From Rhabditoides inermis (taxonomy: Eukaryota; Nematoda; Chromadorea; Rhabditida; Rhabditidae), in NCBI GenBank assembly GCA_963966185.1, contig CAWZYM010000217.1, positions 906,501-970,500 of the forward strand: a stretch of 64,000 bases of DNA, given 5' to 3'. Every line of letters starts with the position of its first letter. The stretch's first letter is position 1. Positions 1 to 64,000 of the stretch are shown in pieces. The position numbers and the translations under genes are program-made. The notes beneath the pieces are model-generated. The model searched no databases. It was not told the origin of the DNA and saw only the letters and a list, made by a program, of their open reading frames with translations.

Positions 1-1475
1 CACCTCATCAACGAGAAGAAAGTGGTGTGTCGTATTAATTGGGATAGGAGATTGTCATGTGTGTGTTTGAGCCGCTGGTGATGCACAACTCGTTGCTGGA
101 CCTGTTGTACCTGTACCACTGCTTCGAGAACGACCTGCCAGACTCGTACGAGGCGTGGAAGAAGTGCGTGCACCTCGCATTCCCCACCGTCATCGACACT
201 CGCCTGCTAGCCACTACTGTACAAGAGGTGGTTGAAGAAAAAGAGAACGGTGGCAAAGGAGGCTGATTGCAGAAGCTGCGGCAACACGGAGTCTCCGACT
301 TCTCCCTCCAGACTCTTGGAAACTACTTTGACTCGTGAGTCTTGAGATGGATTTATGAAGAATGACATGTATTTCAGTCCTTCGTCTGGTCAGATCCTTC
401 CCTTCAAGACTCCTCTTATAACCGGTGGTGTGCACTCGCAGGGAATATTCCATGGTAGGTTTGAAATGTGTCTACTGGTAATTCTACATTCAACTTTTGA
501 GAATAAAACACCTGATAGTGATAGCATGCTTGAGGTCGGGAGAAACCGAGAAACAGAGTGCCGAGTAAACATGTTTGTTTCAGAGGGCGAGCACTATCAC
601 AATGCCGCATTCGATGCTCTCATGACTGGAGAGGTGTTTGTGAAGCTGGTCTACTTGTACGCATTCACCAAGTAAAAAATCCCTTCCTCTTCCGTAGATA
701 TTGTTGTGAATGTGAACTCTGCAGGTCTGGCGGCGCGGCGGATCTGTCACGTGGATGGCCCCTTCGCAAGCTGCTGTTCGCGTGTCGGGCACAGGTGGCG
801 AACCGGGTTCCGATTCCGCTGATCGACTTTAGCTACTGCAACCTGGCCGGAGACGACCCTTCCGGATGCCGATCCGACATGCTAGTGCTGGAGTGTATGG
901 ACAGTCCGCTGGGACAGACTCGATGGGGCGAGTGGCTGCGGGTGGCGCGGCGCTGGCTGCGACCCTCCACTCCAGCCTCTGCCAGCCCCGTCAGCCAAGA
1001 GGAGGTGGAACGGCTCAAGAGCGAGCTACAGAGACAGTTCGGAGACTTCCGCGTCGACGCCAGGATCAGGAGTGAGTTGATGGGGACTGGGAACTATAGA
1101 TTGGATGGGAGATTACTGTGGATCTTGTTTCAGAATGCTGTGATGGTGTATGTCGCGTGGAGGTGGCTACGAACACTGCCAACACGTTCACCCGAGTGTG
1201 CTCGTATGTGTCGCAGCACGGGAGATGGAAGCTGATCGGAGGAGCGGCGACCCACGAGGAGAGACTGCATGTATCTAGGATGGACAGGAAGAAGAGGAAG
1301 GGCAGCGGACGGAAGCCCGAAACGCCCACTGCGACAGACAACCAAGGGTGAGTGCCAGACTAGGGCAGTACAAGTCTCCATTCTATGCGTGTATTCTTTC
1401 AGCGTCCTCATCACGTCTTCTCTACTCGGCGCAGTCTGCGTTGTTGTGTTTATTGCGTGGAAGATTCGAGAATAG
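1..1475 (+). CDS. PARN/PNLDC1-family 3'-5' exoribonuclease, 3' part, with C-terminal membrane anchor
   Basis: The 5' end lies outside the window. Exons read about 51-230 (LVMHNSLLDLLYLYHCFE, the DEDD-fold segment equivalent to VGHNMLLDVMH of PARN, then FPTVIDTRLLAT), 271-335, 381-454, 585-675 (EGEHYHNAAFDALMTGEVF, equivalent to the last catalytic H-x(4)-D motif region of PARN), about 727-1073 and 1133-1348. The last exon (about 1402-1475) encodes a hydrophobic segment, ITSSLLGAVCVVVFIAW, followed by KIRE and TAG. In the DEDD family these motifs hold the metal-binding catalytic residues, and the enzyme shortens 3' ends of RNA. PARN is soluble, whereas PNLDC1/Trimmer, which trims piRNA 3' ends, ends in a single transmembrane helix, so the tail favours the PNLDC1 type. 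That assignment is inference. The exact acceptor of the first exon in view is uncertain. Confidence 0.83.
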
Positions 1476-2370
1476 ACAACCCACTGCTCAACAGTCATTC
1501 ATGCTTTCACCCTTTAACTTTGTCGTTAACTAGAAGTGATCACTAGTACAATCATATCCGTGTAAGCAGAGCTTATATGATTTTGTAGAGATTTGTATTT
1601 GCGAGTCCCGTGTGTTGTATGTACAAAAGTGGGTATGTGATGTCGATCGGGTTTGTCTTGTCTCGCATTCGCCGTTGCCCAGTGCTCATAAATACCTTAT
1701 AAGGATTACGTGTATCTTTTGGTTTTTAATGGATTGACCTAGTCACTTGTTTCAGTAGTGGACCCGTGGACTCGTTATCTCCTGTTCACTATTTTTCAAC
1801 GTGTACATACCGTTAGTTTTAGTCACGTGGTTTTTCTTGACGTCTTGTCTCCGTCGTTACTCGCTTTCTTTCAAGTCATAGGCTATCTGACGAGGAGTGG
1901 AGTATTCGCACACCGTAACTGCTATCGTTCTCTCGCCCTACCGTAATTTACACTTTTATCAGGTAACGTGGTCGGCGATTTGGAGCAAGGATGGTTAGAG
2001 TGAGCGAAGAAAGCAGAGAGAAGTGGAGAAGGAGGCGGCGGGAGCAGGAGAAAGGGTGGACGGGTGAGCGACCTTCAGACCCCACCGTCCTTCTTGCAAG
2101 ACCCAGTACGCACACCGTGATAAATGATCCCACCAAAAAGACACGCGTGCTGCACTTAATGGGAGGCCTCCCGTCATTGTTGTTTACTCAGACAATTTGC
2201 ACTGGCTAAATAAAAAAAATTGCTATATAGGAGAGGTAGAGCAAAAGTTTTATATTGAATTGCAAGATGCAGACATATTTCTTTTATGGAAGTGTGTTAA
2301 ATGTGTGTCACATCGGGTTAGTCGTTCCAGATTGTATGTGGAAAAAAGAGTATAGTATAAAAAAGAGTAG
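1476..2370. other. intergenic stretch, possible short 5' exon
   Basis: No recognisable gene. An ATG at 1991 opens a short basic reading frame (MVRVSEESREKWRRRRREQ) that ends at a good donor (gtgagcg, about 2064). It could be the first exon of the unrecognised gene at 2.8-3.5 kb, but nothing confirms the link. Confidence 0.3.
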
Positions 2371-2371
2371 G

Positions 2372-2500
2372 CAATTAGGAAATGACATCAGACACCACGA
2401 CCCTCTGGTGTCGACACCACACAACCATGAAACACATCAAACAAATCTGTCGTATGCAGTAGTGTTTGTGAAGTGGCGACGTCTGGTGTCATTTCCTAAT

Positions 2501-2502
<2 letters not shown>
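2372..2502. repeat. short inverted-repeat (MITE-like) element
   Basis: ATTAGGAAATGACA at 2374-2387 is matched by its exact reverse complement at 2487-2500, and the similarity continues inward with mismatches (GACACCA / TGGTGTC). The two ends enclose about 130 bp. A related stretch, cgacctctggtgtcatttcc, lies in an INTS11 intron at about 10119-10138, so this is a dispersed family. A (GA)n tract follows at 2503-2583. Confidence 0.55.
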
Positions 2503-2551
<49 letters not shown>

Positions 2552-2769
2552 AGAGAGAGGGAGGGAGGGAGGGAGAGAGAGAGAAAAGATGACACGGACA
2601 CATACACATTTGGGGTACTGTATACCATCTTATCTTCGAGTCGAGTAAGAAGTTTATCACAACTTTATAGAAAACATATAACGATTTTGCTGTGTATATT
2701 ATTTTAGAAGTGTGATTATTCATTGTATCGCTTATCAGCGATTTTGAAGAAAAAAAACATTTGTAGACC

Positions 2770-3452
2770 TCTGCGGTTATCTGCTCCTTCGCTTAAACAT
2801 CTCGCTCAACCAGCTGCACGAGATGCGCATGGCAATGGTCCGAGCAGGAGGAATCAACCCATTCCATACTCGCTATGCCACGAGTAGATGGATGCGAGAG
2901 CACACTCTGCTCACTCGAACACTCTTGTCCATATCTCCCAAGCCCGCTGTACCATGCACATACGTGAGTTCTCTCTCTCTCTCCCTCCCTCTCTCTCCCT
3001 TTCTCTTTTTCTCTTTCTTCGCACGTGTTCAATATAGTGAGTAAGTTGATTTGCTTGTTGCTGATCAGAGACGTGCCCACGTTCGTCCAGCAGTATCTCA
3101 CAGCCACAGAGAGTATGCTGGATAGAGATCTCGAACCCTACGGCGGCAAGCTGTGGCTCAAGGCAGGGCTCGATAAAGGACACGGAGTAACCATTCTCAC
3201 AATCGCATTCTCTCCTCTTCCATTTATCGTTACTGTAATATTTATCGTACTAGGTCCCACTCGCCGGTCTGGCGAGGCTGAAGACACTCAGGCTAAGCTG
3301 GCGGAAGGAAGAGGTTCCAGTGGAAGTGCAATGGGCTGGGGACCTCAAGGTGAAAGATACTAACGTTTAAAAGTATTTTACCAATTATTTTAGGCGATGC
3401 TCGCTCTGGTCGGACTGCGCTCGTTCACGTGTACGCATCCCTGCGTTCTGGT
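2770..3452 (+). CDS. unrecognised gene, internal exons
   Basis: I do not recognise this gene. Exons can be inferred at about 2767-2964 (LLLRLNISLNQLHEMRMAMV and on), about 3069-3190 (DVPTFVQQYLTATESMLDRD, then GGKLWLKAGLDKGHGV), about 3254-3350 (PLAGLARLKTLRLSWRKEEV) and 3394-3450 (AMLALVGLRSFTCTHPCVL). The splice phase between the first two exons does not fit without a one-base shift, and such shifts recur elsewhere in this window. The GKLWLKxxLDKGxG stretch loosely recalls uncharacterised, possibly transposon-derived proteins of invertebrates. That is only an impression. The gene runs directly into the satellite array, so its 3' end may be lost or lie beyond it. Confidence 0.4.
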
Positions 3453-3550
3453 GAGTGTGTGTTGTGTGTGCGTGAGAGAGAGAGAATTCGATTTGTTTTC
3501 ATGATAATAAAAAAAACTGATCAAAAATGCACTTCGCAAACATAAACGCA

Positions 3551-5839
3551 CTGACAGTGTTGGGGAAAGGTCAGATTTGTGAAAAGTAGGGGAGAGCGAT
3601 GCTAATGCGGTTTTCGAGACTCGAAAGTAGACATCTTAAATAGAAAAAGTCCATAGAGTGTGTAGTTCCAGGCTCGACGGTTGTCTCATAGCGGACCCCT
3701 TGGTCTGGGTGCGCGGCGCCACTGACAGTGTGTGGGAGAGGACAGATTTGTGAAAAGTAGGGGAGAGCGATGCTAATGCGGTTTTCGAGACTCGAAAGTA
3801 GACATCTTAAATAGAAAAAAGTCCATGGAGTGTGTAGTTCCAGGCTCGACGGTTGTCTCATAGCGGACCCCTTGGTCTGGATGCGCGGCGCCACTGACAG
3901 TGTGTGGGAGAGGACAGATTTGTGAAAAGTAGGGGAGAGCGATGCTAATGCGGTTTTCGAGACTCGAAAGTAGACATCTTAAATAGAAAATAGTCCATGG
4001 AGTGTGTAGTTCCAGGCTCGACGGTTGTCTCATAGCGGACCCCTTGGTCTGGGTGCGCGGCGCCACTGACAGTGTTGGGGAGAGGACAGATTTGTGAAAA
4101 GTAGGGGAGAGCGATGCTAATGCGGTTTTCGAGACTCGAAAGTAGACATCTTAAATAGAAAAAGTCCATAGAGTGTGTAGTTCCAGGCTCGACGGTTGTC
4201 TCATAGCGGACCCCTTGGTCTGGGTGCGCGGCGCCACTGACATTGTGTGGGAGAGGACAGATTAGTGAAAAGTAGGGGAGAGCGATGCTAATGCGGTTTT
4301 CGAGACTAGAAAAAAGACATATTAATTGAAAAAGTCCATAGAGTGTGTAGTTCCAGGCTCGACGGTTGTCTCATAGCGGACCCCTTGGTCTGGGTGCGAG
4401 GCGCCACTGACAGTGTTGGGGAGAGGACAGATTTGTGAAAAGAGGCGGAGAGCGATGCTAATGCGGTTTCCGAGACTAGAAAGTAGACATATTAAATAGA
4501 AAAAGTCCATAAAGTGTGTAGTTGCAGGCTCGACGGTTGTCTCATAGCGGACCCCTTGGTCTGGGTGCGCGGCGCCACTGACAGTGTTGGGGAGAGGACA
4601 GATTTGTGAAAAGTAGGGGAGAGCGATGCTAATGCGGTTTTCGAGACTCGAAAGTAGACAAATTAAATAGAAAAGTCCATAGAGTGTGTAGTTCCAGGCT
4701 CGACGGTTGTCTCATAGCGGACCCCTTGGTCTGGGTGCGCGGCGCCACTGTTGGGGAGAGGACAGATTTGTGAAAAGTAGGGGAGAGCGATGCTAATGCG
4801 GTTTTTGAGACTCGAAAGTAGACATATTAAATAAATAAAGTCCATAGAGTGTGTCGTTCCAGGCTCGACGGTTGTCTCATAGCGGACCCCTTGGTCTGAG
4901 TGCGCGGCGCCACTGACAGTGTTGGGGAGAGGACAGATTTGTGAAAAGAGGCGGAGAGCGATGCTAATGCGGTTTCCGAGACTAGAAAATAGACATATTA
5001 AATAGAAAAAGTCCATAAAGTGTGTAGTTGCAGGCTCGACGGTTGTCTCATAGCGGACCCCTTGGTCTGGGTGCGCGGCGCCACTGACAGTGTTGGGGAG
5101 AGGACAGATTTGTGAAAAGTAGGGGAGAGCGATGCTAATGCGGTTTTCGAGACTCGAAAGTAGACAAATTAAATAGAAAAAGTCCATAGAGTGTGTAGTT
5201 CCAGGCTCGACGGTTGTATCATAGCGGACCCCTTGGTCTGGGTGCGCGGCGCCACTGTTGGGGAGAGGACAGATTTGTGAAAAGTAGGGGAGAGCGATGC
5301 TAATGCGGTTTTTGAGACTCGAAAGTAGACATATTAAATAAATAAAGTCCATAGAGTGTGTAGTTCCAGGCTCGACGGTTGTCTCATAGCGGACCCCTTG
5401 GTCTGGGTGCGCGGCGCCACTGACAGTGTTGGGGAGAGGACAGATTAGTGAAAAGTAGGGAAGAGCGATGCTAATGCGGTTTTCGAGACTCGAAAGTAGA
5501 CATATTAAATAGAAAAAGTCCATAGAGTGTGTCGTTCCAGGCTCGACGGTTGTCTCATAGCGGACCCCTTGGTCTGGGTGCGCGGCGCCACTGACAGTGT
5601 TGGGGAGAGGACAGATTTGTGAAAAGTAGGGGAGAGCGATGCTAATGCGGTTTTCGAGACTCGAAAGTAGACATATTAAATAGAAAAAGTCCATAGAGTG
5701 TGTAGTTCCAGGCTCGACGGTTGTCTCATAGCGGACCCCTTGGTCTGGGTGCGCGGCGCCACTGACAGTGTTGTGGAGAGGACAGATTTGTGAAAAGTAG
5801 GGGAGAGCGATTCTAATGCGGTTTTCGAGACTCGAAAGT
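3551..5839. repeat. 171-bp tandem satellite, 13 full units plus a partial one
   Basis: Units start (at the shared ctgacag/ctgttgg) at 3551, 3722, 3894, 4066, 4237, 4407, 4578, 4748, 4913, 5084, 5255, 5420, 5591 and 5762. The last unit breaks off near 5839. Most are 170-172 bp; units 4748 and 5255 are 165 bp because six bases (acagtg region) are missing. Variants show that the trimer 4407-4912 is duplicated as 4913-5419: first units share tttccgagactag and cataaag, second units share gacaaatt, third units share tttttgag, ataaataaag and the short deletion. Since 171 is a multiple of three, the minus strand keeps long frames open (393 codons at 4663-5844), which I regard as a by-product rather than a gene. 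Confidence 0.95.
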
Positions 5840-5842
5840 CTC

Positions 5843-6320
5843 ACATTCCTTGTACATTCACTGTCCGCATCCTATCCACTCACCCGCACCCCAAGCAACG
5901 GTCTATTGTCGAAGCCATAGAAATTATGTCTCGCAAATCGGTTCTGAGTCGGAAAGCTGAGCTTAATAGCCGAACAGCGGTGGCAAAGGGCGATAAGCCT
6001 ACCCATGCTTCACCCATGTCTCTCGTCTCTCGTGCCTATCAGTCTCTCTCTCCCGGCCTCTCGCTCTATCCCCCGGTCGACCTAGTAGCACTCCCCGGTA
6101 GCCCCAGGTACTGTACATTCATGTCCAATTATGTAGTCATCACCCACCCACATTGTTTTTGCCGCGCTTGTTTTTGTTATTACGCATTGATTTGTTGTTT
6201 ATTCGAGCTTTATATTGTTGTCAGATTTTATCACATGTCACATTGTATTTTGTAGGTAATGCTTTCCCTGATGATGCCATAAAGGCGAAACGTCGGAATA
6301 AAACTGTTTCTATCGCTGTA
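5843..6320 (+). mobile_element. 3' remnant of a probable Penelope-like (GIY-YIG) retroelement
   Basis: Just after the satellite breaks off, a frame reads PKQRSIVEAIEIMSRKSV followed by LSRKAELN. The EAIEI...LN spacing resembles the C-terminal part of the GIY-YIG endonuclease domain of Penelope-like elements. About 300 bp later comes gatgccataaaggcgaaacg followed by tcggaataaaact (about 6273-6308), much like the 3' untranslated ends of Penelope-like elements (gaaacgtcg...aataaa). No reverse-transcriptase domain is seen; the upstream part was either truncated or replaced by the satellite. The assignment is inference from short motifs. Confidence 0.4.
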
Positions 6321-7139
6321 CATCGGCTGAACACCACATCTCATTTCATGTTCTCTCCAGTCAAAACAACTTCATGTTCCTTCCAGTCAAAACACCATTG
6401 TTTGCCATTGCCGTAACCAAGATTGTCTAATTTATGAGATGTCAGCGTCTCTTTGGATGATGAGTAAACAATTTCTGAGTGGAGATATATTTGACAACAG
6501 TGGCGGTAGATTGAGGTTATTGTTACTTATATGGAGATGGGTTCACTTCATAACATGGACATGAAGCCAAAAAAGATGTACAATATGAATATGATATTAC
6601 TTCTCATGCGAAAAGTACTGACAAAAAACTATTAGACTACATTTACAAAACTGAAAAGATGTTCAATCCTGCTTGGGAGTTTTTTTACCTGTGATAATTC
6701 CAGTTGTTTGATAAATCTTACCTAAACATGTATCTGATCAACTAACAATATATTTAGACTATTCCACATTCAAAAACTTTTTTTGAGCGTTTGAGCCGAT
6801 TTGTATACAACGACAAGTGGTCCGAGTCACGTCAGTGGTGCGATGTTCGTGGTGTGGTGTGGTGCGATTTCAAGTGGTGTGGTGCGGTGGTGCGCGGCGC
6901 GATATACATAATGCCCATTTTTTGTTAACTATTTTAATTTTTAACACATTCCAAATGCCGATCATTCGAAAGCGGGCGGGGCTTGTTTTTCAAAACAGCT
7001 GTTGAAAATTCTCTACTTATTAAAATCTGCTTTTATTTTGTATTTTTTACTTGCTTATTTCAGTTGATATTTTGATACAGATCTTTCAACTGTATGACTA
7101 GTCATTTCAGGACTAACTGGGTAGTGACCACACAAGTAA
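6321..7139. other. intergenic, AT-rich; upstream region of INTS11
   Basis: No gene seen. The stretch 6815-6900 is rich in gtggtg runs. The last few hundred bases should hold the INTS11 promoter, but no clear TATA box is visible. Confidence 0.4.
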
Positions 7140-10100
7140 ATGCCGGATATAAAGGTGATTTAATGTATTTTTAATACTTAATATATATATACTCCAAATC
7201 GAGACTCCACCCCAGAGTACCAAAGTGATATTTTCATATGTTTCCTTTTCAGAAATCGATTAGTATTGTTTCGGAATCAATCTATAACTGTGTTAAGACA
7301 TGTATAACAAATTTCAAACTTTCATGAAATTGATTTTTAACTTATCAGTTATCTTTTGAATACCATTAGATAATGTTTAGAAATGATTAGAATGAAAAAT
7401 AATGACTGGAAGGTTGTAGTGAGCAAAAATGTGGAGTCACGATTTGGATTAATAGACGGAAATATTTTTAATCGTTATCAAACCGTAATACTTTGTTCAG
7501 ATCGTGCCTCTCGGCGCGGGTCAGGATGTCGGGCGCAGCTGCATTCTAGTCTCCATCGGTGGGTCAATGTTCTTCTTCATCGTCATGTCGAACTTGTTCA
7601 GGTGGCAAGAACGTGATGCTGGACTGCGGCATGCACATGGGATACCAGGACGACAGAAGATTCCCCGACTTCTCGTGAGTGCTATGTAACGTTATGACTG
7701 TTTTGGAAGACTTTGCTTAGCTGTGGTCGCTGTTCCGTCATTATATTTTTGAACCAACACTCGTGTTTCGTGTTCAGCTACATCGGCGGCGGCGGCAAGC
7801 TGACCGACTACCTGGACGCTGTCATCATCTCCCACTTCCATCTCGACCACTGCGGATCCCTACCGTACATGAGCGAGGTACTGTTCTCATACCGTATTCC
7901 TAATACCGTGCTATTTTCAGATGGTGGGCTACGACGGCCCCATCTTCATGACGTACCCCACCAAGGCCATCGCCGCAGTACTGCTGGTGCGTGGTACACT
8001 TAATTTGCTCAATGTGTTCATAAGTACACGCACTTGCAGGAGGACTACCGCAAGGTGCAGGTCGACTTCAAGGGCGACACCAACTTCTTCACCTCAGCCA
8101 TGATCAAGAACTGCCTCAAGAAGGTGGGGCGACACTTTTCAGTTTGTATTCAGAAGTACAGTTCCAATCTAAAAACAAGAGTGGAAGAGTTGGGTGAGTG
8201 GTCGGGTAGGAGATGTGCGTTGCAGTGTGTTGCCATCAACCTGCACGAGGTGGTGGAGGTGGACTCGGAGCTGTCGATCCGCGCCTTCTACGCCGGACAC
8301 GTGCTCGGAGCGGCCATGATAGAAGTGCGAGTCGGACAGCAGAGCGTACTCTACACAGGTGCCTTGTTGTCGTCATTGTTGTTGTTGACGTGTCCTCCTG
8401 CAGGCGACTACAACATGACTCCGGACCGCCACCTGGGCGCGGCTCGCGTCCTCCCTGGCCTCAAACCCGACCTGCTCATCTCGGAAAGCACATACGCCAC
8501 TGTAAGTCAATATTTTTTTTCTTCCAATCGGTATTATAGATTTATGATTTCGAAATGGATGACATGACATGATGCTTTTGCAGACTATCCGTGACTCTAA
8601 ACGAGCTCGCGAGCGCGACTTCCTCCGCAAGGTGCACGACAGGGTGATGGCCGGAGGGAAGGTGGGCGAGTATTGATTGATTGACCACCCATGGATGGGC
8701 TGCAGGTGCTGATCCCGGTGTTCGCCCTGGGCCGCGCGCAGGAGCTGTGCATCCTGTTGGAGTCATACTGGGAAAGGATGGACCTGAAAGTGCCCATCTA
8801 CTTCAGCCAGGGACTCGCAGAGAAGGCCAATCAGGTGCACTACTTGATTTCTTTGTTTGCGAAGATAGTGAAATAGGTGCATTATCAGGTGTTTATTTAT
8901 AGGTTTCAGTTATATTATATTCGTGTTGTGCATGATGTTAAGAATAATTTGATTGTGTTGATGTATGATGTATGTGTATCTCTAACCTGCAGTACTACCG
9001 TCTGTTCATCTCGTGGACGAACGAGAACATCAAGCGGACGTTCGTGGAGCGGAACATGTTCGACTTCCGCCACATCTCCCCCTTCGACCCGCAGATGGCC
9101 ACCGCCCCCGGACCATGCGTACTATTCTCCACTCCTGGTACGTTGAGCCATTCAATCGATTGGCTGATCCACTATGAGATGTGTTATGTCAGGCATGTTG
9201 CACGGCGGTCAGTCGCTGCGCGTTTTCAAGCAGTGGTGCGAGGAGCCGAAGAACATGATCATCATGCCGGGGTGCGTGGGAGAGAGGGGAGATAGAGAGA
9301 GGAGGGAGGGAAAGAGCAATCAAGGAGAGGGTGGCTTGCAGATTCTGCGTGGCGGGGACGGTGGGCGCGAAGGTGATCAACGGAATGAAAAGGATCGAGA
9401 TCGACCAGCAGATGGTGAGTGGATGAGGGATGGATGTGATTGGGTATAATCGCCTGACTCAGTTCAACATCAACCTGGGTGTGGAGTACATGTCGTTCTC
9501 GGCCCACGCAGACGCCAAGGGAATCATGCAGGTACCACCCCCCCCCCCCCTCCCTTTCTCTTCCTCTCTTCTCTTCCTCTCTTCCTCTCTTCTCTTCCTC
9601 TCTTCCTCTCTTCTCTTCCTCTCTTTTCTTTATCATGTTAGATGCTCTATCAATGTTTTCTTTTTTTCTCCCTTGTACCAAGCAGAATAAATGCATTTTT
9701 GTTGCAATAATTATATATGGTTTTTAAAAGTTGATCCGCGACTGCTCGCCTCGGCATGTGATGTTTGTTCACGGAGAGGCGGAGAAGATGTCATTCCTGA
9801 AGGAGAAGGTGGAGAAGGTACGGGTGGGAGAGAGGGAAAGGGAGAGAAATAACTATTTTTCCAGGAGTTCCGCATTCCCGTGCACATGCCCGCCAACGGA
9901 GAGACGGTCTCCGTGCCCACCCCCGTGTACCTGGAGGTGCGTGTTGTTGTTGTGGTTGTTATTGTTGTTATTGTTGTTTAGTTTCATCTTCACATTGTGT
10001 CAGGTGGACGTTCCGTCGGAGCTTGTGGGGCGCTCGTTGGACCTGGACCCCACGCCGGCCAAGAGGGCGTGTCCCTTCAGAGCCTGCATTCTGATGGACA

Positions 10101-10607
10101 AGGCGGTGGGTGGAGGTTTCGACCTCTGGTGTCATTTCCATACTGGCAAACAAGGATATAGTTGTGTGTTGTAGAAAGACGAGCTGGAGGTGATCTCTTG
10201 CGAGGCGGCGGCCGAGCGGCTCAACCTACAGCTGCACACCATCACCTTCTCCACTGTGGGCTCTCATCCACTCATCTATGCAGCCACTTACCTGTGTGTG
10301 CTTGCAGATAGTGCGCGGCAAGCGGGAGGTGCGCTGGAAGGAGCTGTCCGAGTCTCTCTCCTCCCTCGACCCCCATCTGCAGCTCAAGCCGGATGGAGTG
10401 GAGATGTTCCACGGAGAGGTGTGCCTCCTGCCCGTCAAGGCAGACAACACACAGGTCAGCCGGCGAATCTCACACACATTCTAGAGGGCGTTGTGTTTTG
10501 TGTTTCGTGTTTCCACTCTCTGTTTTCAGGTGGAGTTGATATTCGATGAGTGCCGCGAGCTGTGGGAGACTGTCCTCGAGAAGGCCATCCAGGACCACCT
10601 CAACTGA
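7140..10607 (+). CDS. INTS11: Integrator complex subunit 11 (RNA endonuclease), complete
   Basis: INTS11 is the metallo-beta-lactamase/beta-CASP endonuclease of the Integrator complex, which cleaves 3' ends of snRNAs and attenuated pre-mRNAs in the nucleus. A five-codon first exon (7140-7154, MPDIK, then gtgatt) joins [19 protein letters not shown] at 7501, matching the human [18 protein letters not shown] start. Later exons carry [17 protein letters not shown], the metal-binding motif SHFHLDHCG (about 7830), [52 protein letters not shown] and [12 protein letters not shown] (about 9500). The last exon ends [19 protein letters not shown] and TGA. About 17 exons add up to close to the usual ~600 residues with no broken frame. 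All zinc ligands expected for an active enzyme are present. Introns are mostly under 100 bp; the one after the first exon (346 bp) is the longest. Confidence 0.97.
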
Positions 10608-11054
10608 ACAGATCTGCTGATCGAGCAGCTGATGGGGGGATATTGAGTTGTGCATGTTGTTATGTTTTCTATTCTTCTGAAAGTGTGCAGTGTACCGGTG
10701 ATTGTTGTGTTGCTGTTGTTGAGTTCTCATGTACATAAAATTATATAAAATGTTTTTCAAAAAGAAAATGGAATGTGTTTTGATGATGTTGCGAATTGGT
10801 TAGCAACCAACTAGAGTATCTTTACGTATTTTTGTACTTGTGATTCACTGTCTTATCGCCAGTCTTGATATTCTTATCCGATAATGTGTTAGGAATGTGA
10901 AATGTGATAGTGAGTGTTTGGCTACGCTACACGCTCGATCACACGTGAGAGATTGATGTCATGTGGTGGGAATGAGAGTGAGAGGGCGAGGGAGAGAGAG
11001 ATAGCACCAGAAGGCGTCCGAGCTCTGTATTCGTATTCGTGTTTGTTTCTGGAA
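10608..11054. other. intergenic region between INTS11 and the LRAT-like gene
   Basis: 447 bp hold the INTS11 3' UTR and the promoter of the next gene. No canonical TATA box or other feature is evident; a purine-rich gagag stretch lies at 10975-11003. Confidence 0.4.
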
Positions 11055-12082
11055 ATGGCGTTACAATTTGAGCCGATCGACCTCGTCTTTTCACTGGACA
11101 GCGAAATGGACGATGAGGTATAATTGAGACGCCACTCACTCACTATCAGCCACTGATCAGTTTGTTTGATCTAATCAAACTCACTTCTTCACACTCACTC
11201 TGCACTGCGTTCAAGCAGTTACTCGGGGGGGGGGGGAATCGGGAATAAGAATTGTGAAATAGGCTTGCTTCTCGCCTCTCACCTCACTCACATTTTTTTC
11301 GGGGTGTTGTTTGGATACATAAACTTCAATCTACTTTACACTTAAACCTTACCACTATTGTTAGGTGTTTTTAGATGCTAGGAGTGGGCGAGTTGTGCAG
11401 TGAGTGGAAGAGCGGCGAGGGTCTGAAGCCCCACCTGGAGAAGGGAGACCTCGTCGAGTTCCGAAGAGTCGTCCAGATCGGAAGGGCAAAGAGGAGGGTG
11501 TACACGGTAGGTTGTTGGCAATCTGGGTTCATTACATTCCTTATCAGAGGCTATGTGTATTACTCCCAGTTCTCTCTTTATCCAATGAATTGATTTTATT
11601 GATTTATCGATTGGTTTCACATTCAGCACTGGGCGGTGTCGATCGGGAAGCTGGAGGGAGAGCACTATGTGGTGCACATATCCACTGAGCACGGGGATTT
11701 TGAGGGTGAGTGGAGAGAGAGGGGGGGGGGGAGAGGGAGGGGGGGGGAGGAAGATGACCGTGCAGTTGCAGGCGCGGGTGAGACTGGGACGCTGAGTCCG
11801 TCGGACTCGATTCAAGGCATCTCTAGCAAGATTGTCAACGGCAGCAGCGCGCAGGTGGGACGCCGAGAACTCTCTCTCTCTCCCTCCATCTATCTCCCTC
11901 TCTCCCCCCCCCCCCTCTCTCTCACCATCTCTCCATTACCCCAGGTCCGCTGCGATCTGTTCGATCGTGTGGCGCAAGATGATCTCTGCCGCGTCAACAA
12001 TGTCCTCGATAGGTATATTCGGTATCTTGGATGTGCATGTACAGTTTTAGCTACCGTGTTTTATGTATATTTTATAGCTAGT

Positions 12083-12179
<97 letters not shown>

Positions 12180-13535
12180 CTAGTTTCTTGATTTTCATTG
12201 AAGTGACTATACCCTGAGCCAGAGCGATAGTTTTCAATCTACCTTGCCTGAAGTTCAAAATACGGTGCCATAACCGTCTGCCTCTCTTGTTTTGCGCGCT
12301 ATTGCCCAGAGCTGACTCTCCGTCTTCTTCTGATCTACCCCACCGCGCGCAACTTATCGCAAGCATACCACTATAATTGTTTTCAAATTTATTTCAAGGG
12401 TAATTTCTCATTAGACGACATGTGGGAAGTGATACTGCCTGATTCAGTGCTACAATCTCATTTTGTCAGGTATCTGCGTCCGTTTCCGCCGGGAATCGTA
12501 GTCGACAGGGCACAAATGAAGGTGAGGCCTTGTTTTGTTTGTTCCTTCTCTTCCTTTCGACAGCAATTTGTCGATGGACTGATTGTGTGTATGTGTGCCT
12601 TGGCGTGAGTCACACGAATTTACATATTCACGTCGAGCTGATAGGGAGAATTATTTGTTGTTGGAAACGTACATAGGTACATATGTAGTCAGGTTGAAAT
12701 GGCCACTTTCTTCGTCCCAGGTGCTTGGAGCTTTAGCCGTTAGAGAAATACGCGTAAGGACGCAAGTTATGAAACGTTCGCAGATAAGTGATAAGGAGAT
12801 AAGGTGTGTGTGAAGTGTGATTTACAATCAGTTGGTTGTGACAACCTCTTTTGTGGGTGCTCGATTGATTTCGAGTTTTACTCTCTGTGGAAACTGCAGA
12901 ACAAATAAGCTGTGAAAATAAGAAAATGTCGTATTGGATCTCCGATTGGCGTGGTCAAATCCCCTGTCAAGTTGCAATATGTGTAATGTGCCGTGTAGAG
13001 TGATGTGTGAATCGGAAGTGGGGGTGTAAATATGAACGCACTGCTGCACTGCTCGCTAATCCACAGTTTACTGCGATCTATTTCTGGAATATGGAATTCC
13101 CGCTTTGTCGCCCTTTCCGAGGCCCTGATGAGAAACGAACTGTTGATTGACCGGCACAAACAGTGAAAGCGCCGCACATTGAGAATACAGCACGTTGTGA
13201 AAAAAGAGAAATTTCCGAGGTATACGATATTGTTCAGCTCGGCGAAGGCAACTACAATGTGATGTTCAACAACTGCGAGCACTTCGTCAAGTGGTGTCGG
13301 TACGGGAGCAAGTGCTCGGAACAGGTGGGACGGAATAAACAACTCATCGAACTACACAATCTGCAATATGAAGTTATGAGTTCAAAGGTTACGCTACCTT
13401 TAACGTTTTGTGTGTCTATCCCATTCGATCCCCATAGCCTTTCATTGCGGTTGCGCGTACGTTTGCCGATGTTTTCTTTTAATGTTTGTTTCCTTACGCA
13501 GCCAAATCGCCAAGCCCTTCGCATTGAAGAGAGAA

Positions 13536-13573
<38 letters not shown>

Positions 13574-16500
13574 GAAACACGGGAATTTCAGGAAGACATG
13601 CGCTCGGTAATTATCAGTAGTGAGTGAGAGAGGGAGTTAGTAGGCAAAGACGGTCTTTTGAAAATCTACTAGTAATCTTCGTGGCTTCGGGGTTGTTAAC
13701 AAGTATGCGATAGAATTTCGGAATGATTAGTCTAACGTGAAGACGTGTGGCCTGGGGTGGGGAGTCGACTCATCGACTCATCCAATTATCGCGCGATGGG
13801 CTGTATCTGTTCTGAACTGCTCAATGGCTGACTAGTTACTACTTTACTACTTTGTTACGTTGCAGAGAGTGTTTTGTGATGCTATGTGACTGTCTTGTCT
13901 GACCGGGCATCTTAATTTCCAGGTGCTCTCTTCGAGTGCGCCGTTAAGAATTTCTCGCTCTCTTCTCGTCTCATTCTCCATTCACGATCGCACCGTGAAT
14001 AGCACCCCTTGAAAGTAAAAAGGAAGTGCACATCCATCCCTCTCAAAGACCACTCGTTGTTGCGCGCTGCCTGCGCTTCAAGGATACACTCACAATGGGT
14101 GTAATAGTAATCCGATCGTTCGTTTTGCGACTTTAGTATGCACCCGCCGACGCCTTTGCCTTCTGACTCGATTTCTTTCTTACAGCAGATCGAATTTCTC
14201 CGAAACGTCAAGTTTAGCATTTTTGATTCGACTGAATCAAATATCTATAAAGGAAGACGCTTATTGAAGGCGATGAGATGGTGTTGTTGTGTGGGAATAA
14301 CTCGATTCCGCTCCCGACTCGCGACGACGGCTCTCCCGATGAATGTGTGAATCTGCAATCTAGGAGGAGGCTGGGAAAAAGAGGCGGTAGCGTCTCTCCA
14401 TGGGCTGATTAAGTGCAGCCGCGAAAGACCACCCAGAAAGTGGCCGAATTCCAAACACGGCACACTGCAAATCCCCCCTCTGCTCGCTTCTAGCCGCATT
14501 CGCGTTCTGTTTATGAGTGTGGGCCTGACAGGTTTTTGTGTGGATGGTCCCGCACCCTGCTCGGTTCCTTCCTTGCCACTCCTCTCCTCACAGCTTATGG
14601 CTGTTTTTGGACTGCCAATTGGCTTTGCCTCTCACAACACAGCACATAAATCGGAGAGAGAGAGAATTCGCCATAATGGCCCTCCCGACTGCAACTGAGT
14701 TCACGAAAAGGCTCCCGAGTGCACTCCATGGTCTGCTATTAACAAAGTACAATTACATAGTCATTACGGGAAGCGACGAACGTTCTCCCAGGAATATAAA
14801 TGTTGACGTGTGCACCTTTCTAACAAAGTTCACCGAGAGCACGTGTCGGTTTTTATATCTTTTGTCGTAAAGCGGTCTGTGATGCACTGCTTTGCATAGC
14901 ATATTTGCTTTTTGCGATGGCGTGGGGGAATACATACCCGAGGTTTTGCTAGAGAAAAATAGCCGTCTGGGAAAGAAGGGACGAAATGGCGAAACTTGTC
15001 GTCGTCGTCTTTGTTCTCTTCCGTGTTTGCACTTTGGGACAAGTCGAATTGTTCATGTTCGGTGAACTATCGGAACATGCAGGGTGAAGCAGAGGCAGAG
15101 GTTGAGAGAGTAGAAGGCGGAGAAATGGGATGAAGAAGGAGTAAGGGAGTACGGAGCAGTGTCGAGAGGGGCACTCTAGTACGCGGGGCAAGTTGCGGAC
15201 GAGAGGGTAGAGATGATTGTTGTGCAGACGAATGATGGCTTCGGATTTCGGATGCACTTGCAGGGTACGGAAAAAGCGAGAGCGAGTGAAATTTCTGGCA
15301 ACCTGGAAAATTCATCGCGATAAACTTTTGATGACGTCACGCGATGAATTTTCTTGCGATGAATTTTCTTCGCGATGAATTTTCATGTTTGTATTATTTT
15401 CCCACTGCACATCGGCAATTGCAATCAAAGTCACACATAATATTATGTTTATTTTGCATTGAATAAGCTAAGAAGACGATGAGGAAGATGCGCGTTGGTC
15501 ATCGTCATCATCTTCTGTCTATTCACCTCCAGGCCGCACTTTTGCTCTGCTCCGCCACTTCGTTCAGCAACTTCTCCGCCGCTGTTTGCGACAAATGGGT
15601 TAGAGGATCCATGTTCTACTTCGTTCTCGTTCTCGCCTGCCACGAAATGATCTATCGCGTCCACCGACACCCCCTCCACCTGTATCTCGTCTTCATCGAC
15701 TACGAGGACGCGTGGCCGTGCAACTCTATGCGTGTATATGGAGTGGAACCGGCGTATATCCGACTACTGTAGATGGTCTACAACACTGGACGAACGACGG
15801 TGCTGGTCCGAGGATCCATCGCTGACATTTCTGTTGAAAAAGGAGCTTGGCAAGGGTGTCCCTGCTATCCCTTCATCTTCAACAGCCGTCTACAGAAGAG
15901 TGGAGTTCAACTATACAACGGGACCTGCTTCGACATCGACGGGAAGAATCTGACTCATCTAGCCTACGCAGGCGATGTGGATCTGTTTGCCAAGTCGCCA
16001 GCTGCTGCGGAGAAAATGCTGAATGAAGTGGCGGAGCAGAGCAAGAAGTACGGAATGGAGGTGAATAGACAGAAGACGATGACTATGACCATCGCGCACC
16101 TTCCTCATCATCTTCTCCGCATCTTCAATGCAAAACACAGTATTATGTGTGATTTTGATAGCTATTGGCGATGTGCAGTTCTGAAAATAATACAAAAATG
16201 AAATTTCATCGCGTGACGTCATCAAAAGTTCATCGCGATGAACTTTATTCATCGCGATAAATTTTCTTCGCGATGAATTTTCCAGGTTGCCGAAATTTCT
16301 TTATATTTGTGAAGGATCACATATGTTTCACACAACTGGAGAATGCGAGTTATGTCCGGTCGATGGAATCACAGGCCCACATGTGTACTAGAGAATTGGA
16401 AGAATACGCGGAAGTGACATTCTTCGTCAGTATGTTCAGTATGTTTCCTTGGTCTGACAATGGACAATATACAAAACAAATGTTTTGGGTAAAATGCGAG

Positions 16501-16798
16501 AGACGAGAGGTGAGCAAGAATGTGATAACAAACAGTGTTTGGGCATAACATGTACTTCTACAGTCTCGACTCGAATAAAGGCTATGAAGACGAATGAAGA
16601 TCAATCTAATCATTTGATACATATTCCTATTTTGAGGCGACGCTGGCCCAGTCGGTGCTGCTGGGATCGGGTGCTCTCCTGCTGACTGGCAGTCTGTCGG
16701 CCGCACTCGGCACCGGAGTCGCCTTCGCAGCTGCCGCCACTGTGATAGGGGAGATGGTCGGCACCAAGATGAGCAGCTACTTCTCCTTCCTCCGATAG
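11055..16798 (+). CDS. LRAT/PLAAT-like NlpC-P60 superfamily protein with C-terminal hydrophobic tail
   Basis: Predicted exons: 11055-11117, 11375-11506, 11627-11705, 11772-11854, 11945-12012, 12470-12521, about 13220-13324 and about 16637-16798. The start [20 protein letters not shown] is followed by [12 protein letters not shown], the HWAVSIG block (first catalytic His), VVHIS (second His) and, in exon 7, [14 protein letters not shown], the LRAT-family block with the catalytic Cys. The final exon encodes a long hydrophobic region ([20 protein letters not shown] and on) before SYFSFLR and TAG, like the membrane tail of PLAAT/HRASLS enzymes. Such proteins are phospholipid acyltransferases or phospholipases at intracellular membranes. 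An insert between the His and Cys blocks ([20 protein letters not shown]) is longer than in vertebrate PLAATs. The 3.3-kb last intron contains a transposable element. The acceptor of exon 7 is my choice; an upstream one would add residues. Confidence 0.8.
12085..12178. repeat. (TA)n microsatellite, about 94 bp
   Basis: A pure run of alternating T and A inside an intron of the LRAT-like gene, flanked on both sides by tagctagt, so the whole locus is a perfect palindrome. Confidence 0.97.
12225..12375. repeat. dispersed repeat, copy 1 (second copy at about 18145-18275)
   Basis: Shared stretches with the second copy include aatacggtgc, aaccgtc, ctgact(c/t)tccgtcttcttc and tgat(c)tacc(c)ca, in the same order and orientation. 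No coding content. It lies in an intron of the LRAT-like gene. Confidence 0.6.
13325..15287. other. intronic sequence of the LRAT-like gene before the MULE-like insert
   Basis: About 2 kb with no convincing exon. It contains a short (GA)n at 13538-13570. One or more small coding exons may hide here, since the gap between the catalytic-Cys exon and the tail exon is large. Confidence 0.4.
15288..16300. mobile_element. Mutator-like non-autonomous element with long inverted arms and RT fragments (995 bp plus 9-bp TSD)
   Basis: The element runs 15297-16291. It starts GGCAACCTGGAAAATTCATC and ends with the reverse complement. It is flanked by a perfect 9-bp direct repeat, gaaatttct, at 15288-15296 and 16292-16300; 9-bp duplications are typical of Mutator-like transposons. 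The terminal part contains repeats of the type catcgcgatgaattttc and tgacgtca. Inside, the two arms are inverted copies of about 300 bp: the left arm read on the minus strand ([19 protein letters not shown], near 15485-15560) matches the right arm on the plus strand ([19 protein letters not shown], near 16050-16110). No transposase is present. Caution: gaaatttc is itself palindromic, but the direct match is 9/9 while the inverted match is shifted by one base. Confidence 0.8.
15600..16110 (+). pseudogene. non-LTR retrotransposon reverse-transcriptase fragment carried inside the MULE-like element
   Basis: The plus strand encodes [13 protein letters not shown] (RT motif usually FIDYxKAFD), a stop at 15769-15771, then [17 protein letters not shown] (equivalent to GVRQGCPLSPxLFN), [16 protein letters not shown] (the FADD catalytic box with one Asp replaced by Gly) and [11 protein letters not shown] (equivalent to NxxKTK). 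The stop and the damaged FADD box make it inactive. It resembles RTE/CR1-type domains. A second, partial copy lies in inverse orientation in the left arm. Confidence 0.85.
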
Positions 16799-18717
16799 GT
16801 GGGTACGAGAGGGAGAGAGGGAGAGTGCGAGAGAGGGGGGAAGAGACGACTCTTGTACGTTCTTCTAGCTTATGCGCATTCGTTAGGCGTCTTGTTGCCT
16901 TTGTCTCCCTGTCGAGTGGAGTTTACTTGCCACAAGGCAACATTACATTTCCACATTCACTTTGGCGCCTTTGCCCGCGCATAATTACCAGTTTTTGGGG
17001 CTCAGCGAGTTTGGTCAGGGATATATAATTGCCTCTCTGAAGGCGAGTGTTGATTGAGAGAGGGTCGAGCGATTCATCGGATAGGAATTGGAGAAAGAAG
17101 AAAAGAAGAGCACGTGAGGAATGGTTTTTTTTTTGCGAATAGCTGCGCGTCTGCGTTTTTGGCTTAGGTAGAGATTGATGAAGGGACAATGTGGCAATTA
17201 GAGGAAAGATTGTATAGATGGTCAGGAGAGGGATGCGAGCAGGGGATGTGTACCGAAGGGAGGAGTGACGCAAATCCTTTCAGGCGACTCGAGGCTCTCT
17301 CCCCACAGAATGTATTCGTCCCTGTTTATGCTCTCTTTTTCCCGGGTGATAGTTTGCTGTTTCTCGCCCTCTCTGAAAGTGAGACTTGATTGTGCGGAAG
17401 GGCTCTGCTCCCTCTCTCTCCGCCTGCTCTCTCGCCTCCTCCTCCTCCCTCCTCCTTCTCCGCCCAAAGTCGCCGCCCCTTCGACCTACGGAGTATCCTG
17501 TCCCCGCAACAGTCAACACCCTCTTTCCACTCTCCTTCTCTGATTGTCTTGATTTTGTCCTTTCAGTCTAACTTTATCGTTCCGTGTACAGGGGCAGGGG
17601 TTTCCATTTCTAGCAATCTACCAGTTCATTATATTTTTCTCGGGTTGTGTTGGTGAGAAATATGTACCGTGTATAGTGCTGTATCATAGTATTCTTTTTA
17701 GTTTTGTACATAAAATGTGCGATATTTTTGTAATTGTTGGTGTTTGAATTGTTCTTGGTTGGATTAAGACGTCGTCGATTGTTTTGTAAGAGAGAAATAA
17801 TTCACAGGATTCAGGATAGTAATTCTGTGTATGTTTTTCTCTCATTCTATGTTCTCTCTGTCGTTCGAACAGTTTACAAGTTACTGCTATTGCGGAAATA
17901 TTGATTTTTTTTGAATTTTGATTCATTGTTGGGCCCAATCTGGTAGTCCTGGAGCGGAGACACTCCTTCAGGTTCGGATCAAACGTGCAATCTGCAGGTA
18001 TGCACTACAGTATGCAATCCAATTTGGCCATGCATCGTCAATCGTTAGCTCACCTTACCGCGTGCCTTTTTCACTATTTATTTCCTGCGTGCGTCACCAT
18101 TGAGATTCAATTATGACCAGAAGGGTAGTACTTCGATAAACCTCGCTGGTATTTCGAATACGGTGCTACAACCGTCCAAATGGCAACAGTCAACTACCCC
18201 CTCCCCGAGAACTGACTTTCCGTCTTCTTCTGATTACCTCACACCGCGAAAATTCACGAAAATATAACCATACTGGGATAATGGATAAATGTCATTAGTC
18301 TGTCTACATCTACATGGAAGTATGTTGTCCTGTTATTTTCTGCTGCAAAGTCTTACCGAGAGACAATTGGATATCCTATGCTTTGTGCAGAGAGAGCCAT
18401 GTTTTGCTGCTGATTTCGTCACGTGTCTGTACACAATGCTAAATTTGTGTGAGTGGAAGATTGTCCGCTGACTGCAGACGAAAGCATCCTATTATCACAC
18501 ACCCCGATCCGATTCAGATTTACCATCCAAGCAGCTCGTTTGCGACAACAAAGGCCCGACATTTCGTGCATTTCGCCTTGACTTTGTTGCGTAGGAAATT
18601 ATTTGCATACTAGAACGTAACGTCTTTCTCTATGTAACTTTGTTTGTGTTTCGATGTTAATTGATCCGAGCTCACTAGCATGTTTCTTTTTTTCTTTTCT
18701 TGTTTTCATGCTCGTGC
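16799..18717. other. 3' flank of the LRAT-like gene and intergenic DNA
   Basis: No gene recognised. Pyrimidine-rich stretches occur at 17400-17470. The second copy of the dispersed repeat is at 18145-18275. Confidence 0.4.
18145..18275. repeat. dispersed repeat, copy 2 (first copy at 12225-12375)
   Basis: Same orientation as the first copy. Shared blocks include aatacggtgc, aaccgtc and ttccgtcttcttctgat. A faint related start (cttcgataaacc) also appears at 41340. Confidence 0.55.
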
Positions 18718-19230
18718 TGGACGACTAGAGTTGTGTCGATTAAAGAAAACGATTAACGATTAATCGGTTACTCGATCGAAATTTCAATAATCCGGTTAAC
18801 GATTAATCGTTCGATCGAAACTTTTGTGAACGGTCAAACAAATAATCGATTAATCGAAAGCCGATTAAATAATCGATTTTCGATTAAAAACAATTTTCAT
18901 AAAGTTGCTCAAAAAGGGCTTTCAAACGATTTCTTCGTACAAAAAGTAAACGAAAATCAGCTTTTGTCATTCCCAATGAAGGTTTTAAGCTAAATTTCAC
19001 GGAATTTGGTTACTTTTTTTGTTATAATATTTGAAAAACTCGATTAACCGATAAACGATTAATCAATTAATCGATAAATCGATCGAAAGTTCGGTTTACC
19101 GGATAACGATTAATCGATCGATCGAAACATTCGTCGATCGAACAAACAATCTTCGATTAACCGATTAATCGATTAATTTAATCGAAAATTGTTCGACCGG
19201 TCGATTAATCGACACAACTCTATGGACGAC
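18718..19230. mobile_element. hAT-like MITE, 497 bp with 8-bp target-site duplication
   Basis: The element 18726-19222 begins TAGAGTTGTGTCGATTAA and ends with the exact reverse complement. It is flanked by tggacgac at 18718-18725 and 19223-19230, a perfect 8-bp duplication as expected for hAT transposons. Both ends are filled with dense, imperfect copies of cgattaatcg, a palindrome, for about 150 bp each; the middle is plain AT-rich DNA. No transposase frame. Confidence 0.9.
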
Positions 19231-19496
19231 ATAACAGAAAATACCTGTATTAGCCAAGTCTATTTATTTTCCTTTCCTTCCGCATTGTGTGAACTGCTCC
19301 AGTTGAGTCTCTCATATCTCTTCCCCCTCAACATGGGTGGTCATGCATCATGCGCTTATCAAATCATCTGCCTGGGATTCACAGATTCGAATCCTTCCTC
19401 GTTCCTCGTTAGATGGACACAAGCAACGCCAATGTTGGCTGTTGTTTGTTCTGATGTCTGATGTCGTTGAGCGTGTCACTTCATAACATAGCTTCC

Positions 19497-19552
<56 letters not shown>

Positions 19553-20080
19553 GTAGGCCTTCCCGAGTTACTGCCTGTTTTTCTTCTCACAACAGCACGA
19601 CAGCCCACCCTTCCCACTGATTGGCTGTGTCAGTGTGTGTGGTTGTGGTCGTGTGTTTGTATTTTTCTTGTCGAATGTGGTTTTTGTCTTCGGTGAGTCT
19701 TCTCCGCTCTCTCCGTTCACTGGCACTGATGAATGATAATTAGTTCCTGCATTCTCATTTTGTGGTGGTATTTTCGTATTGAATAATGAATACACGTCAC
19801 CTTTCTTTCACGTTGTTACCAGTAGCTTCTCCCTCTCTCCTTCCGCCCTTTCCTCCTCTGTTTGTGTTGTTTGTTTTGTTCACTCTCGTGTAACTTTTTA
19901 CAAATGTTTTCATGACGCGTCACCCAGATGTGCAGATCTATTTCTAACTTCTAACATTTCGCATTTTTGAATGATATATCTTGAGTTATATTCTCTGTAA
20001 ATAGTGAATAACATTATGTTTGCATCGGGTTAAATAGGCCAGCTGGAAAAGTTAACTTATACTCTAATTTATCGCATTTG
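19231..20080. other. intergenic DNA upstream of the GPCR gene
   Basis: No coding region recognised. A (CT)n tract spans 19499-19546. An acceptor-like gcag at 20080-20083, nine bases before the GPCR start codon, suggests a 5' untranslated exon upstream or a trans-splice site. Confidence 0.4.
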
Positions 20081-20091
20081 CAGTGTCAATA

Positions 20092-21752
20092 ATGGAGAAT
20101 GGCTCCTTTGCGGGGCCTTCCGAAGACGAAGTCGAATTCGATCTATACGAACTCAGCTGGATCGAGCTCGTGAGACTAGCGATTTAGCGATTTGTAGATT
20201 ATCGATTTTCTTTCAGCTCATTTGGTGCGTGTTGTACTCGATTATTGCTCTGATGGCAGTCGTGGGAAATTCCCTAGTCATCTGGGTGACTCTTATTAGG
20301 TAAGAGATCAATACAATAAACATATAGGCCGGCCCCCCGGTTCATCGTACGGCAGTTCCCTTTCCGAATATTTCCCAGACACCTTTCGATGGCATTATCG
20401 CTGGCCCAAGTTCATTCGGCAGCAGTGATTTTTCGCTTGGCGGTCTCATTGCGCGTTCTTCGCAGCGCAAGCGCAGGCTAATGACTTCATTAGAATTATA
20501 AGTTAGATGCGAATGCGCCAACGAGAGCGGTCGGATTTGGAAAATAGGAATTTTTTCGCTACAAACGCTTGTTTTCCGATTTTTGATAACTATAAACTAA
20601 ATTGTATAACAATTGATAACGCCGAAAACCGCGTATTCCTAGAGTGACAAACTATTTTGAAAATAACTTCCTTCGGAATTGAGCTAGAGGGCTGAAATTT
20701 GGATATGTTGTGTAAAAGACCTATCCCAAGGATCGCTTGTTTTCTCGATTTTTCGAAAATTGCTCATTGTTCAGTAATCCAGGACAAAAACCGAGAAATG
20801 CCGTTGAAAATGCATCTTTTTCTCGTCATTTCCTCATTGTCTGGTTCGATCGGCGATAATGCCGTACGATGAAAATGGGGGGTAGCCTATATAACAATAT
20901 GAAATTCTACAACGATTGCAGGTTGCGATCACGAAGTATCACCACTTATTTCATCATCAACCTCGCGTTTGCGGATCTTCTCACGGGAATCCTCGCTATC
21001 CCATTCAAATTCCAGGCGGCTCTCTTCCAGGTATCACCATCCTCTTGTTCCTTTTTTCTCTCAGCAACTCAATTTTCTCTATTGTCTATTGTTATGCAGC
21101 GCTCCAAATCGGGTTTCGCTTTTTTGGTTTGGCGAACGTGCATTACTCTCCTCAAAGTCTTATAATATAATAGAGTTATCACAGAGTGCTCGTTTCTAGT
21201 TTTTATTTATTTCGTCATCATAAATCCACTTATGTAGTGCCTAAAGTTTTATTCCATTTCCACATGCCGTATGGATAGGGAAAGGACGAAAAAGAAGGTG
21301 TTTTGTTGTATGCAATATTTGTGATTAGTAATATGTAATATGCAATACAAAATGCAATCATACGGTCAACATGCTAGAGAGTTGCACCCGAGTAAGACGA
21401 CTCAGTAACGATTGAGTTATGTTGTTTTGAGACGAGGCACAATACCGCTGGGAGGAATGAGATTATGGTTGACTGGTGCAAGACTGCTGGGTGTCAAATC
21501 AAATACAACGTGACACGTTGCACTCTATACGCAGTAGAGCCCTTACTATGAACAGTCTACTCATAATCAGAAGTCGATAATCAACCAAATTGCAGGAGTG
21601 GTTGCTGCCGTGGTGTCTGTGCCAGATGGTGCCCTACGCGGAGACTGTGTCCCTCTCCGTCTCTGTATTCACACTCACTGCCTCTGCCATACACGAGTTC
21701 CGCACTGTGTTCTTCCCAAAACACGGACGACTAACTGCCAACAACGCCAGGT

Positions 21753-21800
<48 letters not shown>

Positions 21801-23157
21801 AGGGAGAGGGAGAGAGAGGGATGAGGAGGAGAGGGAGGGGGGAGAGAACGATGAAGAGAGAAAGAGGGATGGAAAGAATGTTCTCTACATTTGCTAATTG
21901 TGGGATCGACTAGAGTCCTCTTCGATTGTCGTCGCTACTTAGAGTAGAAAAACAAACACACGCCTAGGATTCTAGGAGGTAGGGGCAGGGAGCACTTTTG
22001 ATTTCATTTTGCAGTGTGGATAAAAGGCTGTAGTGGGCTATCCGACATGAAATGTAGGCTGTCAGGGTGTGTAGTGTAGAGTGTAGACGGGTAGAGTTGT
22101 GTGGGTGGAGACTGGATCTGATGAGACGAGAGAGTAAGTAACGCGCATGAACGAAATTAAATTAATTAACGTATTCGATAACTATGTATTTGATTACTGT
22201 TTTTGCAATGAAATGAAGCAAAAGCAATTGTTGATAAAGCCTAACGAAGTTGTTAGCAAGTGCTGCAGTGAAGACCTCAACCTATCTGAAATTCAATAAA
22301 TACTTTTTTCAGGTCACTCGTAATGATGATTTGGTTCGTGGCGGCTGTGGTTTCCCTCCCGCATGGATTGTTCCACAAAGTATACACGTACGAAGAACCC
22401 AACAATGTCACCATTGCACAGGTACGTACAACATAATATATCTATTTATTTCTTTCCGTTTTACCCTAGAACATTTCTTTTTTCTCAAGTTTATTCAAGC
22501 AGTTGTTATAGTGACTACTGACTATGTTCTTAGACTTGTATATTTTTTATCAGTCATGGTAATTTGGTAATATATTACGCCAAGTGTACAAATTAAGCTC
22601 ATTTTCATTGAGCATTACTTGAAATCTTTTAGTGCATTCCTTGAAAAACATCAAGATGTCTTATTTCGGTGCCTGAATAGAATATTACGTGTCCCAATGA
22701 TGCCCTATTTATTTGTAAAAATAGCACGCTTTCACGTTAGGCGTTAGGTGATCGGCTAACGTAAGCCACTTTCGTATTTGACATTGCGAAATTTCAATGG
22801 ACTCCATAATATAGCAACCGCTCCAAGATACAAGGGCCTGTTCGATCGGACCCGCTCATCGCATACAGCGTATAGAGAGTATATGAAATAGAAATTGACA
22901 CTTACTAGAAATTGACGATTACTTATGTAGATATCGAAAAAATATTACTGCTAAATTACTGACCAAAAACGTGAAAAACATTTATGTTTTAGAACAAATG
23001 AAGTTAGTTTGTTTACTTCATTAGCTCATTTGCAGTGTCGTCCCGTGTACGCGGAAGAAGGGTGGTGGAAGATGTACAACATATATCTCGTCATCATACA
23101 CTACTTTGTACCCATGCTCATACTAGACACTGCATACACACTCATTGCTATAAAAGT

Positions 23158-23200
<43 letters not shown>

Positions 23201-24166
23201 GGAGAGAGAAAGGGGGAGAGAGAGAGGGAGAGCGATCGAAATGGGAGAAACTTCTTCAGGTGTGGACAACGACGGTGACTTCTTTGAAGGCAGACAGCGA
23301 GCTGAACCGGGCAATTGTCGGCTGCACAGTTTCGGTGAGCGTGAGATATATTTACAAATACATACATTTACGTGTACAACTATAACACAACTATAACACG
23401 TGTACAACTATAACACCAATCAATCACTAGCGTGTTCCCGTGGCTGATGAAAAGAAGGAGGAGGAGGATGAGGATGAGCCGATGCCGGTTGAAAGGGGCA
23501 TCCGGGCTGCTCTCAGAGAGATGGCTGTGCTGGTATGCCCCACACACACACACACACTCCTGTAGAGTTGCCATCTTTTATTTATTCACTCCTCAGCACC
23601 CAGTGAATGATCTCCCTTTTTGCGTGTCGTTGTTTACTTCCATTTATATTGTCTTACCTTCCTTCATGTTTTTTCTCCCCTTTTCAGCCCAGCAAGTTTG
23701 CGGAGAGGAGTGCGACTATTCGCAGAGAGTACAACTTCAACGTGGAGATGACAAATAACAAGGTAAGCAAACGAAGAGAACAAGTACATGATCAGTTGCT
23801 TTCAGCTGATGAAAATGCTGATCATCGTGGTCGCTTGCTTCTCGCTGTGTTGGTTTCCCCTCGAGACCTACCTTCTCATCAATGAAGTCAAACCGCAGAT
23901 CAACGAGTTAGTGTTGTCCTTTACTTATGATTTACAAACTGCTGAACGTACGAGTATCCGATAAACTGAATGTGTTATTCGTCTATAACACAAAAACTAT
24001 TCAACGCTTGATGAATCAAAACTGTTGCAGATGGCGCTACATCAACGTGTTCTTCTTTTGTTCGCATTGGCTCGCCATGTCAAACTCGTGCCTCAATCCA
24101 ATCATTTACGGACTCTACAACGTGCGTCTCGCATCCCTCTCCCTCCCTCTCCCCCCCCTCTCTCTC

Positions 24167-24223
<57 letters not shown>

Positions 24224-25103
24224 ATCTCTCTGTGTCCCTGAACTCCGTAGAGTGGGTCTTATGGAGGGCCGATCGTTCAAGGATTATCTCTATGTTCATT
24301 CCAGGAGAAGTATCAGCGCGAGTACAAGCAGGTCTGGAATCGACTGCGGTACGTTTCAATGTTTGCGTTTTACGTTTCGAATGCGTTGAGTGAGTTGTTG
24401 GTTTGCAGGTGCGCGATCCGACCACACAGTGGCATGGACACTCCACAAGCACACAAGTTCCACACCGAGTACGAGCCGTGTCCGAAGGAAGTCACAGACT
24501 ACGGAACGAACCAGGTACGCATCCCCCTCTCTCTCTCTCTCTCTCTCTTCTCTGTCTCTAACCCGCGATGGTTGAGGTTGCGTCTTCGTGCAGTGTGGTA
24601 GACGATGACTGCGTGTTGTCGCCGGTGTTCGTCTAGCTTCCGCCACTCGCTCACTCACTCCTCCCCTCTCTCTCACGGTCACTGGCCCCCAGTCACGGGT
24701 CCTCTCTTCTCTCATCTCTACTCTTCTCTAGTCCGCTTGCCCCCAGTGTTTCACATATCCTCACGCTGATAAACGATTCGAACGTGCTCGATAGTCAAGG
24801 GAAATTGGAGCGAGGAAGAGGGTGAGAAGTGAAAAGAAGTAGAGAAAGAGCTAGAGAAAGAACGAGAGAGAGAGAGGGAGAGAGATTAGATTCATGTTTT
24901 CAAAACTGTTTTGCCGTTTTGCATCCCTATCCCTCTATCCCTATCTCTCGAGCGCGCCCTCACCCGATCAGTCCAGAACCTTGGATAACCCCTCGATATA
25001 ACCCTAACGCTCACTCATTTTACAGTTGTTCTTCAATATAGTCCTACTGGCTACTCCTATGAACGCGTCATCTATTCGCGTCTTTCTCATTCGGTGCTGA
25101 AAT
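20092..25103 (+). CDS. rhodopsin-family neuropeptide-type GPCR with altered DRY motif
   Basis: Exons: 20092-20169, 20217-20299 (TM1, AVVGNSLVIWVTLIR), 20922-21030 (TM2, NLAFADLLTGILAIPF, Asp 2.50 present), 21597-21750 (ECL1 and TM3), about 22314-22421 (TM4, MMIWFVAAVVSLPHG), about 23036-23155 (ECL2 Cys and TM5), about 23260-23335, 23432-23533 (acidic loop EEEDEDE), 23689-23762, about 23804-23909 (TM6, CFSLCWFPLE), 24031-24120 (TM7, NSCLNPIIYGLYN), 24305-24350 and 24409-24515. TM3 ends TLTASAIHEFRTVFFP, where most receptors have DRY. The disulphide Cys pair (WLLPWC and CRPVY) is kept. The HWLAMSNSCLNPIIY block is typical of peptide receptors of the tachykinin/NPY/orexin type. The ligand cannot be named. 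The last coding exon, ending about 25103, is a guess. Confidence 0.88.
20322..20892. mobile_element. inverted-repeat (MITE-like) element in a GPCR intron, about 571 bp
   Basis: The left end ATATAGGC (20322-20329), cccccc and ttcatcgtacggca (20341-20354) is mirrored at the right by tgccgtacgatgaa (20860-20873), gggggg and GCCTATAT (20885-20892). TA dinucleotides flank both ends, compatible with a Tc1/mariner-type duplication, though this cannot be proven from one copy. No coding frame. Confidence 0.7.
24561..24740 (+). repeat. dispersed repeat of about 180 bp, copy A
   Basis: Lies in the 3' part of the GPCR gene. It matches 42159-42342 in reverse orientation almost base for base over acccgcgatggttgaggttg, cgtcttcgtgcagtgtggt and tagtccgcttgccccc. 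The following 24741-24795 is partly repeated again at about 25455-25515 (gcttgtcccc...cacatatcccctcgctg...aacgattcgaa). Confidence 0.8.
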
Positions 25104-25756
25104 AAGAATGGGCTTATTGTTTTACGCGTTCACACGCCGTGTTCGTTGCGTGTGTCTATAAAGTTCCCGACTCGAGTTCAAATCGCGTTCCAATGCGGTT
25201 ATGCACCAACTGCGCGCAAGTAGCGCAAATTGAAGTGTACGAAGATGACTTCAGGTGGGATAGGTGGGCGACTCTTCTCCGACACGCAGACGTCGATCGG
25301 CCGATCCACTTTTTCTGCATGACACGAAGAAGAGAGGGTGGGGGCAGAGACTGGCGGGAAGGGCACTGGCCAGGGCGGGGACTACTGCAGCACCTAAAAA
25401 GCAACATGATAAGTACAACTATGGATGGTACGAATCAGGCGCGCACCCCCCCCCCCTGCTTCTGCTTGTCCCCGATGTGTCTCACATATCCCCTCGCTGA
25501 AACGATTCGAATATGCTAATATTACTGTGATTGGCAGAAAAAATCTTCCACGGTGTCACAGTGTCTCAGTTTCTCATGTTGTTTTTCATTGGTTCAATTG
25601 TGGTTGTGCAGAAGTGCCTTTGTGCAGATGGGAAGTGAGCACTCTTTGCTATCAATAATCGATCTCTCTACTGATAACAGATTCGTACCGACACCGGTGC
25701 ATCGATCGAAAAGAGTGCTGCCAGCTATCAGTAGTAGGTGTCGGGTGTTGCATGCG
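25104..25756. other. intergenic between GPCR and first TRPM-like gene
   Basis: Contains the partial repeat at 25455-25515. A 126-codon open frame at 25139-25519 has no recognisable domain and crosses the repeat, so I do not call it a gene. Confidence 0.4.
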
Positions 25757-26100
25757 ATGAACGCCGAGCGAAAACAACCCGCCATCTTCGACCAGATCTC
25801 CAACTTGTTTCAGGAGCTCGAGAAAGAAGTGAGTACTCTTTGTTGGTTTGTCCTACAAAACTACTGGATTAGGACAAGTTTCTGTCGAGCTATGGATGGA
25901 TTGCCGAGGACACTCGGAAGGAAATGTACGGAGCGGTGATTCAGCAACGGGTCAATGAACGTGAGTCACCTTACTTGTACAGTACATCAATAAACTTGGC
26001 AAAAGCACAGATTTGTGCGATATTCTGGAGTGCGAACTGGAAACACTCAACAGCTGGTCACTGGTAAAGGTGATCGCTCTCGCGTATTATCGAAAGTGAG

Positions 26101-26142
<42 letters not shown>

Positions 26143-26619
26143 GCTCTCCCTTTCTCTATATATCCCTCTCTCCCTCTTTCTCTCTCTCTCCCCTCTTTCT
26201 CTCCTTCCCCCTTTCTCTCACATCGGCATCTAGGGTGAAGCAGCTCCGGGAAGAGTGTCTCAAATGCGAGTATCCCTTCTTTGCTGGTCTCATGGTCGTC
26301 TTCATATGCAGGTTTGCTAATCTGATTAGTTTGATTATGTTTCAAACTGCTTTCAAGAAAAATGAAGCAGTTCTTCGAAGGAGAGCACGAGACGCAGTTG
26401 GCCGAAGACTATGACAAGATCAGAGAGTGAGTGGATCTCTCTCTCTCTCTCTCTCTATCCCTCTCTCGCTCTCCTAGGGACTACGACAAGCGATGCAAGA
26501 ACCTGCTCCACGCTTGTCACCAGGCAGACGAGAGGACTACACTACACGCACTCACCATAGACTATCACAGTGAGTGAGAGAGAGAGAGAGTGTGAGAGAG
26601 AGTGTGAGAGAGAGTGAAG

Positions 26620-26656
<37 letters not shown>

Positions 26657-26788
26657 GGCTGCCCAGGCAAGATCGCTTCCTCGTCCACACCCCGTCCGAT
26701 GATGCTCCTCGATCTGGCAGCGAGAGGGAAGGCCAAGCACTTCCTCTCCGAGAAGTGCTGTCAAGACGTTGTCCGCGAGAGGTCCGAG

Positions 26789-26846
<58 letters not shown>

Positions 26847-29507
26847 CTCCTAGTTCCAGATGGATGCCAGGCTTTCGCTGTTCCTCGCTCGCCTTCTTCC
26901 TTCATTTCATCTGCCCCCTCTTCTTTCTCACTCACTGGGTTCGCTTTGCGCGCTCGAATTTGCTGGATTTCAACAAAAAATGTGAAGCTTTCTACTTTTT
27001 TCAAACTTTTTTTTTACAAATCAAGGTTTCAGGTAGTTTCAAAGAAAACAAAATGAAGAAGAAACAGGAGCCTGTCAAGTATTTCTATCACAAACAACGC
27101 AGACGTTTCATCAATGCCTGGAACTTCTACACCTCACCGTGCGCCAAGTACGGTTGGCACCTGGTAGGCACCGCCCCTCCAAACACCGCCCACGACGTGT
27201 TTCAGATCTTCCACATTCTCTACGTTATTCTGTTCACCTACGTTCTGCTGACAATGAATCGGCGATCACTCAAGGTTATCGGTTTGTATGTTTACATTTT
27301 CATTGTTTTCCCGTCAGATAGGCATCGAATACTTCTACAAGGAGATCGCCCTTGTCTTCTGGCAGTTCTCCTTTCTCCTAGAGATGATACGAGGCGCACT
27401 GGAAATGGCGAGTACAGCTTGTGTCACCGTACTATTTACTATTGAACCATAATGAAAATTAAAAAAAATACAGGGTGTGAAGCGGTATGTGTCTCGGCGG
27501 TCGACGGACACGTTCCAAGCTGTTCTGTCTGCATGTATGATACTCTCTTCTCTCATCGCATTCGTCATCACAAATCCACTAGCGAGGCAAGCAACTAGAG
27601 ATACTATTATATACTATGTACTTCAATTTTCCACTTTCAGATCTCTCGTCGCCCCCATTGCTGATTTTCTCTTCTACGTCTCCTTTGTCTTCGCGTCTGT
27701 CAGGTTGCTCAAGGTGGGCGGAGTTTGGAGGGGCGGGGCCGACTGTTACAGGTTCTCTCCGTGGACCATTTCCTGGGCGCGGTGATATTGATGATCAAGA
27801 AGACGGTGAGTTTCTCACAGTTTATAGAAACCGAACAGAGTTCCAGATTTACACTCTTCTCTCGTTCATGCTTGTCTTTGTTGCGTTCTGGTTCACATAC
27901 GCAGTCTGTGTGCTCTCACTCTCAGGATACAAGCAGCCACTCAGCAGGTATATTTCATTACTCATGAACTGTTACATATAATTACATTTCAGTCTGCCGT
28001 GGCATCTGTTCCGCAATGGAGCGTTCGAGATTTTCGGAGAGCCGGCGGATGAGTTGAAATCAGGTAAGGAAGTGAATTAGAAACGAGATCGAGGTGTATT
28101 CCAGGGGAGGTTGTGAATGAGTGCGAGTACTCTCCTTTCGACTTTTCTTCCATCACCGATGCATCGGTGCAGTGTTTCTTCAAACAGACCATGATCCCCC
28201 TCGTACTCTTCACCTATCTCATGGTCGCCTCCCTCCTAGTTGTCAATCTCACCACTGCATTTATCACGTGAGTTGTCCTCTCTAATTTTTTGCCTTCTCT
28301 AATTTCTGATTATACTGTAATCCCAGCAATGATATTTGTAATGATACAAATTACAAATGTAACTACATACAGTATTCCAAATTTCCAAAATGACGTCATC
28401 ATATCCTTCCAAAATTCTAGTACAACATACGAGGATGTGCAGCGAAACGCATCAGTGCACTGGAGATACAAGATGTTCATTCGCACAGTGGAATTCGAAG
28501 AAAGGAGCTGGATTCCGGCTCCCTTCTCCATATTCTACAACATCATCTACGTGCCCTACCTGTTCTTCAAGGTGAAGAAGGGAGAGAGGAGAGAGGGAGA
28601 GATAGAGAGAGATTCCAGAGTCTTTGTCGTCGTGATATCAATTCTTACAACGTCATCAAAAGTGACACGAAACCGACGATTGGCCAGATTTCCATCAACA
28701 GAGCGCAAGCATTCAGAGGGTGAGCGAAACACTATATCGTATTTCTTATTTATATAACACGATTCCTATTCTTAACTCTTAACTTTGTACATTTAATGTC
28801 ATTCGATCAATTTTGGTTACAAGCTCTATATGTTTTCTGAAAAAAACCTTCATATTCGGAGCATTTTTGTTTGAGTGCATCGAACGACGAGGGCAGTGTG
28901 CTCTCGGTCGCCCACGAATTCGACCATCCGAGCTCCGCAATGAGCGGAGTCGAGAGGGGCGGGGCTAGTGAGGGCGGAGCACGCGGCGGTGGCCGGAGGT
29001 ACGGCAAGCTGCGTCGGCCATCGCAAACCCCTTCCATCAGCGCGGGCACCAGTAACTTCTTGCGGGTGAGCTGACAATCAACGACACATGGGGAAACTTC
29101 CGAAAACACGTTGTCATCGAATTATCGATGTGTTTTAGCCGTACGGGCTTCGACGCGCGAGTGCGGCTGCGTCTTCTCTCGCGGGGGCCGGAAGTGACTC
29201 ATCGATCAACAAAAAGGCATTCAAGGCAAGGACCGGCACCGACAGCCACATCGCATTCGTGAGTGGGGGGAGATGGATTATGCATGCGAAGTGCTTTCAG
29301 ATCGAAGAGATCGAGGAATCTGAGAATCCGGAGGAGCTGGTTTACGACGTGGAGAAGGGGGAGGAGGAGCAGGCGGAGTTGGAGAAGCAGGAGCAGGAGG
29401 AGGACACCATACACTTCGTCAGACGGCAGCAGATCATGCGCCACTTGAACCGAAGAAGGCTCAAGGCTGTGGTCGAGAAACAGAAGAAGAACATCAAAAT
29501 TGTCTGA
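25757..29507 (+). CDS. short TRPM-like cation channel, copy A
   Basis: The start MNAERKQPAIFDQISNLFQE (25757) is followed by exons at 25873-25960, 26009-26096, 26235-26311, about 26358-26426 and on. A TRPM-type pre-membrane block reads RCKNLLHACHQADERTTLHA and LAARGKAKHFLSEKCCQDVV. Then come RFINAWNFYTSP and TM1 (FHILYVILFTYVLL), further TM segments, FASVRLL (S4 area), DHFLGAVILMIKKT, the pore region LPWHLFRNGAFEIFGEP, the last helix PLVLFTYLMVASLLVVNLTT and, after it, TTYEDVQRNASVHWRYKMFI with VEFEERSWIPAPFSI, matching the TRPM TRP-box region (EKVQENSDQVWKFQRY, VEYHERP). The C-terminus is acidic and charged, ending RLKAVVEKQKKNIKIV. The roughly 700-residue N-terminal homology region of normal TRPMs is absent. 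Likely an ion channel in the plasma membrane; ion selectivity is unknown. Some exon borders near 26.8-27.1 kb, around a (GTT)n tract, are uncertain. Confidence 0.78.
26098..26150. repeat. (CT)n microsatellite next to a splice donor
   Basis: Begins a few bases after the donor gtgagt of the third exon of the first TRPM-like gene. Shown as one example of the many donor-adjacent (GA/CT)n tracts in this window; others lie at 2966, 21755, 23160, 26430, 26572, 30140, 39525, 63235 and 63848. Confidence 0.95.
26788..26844. repeat. (GTT)n trinucleotide microsatellite, about 57 bp
   Basis: An uninterrupted TTG/GTT run that starts just after a possible splice donor (gtccga) in the first TRPM-like gene. 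Read on the minus strand it gives a polyglutamine frame that has no other support. Confidence 0.95.
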
Positions 29508-29607
29508 TGAAATATCGTATTTCGCAATTGTAAAAAATCCGCGTTTATGTTATCTGCCAATTCAGTGATAAAACTGCATCGAGCTTGTGATAAGAGTATT
29601 GTTTGCC

Positions 29608-30165
29608 ATGGCAGATTCGCCCACCGATCCTGCTACATTATTTCAAAAACTAGAAACTGAGGTAAACCTTTTACTTTCATAACAAAAATACAATGTTAGT
29701 TTTCAGTCCAAGTTCCTGTCTAATTTTGAATGGACTTCTGCGAAAACCGATCCGGCTTTCTTCGGAAAGAACATTTTGGAATCCGTAAATTGTCCGGAAG
29801 GTGTACCTTTTTTTTTAAATAAAAATCAAAAACATTTTTATTTCAGTTCTGGGAGATGTTCTTGGATGCAAACTAGAAGATCTTCCGGATGAAGATCTCA
29901 GGAAAATCGTCTGCTGGGCGTTTTAGAAAGTAAGTCAGCGAGTGTGATATTGAAACCATGAAACACTTTAGAGTTTCAAAAGTGAAAAAAGGGCTAGCTG
30001 ACCTGGAAAAGAGACCGAACAAGCAGCTCGCGCTGTTCGGCGGCCTATTGGTAGTCTATATCTCACAGCTACTCCGGAAGTTCCTGAAGAAGAAAGAAGA
30101 GCTGCAAGTTGCCGACGAGTATCTAGCCTTCAAGAGGTGCGTCTCTCTCTCTCCCTCTCCCTCCC

Positions 30166-30196
<31 letters not shown>

Positions 30197-32562
30197 AACC
30201 TTCTCTCTAGTGGCGTTGACGTGTGGTGTTGCCAGCGCGTGCGTGCTTTGTACTTGCGTGATAGAGAGGATACTCGCTCCCTCCTTCGCTCTACCCATCT
30301 CATATCAGCCAACGGAGGCCAACATGTCACACTTCTCAGGCTGGCAGTGCTGGGCAAGGCTATGGTTTGTACTAGAATTTCGAACTAGTAAGTGATGAAT
30401 TGTTGCAGAAGTTCGTGTCGGAGAAGTGTTGCCAGGACATGATCAACGAGGGTTGGAAGATGGAGGGAGGATGGGAGAGACTGCCGTGGCTGACGTCTAC
30501 CAGGAGCAAGTACGTCTTCCATCAGGTACGCAGCTCCATTTCGAATTTTTAAACAGTTTTACAGTGTGTATTTCAGGCGTTCCACTTGTCTTTCGCTACT
30601 ATTCTTGGATTCGAGCTACTTAACACAGTGCATCCACCAGGGGTATTTACTCATACATCCCCTCTCTCACTTTCTCTCTCCATCACTTCTCTCTCTCTCT
30701 TTCTCTTTCTCTCTCTCTCTCTCTCCTTTCTCTCTCACTTCCTTCCTGCAGCCCACTGCGTGGAAGTGTGCGATGGCGAATGCGAATGGAGTGCTCGATG
30801 AGACTCACTTCCCCGAGCACGTCTGTGTCAATCAGACTGTCCAGTCGTATTACAAATACTATGACTGCAACCTCATAGAATTCCTCTCATACTTCTACCA
30901 CCTTTCACTCATTATCGAACTGTTCCTGGGAATATGTAGAGAGGTGAGTGAAACTGCGAAATAAATGTGTTTTTGCAAAAGAGCATTTTAATTTGAAAAT
31001 GTACCAAAAACTTTTTTATTTTTTTCTTTCTAGATTTCAGGATTATTCTCAAGATTTCAGAGCTACAGTTTCACGCTGTATACAGCGAAGCGGCCCGCAG
31101 ATAGTATACAAGCCTACATCTCATTCGCATTCATTCTATCCGAAGCCATGTGCATCCTTCTCTCGCTCCACATCGAGTCCACGTTCATATTATGGTCAGT
31201 TATATTATGAAACTGCTCACCTCTAAAAAATAACACTGTAACAAATAAATAAACAGGAAACAGTTGTTTTCAGGGTGATCTTTCCGCACGTGCGTTCTGT
31301 GCTAGTGTACGTGTGCTTCCTGTTTTCTTCTCTCCGCCTCCTAGGCTGGCTGGCCACTGATCGATTCCTCGGATCTGTAATCGTCATGCTCAAGAAAACG
31401 GCAAGCTCATAATTATGCGTGTTTTCTCTGATCTCACAATTTTCAGTGTTCCACTCTTGGTTCATTCATGTTCGTTCTACTCGTGTTTTGGGTTTCATAC
31501 GCCGTCTGTATCATATCACTATCCAACTATGACGGACCGTTGTCAAGGTGCGCTTGCGTCGTTATTTGCGTCTCGAACTGACTTGCATACGTCACTTTCA
31601 GTTTGCCGTGGAAAATTTTTCAAACCGGTGCCTTTGAAATATTTGGAGAACCTGAGGATAAATACAAGAGCGGTGAGATTGTTTGGACAGTGGGTATGAT
31701 GATGATGACGTCATTGTAGGGGAAGTGATGAGCATCTGCGAGAGCAATCCTCTCAACTTCACTCACATCACGCACACTTCCCTCAGCTGTTTCCTGAAAC
31801 AGACTACCGTACCCATCCTTCTCTTCGCGTACATCATGGTCACATCTCTTCTCGTCATCAATCTCTCCACTGCTTTCATCACGTCAGTTCGTGATCACTA
31901 CTCTTCTTCGAATTTGTTTGCATGTTTTGTCTCGTTTCAGTACAACCTACGAGATGGTGCAGCAAAACGCCGACTTCCACTGGTGCTACAAGGTTATTTG
32001 TGATTCCAGTACTGACCTTGTTCCATGTACAGTCCAGGCAATGTAGAGTTCCGTCACCAATCCGCGCGTCCATCCCTCATTTGGAAAAAAACACTCGAAT
32101 TTAAATTTATTCGCGTGATATCGATGGATTTCTAGCGACCTCGCACTCTCTTACTCTTGCGCTCTTGCGGCAACTGATTTGCCCACCCATTGTACGTACA
32201 CACGCTATTGGAAGTGTGCTGTTCCACAGGAAGATTATAAATACAACAGTGGAAAAGAATAGGAAATGTGTCAGGAGAAACAAGAGGTGATTGCAGGTGT
32301 ACACGCGTACTGTGGACTACGAGCAGCGTCCTTGGTCGCCTCCCCACATGGCACTGCTGTACATAGTATACCTGCCGATCAAACACCTGTGCACGTGGAT
32401 CATGTGAGCGATGTGCGACTTGTCTGTTACTTATGTTACTTCAGGTCCTGTCGCAATCGAAAGGCCATCATCGAAGATGTGGAGGGTAGACACTTATCCG
32501 AAAGAAGACCGGTTTACTTTTCCGCGACTGACGAATTAATATTTTTGAATAGACTGGCATAA
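29608..32562 (+). CDS. short TRPM-like cation channel, copy B
   Basis: A tandem paralogue of the preceding gene, starting 100 bp after its stop. Parallel exons: MADSPTDPATLFQKLETE (A: ISNLFQELEKE), KFLSNFEWTSAKTDP (A: KFLSSYGWIAEDTR), LGDVLGCKLEDLPDEDL (A: LCDILECELETLNSWSL). Then KFVSEKCCQDMINEGWKM, HLSFATILGFELLNTVHPP (TM1), SLRLLGWLATDRFLGSVIVM, pore LPWKIFQTGAFEIFGEP, VPILLFAYIMVTSLLVINLS, TTYEMVQQNADFHWCYK and VDYEQRPWSPPHMALL. It ends DELIFLNRLA and TAA. An in-frame TAG occurs at 29924-29926; removing one T from the preceding TTTT run restores the frame into the next exon, so a sequence error is more likely than decay. The intron after VIVMLKKT has a GC donor (gcaagc, 31400). Confidence 0.75.
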
Positions 32563-32593
32563 AAAGTTGAAAAGTTCATTCAAAACACAGCAT

Positions 32594-32695
32594 CTATGCG
32601 AGTCTAGCCACTCCGCGCACGAACTTTCCTCGGGGGAGGTTCTCGGCAGCTGTGGGGTCCTCGGAGGGCTGAACGAGGAGATAAGAGAGAGGGAA

Positions 32696-32729
<34 letters not shown>

Positions 32730-33789
32730 GGAGGGAGGGAGAGAGAGAAAGAGAGAGGGAGGGATGGAGGGAGGAAGAGGGAGAGAAGAAGGGAACTCAC
32801 AGTATTCATCTTCCTGCGTATGCTGTGTTTGGAGACTCTTTTCGCGCCGTCGACCACGATAATTCCACACAGCACCACATCATCGTCGGGTTGAGGATAG
32901 ACGAATCTGGAATGCCCCTCGAGCTCCGCCCATTCTGGCCACGCCCCCTCTATCCTACCTGCTGGAGTCGACAGTCCCATCCTCCACTGCTTGCCTGTAT
33001 TTCTCACACGAATTATTGCAGCAAAGAGTAGTGAGTAGAATGAGAATAGGGAGGAGAATCAGAGCGATCAACACGATGAAACCTGAAAGACTAATTTCTC
33101 TCCCTCTCTCTCCCTCTCTCTCCCCTCCTCTCTCTCCCTCTCCCCCTCTCCCTCCCCCTCTCTCTCCCTCTCTCTCCCCTCCCTCCCCCTCTCTCTCTCT
33201 CTCTCTCTCCCTACCTTCGTTGAGTTGGCACTGGCACACGACTCCGATTCCATTATAGATGAGGTAGATAGAGAATAGCACCGAGAATGCGAGAAGGAAC
33301 AGAGAACCCGCTGCCATGAACACCATGCACATCCACTGAAAGCTTTGCCCTGTCAAGCCACGACCCCTCTGACCACGCCCCCCACCTTCAGCATGAGCCC
33401 GCTGAAGATGAGGATTCGCGAGCCGATCCATCGGAGGTAGGGCAGGATCTCGGAAGGTCGCTGCTCCTTCTCCTTTTTCTTCTCTTCTTTTTCATCCAAG
33501 AGAACCCTCGACTCTGCGGCCTCTTTCGGGCGGGAGACGGTGGAACTGGAAGAGAAACACTATGCAGAAGAAGTATTGTGATGAATGCTACCCATTGGGA
33601 AGGGCGTCTTGCACGATGGCCGTGGTCTCCGAGAGAGACGGGCTGAACTTGCGGAAGGCGATCTGGGAGGAGAGGGAGGGGGAGGAGTCGCGAGGGGAAG
33701 GGACGGCAAGGGCGGGGAGGTCGAGCAGCTGAAAGGAGGGTGGTGAGAGAGAGGGAGAGAGAGGGGGAGAGGGGGGAGAGAAGGAGAGA

Positions 33790-33830
<41 letters not shown>

Positions 33831-33864
33831 GAAGGAGAGAGAGAGCGCGAGAGAGAGTGAGAGC

Positions 33865-33924
<60 letters not shown>

Positions 33925-34036
33925 GCGAGCGAGCGAGAGAGAGCGAGAAAGAGCGAGAGAAAGACAGAGACAGGGAGACAGAGAGAGAGAGAGAGGAAGG
34001 AGGGAGAGAGCGGGAGAGCGGGAGAGAGCGGGAGAG

Positions 34037-34079
<43 letters not shown>

Positions 34080-35967
34080 TACCTCGCTAGCAGTGCATCT
34101 CTCGTCGCACTCGAACTGCAGTTGCCGCTCGATCAGCTGCCGCATTTTCTCGCTGCTCGAAGGAACGATGATCTGAACTTTTTTTCAATTAGTATGACGT
34201 CATGTCGAACTCGCCTTTCCATCGTACGTTAGCCGTCTGTCTGTCGAACAGTTCAGGTCGACAAGCGCCTAAAAATTGTGATCACTTCCATATAATCCAT
34301 ACATCCATAAAATCCATAAAATCCATAAACCCATAAAAAAATGTTATATTATACATCAATGACGTGTACCTTGTACAGTTCGTGATCGTTGAGGAGAGTG
34401 AAGTCCTTCTCGTGGGGACACGCTCCAGTCAGCATGAAGACGACGACACAGCCGAGGGCCCTGCGAGGGAGAGAGGGTGAGGGGAGAGAGAGAGAGAGAG
34501 AGAGAGGAGAGAAGGAGGGAGAAGGAGAGAGATGGCTGACCACGTATCGGTCTTGTCCGTGTATGCATTGGGATCGTCCATGAATGGTAGCAACTCGGGC
34601 GCAGCATGTAGAAGGGAGCGGCGATAGTGGGAGGCGGGCGCGTCTGTGGGGGTTCTTTCTCTCTCTCTCCTTCTCACACTCTCCCTCCCTCTGTCTTTCT
34701 CTCTCCTCTCTCCCCCCCTCTCTCTCTCTCTATCTCTCTCCTTCCCTCTATCTCTCATTCCACCTTCCCCGTTCCCTCCCTCACCCTCTTCCTCTTCCTC
34801 TTCCTCGAACAGATCCATCCCGAGATCCGTGCTCACTCCGAGGTCTGCCAGTCGAATCTCATCCGATAGAGTGATCAGCAGATTCGAAGCTGTTCATAAA
34901 AAAGGGTGTTGGAAGTTCATGCTGAAACCAACCTTGCAGGTTCTTGTGTATGACAGGTGGCTGTAGGTTGTGTAGGAAGTGGAGTGCTTCGGCCGCGTGT
35001 CGAGTGAACCGCGACACAGTCGCCTCGGAGAGGGGACCGGATGAGGTGACACGGTCCTCTACCTGAAGACGTACGTCGGTCTTACTTTCTTGTAAAATGT
35101 AATTATAAAGAAAAGTACTGACTGATCCCTGTGGCACGAATGTCCTCATCAGAAATATTCTCTCAGTGTCCATGAAGTAGCCGTAGAAGCGGGCAATACG
35201 GTCGTGTTTCAGCGAGTGGAAGAACTCCAGCTCCCCACAGAACTCGCGCAGCTTCTGAACCGGACAGGTAGACGTTATACGTTTCGAGGACAGGTATACG
35301 TTTCGTAAGCTCGTTAACAAAATATAATGTGCCAACCTTCTCCCTCTCTTGTGTGCTCCATGTCTCGAAGCAGTCCAGCTTCATCTTAGCCACCGTGTAC
35401 TCCCTTCGAACGGTTGTTATTGATTTTAACAATACAAAAACACAGTCATTTCTCACTTCATAGTGGTTTTGTGGAGGAACTTGTAGACCTTGCCGAACCG
35501 CGAACGACCCTTGGAGAGACGGGCTGGATGGTAAATTGAGAGTAAGAGAGGGGAGAGAAAGAGAGAGAAACGCCGAACCTATTTTAACCATGGTGCTCAT
35601 GAATCTGTCATCGAACTGTCCATGTGCGAAGTCTCCTCCGAACGAGGCTTGCGAGGGGACGGGCGAGAGATTGGGGCGGACTGAAATCGAGAAAAGCCCA
35701 TTCAACTGCAACTGGTGGAAGTGGAACACTCGAATCATACATACAGCGCAAAGAGAGCGAAGATGTTACCCAAAATTTCGTGCACAGGCTATCGAAAATG
35801 TAAACATAAAGATGATTACAACAAAGTGGTTCAATGGTTCGGAAAACGGAAAATCGACTCACGCGATACTGGGCAGGACTCGAGGCTATCCACCTCCTCC
35901 TCCTCCCCCTCCTCCTCGTCACTCTCCGCCAGATCCTCCAGAATGATCGCCGGCAGCTGGTGGTACA
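32594..35967 (-). CDS. MEKK-like pseudokinase with two C-terminal membrane helices
   Basis: The start codon is at 35965-35967 (MYHQLPAIILEDLAESDEEE, very acidic). The kinase domain follows: KGRSRFGKVYK (glycine loop with its second Gly replaced), YTVAKMKLD (beta-3 Lys kept), LKHDRIARFYGYF, VPQGSVSTFL, AAEALHFLHNL, VIHKNLQ where active kinases have HRDIK, NLLITLSDEIRLADLG (DFG changed to DLG), APELLPF and TWALGCVVVFMLTGACP. The HRD Asp is Asn, so catalysis is unlikely. The order and wording are nearest MAP3K2/3-type kinases. After a Ser/Pro-rich linker (33590-33730) and KKEKEQRPSEILPYLRW come two hydrophobic segments, AGSLFLLAFSVLFSIYLIY (about 33300) and GFIVLIALILLPILILLTTL (about 33050), then CCNNSCEKY and a tail ending FVRGVARLA. 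A membrane-tethered scaffold or receptor-like regulator is plausible. One intron appears to use a GC donor (about 34213). Confidence 0.82.
33735..34078. repeat. (GA)n-rich polypurine tract, about 340 bp
   Basis: An almost pure purine run on the plus strand with short (GAGC)n and (GACA)n interruptions, filling an intron of the pseudokinase gene. On the transcribed strand it is (CT)n directly after the donor gtagttctctctct. Confidence 0.97.
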
Positions 35968-36119
35968 TGGTTCTCGACTTGGTTCTCGACTGGTTTTCCA
36001 ACTGGTGCTCTCAAAGTCTCACTGCGCATCGGATCGATGCGAGAGCGCAGCGAGATAAGAACTCGCCTTATCTCGACGTCACCACACAAATCGCATTGTG
36101 TGGCAAATGAGCATACGCG

Positions 36120-36121
36120 TT

Positions 36122-36161
<40 letters not shown>

Positions 36162-36165
36162 ATCT
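36120..36165. repeat. (CT)n microsatellite in the divergent promoter region
   Basis: Lies between the divergently oriented pseudokinase (start at 35967, minus) and the ground-like gene (36585, plus), in a 617-bp shared upstream region. Confidence 0.9.
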
Positions 36166-36517
36166 CTCTCCTCGTCGGCTCAATGAAACGGTTTCTTCTT
36201 TCCGCGAGGTCGCCTACGAATCGGCTCTTACGTCCAAAATGATTAGCCCTCAATAGAGAGAATTGAGAAACGGGGTCACCTATATGTCATTTCTTCCTGG
36301 ATGCTTTCTTGCGACCAATAACGGGTCTATCAAACGCGGCGCGATTAGACGAATCCTGAAAAGACGACACAACTCTCGCTCTCTATCTGACAGGTTTCGC
36401 GATCCTCACAACAGAGGCTCGAGAAGGTGAGAGAGTGCGGGGAATCGAGAGCGCGCAGATGCCGGTCAATGATTGAGGATCAAACGTTAATTGGTCGAGA
36501 TGCGCGGAAAGGACGAG

Positions 36518-36525
36518 TATAAAAG
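36518..36525 (+). promoter_or_regulatory. TATA box of the ground-like gene
   Basis: TATAAAAG, 60 bp upstream of the start codon, which leaves room for a transcription start about 30 bp downstream and a short leader. Confidence 0.7.
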
Positions 36526-36584
36526 GGGGAGGAGACGGAGGAGAGACATGCACTTCTCCACTGCTCCACTGCTCCTCCTCCTCC

Positions 36585-36715
36585 ATGTCCCCCCTCCAGT
36601 GTCTGCTGCTCCTGGCTCTCGTGTCCGCCTGCTCCGCGTGTGCGGGACTCTTCGGAGGCGGCGGCGGAGGCTGCGGCGGCGGGTGCGAGTGCGGAAGGAG
36701 GAAGAGGTATGTGAC

Positions 36716-36757
<42 letters not shown>

Positions 36758-37167
36758 TCCTCTCTCACCACCTCCTCCAGGTCCACCTCCGAGTACCCGG
36801 AGTTCCACAACATTGCGGGCAAGGACGTCGACATCCTCTGCAACAGCCCCGACCTCAAGCGGATCATGCTGGATGTGGGTGATCGGCTTTGATAACGGAT
36901 AACCTAATCATAACGAGTAACTCAGCAAACAAGTGAGGCCCAATGTTTGTGATGTTACTTTACATTATAGAGGTTGTGTTTCAGAACATGTCGTCGACTG
37001 CCGACCTGTCGCGAGTGGCGATCTCGTCCCGCCTGGAGAGGGAGGGAGAGCGGTTCGTGGTCGTCTGCTCCTCCCATCCCTTCTCGTACGCAGTCCGACC
37101 GGACACTGAACTGTGCGGAGCCCGCAAGGGAGACCACTACTGTCACGCATTCGCACTCCAGCAGTGA
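36585..37167 (+). CDS. ground-like (GRL) domain secreted protein
   Basis: Three exons: 36585-36707, 36781-36873 and 36985-37167. The signal peptide MSPLQCLLLLALVSACSACA is followed by a glycine/cysteine segment (GLFGGGGGGCGGGCECG) and a dibasic site (RRKR). The ground-like domain contains DILCNSPDLKRIMLD, ERFVVVCSSHPFSYAV, TELCGARKGDHYCHAF and ends ALQQ. The Cys spacing fits the nematode ground-like family, which belongs to the warthog/groundhog hedgehog-related proteins without the Hint domain. The first two-exon layout places the mature domain after the basic site. It is likely secreted from hypodermal or glial cells. AATAAA follows at 37230. Confidence 0.87.
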
Positions 37168-37229
37168 CCGCGCCCCCGCTTCCCACACACACACACACAC
37201 CTTTGCTCCGTAGCTATAGAATACTGGTC

Positions 37230-37235
37230 AATAAA
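37230..37235 (+). terminator. polyadenylation signal of the ground-like gene
   Basis: AATAAA, 63 bp after the stop codon. Confidence 0.7.
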
Positions 37236-37948
37236 CATCATTCGATTTGAACGCCCTTGTTTACATTTTGCAGCAGTAGATTTAAATAAAACAAAACTAT
37301 CTCTTTATCTTTCTGTTTCTTTTCGCTTTCTTTCTCTCTTTCTGTCTCTCACGCTCTCCCAACTCCGAAATAATATGTAAGATGAACTTAAGCTTGCACA
37401 TGACGTACATGACGTTGTTTGCATGTTTTGGGTGCACATCAAGTTTACTAAACTGAATTCACAAACAACATTCTTCACATACCTATAGATGACAAATGTA
37501 TATGGAGGCACTTGTTTCCCTGTTCGCAGAGAGTGTTTCTAGTTTGCTGTCTTTGGTTTTTGTGACTGTTGTGTGGAATAACAAAAGATCGGATCGAGGA
37601 TATGGAAAGAGAAAGAGAAAGCAGTGACGAAACAGTGGGGAAACTACTGGAAAGATTAGTCATCGAGTCATCGAACCAGTCAAAAATTGTGATACGCTTA
37701 TACCTGATAACCATAAAACTGATTTACTAACTTCACATGAATCAGTAGCGTCTTGAAGCTTCAATATCTTGTGACAACAAGTGTAAAGTCTGTAGTGTGT
37801 TTCTAACTGAAGATGAACCTGCGGTATGAGATGTTTGATCCATACAGAGAACACAGGCTATAAAAAGTCTGCACTAGATTATCACACTCACGCACTCACG
37901 CAGACGGCAGCATGGGTGGAACGCACTCGGCCGTTTCTTGTCCCTCTC

Positions 37949-37981
<33 letters not shown>

Positions 37982-38108
37982 TTCTCTTTCTCCCTCTCTC
38001 TCCCTTCCTCCGACCGGTATCCCTCCTAGGTATGTCTACTCGACTCGCTATTCCGTCCGCGCATTCCTTCCTCCTCCTTCTTTCTCTCTCTCCCCGCCCC
38101 TCGCCGTC

Positions 38109-38116
38109 TATAAAAG
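38109..38116 (+). promoter_or_regulatory. TATA box of the cuticle collagen gene
   Basis: TATAAAAG about 190 bp upstream of the ATG. The intervening stretch would hold a leader exon and a small intron ending in tttgcag. Confidence 0.65.
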
Positions 38117-38307
38117 ACCAGCCGCCGGAAAGCGACTAATCCACTCCCACCATTCGCACAGCGTGTTTACTGCCTATTTACTGGTGAACGACTTTGTGCA
38201 TTGCTCCTGTACCATCACTGTGTTTGTGTAGTATATTTTGCTATTTCATGCATCATGTTTTTATTAGATGTTCCTGTCGACAATATGTGATTCCCTCTTT
38301 GCAGGCG

Positions 38308-39798
38308 ATGTTGTCGGCTCACTCGGCGGGCCTTCTGGCCTGTGCCGTTTCCATCGGATCCCTCGCACTCACTATGCTATACTTACCTGCACTTGTCATG
38401 AAGATCAACGGCATCAATGATCAGGTATATCCCCCGTACTCCTTTCTCACTACCGTACACCTACCGTATACCTTGCAGCTGCGTGTGGATTCGGAGGAGT
38501 TCCGAGTGATGGCTGATGTGACGTGGGGGGAGCTGGTGAAGCAGCGGGGCAGTGGCAGACAGAGGAGGCAGACATATGATGGAGAGCAGCCCAAGAAGAC
38601 CTACGCACTCCACACCGCCTACGCCAAGGAGGACCAGTTCGTCGAGGCTCACTCGCAGCCCACCTGCAGTCAGTAACGTCTCTATTCATATCTCAACTTC
38701 ATCATCTTCTGATTCACTGTGCAATCAACGCGTTATACATTATTTCTATTTCAGACTGCAACGCGCACAACTCTTGCCCGCCCGGACCGCCCGGAGCTCC
38801 CGGAAAGCCGGTGGGTGGAAAGACGTGAAAGTGAGAGAGGATCAGTGTGAGAGTGGCACTAATCGGTGGTCGATACGCGCGTCCTCTGTCGTAGAGTGAG
38901 CGTGGCCGCGCGCCGCAGACCGGTTCCCCCCTCCATACCCGAAGAAGGAGTGTGCGCGAGGGTGGAACGATGTCGCACCTCCTCGAACACAAACCTAATC
39001 ATCATGCATTACTCAATGTGAACGTAATTCTTTATAGGGTCTGGACGGTGAGGCTGGATCGAACGGAGCCCCCGGATCGCCTGGACTGGCAGGAATTGCG
39101 CCTCCCGTCACGATTGACCCGAACCAGGGCTGTCGAGTGTGCCCCCATGGACCCCGCGGACTGCCCGGCTCCCCCGGAGAACCCGGACCCGCTGGACAGA
39201 TGGGCGGACCCGGCAACCCCGGACGTCCCGGAGAGACCGGACGGGAAGGCTACCCCGGAAACCCCGGAATCCCCGGAGAGCCCGGAAAGTCCGGAAAGGT
39301 GGGAGAGCAGGGACCGCCAGGACGCGACGGCACCCGCGGCGAGAAGGGTCCGCAGGGACCGAAGGGAGAGGTGGGACCGGCCGGACAGAAGGGACCCGAG
39401 GGATACCCGGGACAAGACGGGCAGAGGGGACAGGACGGGGAGATGGGAGCTGCGGGGCCCATGGGCATGCCCGGACAGCAGGGAGAGCCCGGACACCCCG
39501 GACTCATCGGAACTCCCGGTAGGCCTCTCTCTCTCTCTATCTCTATCTCTCTCTGTCTCTCTGTCTCTCTGTCTCTCTCTCTCATCGCCTCCTTGCAGGT
39601 CTTCCCGGCCCGGATGGCCAGTACTGCAAGTGTCCGGAGCGATCTGCGGGCGTGGCCCGTCCGCCGCCCGCCACTCAGCCCTACGTGGCTGCGTCTGCCC
39701 CTCCCGCCTACTCGCCCGAGCCCCAGCAGCCATCGTACTCGGTCGACGAGGCTGTCGAAGCGCCCCGCAACCCATACCGGAAGTGGAAGTGGCTATAA
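38308..39798 (+). CDS. nematode cuticle collagen
   Basis: The start MLSAHSAGLLACAVSIGSLA is the N-terminal cuticle-collagen domain with its single hydrophobic segment, continuing TMLYLPALVMKINGINDQ, LRVDSEEFRVMADVTWGEL. A subtilisin-type processing site GRQRR follows. Cys-containing spacers (NCNAHNSCPPGPPG) flank the Gly-X-Y blocks, which run through GLDGEAGSNGAPGSPG, a break at IAPPVTIDPNQGCRVCP, and a long block ending LIGTPG. A further short exon adds LPGPDGQYCKC and a proline-rich tail ending YRKWKWL. Exons begin at 38308, 38480, 38754, 39038 and 39600. Each trimer is secreted by the hypodermis and cross-linked into cuticle. The intron before the last exon is a (CT)n tract. AATAAA at 39833. 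Confidence 0.97.
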
Positions 39799-39832
39799 AC
39801 TACAGTACCCCCGAGTGCTTGAACATCGTAAT

Positions 39833-39838
39833 AATAAA
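39833..39838 (+). terminator. polyadenylation signal of the collagen gene
   Basis: AATAAA, 35 bp after the stop codon. Confidence 0.7.
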
Positions 39839-40007
39839 CGCTTTGCATTCCAGATACATTTTGTTTGTGATGTTTCATGGGGTTACTACCGGTAACTTGG
39901 GCATCATACCATGTGCTTTGTTGTGTCTTGTGGCCAACTACCCCTTTATCTGTGTTTGGATTTTGGATTGTCGATAAGATACGACGGTCACTCGCCCGGC
40001 CGCAGCC

Positions 40008-41307
40008 ATGCGAGACGCCCTTTTCCTATTACTCATTCCACTTTCCACCTCACTCGCCCTCAATTTCTGCGAGTCGTCGCTTGACGCGAATCGCGCGTCC
40101 GCGACTGGTCGCGCGCGAGTGCGAGTGATCGGCGGGCGAGTGGCTGACGACGCGCGATGGCCCGCGCAGGCGCTGCTATACACATTCAACAGCGAGGGTT
40201 ATGGTGAGACATGAACAATTATGTTATGGTGTTATGTTGTATAGGAATGATGTGCGGGGCGACGATTCTGGACGAGAGATGGCTGCTGACTGCCGGACAC
40301 TGCATCATGTGAGTGACACTGGCAGTTAGACAGACGGTTAGAGAAGCATTCCGTAATGCTAGAATTCAGCTCGAACATCTCTCGCGCATTCGTCCGGGTT
40401 GGTGTCTCTTCGATCGATGACTACGAGAGGACACTGGAAATTGCGATGACAGTTGTCCATCCACGCTTCTCCATGCACACCATACACCACGATATTGCAC
40501 TCGTAAAGGTGAATTGAACTTATTGTTTTAAAATGATTGATATGGGATAGTGAAAGTTGACAGCGTGTTCTAGACCGTGTCCTCCATCCGTTTCTCTCCT
40601 CGAGTGCAGGCAGTGTGTCTTCGGAGAGACGACAGCGATGTGCTCTCAGCTGCCCCGACAGTAGTCGCCACCGGATTCGGACTACATATAGGTACGCGTT
40701 TTCTGTATTCATGTCTTTGAAATCATGAACTTGTTCAGATTCCCAAACGTTCTTCACTGTGTCGCTCTCCCCATCCGACGTCCTTCTCGAAACGGAGATG
40801 CCCATCATACCGCGCCAGCAGTGCCAGTTAGTATTTGTCCTTTCTGTTTTGAATGTTACATGTTTCATTTACTCTTCAGAAAACAATGGGATCTACTTTC
40901 GAACCACTAGTATTCAATAGGCAGTAAGCAGATCTGCGCTGGATCGTACGCCCATGGCACTGCGCCGGTAAACTACTATATTACTTTCATTTTTGTAAAC
41001 GGTACTATACCTGAAATTAGGGCGACAGTGGCGGTCCTCTGATGGCGCTATACGGTGACACCTACTATCAAGTGGGCATCACTTCGTACGGAGCTGACGG
41101 AAGCGGACTCATCGATCAGAAAACGTATCCAGGTGAGAGGGAACCGTATCCCAGGTACGTATAAGGGAAAGGTATATTGCAGGTGTGTACACTCGGGTGT
41201 CGGCCTACGTCCCGTGGATTGAGCAAGTGATCGCCTCTTCCCCCTCTTCTCCATCCGCCCACGCAATTCCCGCCATAATAGCCCTCGTCTACGGGTTCAT
41301 GAACTGA
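40008..41307 (+). CDS. chymotrypsin-fold (S1) serine protease with altered S1 pocket and hydrophobic tail
   Basis: The signal peptide MRDALFLLLIPLSTSLALNF is followed by the activation site VRVIGGRVADDARWPAQ, MMCGATILDERWLLTAGHC (catalytic His), HHDIALVK (Asp) and PGDSGGPLM (Ser). The triad is complete, so the enzyme should be active. Exons include 40008-40201, 40243-40309, 40364-40509, 40574-40690, 40738-40830, about 40919-40968, 41021-41131 and 41182-41307. Between KQICAG and GDSGGP the sequence is SYAHGTAP, so the specificity position 189 is Gly rather than Asp (trypsin), and Cys191 is missing. Its partner Cys220 is also missing in SYGADGSGLIDQ. The C-terminus after VPWIEQVI is serine/proline-rich and then hydrophobic (AIPAIIALVYGFMN), possibly a GPI or membrane signal. 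It is not trypsin-specific in cleavage. Confidence 0.93.
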
Positions 41308-41595
41308 ATATTGATTGACTTCTAGTATTGTGTCAGAGCTTCGATAAACCCCGGTCACTTCGTAGATGGGTTTAGGCTGCAAGTCTTGTTGGATCCATGA
41401 CGATCGTCTATTCGTGCGGGTCTTCTCGTGCCATCCTCTACCAGTTGCTTCCGTATATCGGATGCAGTCTTCTCGTCTTCTCGTCGCACGATTCTTTCTT
41501 CTTCGGCCAGAGTACCAGTAGACACCAATCGAGATTCAGCTAGCAACAATTATTCTCCCCGTGTTACTCTCCCCCTTCTCCCCCTTTCTCTCACT

Positions 41596-42100
41596 AGAGA
41601 GAAAGAGAGAAAGAGAGAAAGAGAGAAAGAGAGAAAGAGAGAAAGAGAGAAAAGAAGAGAAAGAGAGAAAGAGAGAAAGAGAGAAAGAGAGAAAGAGAGA
41701 AAGAGAGAAAGAGAGAAAGAGAGAAAGAGAGAAAGAGAGAAAGAGAGAAAGAGAGAAAGAGAGAAAGAGAGAAGAGAGGAAAGAGAGAGAAGAAAGAGAG
41801 AAAGAGAGAAAGAGAGAAAGAGAGAGAAAGAGAGAAAGAGAGAAAGAGAAAGAGAGAAAGAGAGAAAGAGAGAAAGAGAGAAAGAGAGAAAGAGAGAAAG
41901 AGAGAAAGAGAGAAAGAGAGAAAGAGAGAAAGAGAGAAAGAGAGAAAGAGAGAAAGAGAGAAAGAGAGAAAGAGAGAAAGAGAGAAAGAGAGAAAGAGAA
42001 AGAGAGAAAGAGAGAAAGAGAGAAAGAGAGAAGAGAGAAAGAGAGACAGAGAGACAGAGAGACAGAGAGACAGAGAGACAGAGAGACAGAGAGACAGAGT
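41596..42100. repeat. (GAGAAA)n/(GACAGA)n polypurine satellite, about 500 bp
   Basis: Nearly pure purine on the plus strand. The main unit is the hexamer GAGAAA, with phase slips, and changes at about 42045 to GAGACA repeats. Both strands give long but meaningless open frames (Lys/Glu/Arg or Ser/Leu/Phe). Confidence 0.97.
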
Positions 42101-42158
42101 ATGCGCCTTGTGCCTTGTCCCTTGTTTTGATCCAGAGAACAGACTACTCACGAGCATG

Positions 42159-42341
42159 GGGCAAGCGGACTAGAGAACAGTAGAGATAAGAGAAGAGAGG
42201 ACCCGTGGTGGGGGGCCAGTATTCGTGAGAGAGAGGGGAGGAGTGAGTGTGCGAGTGGCGGAAGCTAGACGAACACCGGCGACAACACGCAGTCATCGTC
42301 AACCACACTGCACGAAGACGCAACCTCAACCATCGCGGGTT

Positions 42342-42342
<1 letters not shown>
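42159..42342 (-). repeat. dispersed repeat of about 180 bp, copy B (inverse of 24561-24740)
   Basis: The minus strand reads acccgcgatggttgaggttg and onwards to tagtccgcttgcccc, as at 24561. One clear difference is in the stretch tggcccccagtcacgggtc. Both copies are directly followed or preceded by (GA/CT)n. Confidence 0.8.
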
Positions 42343-42392
<50 letters not shown>

Positions 42393-42791
42393 GAGAGAGA
42401 GATAGAAAGAGAGAGGGAGGGAGGGAGGGAGAAAGGGAGAGAAAGGGAGAGGGAGAAAGAGAGAGGGAGAAGGAGAGATGGAGAGAAGGAGAAAGAAAAA
42501 ATATAGAGGGAGAAAGAGAGAGGCGAGCCAGCAATCCACCGTTCACTACCTACCATGTCACCCAGCCGTCTATCCCCCCACCCTCACTCATGTACTTTTG
42601 ACTGTCGGGTCGGCCAATTCGTCAATAAACAAATATTTATTACAATACTATCATACAAACTATGCATAAAATAAATTATGAATCTGATCTTTCGCGAGGG
42701 GCAGTAAAACAAAACATAATATCACAATTCTGAATAAACAGGCACTATTGAACAACAGAACAATATGTAGAACGACGTCATCCGGTTGACG

Positions 42792-43602
42792 TCACGCGAA
42801 TCGACTAGCAGCAGGTGCGAGAACAATCGGCTCGTCCCACTTCTCGAACACATTCCTCTTTTCGACTCTGCGTCTCTGTCGGGGCGGCAGTACCTGTCTG
42901 CTCTTGCCGTCTGCACTGTGGCAGGGACAGGTGCGGCCTCCCTTGTCGCACTCCATGTGCATGAGATGGCCGCACTCCAGCACGTATGCCGCCCTGTCCA
43001 TGCCTCCTCCACACAGGATGCAACAGGGGGCCACGCAGCGGGCAGAACGGGCCGCGGACAGAGTCGACAGACCAGAAAGGACAGCCCACGTCTCGCACTC
43101 CTGCACACGCAGAACACCCTCCAACTGGTGAGAGTCGAAGCGACACGACGACAGCATCGACGAGATGAGGACGCCGTGCTCACTGCAAATGGAGCAGGGT
43201 GAGAGAGGGAAAGGGTGAGAGAGGGAGAGAAGGGGGAGAGGGGGAGCGGGAGAGGAGAGAGGGAGAGAAGGATGAGAGAGGGAGACGCACCCGTATGTGG
43301 CCGCTGCGAAGTGGGGCAGGGCGCATAGCTGTGTGAGGAGCTCGGCCGCGTGTTCGCTGCCCTCCTCCAGAATGCGGGAAGTGAGCGACGACAGGCGAGA
43401 CAGCAACACTGCACAACCGAGTATAGTTGAACAACCACTAACAACGCCGATTCAAGCGAAACCAATACTTGCCATGCTCGCCCTCTCCTCCTTCTCCTCT
43501 TTGTGACTGCTCCACCACCTCGCGGAACACTCGCATCATCCAGTGCTGCTCTCGAGCCTCGGCAGAGTGAGAGCGACAGAACGACAGGACAGAGTCGACT
43601 GA

Positions 43603-43652
<50 letters not shown>

Positions 43653-46489
43653 CTCCACTCACCCCCTCCTTCTCCCCCTTCCCGCATGTGTTGGAAGAGT
43701 GTGTCGAATGCCCTGTCGAGCAGTCCCCTGGCTTCTAGCAGGAGTGCGGACGAGAGTGGGAGACGGGCGCTCGCCACCACATTCAGGCAGCGATCCGTGC
43801 GGGCAGCGAGAGACAACCAGTGCCACAGCCACTCCTACAACACTCCCTCCACTCACACATACATAAAGAGAATGGATGGAGGTGGAACGACTTGAATCGC
43901 TCACTCGTATCTTTCCATCGTCGTCTCCTGCCCGCAGCCTCTCTTGCAGGGCAGTGCACAGCAGTTCCTCGTCCCTCTTCTCGTCTCCTGTCAGAGTGCT
44001 CTCGCCCCTCTCCGCCTGATCGACAGAGCGCAACAGATCAGCTGAGCATGTCGGCGGAAATCGTTCTAGAAACACGAGAGTAGAGAACAGTTGAGAGAAC
44101 ACGGTTGAAGAAATGAAGACATGCCTCTCCTTCGCCCTCCCTCGGCTCTGACAGATGCATGATAAAGTGGTCGAGAACCAGTTCGGCACACTGAGACACC
44201 GACAGCTGGCACAGAGTCTGAAAAGCACGCCAATGACACAAACATGTTCAAGTTCATGCACGCAGTGTAAGACCATGTCTACCATACAGCCCAGGAATGA
44301 TTGGCATATGGACTCACGTTGAGCTGCGCGCGCACATACTCGGTCAGTGTGTCGCTCTCCTCTGCCGACATGGGAGTGCGCAGCACCTCCCCGATCAAAT
44401 CGAACACACCATCCTGAATGCACGCACATCGAGTACTTACTGCGTCAACATTCCCACCCACCACATCACTCGTGTCCTGCAGTGCGCATCGGATGAGATC
44501 GACGAAGCGACGCTGCTGAGTGAAGAGGAACGAGCAGATAGAACGTCTACAACACACTCATCCCTCTCCCCCTCTCTTCATCTCTCTCTCTCTCTCTCTC
44601 CCTCTCCCCCCTCTGCGCACCTGATAGGCGGTCTCTGTGCCAGCCGCAGCACCTTGTCTCCCTCTATGCCCGGCAGCGTCCGCAGCAGGTCCACGATAGC
44701 CGTGTCCAGCGACGCCTCGGGCGGACAGTACGACAGCGCAGTCTCCATCACCTGCAATGAGCCTGTATGAAAGGGCGAGTGACGACTGGAGATGCACAGG
44801 ACGACTACCTGTTGTGCCATCTGCACTGGCGCGTGTATCCTTGCAGTGGCGGCGAGGAGGGAGAGGAACCTGCAACGCACACAGTGCTCAACTGAACATC
44901 CACTCTCAGCCTTTGTTGCATCTTGTTATCATCTCCTTTTATTGTATGTCACGTGTTCTTGAAACCCCTTATAAACTATTACCTCAACAGCTCGGTGCAC
45001 TGCTCGGGCTGTCGGCTGGCGCACACCAGCTGACACACCACCTCGCACAGACGCTGCAGACGACCATCGTCCGAAGAGAACAGGCGCGAGTCAGCACACG
45101 TACAGATCATGTGAAGGAACTGGAGAGAGGGGGCGTCTCGTGTATGAGAGAGAAGGCAATCTAGATGCTCACCTGTTGTGCATCGAGCCGCAGCAGCAGT
45201 CTGAGATGGGGGTACTGCTCACTCGAGGCGACTCCGTCCTTGCCGCGAAGGGAGGTGATGCAGCGGTACACCTCAACCAACCACCTTGGAGAGAAAGCAA
45301 GATGTGTAGACGGATAAGATGAGGATACGCTATGCCACTGCCGACTTCAAGCGCGAGGCAAGATTTGTAGACACACAGGAATACAATGCTCAAATTACCA
45401 ACTAACTAAACATATTTCACAAATACAACATGGAAATTACCTTCAACGGCACTTCTTCGCGCAGGCCGTCGGGCAGCTCGCCTGGAATACAAACACGTAC
45501 ACTGTTCCTCTCTCTCCCCTCCCCCTCCTCCTCCTTCTTCTTCTTCTTCTCCTCCACCCACCAATGGGATAGGCGTTGCCGGCGAGACAGCAGTGCAAGT
45601 ACAGCATCAGTGTGTTCACCTGTTGCTGCTCCACATCTGACAGCAGCGACTGCTCCACCCAACCAGCCGCCTTATCTAGCATCTCCTGCAGCACAAAGTT
45701 ACAATCTCAATCTATCAATCAATTAATCAATCGTTTATCCGAAATCGTTATATCTGAATATGACAACACAATTATGATGATTTGAAAGTTACATAGTAAA
45801 CAATCTTTCACAGAAAAATGAAGGAAAGTGGATCAACTATACAAATAGTCAACAGTAGTGTAAGGATCACCTCTAGCGGTCCGAGATAGTCGAGGAGGGC
45901 TTTGTTCATCACGTAGATGATGCCATCGTAGAGACCGTTCTGGCGGCACGTAGACATCACCTCAACACATACATGTTGCGATAATGACCCAAACACAGAT
46001 ATGAACACTGGATACTGAAAAAAAAATCATAACACACTACTCTCCGAAACATGTCAGACGCAAAACAAGAGCCCAAAACACAAAACACAACGAAATGACT
46101 GAAACAACGTACGGTGTGAAGGTCGATGCACTCTATGGGAATGCGGCAGACAGACTGCTGGAGTTGCGAGAGACGGTCGCCCTCGATCAGCTGACACAGG
46201 TAGTCCGACACGAGAGACGGGGGAGGAGACTGGACAGATTGACACCTCTCTCTCCCTCCCTCCCTCCCTCCCTCTCCTGTCTCTCACCTGCTCCTGCAGC
46301 TTTCCATCCAGCACGTAGTCCTCGAGCAGTTCCAGCGCCGCCTGTTTGGAGAGGGCGTCCCTCTCCAGGCGAGGATACGCCACATCGTAGATGAACGAAT
46401 GGCGGTGGAGAAGGAAGCACACCCGGAGCAGAACCTCGATGTGACGCTGGAAGGGAGAGGTTGGAGAGAGAAAGGGAAAGAGAGAGAAA

Positions 46490-46557
<68 letters not shown>

Positions 46558-46792
46558 CACCCTATAGTGTGCTACCAGCTCAGCCACTCGTCCGCCCTTC
46601 ATCCCATCTGTCGTCGCTTCGAGGAGAGAAATTAGAGAGTCGTGGATCTGAATAGGGACCTATCGAGAAATCTCAGAATCAATAACACCCACCATAGTAG
46701 ATGCGTTGCTGAGAAAGGCTGGAGAGGCGCGTGTCTTGCCAGTGCACAGATCGCAAAGGTACAGAGCCGCCGAGATGGCGTCACCTCTGAAC

Positions 46793-46827
<35 letters not shown>

Positions 46828-47234
46828 ACCCTCTCTCTCTCTCTTCCCCTCACCTCTCTGCCATCCTCTCCAGCTGGTCCGCCTCCCCCAGCAGACTCAC
46901 CTCGAACACCGCATCTTCCCCCAGAACGTATACCTAAGGATATGTCGTGTACATTCATATCCAAGTAATCAGATGAACAAATATAGAATCCCAATGTGCT
47001 CACCGTGTCCGCTGCCTTGGCGACCGCCTGATAGCAAGCCAGCTCCGCCACGCATCGCATCGCCTCGCTCACCGCGCCTCCCGTGGCAAGACCCTACAAC
47101 AAACCACATCTTTCCATTCGGCGCAAAAACCTCGACCATCTTAGGTTCTTATGAATTATTTCGTATCATAATCATGTTTGCGATTCCGATCCGAATAAAC
47201 ATCTTGATTTGATTTGATTTTGAACAAACCACAG

Positions 47235-47273
<39 letters not shown>

Positions 47274-48380
47274 CCGTGCCCACCTTGAAGTCGGCAGTGG
47301 CATAGCGTATCCTCATCTCCTCCCCGTCTTCCTTCTCCAGTGGCAGGGTGCGGGCGGTGTGCAGATCCCACACCGCACACGCCTCCAGCTCGTCCACAAC
47401 CAGCACACTAACACAAGATGAAACTAATCAATAATGTTGACAGAGTGATGTTCCATAAACCGAGCGCTCACCTATCCCAATCTAGGCATTTTGCCAGTAC
47501 GAGTGTGCTGCCTGTCTGCACTGTCCTCTCCAGTCTCGCCGCCCTTCGATCCTTACCCAACACAGCACAGTCCACTAAGTACACACACACTGTCTGTCCT
47601 CGGGCGATCAGCAGCCGCACGAGCTTCGATTGGGGCTATAAAGGCATATTCTCATACATCTCTTCTTAAAGGATGCTAGTGGTGATATGAGAAAAGCGGA
47701 CGCCTACCTTGACACAGTAGTCGACAAGGGGCGGGGCATAGGGTGGTCCTTTAAGAGGAAATGCGCAGAGGACGGAGCCGCCGTTGCGAGTCGATACGAG
47801 CAGCACCTGAGTGGAGGAGACAGTGACAGACTGACAACACAGTATAGCGTACCTTTGAGAGTGACACGAGTACGAGGAGTGCGTGTTGTGGGATGTGCAG
47901 CATGTGCACCACCTCCCCATTGCAGCCAGAGAACACGCATCGGATCTCAACACACAACAATCACTATCAAATATATAATCACTTTATCAACTCTACTCTT
48001 TCCATCCCTAAACATACAGCACCTGTTCCTGCTTCCTCCCTGTGAGTTTTCTCGCGAACCGCAGTTCATACACCGACCCGCCACTGTCCAGCACAAGCAT
48101 ACTCCGGCTGCTGGAAGACATATTCTATTAGCCACGCCCTCTCACGCTCCGCCCACTTGGATAGGAACATCATCTGTAGCACTCCCTTGCCCGGTTGCAC
48201 AGCCTGCTCCGTGTGATTCGTCACCGCGCCCGAGCGGGCGTTCAGAATCTGAAACTTCTCACTCGTTCTGTACTCTATCTCTCTCTCTCTCTCTGTCTTC
48301 TAATACCGTCTCACACATCCCTCTTCCAATCATCACTACTTTTCTGAGATTCCTCCCTTTCTTTCCCCCTTCTCTCTCTC

Positions 48381-48427
<47 letters not shown>

Positions 48428-49222
48428 GCTCCCGCACCTTTATCCTGCCCCTGCCGTACCCGACTGCGACATGGCTTCCGTCGAGAGAAAATGCGGTGCA
48501 GGCTGCCGACTCCTCCTCCTTCCTCGCCACAGCAGACAGCTCCACGCGACCGTCCTGCACACACTCATATCCTTCCAGAAACTATCACACTCTCACACAT
48601 CCACATCTTCGACAAACATAGTGCGGACGGACCTTTGTGTTGAAGAGGAGGAGTGCTCCCCTGGCAGTGGCCACGGCGAGTCTGTCTCTGTGGGTGGCCA
48701 ACGCGCGCGCCTCACCGCACCTCCCACGCACACTCTGCAACTGGTGGCAGATCGAGTCTGAAAATCAAACATATATCACCACTTCATCACATGTTTTCAG
48801 CACATCCACGTCACTCACGCATCTTGCTCCACTTCAGCGGGCAGTCGAGCTTGTATGTGGGCGGGCTTGTGAGGGCGTGGCGCCGGCGGGCCAGCCGCCT
48901 CCGAGCACACTCGAGTCGTCGTCGGCCGGCTCCAACACACTCGCCACATCGAGAGCGCCCACCTGTAGATACATCACAGGGTGCGAATTCCATACAGGCT
49001 ATGTGATGAGTTATTACCATAACGCCCAAAATGTTCGCAATTCCGCTTATTCATAATATCACCAACACCCCAGAACGTGGAAATTGGATTTGGAAAAAAA
49101 TCGGTTTGACTGACATCGCGTAGCACGTCGTCGAGATCGAGTGAGGGAAGGGGGGCGTGGATGTCGAGGTCCAGATCGAGCCACGCCTCCTCCTCTTCCA
49201 CTGTGCCCACCGAACCCGACAT
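42792..49222 (-). CDS. VPS8: VPS8 homologue, CORVET tethering complex subunit
   Basis: VPS8 is the Rab5-binding subunit of the CORVET complex on early endosomes. The start is MSGSVGTVEEEEAWLDLDLD (49222). An N-terminal beta-propeller region lies at about 47.2-48.9 kb (for example VLLVSTRNGGSVLCAF). The helical part contains NGLYDGIIYVMNKALLDYLG (human: NRLYDAMIYVYNRGMNEFIS) at about 45.9 kb and YLHCCLAGNAYPIG (human: YISCCLAGRAYPLG) at about 45.6 kb, the matches that decide the identity. A RING-like end, CCILCGGGMDRAAYVLECGH followed by LMHMEC and CPC, sits at about 43.0 kb. The protein ends PIVLAPAASRFA. Around 25 short exons are separated by small introns, several filled with (CT)n. Individual exon borders are not all resolved. 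RING Cys/His spacing is compressed relative to human VPS8. Confidence 0.85.
47236..47274. repeat. (AAC)n trinucleotide microsatellite
   Basis: About thirteen AAC units in a VPS8 intron. Confidence 0.9.
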
Positions 49223-49786
49223 GGGCTGCAAACAAACTAACAAACATACAAACAAACAAGAAACTGGTAAACAAGAAAACAACCAATCAACCCAGTGCTG
49301 TTGAAAATAAACAAAGGTACTTTGGTGACACGCCCCATTGCGGTGACACTGGCTCGCATACATAAACAATCGCGCACGGCCTCATCCGAATGCCTTTATA
49401 TTTCATAAATACGAATTTACAAGCGAGTAAAACTATATAAATAAATAACTGTGTATTACAAAGTGCATACAGAAAACCAAGTTCATAAAAAATATCACAC
49501 ACGCTGAGAGAGTGCGAAACGGGGCCCAAAAGAGAGAGAGAGAGAGAGAGAGAGACATCACACATTCAATATTCTCGGTCAGAACAGTTATTAGAAGGGA
49601 GGGAGCGAGAAATAAATAACCAATAAATTGGCAGGCGAACCGCGTTGACAAAAGGCCACTCATCACTAAGGGAGAGACTATTGCACTCGCCTCGCACAAA
49701 CAAGCAGGCGCGAACGCCGATCACAGACAGCAACAAGGGAAGCGCGGATCAAGGAGCGGGTGGGCGGGGCTGGCGGGGGCGGGGCC
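49223..49786. other. intergenic between GMPPB and VPS8 (both minus)
   Basis: Contains caaa/aaac-rich DNA at 49228-49275 and a (GA)n at 49531-49555. No gene. Should hold the VPS8 promoter and the GMPPB 3' UTR. Confidence 0.45.
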
Positions 49787-52700
49787 TCACATGATAATGT
49801 CCGGCTCGGGCACGTTGGCCGAGATGGCCTTGTGCGGCAGCACGCGAGCGCCGTTCAGATACAACTCGTCGTGCACGACCTGGGAGAGAGGGAGTAAACA
49901 AACAAACAAACAAAATAAACCAACAAACAAACAAGTAAACAAACAGCTGACTCACCACATCGTCGCCCATCACACACGTGTTTCTCGGCGCGCACCCAGC
50001 GGCCGATCGTGCACTTGCGACCGACGATAGACTGCTTCACCTACAACCACCACACAGCCTCTCTTTGCTCTAATAAAAACGACTTGAATACAATCTGTCC
50101 GAATAGACGGCGGACACCTGTACCCCCTGCCGTGTGTTCGTTCACGTACCCATGAGTGTGTCCGGATGACCGAGTCGGAGAGGATGGTACACTGTCGCAG
50201 ACACACGCCGTCCTCGATACGCACCCGCGGACCGATCACCTACACACATGCATCAAACTCACGAAACATGCTGTTTTCATCATACCACTATTAACTGACA
50301 TCATACGTTATTAATTTAGGAGTACCAGTCAATGTTAAACACTCAACATCAACAATCATCAGAGAAACGAAAAACGAACAACAAAAAAGCGATTGGAACT
50401 CACGACGTCGGGTCCGATTCTGCAGTTGGCGCCGATCTCGGCGGTGGATCGACGAGAACATTGCCGTGGATGTAGTCTCCGGACGCCAGTTGGGCAGGAG
50501 CAGACGAGCGCTTGTGGCGGAGGAACAGAGACATGCCTGCAACACAACGGCTTCGATCTCGGTACACATGCAGACATGCTTTCATGAGAGAATTGGATAA
50601 AATGGGCGAAAGGGAGTGAAAAGGAGAAAGGAAAAGAGACACGCACCGGTGAGGAAGTCCTTGGGCTGTCCCACGTCCATCCAGAATCCAGGCAGCACAA
50701 ACGCAAACAGGTTGTCGCTCATCGCCATAGACGGGAAGATCTACACGGCAGTCAATGAACATGCAGCAGAACAAGACATGCGAGTACAAACCGCCCCCAC
50801 CCACCTCCTTCTCGATCGACGTGGGCTTGAGGTGATGCGGTCAAGGATCGACGGGCTGAACACCTACGTAAAGCAATAGTTTCTTGGAATTGCAAGCGTG
50901 AATCTAATTGATCGTTAATGGCAATAAATCAGCTTTCTATCGTGATGTTCGAAATAAAATGCATCCCGATGGTGGCATCGGCGCAATTTGTCACGATGAT
51001 ATTTTCATTCACAATGCGCTGGACAAATGTGAGATCTTTGCTGACTATTTTGAATCAGTTTATCGCGATTCCATCACACCACCTGGTGCTGACTTGCCTA
51101 AACTACCACATTCACTTGATATGATTGACATTACCCTTCTCGAAGTTCATAAAATCATTTCCAAACTCGATTCCAAATATAACACTTCTCCAGATGGTAT
51201 TAACAACGTGTTTCTGAAACGTACGGCAACTTCCATATCGGTTCCATTGACGATTCTTTTTGCAATGTCCATGTCTGTCAGAGAAATCCCATCTATTTGG
51301 AAAGAAGCTTGGGTGAAACCATTATTCAAAAAAGGCGCACGTGAATCTGTCTCAACTACAGACCGATTTCTCTCACATGTAGCATCTCTAAAGTTATGGA
51401 AAGAATATGCGTTCAGCAGATTACAAAATACTTAGAAAAGCACAACCTACTCTCCAAAAAACAATTTGGTTTTCCGCAAAAATCGATCCACTAATGCACA
51501 ACTAATTGAATGTCATATGAATTGGTGCAAGCATATTTCATCTGGTTCCGTAATAGATTGCATCTATTTCGACTTTAAAAAAGCATTTGATACCATCAAC
51601 CATGACCTTCTTTTCAAGAAACTTGACGCTATCGGTATTCGCGGTAATGCTCTCGGCTGGATAATTGAATTTCTCAAAAATCGCAAGCAATCTGTTATGA
51701 TTGGATCTAAGCGTTCCTCACCGCGCACTGTTAATTGTGCGTTCCACAAGGTTCGTGTCTTGGACCCTTGCTGTTCAACATTTTCATAGATAACATTCCT
51801 GATAATTTACCAGATGGCGTTTATTATGCGCTTTATGCAGACGATTTGAAAATTTACTTTCCTTTTGATTTTACCAGTACTTCTGCGAAGTCTATTTTCC
51901 AAAAAGCCATTGACATAGTCGCAGCATGGTCAGCTTCATGGGGACTTCAGATATCCACTGAGAAAACTCAAATATTGCATGTAGGCAAGCGGAATCCAAA
52001 GCACACTTATATCGTCCACGACTCAACTCTCAAACCAGTAGATTCTGCAAAGGATCTTGGTATTCTCCATGAGTAATAACTTATTGTTCCGTGATCATTT
52101 CAAACAAATAATTCAACAAACTCTGTATTCTATAAATGATTTTTTTCGGACATACAAAACACGAAATCCCACACTACTGATCACCGCATACACAACCTAT
52201 TTTCGCTGTAAATTAGAATATTGCACTGAGCTCTGGAACCCTACTGATGTTGCTTCTGTAAACCTAATTGAGAACATACAACGCTATTATACTCGTCGTG
52301 TGTGTCAGCGTATCGGGCGCAGCCTATCATATCCTCAACGCCTTGAGCTTTTCAATCTTCAAACTCTCGAAAATAGACGATTCTTGAATGATGTCACATA
52401 CATTCACAAAGTAATCCACTCGAAAACTATATTGGACTATCATGGTCTTTTTGCAATTATTCCATCTCGTACTCGTGGCTCTCATGAATTTAGAATTGTT
52501 CCATCATTTGATCACACAGGCCGTACCAGCACTTTTTTAAGCAGAACCTTCGCAATATGGAATGCGCTTTCTCGTGACCTAATCTCCATCAATGATCCCT
52601 CTATCTTCAAATCACAACTCTCTACATTAGATCTCATGCCACCTAGCAAATTGCGCAACCTATAGAGAGCTCTCCCCCCACTTCCTTTTCCATGTAATAC

Positions 52701-52910
52701 TATGTGATTATGTTCGTGTTCAATATCATTGAAACCCCGTTTATACCTGCCGTTTGTATTGCTCACTTTTTGTTTATAATTGCGTTTTTTTTTTTTTCCA
52801 TGTTATCGGTAATAAACCTATCTATCTATCTATCTAACACGTACAGGCCCGCGTTGATCTTGTTGCCCACGTACTCCTACAACATATGCCGCTTCCCTCA
52901 CCCTCCGCTT

Positions 52911-52954
<44 letters not shown>

Positions 52955-53730
52955 CTAACCTGCGGTTTCTCGACAAACTCGGCGATCTTGCCGCTCTCCT
53001 CGTCAAACACCACCACTCCATATTTAGACGGCTCCTCCACCTCAAATTAATCAATACTATCACTCGGTTCCCTCCTTCCCCGCACCTTGGTGACGGCGAT
53101 GGTGCCCTCCTTGCCGTGCTTTCTGTGGAAGTCGATCATCTGCTGGAATGGGAAGTCGCAGATGACGTCACTGTTGAGGACGAAGAAGGGGTCCAAGCCG
53201 TCCAGGTACTGCCTGAAATCGATTCGGATAAAATATATAACGGAAGTAAGTTAAAATCAAAACCACTCAAATTTGATAGACACAAGTTTTTTGTACCATT
53301 CATCACACAAAACATTCAAAACGCAGACATAATGATTACAGATGGCTTGAAAACGATAATCTCTCATAATACTACAGTTCGAAGTGATTTCCAATCGCAC
53401 CGACCTGGCTAGGGCGAGGGGGTCCGGCGGTGCCGAGCGGCTCTTCCTCAAGGGAGAAGTGGAGGCGCACGCCCAGCCTCTCCGCGTGCTGAGACATCTC
53501 CTGCTCCAGCTGCTCCGCGCGGTAGCTGCACAAGGGCCTTCTCCAACCGATGTCTCCCTCCCCACTCACCTCACAGCCAGCACCACATCGGTGACTCCGA
53601 CCGCCGCGAGTGCCTCCATCTGGTGCAGCATCATCGGCTTGTTGGCGAACTCCACCAGCGGCTTGGGCTGGGTGAGCGTCAGCGGGCGCAGCCGCGTCCC
53701 GTACCCACCGACCAGAATCAGCGCCTTCAT
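49787..53730 (-). CDS. GMPPB: mannose-1-phosphate guanylyltransferase beta (GDP-mannose pyrophosphorylase)
   Basis: Makes GDP-mannose from mannose-1-phosphate and GTP in the cytosol, the donor for N-glycans, GPI anchors and O-mannose. The start is [20 protein letters not shown] (53730), with the nucleotide-binding GGxGxRL motif. Further blocks: [112 protein letters not shown] and the left-handed helix repeats ([26 protein letters not shown]), ending [20 protein letters not shown] and PEPDIIM. Exon order and length (about 360 residues) match the family. Three single-base shifts interrupt the frame: five G instead of four at 53418-53422, one base missing near 50446, and TTT instead of TT at 49981-49983. 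They are probably sequence errors. One intron (50864-52840) consists of a retrotransposon. Confidence 0.93.
50864..52840 (+). mobile_element. Jockey/CR1-like non-LTR retrotransposon exactly filling a GMPPB intron
   Basis: The element runs 50864-52835 on the plus strand, antisense to GMPPB. It ends with a poly-T/AT region and (TATC)n at 52812-52835. A 5-bp repeat, aacac, is found on both sides (50859-50863 and 52836-52840). It is 5' truncated: the first codons, [14 protein letters not shown], already belong to the RT upstream region. The RT is broken into four frames at 50908-51435, 51480-51750, 51735-52070 and 52060-52665 with motifs [57 protein letters not shown] (catalytic box intact) and the C-terminal [20 protein letters not shown] and [12 protein letters not shown]. 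Frameshifts and a stop make it inactive as read. On the minus strand its borders read TAC|gtgtta and acgtag|GTG, a legal intron. Confidence 0.92.
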
Positions 53731-55300
53731 CCTAAAACGGCAGAGTGAACGGTGTAGGAAAGGGCGAGATTATTCGAAATGCGCAGTCAAACAGCGAGCA
53801 TGGATGCGTTTCTTTGTGGAGTGGCAGAATCGCCCCGTGGCAGAGAGCGTGCGCGAATGGCGAGTAGGCATTTGATTCGATAGGATGAATCACAATAGGG
53901 CCACGTAGACATCGCATACACAGCCGGGCACACACACCACGCACGCAACCTGCCTCGTCCACTAGTGCAACTGATAAGCACGCATGAACAGAGATAATGC
54001 AACGCCACGACCATCCCACTCTGCCTCATCACACGCAATTCGTGAATCATTAGTGTGGCGTGATTGAAGGTACAACCCTCAAACGGCATAGTAGTGAGAG
54101 AGAGAGGGAGGGAGAGAGAAGAGAGAGAGTAGTGTGTATGGTGTGTATACAAATATGCCAACTAGCGCGTGTATGGAGCTGCGTGCGCGGTCACTCTTAG
54201 AAACGGCACTCATCAGCCAGGGGACGAATGGCACTCGCAATCACGGGAGGCGATTGTGTCTGTTTGAACAGGAAGGGCGGGGGGTTGGAATGTACCCATA
54301 GCTGTATCCCGTTATGGATTGATCCACATCCACACACAACACTCTGCAGACATTAGGTCACTTTCGTGCGGCCGCTAGATTTCATTCATTCACAAATCCG
54401 AAACGGATATATCATTAGCTCTCGTCTGCTTGGCTACGCACGCACACTCGCAACAACATGTTCTTCCGTGTAGCCATCGCAGACGAGGCTAGCACGCCCC
54501 AGATACCATCGCCCACATCCGACCATTGAACTAATCCCTAGATGAACACAAACAACGCGAGAGAGTGCACACGGTGACAGACAGGAACACAAACGATGTG
54601 TCGGAGGCGAAGAGAGACAATAGAGAGCGTGGCTAAACACATTTGATAGTGTTGGAACGGTTCTATCGAGATCTGGCAACATCTGCGAATCAAGTTTCAT
54701 ACCACGAATCACATTGAATGTATTATTATAATCAAAATTCATCAAAATAAAGCGCCAAATTTCAAATTCTGATAATTCCTTTATTAGTGAAAGAGACGTT
54801 AGTTCAAATGCACTACGATCATTCCTCGCGGAATCTTGACACTACGATATTTTATTATATTTTCGAAAATATTTTATCAACTTCGCAGATGAGTTTGCTT
54901 CTTCAGACTGATTTATGATATAGATATATTTGTGTTAGCCCGTATTCGCACTTCGAACTGCAAATGTTGCATCGTCATCCTGAGACACGCCCGCGCTCGC
55001 CCATGTTGTTGTTTGCATGCTTTTCGACACATAATCATTGATTGCCCACGTTATGTGATATTCTACCTGTCCTCGATTTCGTATCCTTTTCTACGCCGAG
55101 CTTTTCCCGTTTGTTGGTGGGCGCAGCGGACTCGCTACCACTCCCGACACCGCGTCTTTTGTTGTTCACAGTGCGCGCGGATCGAATCGCCTATATACTC
55201 TTCTCTTTTCCACTACCCACGCATATTCCTCTATTGATTGGATTGCCACCTCACCTACTCTTTTTCCGGTCCGGCGGCGGCTTCACTCGGGTCCTCCGGA
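53731..55300. other. intergenic, divergent promoters of GMPPB (minus) and DNAJC25 (plus)
   Basis: About 1.6 kb without a recognisable gene. Contains a short gagag stretch at 54095-54130. No element or RNA gene was recognised. Confidence 0.4.
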
Positions 55301-57035
<1,735 letters not shown>

Positions 57036-57173
57036 GCGGGGCACGAGAACCTTCCCCCTTTCACGCTCACGCAGCTTCCCCTAATATTTATGTTTTATGA
57101 TTTGAATTCATAATACTGTGATACCGTAACCGCCTAGGATATGGAATTGTTGAGTTTGAAAGCGATTTTGCGT

Positions 57174-57179
57174 AATAAA
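57174..57179 (+). terminator. polyadenylation signal of DNAJC25
   Basis: AATAAA, 139 bp after the stop codon. Confidence 0.65.
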
Positions 57180-57520
57180 CGTTTTAAAAAATATTATGTT
57201 CATCACGACAAAGAGTTTCGTAGTATTAAATTCCTCTCCCTCTCCGCGGTTTCGAAATAATCAACATAATGTAGAAAAGGTGTTCATCGAGACTCGCCCG
57301 CCAGGAAACCGACGACGACGACGACGACAGCGTCCGCGCGTCTTAACACAACATACCCAACCCAACCCCCCGCATCTCCATACATCCGCATTCCTCACAT
57401 CACCCTGTTGTCCACTCATTTGGAACTCATTTGGAAGTGGCCACTCCTCATTTGCCTCGCCGCCTAATGCGGCGCGGTCTGTGAATAATCACCCTGTCGC
57501 CGTCCGTTCCACCCTATCCA

Positions 57521-58048
57521 GTGTGTCAGCGCTCGCCTGCCTCGACTACTCTTCTGCTGTTCAGCCCTCTGCTCCTGCCACTCTCCTTCTCTTTGCGACT
57601 CTCCCCGCCGCCTACGCTGCAGCAGCCAGCAGCAGCCACCAACTGCCCCGTCGACACTTGCCACTCCGGAGGTAACCACTATCGATCAGTTATCGATTGT
57701 TGCTCCATTTCAGGGAAGGAGGAGATGTTGAGTGTGCGGAAGTGGGACGGCGGTCAGATGTGTCAGTTCAAGGCGTATCTCAAAGAGACGGTCACTCCCG
57801 TCGCCGGTTGCGTCTTCAAGCCCAACCGGATGCCTACGACCACTACCGCTTCCTCCACCATTCAAGCCGTCACCGCATCTGCACACTCCACTCCCGCCTC
57901 CACAGAAGGCCCCCGCCGAGTCTGTCTCTGCGGCCACTCACACTCTCTGCCCTGGCTATTGCTGTGGCTGCTTTCTTATAGTTTTCGCCTCCACCCCCGC
58001 TCAATTGTCAAGTGTACTTTAGTCAACTTTCTTCTTAGTGTACTTTAG
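57521..58048 (+). CDS. possible small secreted or GPI-anchored protein, unrecognised
   Basis: Two exons, up to 57671 and from 57714, join in frame at CHSG|GKEE. The first exon is hydrophobic (TLLLFSPLLLPLSFSLRL) with no clear ATG in this frame. The second reads MLSVRKWDGGQMCQFKAYLK, TVTPVAGCVFKPN and a Thr/Ser-rich stretch. In this frame the tail is LPWLLLWLLSYSF and beyond; in the +1 frame it would be LTLSALAIAVAAFL and stop at 57981, which looks more like a GPI-attachment signal. Given the many single-base shifts nearby, either may be right. AATAAA at 58080. No family recognised. Confidence 0.4.
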   Translation: MCQRSPASTTLLLFSPLLLPLSFSLRLSPPPTLQQPAAATNCPVDTCHSGGNHYRSVIDCCSISGKEEMLSVRKWDGGQMCQFKAYLKETVTPVAGCVFKPNRMPTTTTASSTIQAVTASAHSTPASTEGPRRVCLCGHSHSLPWLLLWLLSYSFRLHPRSIVKCTLVNFLLSVL

Positions 58049-58808
58049 TCATTTGTCTTGTACGTGTAATGGCAGGTTTAATAAAGATTTTGAAGCTTAA
58101 TTTTATGATTAGTTTTTATCACTGCGACTTGGCGTGGAGGAGTGACTGTGACTTGCATGTGAGTGCATGCATTGGCTTTATGTTCCCGACATTTCTCCAG
58201 TTCAAATCGCGCCAGCACCTTTCGTACACCATGACAAAGCGGCCCGCGCCAGCCGTCTGCGTCTCTCCCCTCTCAAACACTTCGCCCACTTACAGTACTC
58301 GAAAGTAAAACAAAGCAATCAAACTGAACGTTATAAAAAAAAAACGTTTTTGTTAACCCAAAGTCACAAAAAAAATTACGAATTACTCACAAACACGTTT
58401 ATTATCTAAAACACAACAAGGGACGGGTGGAACCACGATTGACGTACATATTCAACAATAACATGGGGGTTGTAGAACTTGCATTAGATTATATAAATAG
58501 TGAGAAAAATGGAAATGAACAAGGTAGGGTGGCGCCAGAGCAGCTGAAAAGCACGCATTTGATCATTATCCCACTCCTACTATTCCCCTACAGTGCTTAG
58601 CTTACCTTTGAAGTCTAAACTCAATCTCACACACTACTCGAAATATGGACAACGCGCAACACTTGGAAACAAATTTGACCAACCTGTCGCACACTAACCT
58701 TTAGGGACTATCGCAGACAGCTACAGCAATACTGCGAAATTCGTGAACTCATACTAACATACTGTCTACGGAACAAACAAAATAGTTTAGTTACCTGTTG
58801 GTTAGACT
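58049..58808. other. 3' flanks of two convergent genes
   Basis: AATAAA at 58080-58085 belongs to the upstream gene. A donor-like gtaagt on the minus strand at 58808 suggests that the ZNF207 transcript continues with further exons here, but no coding part is recognisable. Confidence 0.4.
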
Positions 58809-58830
58809 TACCTCGGTGGAGATCTCCGCT

Positions 58831-60285
58831 TCAACCACACTCACTGACGGGGTGGTCTGAATCAATACGAGGGTCGGTAGCCCTGGCTTGATGACGCTGC
58901 TCGTTCATCACGCGCATCGCACGACGTTCCTCCTGCAACGTGTCCAGTACGTATGGTGAATACAGGAATACTTGCCACTCACCAGCGAATAGTTGTGGTC
59001 TTCGGGGTGCATAATCCGAGTTTTGCCAGCGTTCTTGCTGGAAGTGGACACAGGAGGTGCGGCACTCGCAGATGACGGCATCGGAACCGCACTGATGTGA
59101 TCTGTCGGCGCTGAGAAAATGCATTTTTAATATGTTTTAATACAACACAACTTACGTGCTCGACTATCGTCGTTCTGATATCCGTATCCACTGGGCCCTC
59201 CCGCATTCGCTCCGTAAACTGGCATGTTCCTGTTGGTAGCCCGCACCATTCGCTCCATTGTACGAATTCGCCGACTAAAATTTAGTTGCGAAAACAGAAT
59301 AAACACGATTGTTTTACTAACCATGTTATGTGCGTAAGGCATGGGTGCTTCCTTGACAGGCGCTGGAGCGTGAGAAGGCGCAGGTGGTCCTCCGCCGTAT
59401 CCTCCATGGGGTGGTAGCCACCTGGACCGGATGACGGTGGGCCTCCATACGGAGGCTGTTGCGGTGGTCCGCCGGAAGGACGAGGAGGGAACATACCAGG
59501 CGGCATCGGTGGCATTCCTCCCGGTCCTCCCATGAACGGGGGAGGCATAGCGGGACGTCCGCCAGGACCGGGCGGCATCGGGCCGGGAGGCATTGGGGGG
59601 CACTGAATGATGTATGATTACATAGTTCTGATTATAGTTTTTCATTAACAACATGTACTCACTTCCACCAAATGCGGCATTCCAGGAAAACCACCAGGCG
59701 GGAACGGAGGAAAGCCACCAGGCACGGGGATAGACGACGGCGTAGGAATGTCACTCATGCGAGGCATCTTTGATGCAGGCTCGTCCTCTGAAACATTACA
59801 ATAGATATCATGATAACTATGTATATAAAACTAACCAGGAATTTCCACGTGTCGCTCCATAAGGCATTCCCTGCATGCCGTAAATCTCGATTTCACAAGA
59901 ATCCCGTCCGGGAAGGGCTGAAGGAACCTTGTCGATCGTCTCTTTGTGAACCTTAAAAATAAAAATGGGATCATTGCTAAATTGTATTGATAATATATCA
60001 TATGATAGCAATACCTGCATGCAGTGGATAGCGAGACCCGGTCCGGAGAAAAGCTTCTTGTGGCACAAATGACACTTGAAGTGCTTCGCCTTCTGATGCT
60101 GCACTAGAATCTTGTCGTCATCAAATTCGCGGTTGCAGTACCTGAACGACAGGATCATAACGCTTCACACATTTTACAAAATATCATCTTTGAGAACTGG
60201 TAATTGCAATATCAATCGCCATATATTGTGATATTCCTACTCACCAGCACCACGGCTTCTCGACCTTCTTCTTTTTGCGACCCAT
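58831..60285 (-). CDS. ZNF207: ZNF207/BuGZ homologue, C2H2 zinc-finger microtubule and BUB3-binding protein
   Basis: The start [20 protein letters not shown] (60285; split after CW at the intron 60240) continues [40 protein letters not shown] and [12 protein letters not shown], nearly identical to human ZNF207 over two C2H2 fingers. EIYGMQGMP follows, then a Pro/Gly/Met-rich low-complexity region (59.3-59.75 kb) as in BuGZ, and [20 protein letters not shown], the conserved C-terminal block. BuGZ binds microtubules and BUB3 in mitosis and spliceosome factors in interphase. The GLEBS motif that binds BUB3 was not identified with confidence. Three frame breaks occur (59861-59862, 59409-59412 in a G run, and about 58855), all single base. 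Removing the last extends the frame to the donor at 58808. The 5' part of the gene faces the 60.3-62.3 kb spacer. Confidence 0.9.
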
Positions 60286-61487
60286 CTTGAACACTAGATC
60301 TGAAATAACACATTGAAACAACACTTCTTACAAACAACGAGCGAGGCAACTAAACATAACTAAACAACTAACATAACAAAACAAAATCGAAACCGAAATA
60401 GTGGGCGTAGCTAGCGTTCAAAATTATTAGCAATGCATGCACACTTGATTCCGCATATTTGTCACTTGGAATATGTATCATTTAACTGTTACATTGTTTG
60501 ATGGATATTATAAATTTTAAATCGAAAAATCGAAAAATACTTTGTTCTTGCAGCATTATAAAAATTTCTCAGAAGTTCCTTTCTTTTCTTTTTTTTCCCT
60601 TTTGAAATATCAAACGTAGGCAACGGACTATGAGCAACCGTATAAGAGAAGATCAGACAACTATAAACGAGGAAGAAATAGATTTTTCTAATTTTTTTTC
60701 GTCGATTTCGGCAATATGGTGAGCTCCAACTACGGCGACAGGATCCAAGTGACGAGGAGAGTATATTAGCTGGTTGAGCGGCGTTTCCAACATAGACAAT
60801 AGACAGAGAATGAGACTGACTGGAGAGGAAAATTTTCCGAATGGCAACCCTCTCTTATCATCGCCGTCTTCACTCTGTGAACATCTTGATCACATAATGC
60901 GAGTCCTGTTGTATTTGAATATGTAATGTCTTTTTTACTGTTTTCCGAAAACTTCATATTAGTGGGCGCTAGGCGCTTTCACCGCCGTTCACACTTTTCA
61001 AGTGATCATACACAATGAAACCAAACAATGTCGGTTGTTATTGGCATAGCCACCAAATAAAGCCGACTTCATTTTTATTGCTCAACGGTTCGTTCCGTCT
61101 GGCATGCGGAATGGGAAAATGATGTGTAAGAAAAAGATTGAATTGTGATTATCTACAGGTTGTGCATAGATTGACAGATGATAGATGATGGGTAGGGTGG
61201 TGATCTGATCTGTATCCGTACATCCCCGGAAACTGGGCTGTCCGTTGCACTTTCTCTGCTCCTCTCCGCTTACGCACTATCTCGTCACTCCCTCACCTTC
61301 CCAGTTCGAACTGAAATGAACCGTGTGGAAACTCGAATGAATGATGCACTAGCACCGTCTTCGTACCATTTTTTTTAAATTGAGTATCTCTTTCTTCATA
61401 TTCAGTTGATATTGTGACGGTTTGATAAGGTTGATCAAGGGACGCCCCCTTCTACTATCACTAACATTTCAGTGTGCGGCGTGTTTC

Positions 61488-61531
<44 letters not shown>

Positions 61532-62003
61532 CACAATATTAATCTCACTCCCTATTCCGTAGCGTGTTGTGATTGTGATCACTATCCACAATAATGTTAC
61601 AATGTACTCCACAACCTGCAAAAATCACATGCTCCCATTGTCATTATTCCTTCGAGTGTTTGATACGCAAGTACGCATAGTACTCGATTTCTCAGTGTCA
61701 CATATAAACTGTCTGCAGTCTAGACACTTTCAGTTTTTCTACACAAACCCCTCGCATGACCGACTTCTCTTCAGGTCTATATAAATAGAGAGAGTGGCTT
61801 CTCATTATACGCGATACCCGATCCACTGATCTGCTATCTGCTCTTCTTCGATTCCTTGAACTGATTCCAACTTTGAATTCCTTGGCATTTTTCTTCGCCT
61901 CTGTTCTTCGCGTCCTTCCATTCCTTCAGTTTTGTGTTTTCTTCCCGCATCGAATACTTATACGCCGAAAAATGATATTTTCGCGCATATTGTGCTTGTC
62001 ATG

Positions 62004-62057
<54 letters not shown>

Positions 62058-62279
62058 CCCCTCTGTCTGTCTCTCTCTCCCGCAGCCGCCGCTCTCTGAT
62101 TCCCTATCATTCGTCACCCGATCTGCGAACCGTCTGGCTTGTTTTCGATCCGCGTGGTGGTTTGGATCGGACTGCTTCCGTCTCCCCTTCTCCTACTCGG
62201 CTACTCCGCATTTCTCTGTCCGCCCGCGCGCTTCCTCGTGATGTGTGTTCGCGTCCCCTGCCCTACCAGTTGCTTGTAG
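60286..62279. other. intergenic between ZNF207 (minus) and the 62.3-kb gene (plus)
   Basis: About 2 kb. AT-rich in 60.4-60.7 kb. (CT)n tracts at 61492-61527 and 62008-62053. A TATA box at 61778. Open frames here have no recognisable domain. Confidence 0.45.
61778..61786 (+). promoter_or_regulatory. TATA box upstream of the 62.3-kb gene
   Basis: TATATAAAT followed by agagaga. It lies 494 bp before the predicted start codon, so a leader of about 460 bp, possibly spliced, is implied. Confidence 0.5.
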
Positions 62280-63230
62280 ATGTCGTGTCGGGACGACTCT
62301 ATGCGTGTCACCGTGCCGGTGCTGTCCGATCCGTGTGACCGCTCCGCCCCGCCCGCCCTCTTCCAATTCGCCCTCTCCGCTAAGGTCATCTACGACCAGG
62401 CACAGCGCCCGGCCTGCATACAGCTCAACCTGGTGAGTTCCTTCCATGTCATCTTCCGATCAGTCACCCTTTTGCCCCATCCACTCCGCGTCCCAATTTC
62501 CGTCCCGCGCTCGCTTCCTTTTCGATTCCCCCCATCTCATCTACGTATCCCCAGTCGTGAATGGATCGAAATACGGATCCGATCCGTTCAACTGATCACT
62601 GACCGACACACAATGAATTCTTACCGTAGCCATTGACAACACTTTCAGGGTGTCGAGGGATGGTCGTCTCCGAACCCGCCAGCACACCTCAACGACATCC
62701 CCATCAAGATCAACATTCCCTACGGCACTGACGTGGCGTTCGCGAGGTGAAACACACGCTGTCATCGCTCCTTCTCCCCTTCCCTCCATTCTCAGTGTCT
62801 CACTGCTCTCTTGCAGACCGGCTCGCGCGGACCGCCGCCCGTCCAGCTCTTCCCTGCCGGTGAACAGTCCGGTGCGGCACTTCCCCTCGCTCACCCCGCC
62901 CTCTCTGCCGCCGCCCCGCATGCCCCTCACCCCCGCGCAGGCGCTGTCCCTCGTGCAGATGTGCGGCGCCCCCACCCCCTCCACCTCCTCCCTGTCCAGC
63001 GCGCCCCTCTCCCTCCCGCCCCTGCCCGGGTTCACTCCCTCCCAGCTACTCGCCCAGCTACAGACACTACACAAGATGAAGGCAGAAGGTAAGGAAGGTA
63101 ACAGCATGGAATATTGTTTTACCCCACACTTTTCAGAATCCATTCCTACGACGGCATCCGAGCCGACCCAGTCGCCGCCCGTCGATTCCGCCATGTCGCC
63201 CTCCGTGCAGCCACCCGTCCGAACCACTCC

Positions 63231-63306
<76 letters not shown>

Positions 63307-63846
63307 GAGGGGGAGGGGGGAGAGAGAAAGAAAGACGGAACTATTAACTCCTCACGACTGCAGTTGTGTACGTAGCTATGCAGTGACGTCACCCCTGTTT
63401 TCCACAATCTCATTTCATTTCTCCCATAACCTATTCCCCGTATCACTTCCGTGTTCTTGCCACGTTCGCACTATCAGCCCTCGTTATCAGAAAACGGAAC
63501 AGGAAGTCGCAATGTGAAAATAGTCCATTACTGAGGCGCCACAAAACAGCGACATTCCTGGCTTGCAAAAAAAAAACCGCCATGTTATCTTTTAGTTTGA
63601 AAATGGATTCAAAGAATTGGGATCTTTCAGAGCCCCGTTGTTGACGTGATTCTATTGGAAGACGAGAAGAAAGATGTGAAGGAGGTGACAGAGCGACTCA
63701 GCTGCTCGCCCGAAGACAAGAAGGTAGGCGTGGCCTGAATGGGCGGAGCTTACCTAACACCGTCCAGCTCGAACTCGACGTGCTGCCCGGTCAGCTGCAC
63801 AAGCTCAAAGACAGCGTCGCGTTCATCAGAAGAAAAATACTGTGAG

Positions 63847-63926
<80 letters not shown>

Positions 63927-64000
63927 CCTCTCCTCCCTCTCACTCCCTCCTTGCAGCCAGCACTCTCTCTCCGCCGACAACCGGGAGCCGGCGCACATCT
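62280..64000 (+). CDS. unrecognised Pro/Ser-rich protein, 5' part
   Basis: The start is MSCRDDSMRVTVPVLSDPCD (62280), but an upstream start is possible. Exons: 62280-62432 (ending AKVIYDQAQRPACIQLNL), 62649-62747 (GVEGWSSPNPPAHLNDIPIK, INIPYGTDVAFA), 62817-63089 (Pro/Ser-rich, with MPLTPAQALSLVQMCGAP and GFTPSQLLAQLQTLHKMKAE), 63137-63231, 63632-63723 (SPVVDVILLEDEKKDVKEV, where VDVILLEDE looks like a SUMO-interacting motif), 63769-63840 (LPGQLHKLKDSVAFIRRKIL) and 63958 to beyond the window. All splice phases fit without shifts. The low-complexity composition and SIM-like motif suggest a nuclear regulator, but I cannot name the family. Confidence 0.65.
63235..63303. repeat. (GA)n microsatellite grown from a splice donor
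   Basis: The donor of the exon ending RTTP reads gtgagagagaga, so the GA repeat starts inside the splice signal itself. Confidence 0.95.
63848..63923. repeat. (CT)n microsatellite in a short intron
   Basis: Starts six bases after the donor gtgagtat and fills most of an intron of about 117 bp. Confidence 0.95.

Follow-up and report, generated by a model that had tools for sequence, protein, structure and literature searches.

The GMPPB gene and its interrupted exon

Within the analysed stretch of Rhabditoides inermis DNA, a window of 64,000 nucleotides, the gene for mannose-1-phosphate guanylyltransferase beta (GMPPB) lies on the minus strand at 49787..53730 and contains nine ordinary introns of 44-192 nt in addition to an insertion. 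The gene model comes from aligning the locus, with splicing allowed, to P0001, a Nippostrongylus protein. Sequence comparison makes the identity of the encoded protein unambiguous: the top listed protein match (among the best 120 listed) is 83% identical over the full length, and human GMPPB (7d72_K) is matched with an E value of 5.3e-163. With 83% as the highest identity among these 120 listed matches, none is similar enough to derive from a transcript of R. inermis itself. Immediately 5' of the start codon, at 53731-53738, stands gttttag/g, which we take to resemble a trans-splice acceptor (here and below, a slash marks a splice junction or the insertion point).

One coding exon of GMPPB is split into a left half of 36 nt (52841..52876, minus strand) and a right half (50805..50863, minus strand) that ends in ...PTSIEKE and carries one indel in the window sequence. 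A preliminary description of this DNA had stated that the codons on the two sides of the insertion are contiguous in homologues. In an alignment of 24 GMPPB homologues, in which the query row was joined by hand across the insertion, the codons for NKINAG-x-Y/[VIFM] are indeed contiguous and gap-free in all 24, and the tyrosine Y175 is invariant in the query and in every homologue. The same description held that splicing at the insertion restores the reading frame exactly, and the spliced aligner, which allows GT-AG introns only and was supplied with no site, likewise picked an intron from 52840 to 50864 in phase 0.

GMPPB was found once in the assembly. A protein search for a second GMPPB returned six exon matches, all at the window locus, while DNA searches for a second gene or an empty allele gave one match only for the left flank and one full match for the right flank, the other 111 right-flank matches corresponding to a repeat stretch of about 50-70 bases in the query. 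In a homozygous strain that requires the gene, some functional splicing must therefore occur. PRP8 is present on two contigs that closely resemble each other (C50, 29000-48000, and C51, 6400-25000; L046-L049), with 32 introns on the first, which ends early at an N run, and 33 on the second. The PRP8 pair would represent either uncollapsed haplotypes or a recent duplication, and it suggests that the assembly holds some haplotypes apart. Heterozygosity for the insertion in GMPPB is thus plausible.

A young LINE copy and its junctions

The interruption at 50864-52840 consists of a truncated LINE (non-LTR retrotransposon) and one copy of a 5-bp duplication, all within the GMPPB exon. The LINE occupies 50864..52835 on the plus strand, antisense to GMPPB; it starts within ORF2 (codons LRKAI...), and a (CTAT)n tail from 52817 closes its 3' end. 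These coordinates, the truncation at 50864 and the tail bear out the first description of a 5'-truncated antisense retrotransposon in the coding exon of GMPPB.

Further copies were sought in the organism's own assembly (172,641,834 bases in 599 contigs). With the insert as query, 41 matches were retained, including the window and two pieces of one split copy (40 scored among 529 first-look candidates), and 24 of the 41, the window again included, run from query base 1 to past base 1955. One copy, L003, has an open ORF of 981 amino acids with matches to RVT_1 (E 2.8e-39) and Exo_endo_phos_2 (E 5e-14). The fetched copies share a common 3' end and differ in their 5' truncation points, starting at element base 1 (and beyond), 48, 85, 89, 266, 335, 390, 452, 662, 710, 726 and 860. 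Endonuclease and reverse transcriptase domains in ORF2, together with variable 5' truncation and a shared 3' end, mark the family as a LINE. Protein relatives at E<=1e-100 number three only, the best being 87% identical, and the label "Jockey/CR1-like" given to the insert is a resemblance, partly checked here through the Pfam domains and these three relatives.

Several features of the other copies were also observed. Four pairs (L013/L014, L016/L017, L018/L019 and L020/L021) have identical flanks, three of the four lying on one contig each; they represent stretches that were duplicated or assembled twice, not independent insertions. The copy L024 (G000:C85:50337-55917) is interrupted by about 600 bp, and seven bases of the element occur twice at the break, possibly through a nested insertion. 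The 5' end of the LINE contains tandem CATTCCCTCGCGT-like units in varying number (L025, about 3700-3780; L028, about 4058).

As had been noted in the preliminary description, AACAC stands on both sides of the window copy. On the 5' side of the element it lies at 50859..50863 (plus strand), where the gene-strand form GTGTT supplies the opening bases of the right half-exon. On the 3' side it lies at 52836..52840 (plus strand), where GTGTT gives the candidate donor GT (52840-52839); position 52836, an A, is possibly the final base of the LINE tail instead. Element, AACAC and coding sequence meet flush on both sides, without a spare base. Of the 23 full-span copies besides that of the window, seven (L002-L008) were read on their 5' side, and all seven carry CTACGTAAAGC, with the same sequence upstream. 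Since these copies read on past the truncation point of the window copy, the TAG bases of the candidate acceptor are the element's own; the base preceding this TAG is C, compatible with target and element alike. The earlier statements that no intron sequence was left over, and that the duplicated GTGTT provides the donor and the truncated element the acceptor, are thus upheld, with GT derived from the duplication and AG from the LINE.

Target duplication is not supported as a strong trait of this LINE family. Among 16 distinct LINE sites, including the window, flanks matched over at least 5 bp in just three (one with three extra bases at the junction), compared with 7 of 240 mispaired flanks (0.029) that served as the control. 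This survey dropped four copies that share their flanks with another copy, along with copies not followed to their 5' end, and a rearranged piece was trimmed in L012. At the window site, the case for a duplication comes mainly from the reading frame, as one GTGTT is surplus and a single copy gives Y-V-F-S as in relatives, which two copies would not.

Compared with L002 and L003, the window copy has no substitutions in 1,953 aligned bases, while it differs by two, three, three and three substitutions from L004, L006, L007 and L008, respectively, and by four from L005. Given the identity to two copies over 1,953 bp, the LINE insertion is, on this measure, very young.

Splice-site strength and competing RNA products

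The candidate intron (50864..52840, minus strand) is 1,977 nt in length and reads TAC/gtgtta ... ttacgtag/GTG. Its splice sites were scored against 42 introns of the same genome, 33 from PRP8 (contig C51) and nine from GMPPB, with the candidate excluded; the weight model thus derives from two genes and takes no account of enhancers, branch points or long introns. The candidate donor scores 0.17 bits, below all 42 yardstick donors (leave-one-out minimum 3.43), and 32% of the 3,708 GT dinucleotides on the gene strand score at least as high. The acceptor, at 3.48 bits, is acceptable and within the range of the genome: four of the 42 yardstick acceptors are as low or lower, and 7.9% of the 4,462 AG dinucleotides on the gene strand reach its score. 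Summed, the exact pair amounts to 3.65, compared with 8.16 for the weakest real pair among the 42. In addition, yardstick introns measure 42-192 nt (median 52), so that the candidate is ten times as long as the longest of them. The insertion therefore has GT-AG ends at the frame-restoring position, as a U2 intron does, but a donor and a pair strength outside the range of the genome as gauged by 42 introns of two genes. The preliminary description had called it a complete spliceable intron. The GT-AG pair is present, but "spliceable" outruns the evidence, and by these scores and the length, efficient clean removal from RNA appears doubtful.

The coincidence of GT-AG ends with frame restoration is also to be expected at a certain rate by chance. 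In simulations of 40,000 insertions of this element for each orientation and duplication length, an exact-restoring GT-AG pair arose, with a 4-bp and a 5-bp duplication respectively, in 3.0% and 3.4% of antisense insertions and in 2.3% and 2.8% of sense insertions. Pairs scoring at least 3.65 made up 1.1% and 1.4% in antisense and 2.0% and 2.3% in sense orientation (4-bp and 5-bp), and pairs matching the weakest real one 0.4% in antisense and 1.3-1.4% in sense. As about 3% of simulated antisense exonic insertions have both properties, GT-AG ends with frame restoration are in themselves no evidence of splicing.

Other RNA products of the locus can be scored on the same scale, where "in frame" is judged at the junction and the downstream indel in the right half-exon shifts all products alike. 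Four nucleotides upstream of the exact donor is the competing donor CCT/gtacgt (52839..52844, minus strand; intron start 52844; 2.81 bits), and a competing acceptor, ...tacgtaggtgttcag/CCC (50856..50870, minus strand; last intron base 50856), scores 4.10 bits. Joining donor 52844 to acceptor 50856 gives a sum of 6.91 and an in-frame product that has lost YVFS, while donor 52844 with acceptor 50864 (6.29) and donor 52840 with acceptor 50856 (4.27) are out of frame. Skipping of the 36-nt half-exon reaches far higher sums, 14.94 with acceptor 50864, in frame and with 12 residues lost, and 15.56 with acceptor 50856, out of frame; the donor used in skipping scores 11.47 bits and is itself a member of the training set. 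Use of a donor at 52766, within the LINE, yields sums of 8.51 and 9.13 and leaves a stop. Finally, transcripts that retain the LINE would read ...NAGLYVLDR and then an in-frame stop, four codons in.

Origin of the insertion and comparison with known systems

The reading that we consider probable, with moderate confidence, is that of a recent and probably polymorphic exonic LINE insertion with chance splice dinucleotides, from which exact splicing is at best a minor outcome. A LINE would have been copied into the GMPPB coding exon, presumably through target-primed reverse transcription that left its 5' end truncated, in antisense orientation to the gene and with duplication of 5 bp of the target. 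The GT-AG pair would then be a chance product, with GT supplied by the target and AG by the truncation point, and the candidate donor is likely too weak to be used efficiently. Most RNAs made from the insertion allele would probably be mis-spliced, above all by skipping of the 36-nt half-exon, or would retain the LINE, in which case the in-frame stop is expected to lead to nonsense-mediated decay. The allele probably segregates, or is tolerated by way of a minor, exactly spliced product.

A functional newborn spliceosomal intron, in which 52840-50864 is excised exactly and GMPPB works normally, is unlikely but keeps an appreciable chance. Exact restoration of the frame, an acceptor of acceptable strength and the presence of the insertion in the sole GMPPB found speak for it; furthermore, introners that take the 5' splice site from the duplication and bring their own 3' site are described (PMC9860276), and weak sites are reported to be common in new introns at the start (PMC2809761). 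Against it stand a donor below all 42 of the yardstick, a pair far under every one of them, a length ten times the longest, and competing outcomes with higher scores. In its evolutionary form, which we regard as rather unlikely, this reading has the LINE becoming an exactly spliced GMPPB intron in one step, its 5' splice site created by the target duplication and its 3' site by the point at which reverse transcription happened to stop, with nonsense-mediated decay protecting the allele until the weak donor grows stronger. If exact splicing takes place, the locus offers a datable, single-event case in which an animal gene gained an intron from an autonomous-type LINE and in which the source, the target and the age can all be read; it would also test whether decay of unspliced RNA lets weak newborn introns survive. 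If it is false, the GMPPB insertion is an ordinary insertion allele.

It is improbable that the GMPPB on this contig is a decaying pseudogene, or that the junction is an assembly artefact. This alternative draws on four frameshifts in about 1.08 kb of GMPPB coding sequence, compared with none in PRP8 on either contig. However, the window LINE copy, free of substitutions relative to L002 and L003, has eight gap columns relative to them (five indels of one base each, plus three additional bases in a T run), and a neighbouring J-domain gene, presumably DNAJC25, has an indel at its HPD motif by reading of its frames. We read the indels in GMPPB, the LINE and the J-domain gene as probable local consensus errors, and a pseudogene judged from the frameshifts is less likely since the LINE copy shows indels without substitutions. 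A duplication, a 3' tail and a 5' truncation would be unexpected in a chimera, and no second GMPPB was found in the assembly. Other repeats of the window (57300-63200 and 12500-21500) proved useless as a gauge of consensus errors, being at most 93% alike among the matches listed (at least 200 bp, off-locus). The stretch at 12500-21500 contains several older repeat families, inverted pairs included, whose longer listed genomic copies are about 77-93% alike, and a tandem array with a 171-bp unit (13.5 copies, 94% matches) lies at 3549-5839.

Splicing shifted by 4 and 8 nt, from donor 52844 to acceptor 50856 (ttcag/CCC), is quite improbable: the pair is stronger than the exact one (6.91 versus 3.65) and in frame at the junction, but it still falls under the weakest of the 42 real pairs (8.16), and the protein without YVFS would lack the invariant Y175 and so probably be a poor enzyme. 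Entry of the LINE into a pre-existing intron at this site, mostly lost later, is very improbable and was rejected on the flush junctions. GMPPB is intron-dense, but the element borders directly on the duplication at one edge and on coding sequence at the other, with zero spare bases, and such a history would require a deletion that ended exactly at the exon edge around a substitution-free element.

Introns born from transposons are already known as a kind, and the GMPPB case is, judged by its sequence, an exonic LINE insertion of very recent date, with a weak, frame-restoring GT-AG pair that is probably due to chance. Insertions of the DNA transposon Tc1 are reportedly spliced out of C. elegans pre-mRNAs, as the title of a 1996 paper by Rushforth and Anderson has it. 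As in that case, the host is a nematode and a mobile element lies in a gene that spliceosomal removal could rescue; unlike Tc1, for which the title states removal from pre-mRNA, the GMPPB element is a LINE and known from DNA alone. Among the papers listed by a search of open-licence literature, partly aimed elsewhere, none dealt with this insertion or with a GMPPB intron derived from a LINE.

Introners are described as families of many introns, with median lengths of 30-654 nt by family, that mostly fit DNA transposition; some families show a short duplication, which in some provides the 5' splice site (PMC9860276). The GMPPB insertion resembles them in its exonic position and duplication-derived 5' site, and a spliced introner product is likewise said usually to keep the mRNA length (PMC9860276). 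In contrast, GMPPB contains a single 1,977-nt LINE insertion with its AG at a private truncation point, and the splice site is not at a fixed element end, one of several arrangements described for introners, as all seven full-span copies read through the AG point. In a second model, insertion of a transposon at AGGT, a protosplice site, yields a splice dinucleotide from the duplicated target (PMC3443670). The likeness to GMPPB is that the duplicated target gives a splice dinucleotide and the coding sequence would be unchanged if spliced (PMC3443670), whereas the GMPPB target is TAC/GTGTT rather than AG/GT, leaving the donor without exon-side consensus.

A study of intron gains in nematodes also links bursts of gain to transposable elements that carry splicing signals (PMC9169325). 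For new introns in Drosophila, weak sites and a reliance on nonsense-mediated decay are reported, with retention at 2.6% compared with 5.3% for conserved introns (PMC2809761), and by analogy this low retention may keep a newborn intron in GMPPB alive as a reading. The human NF1 gene points the other way: 13 exonic Alu, L1 or poly(T) insertions are described there as causing mostly exon skipping (6 of 13) or use of cryptic splice sites (PMC3219598). These disease-causing insertions are recent, were made by the L1 machinery, lie in coding exons and include a 5'-truncated L1, which brings them close in kind to the GMPPB insertion, although RNA was examined in NF1 (PMC3219598) and the GMPPB case is known from DNA only. 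By analogy, the exon skipping and cryptic sites of NF1 would favour mis-splicing as the fate of transcripts from the interrupted GMPPB exon.
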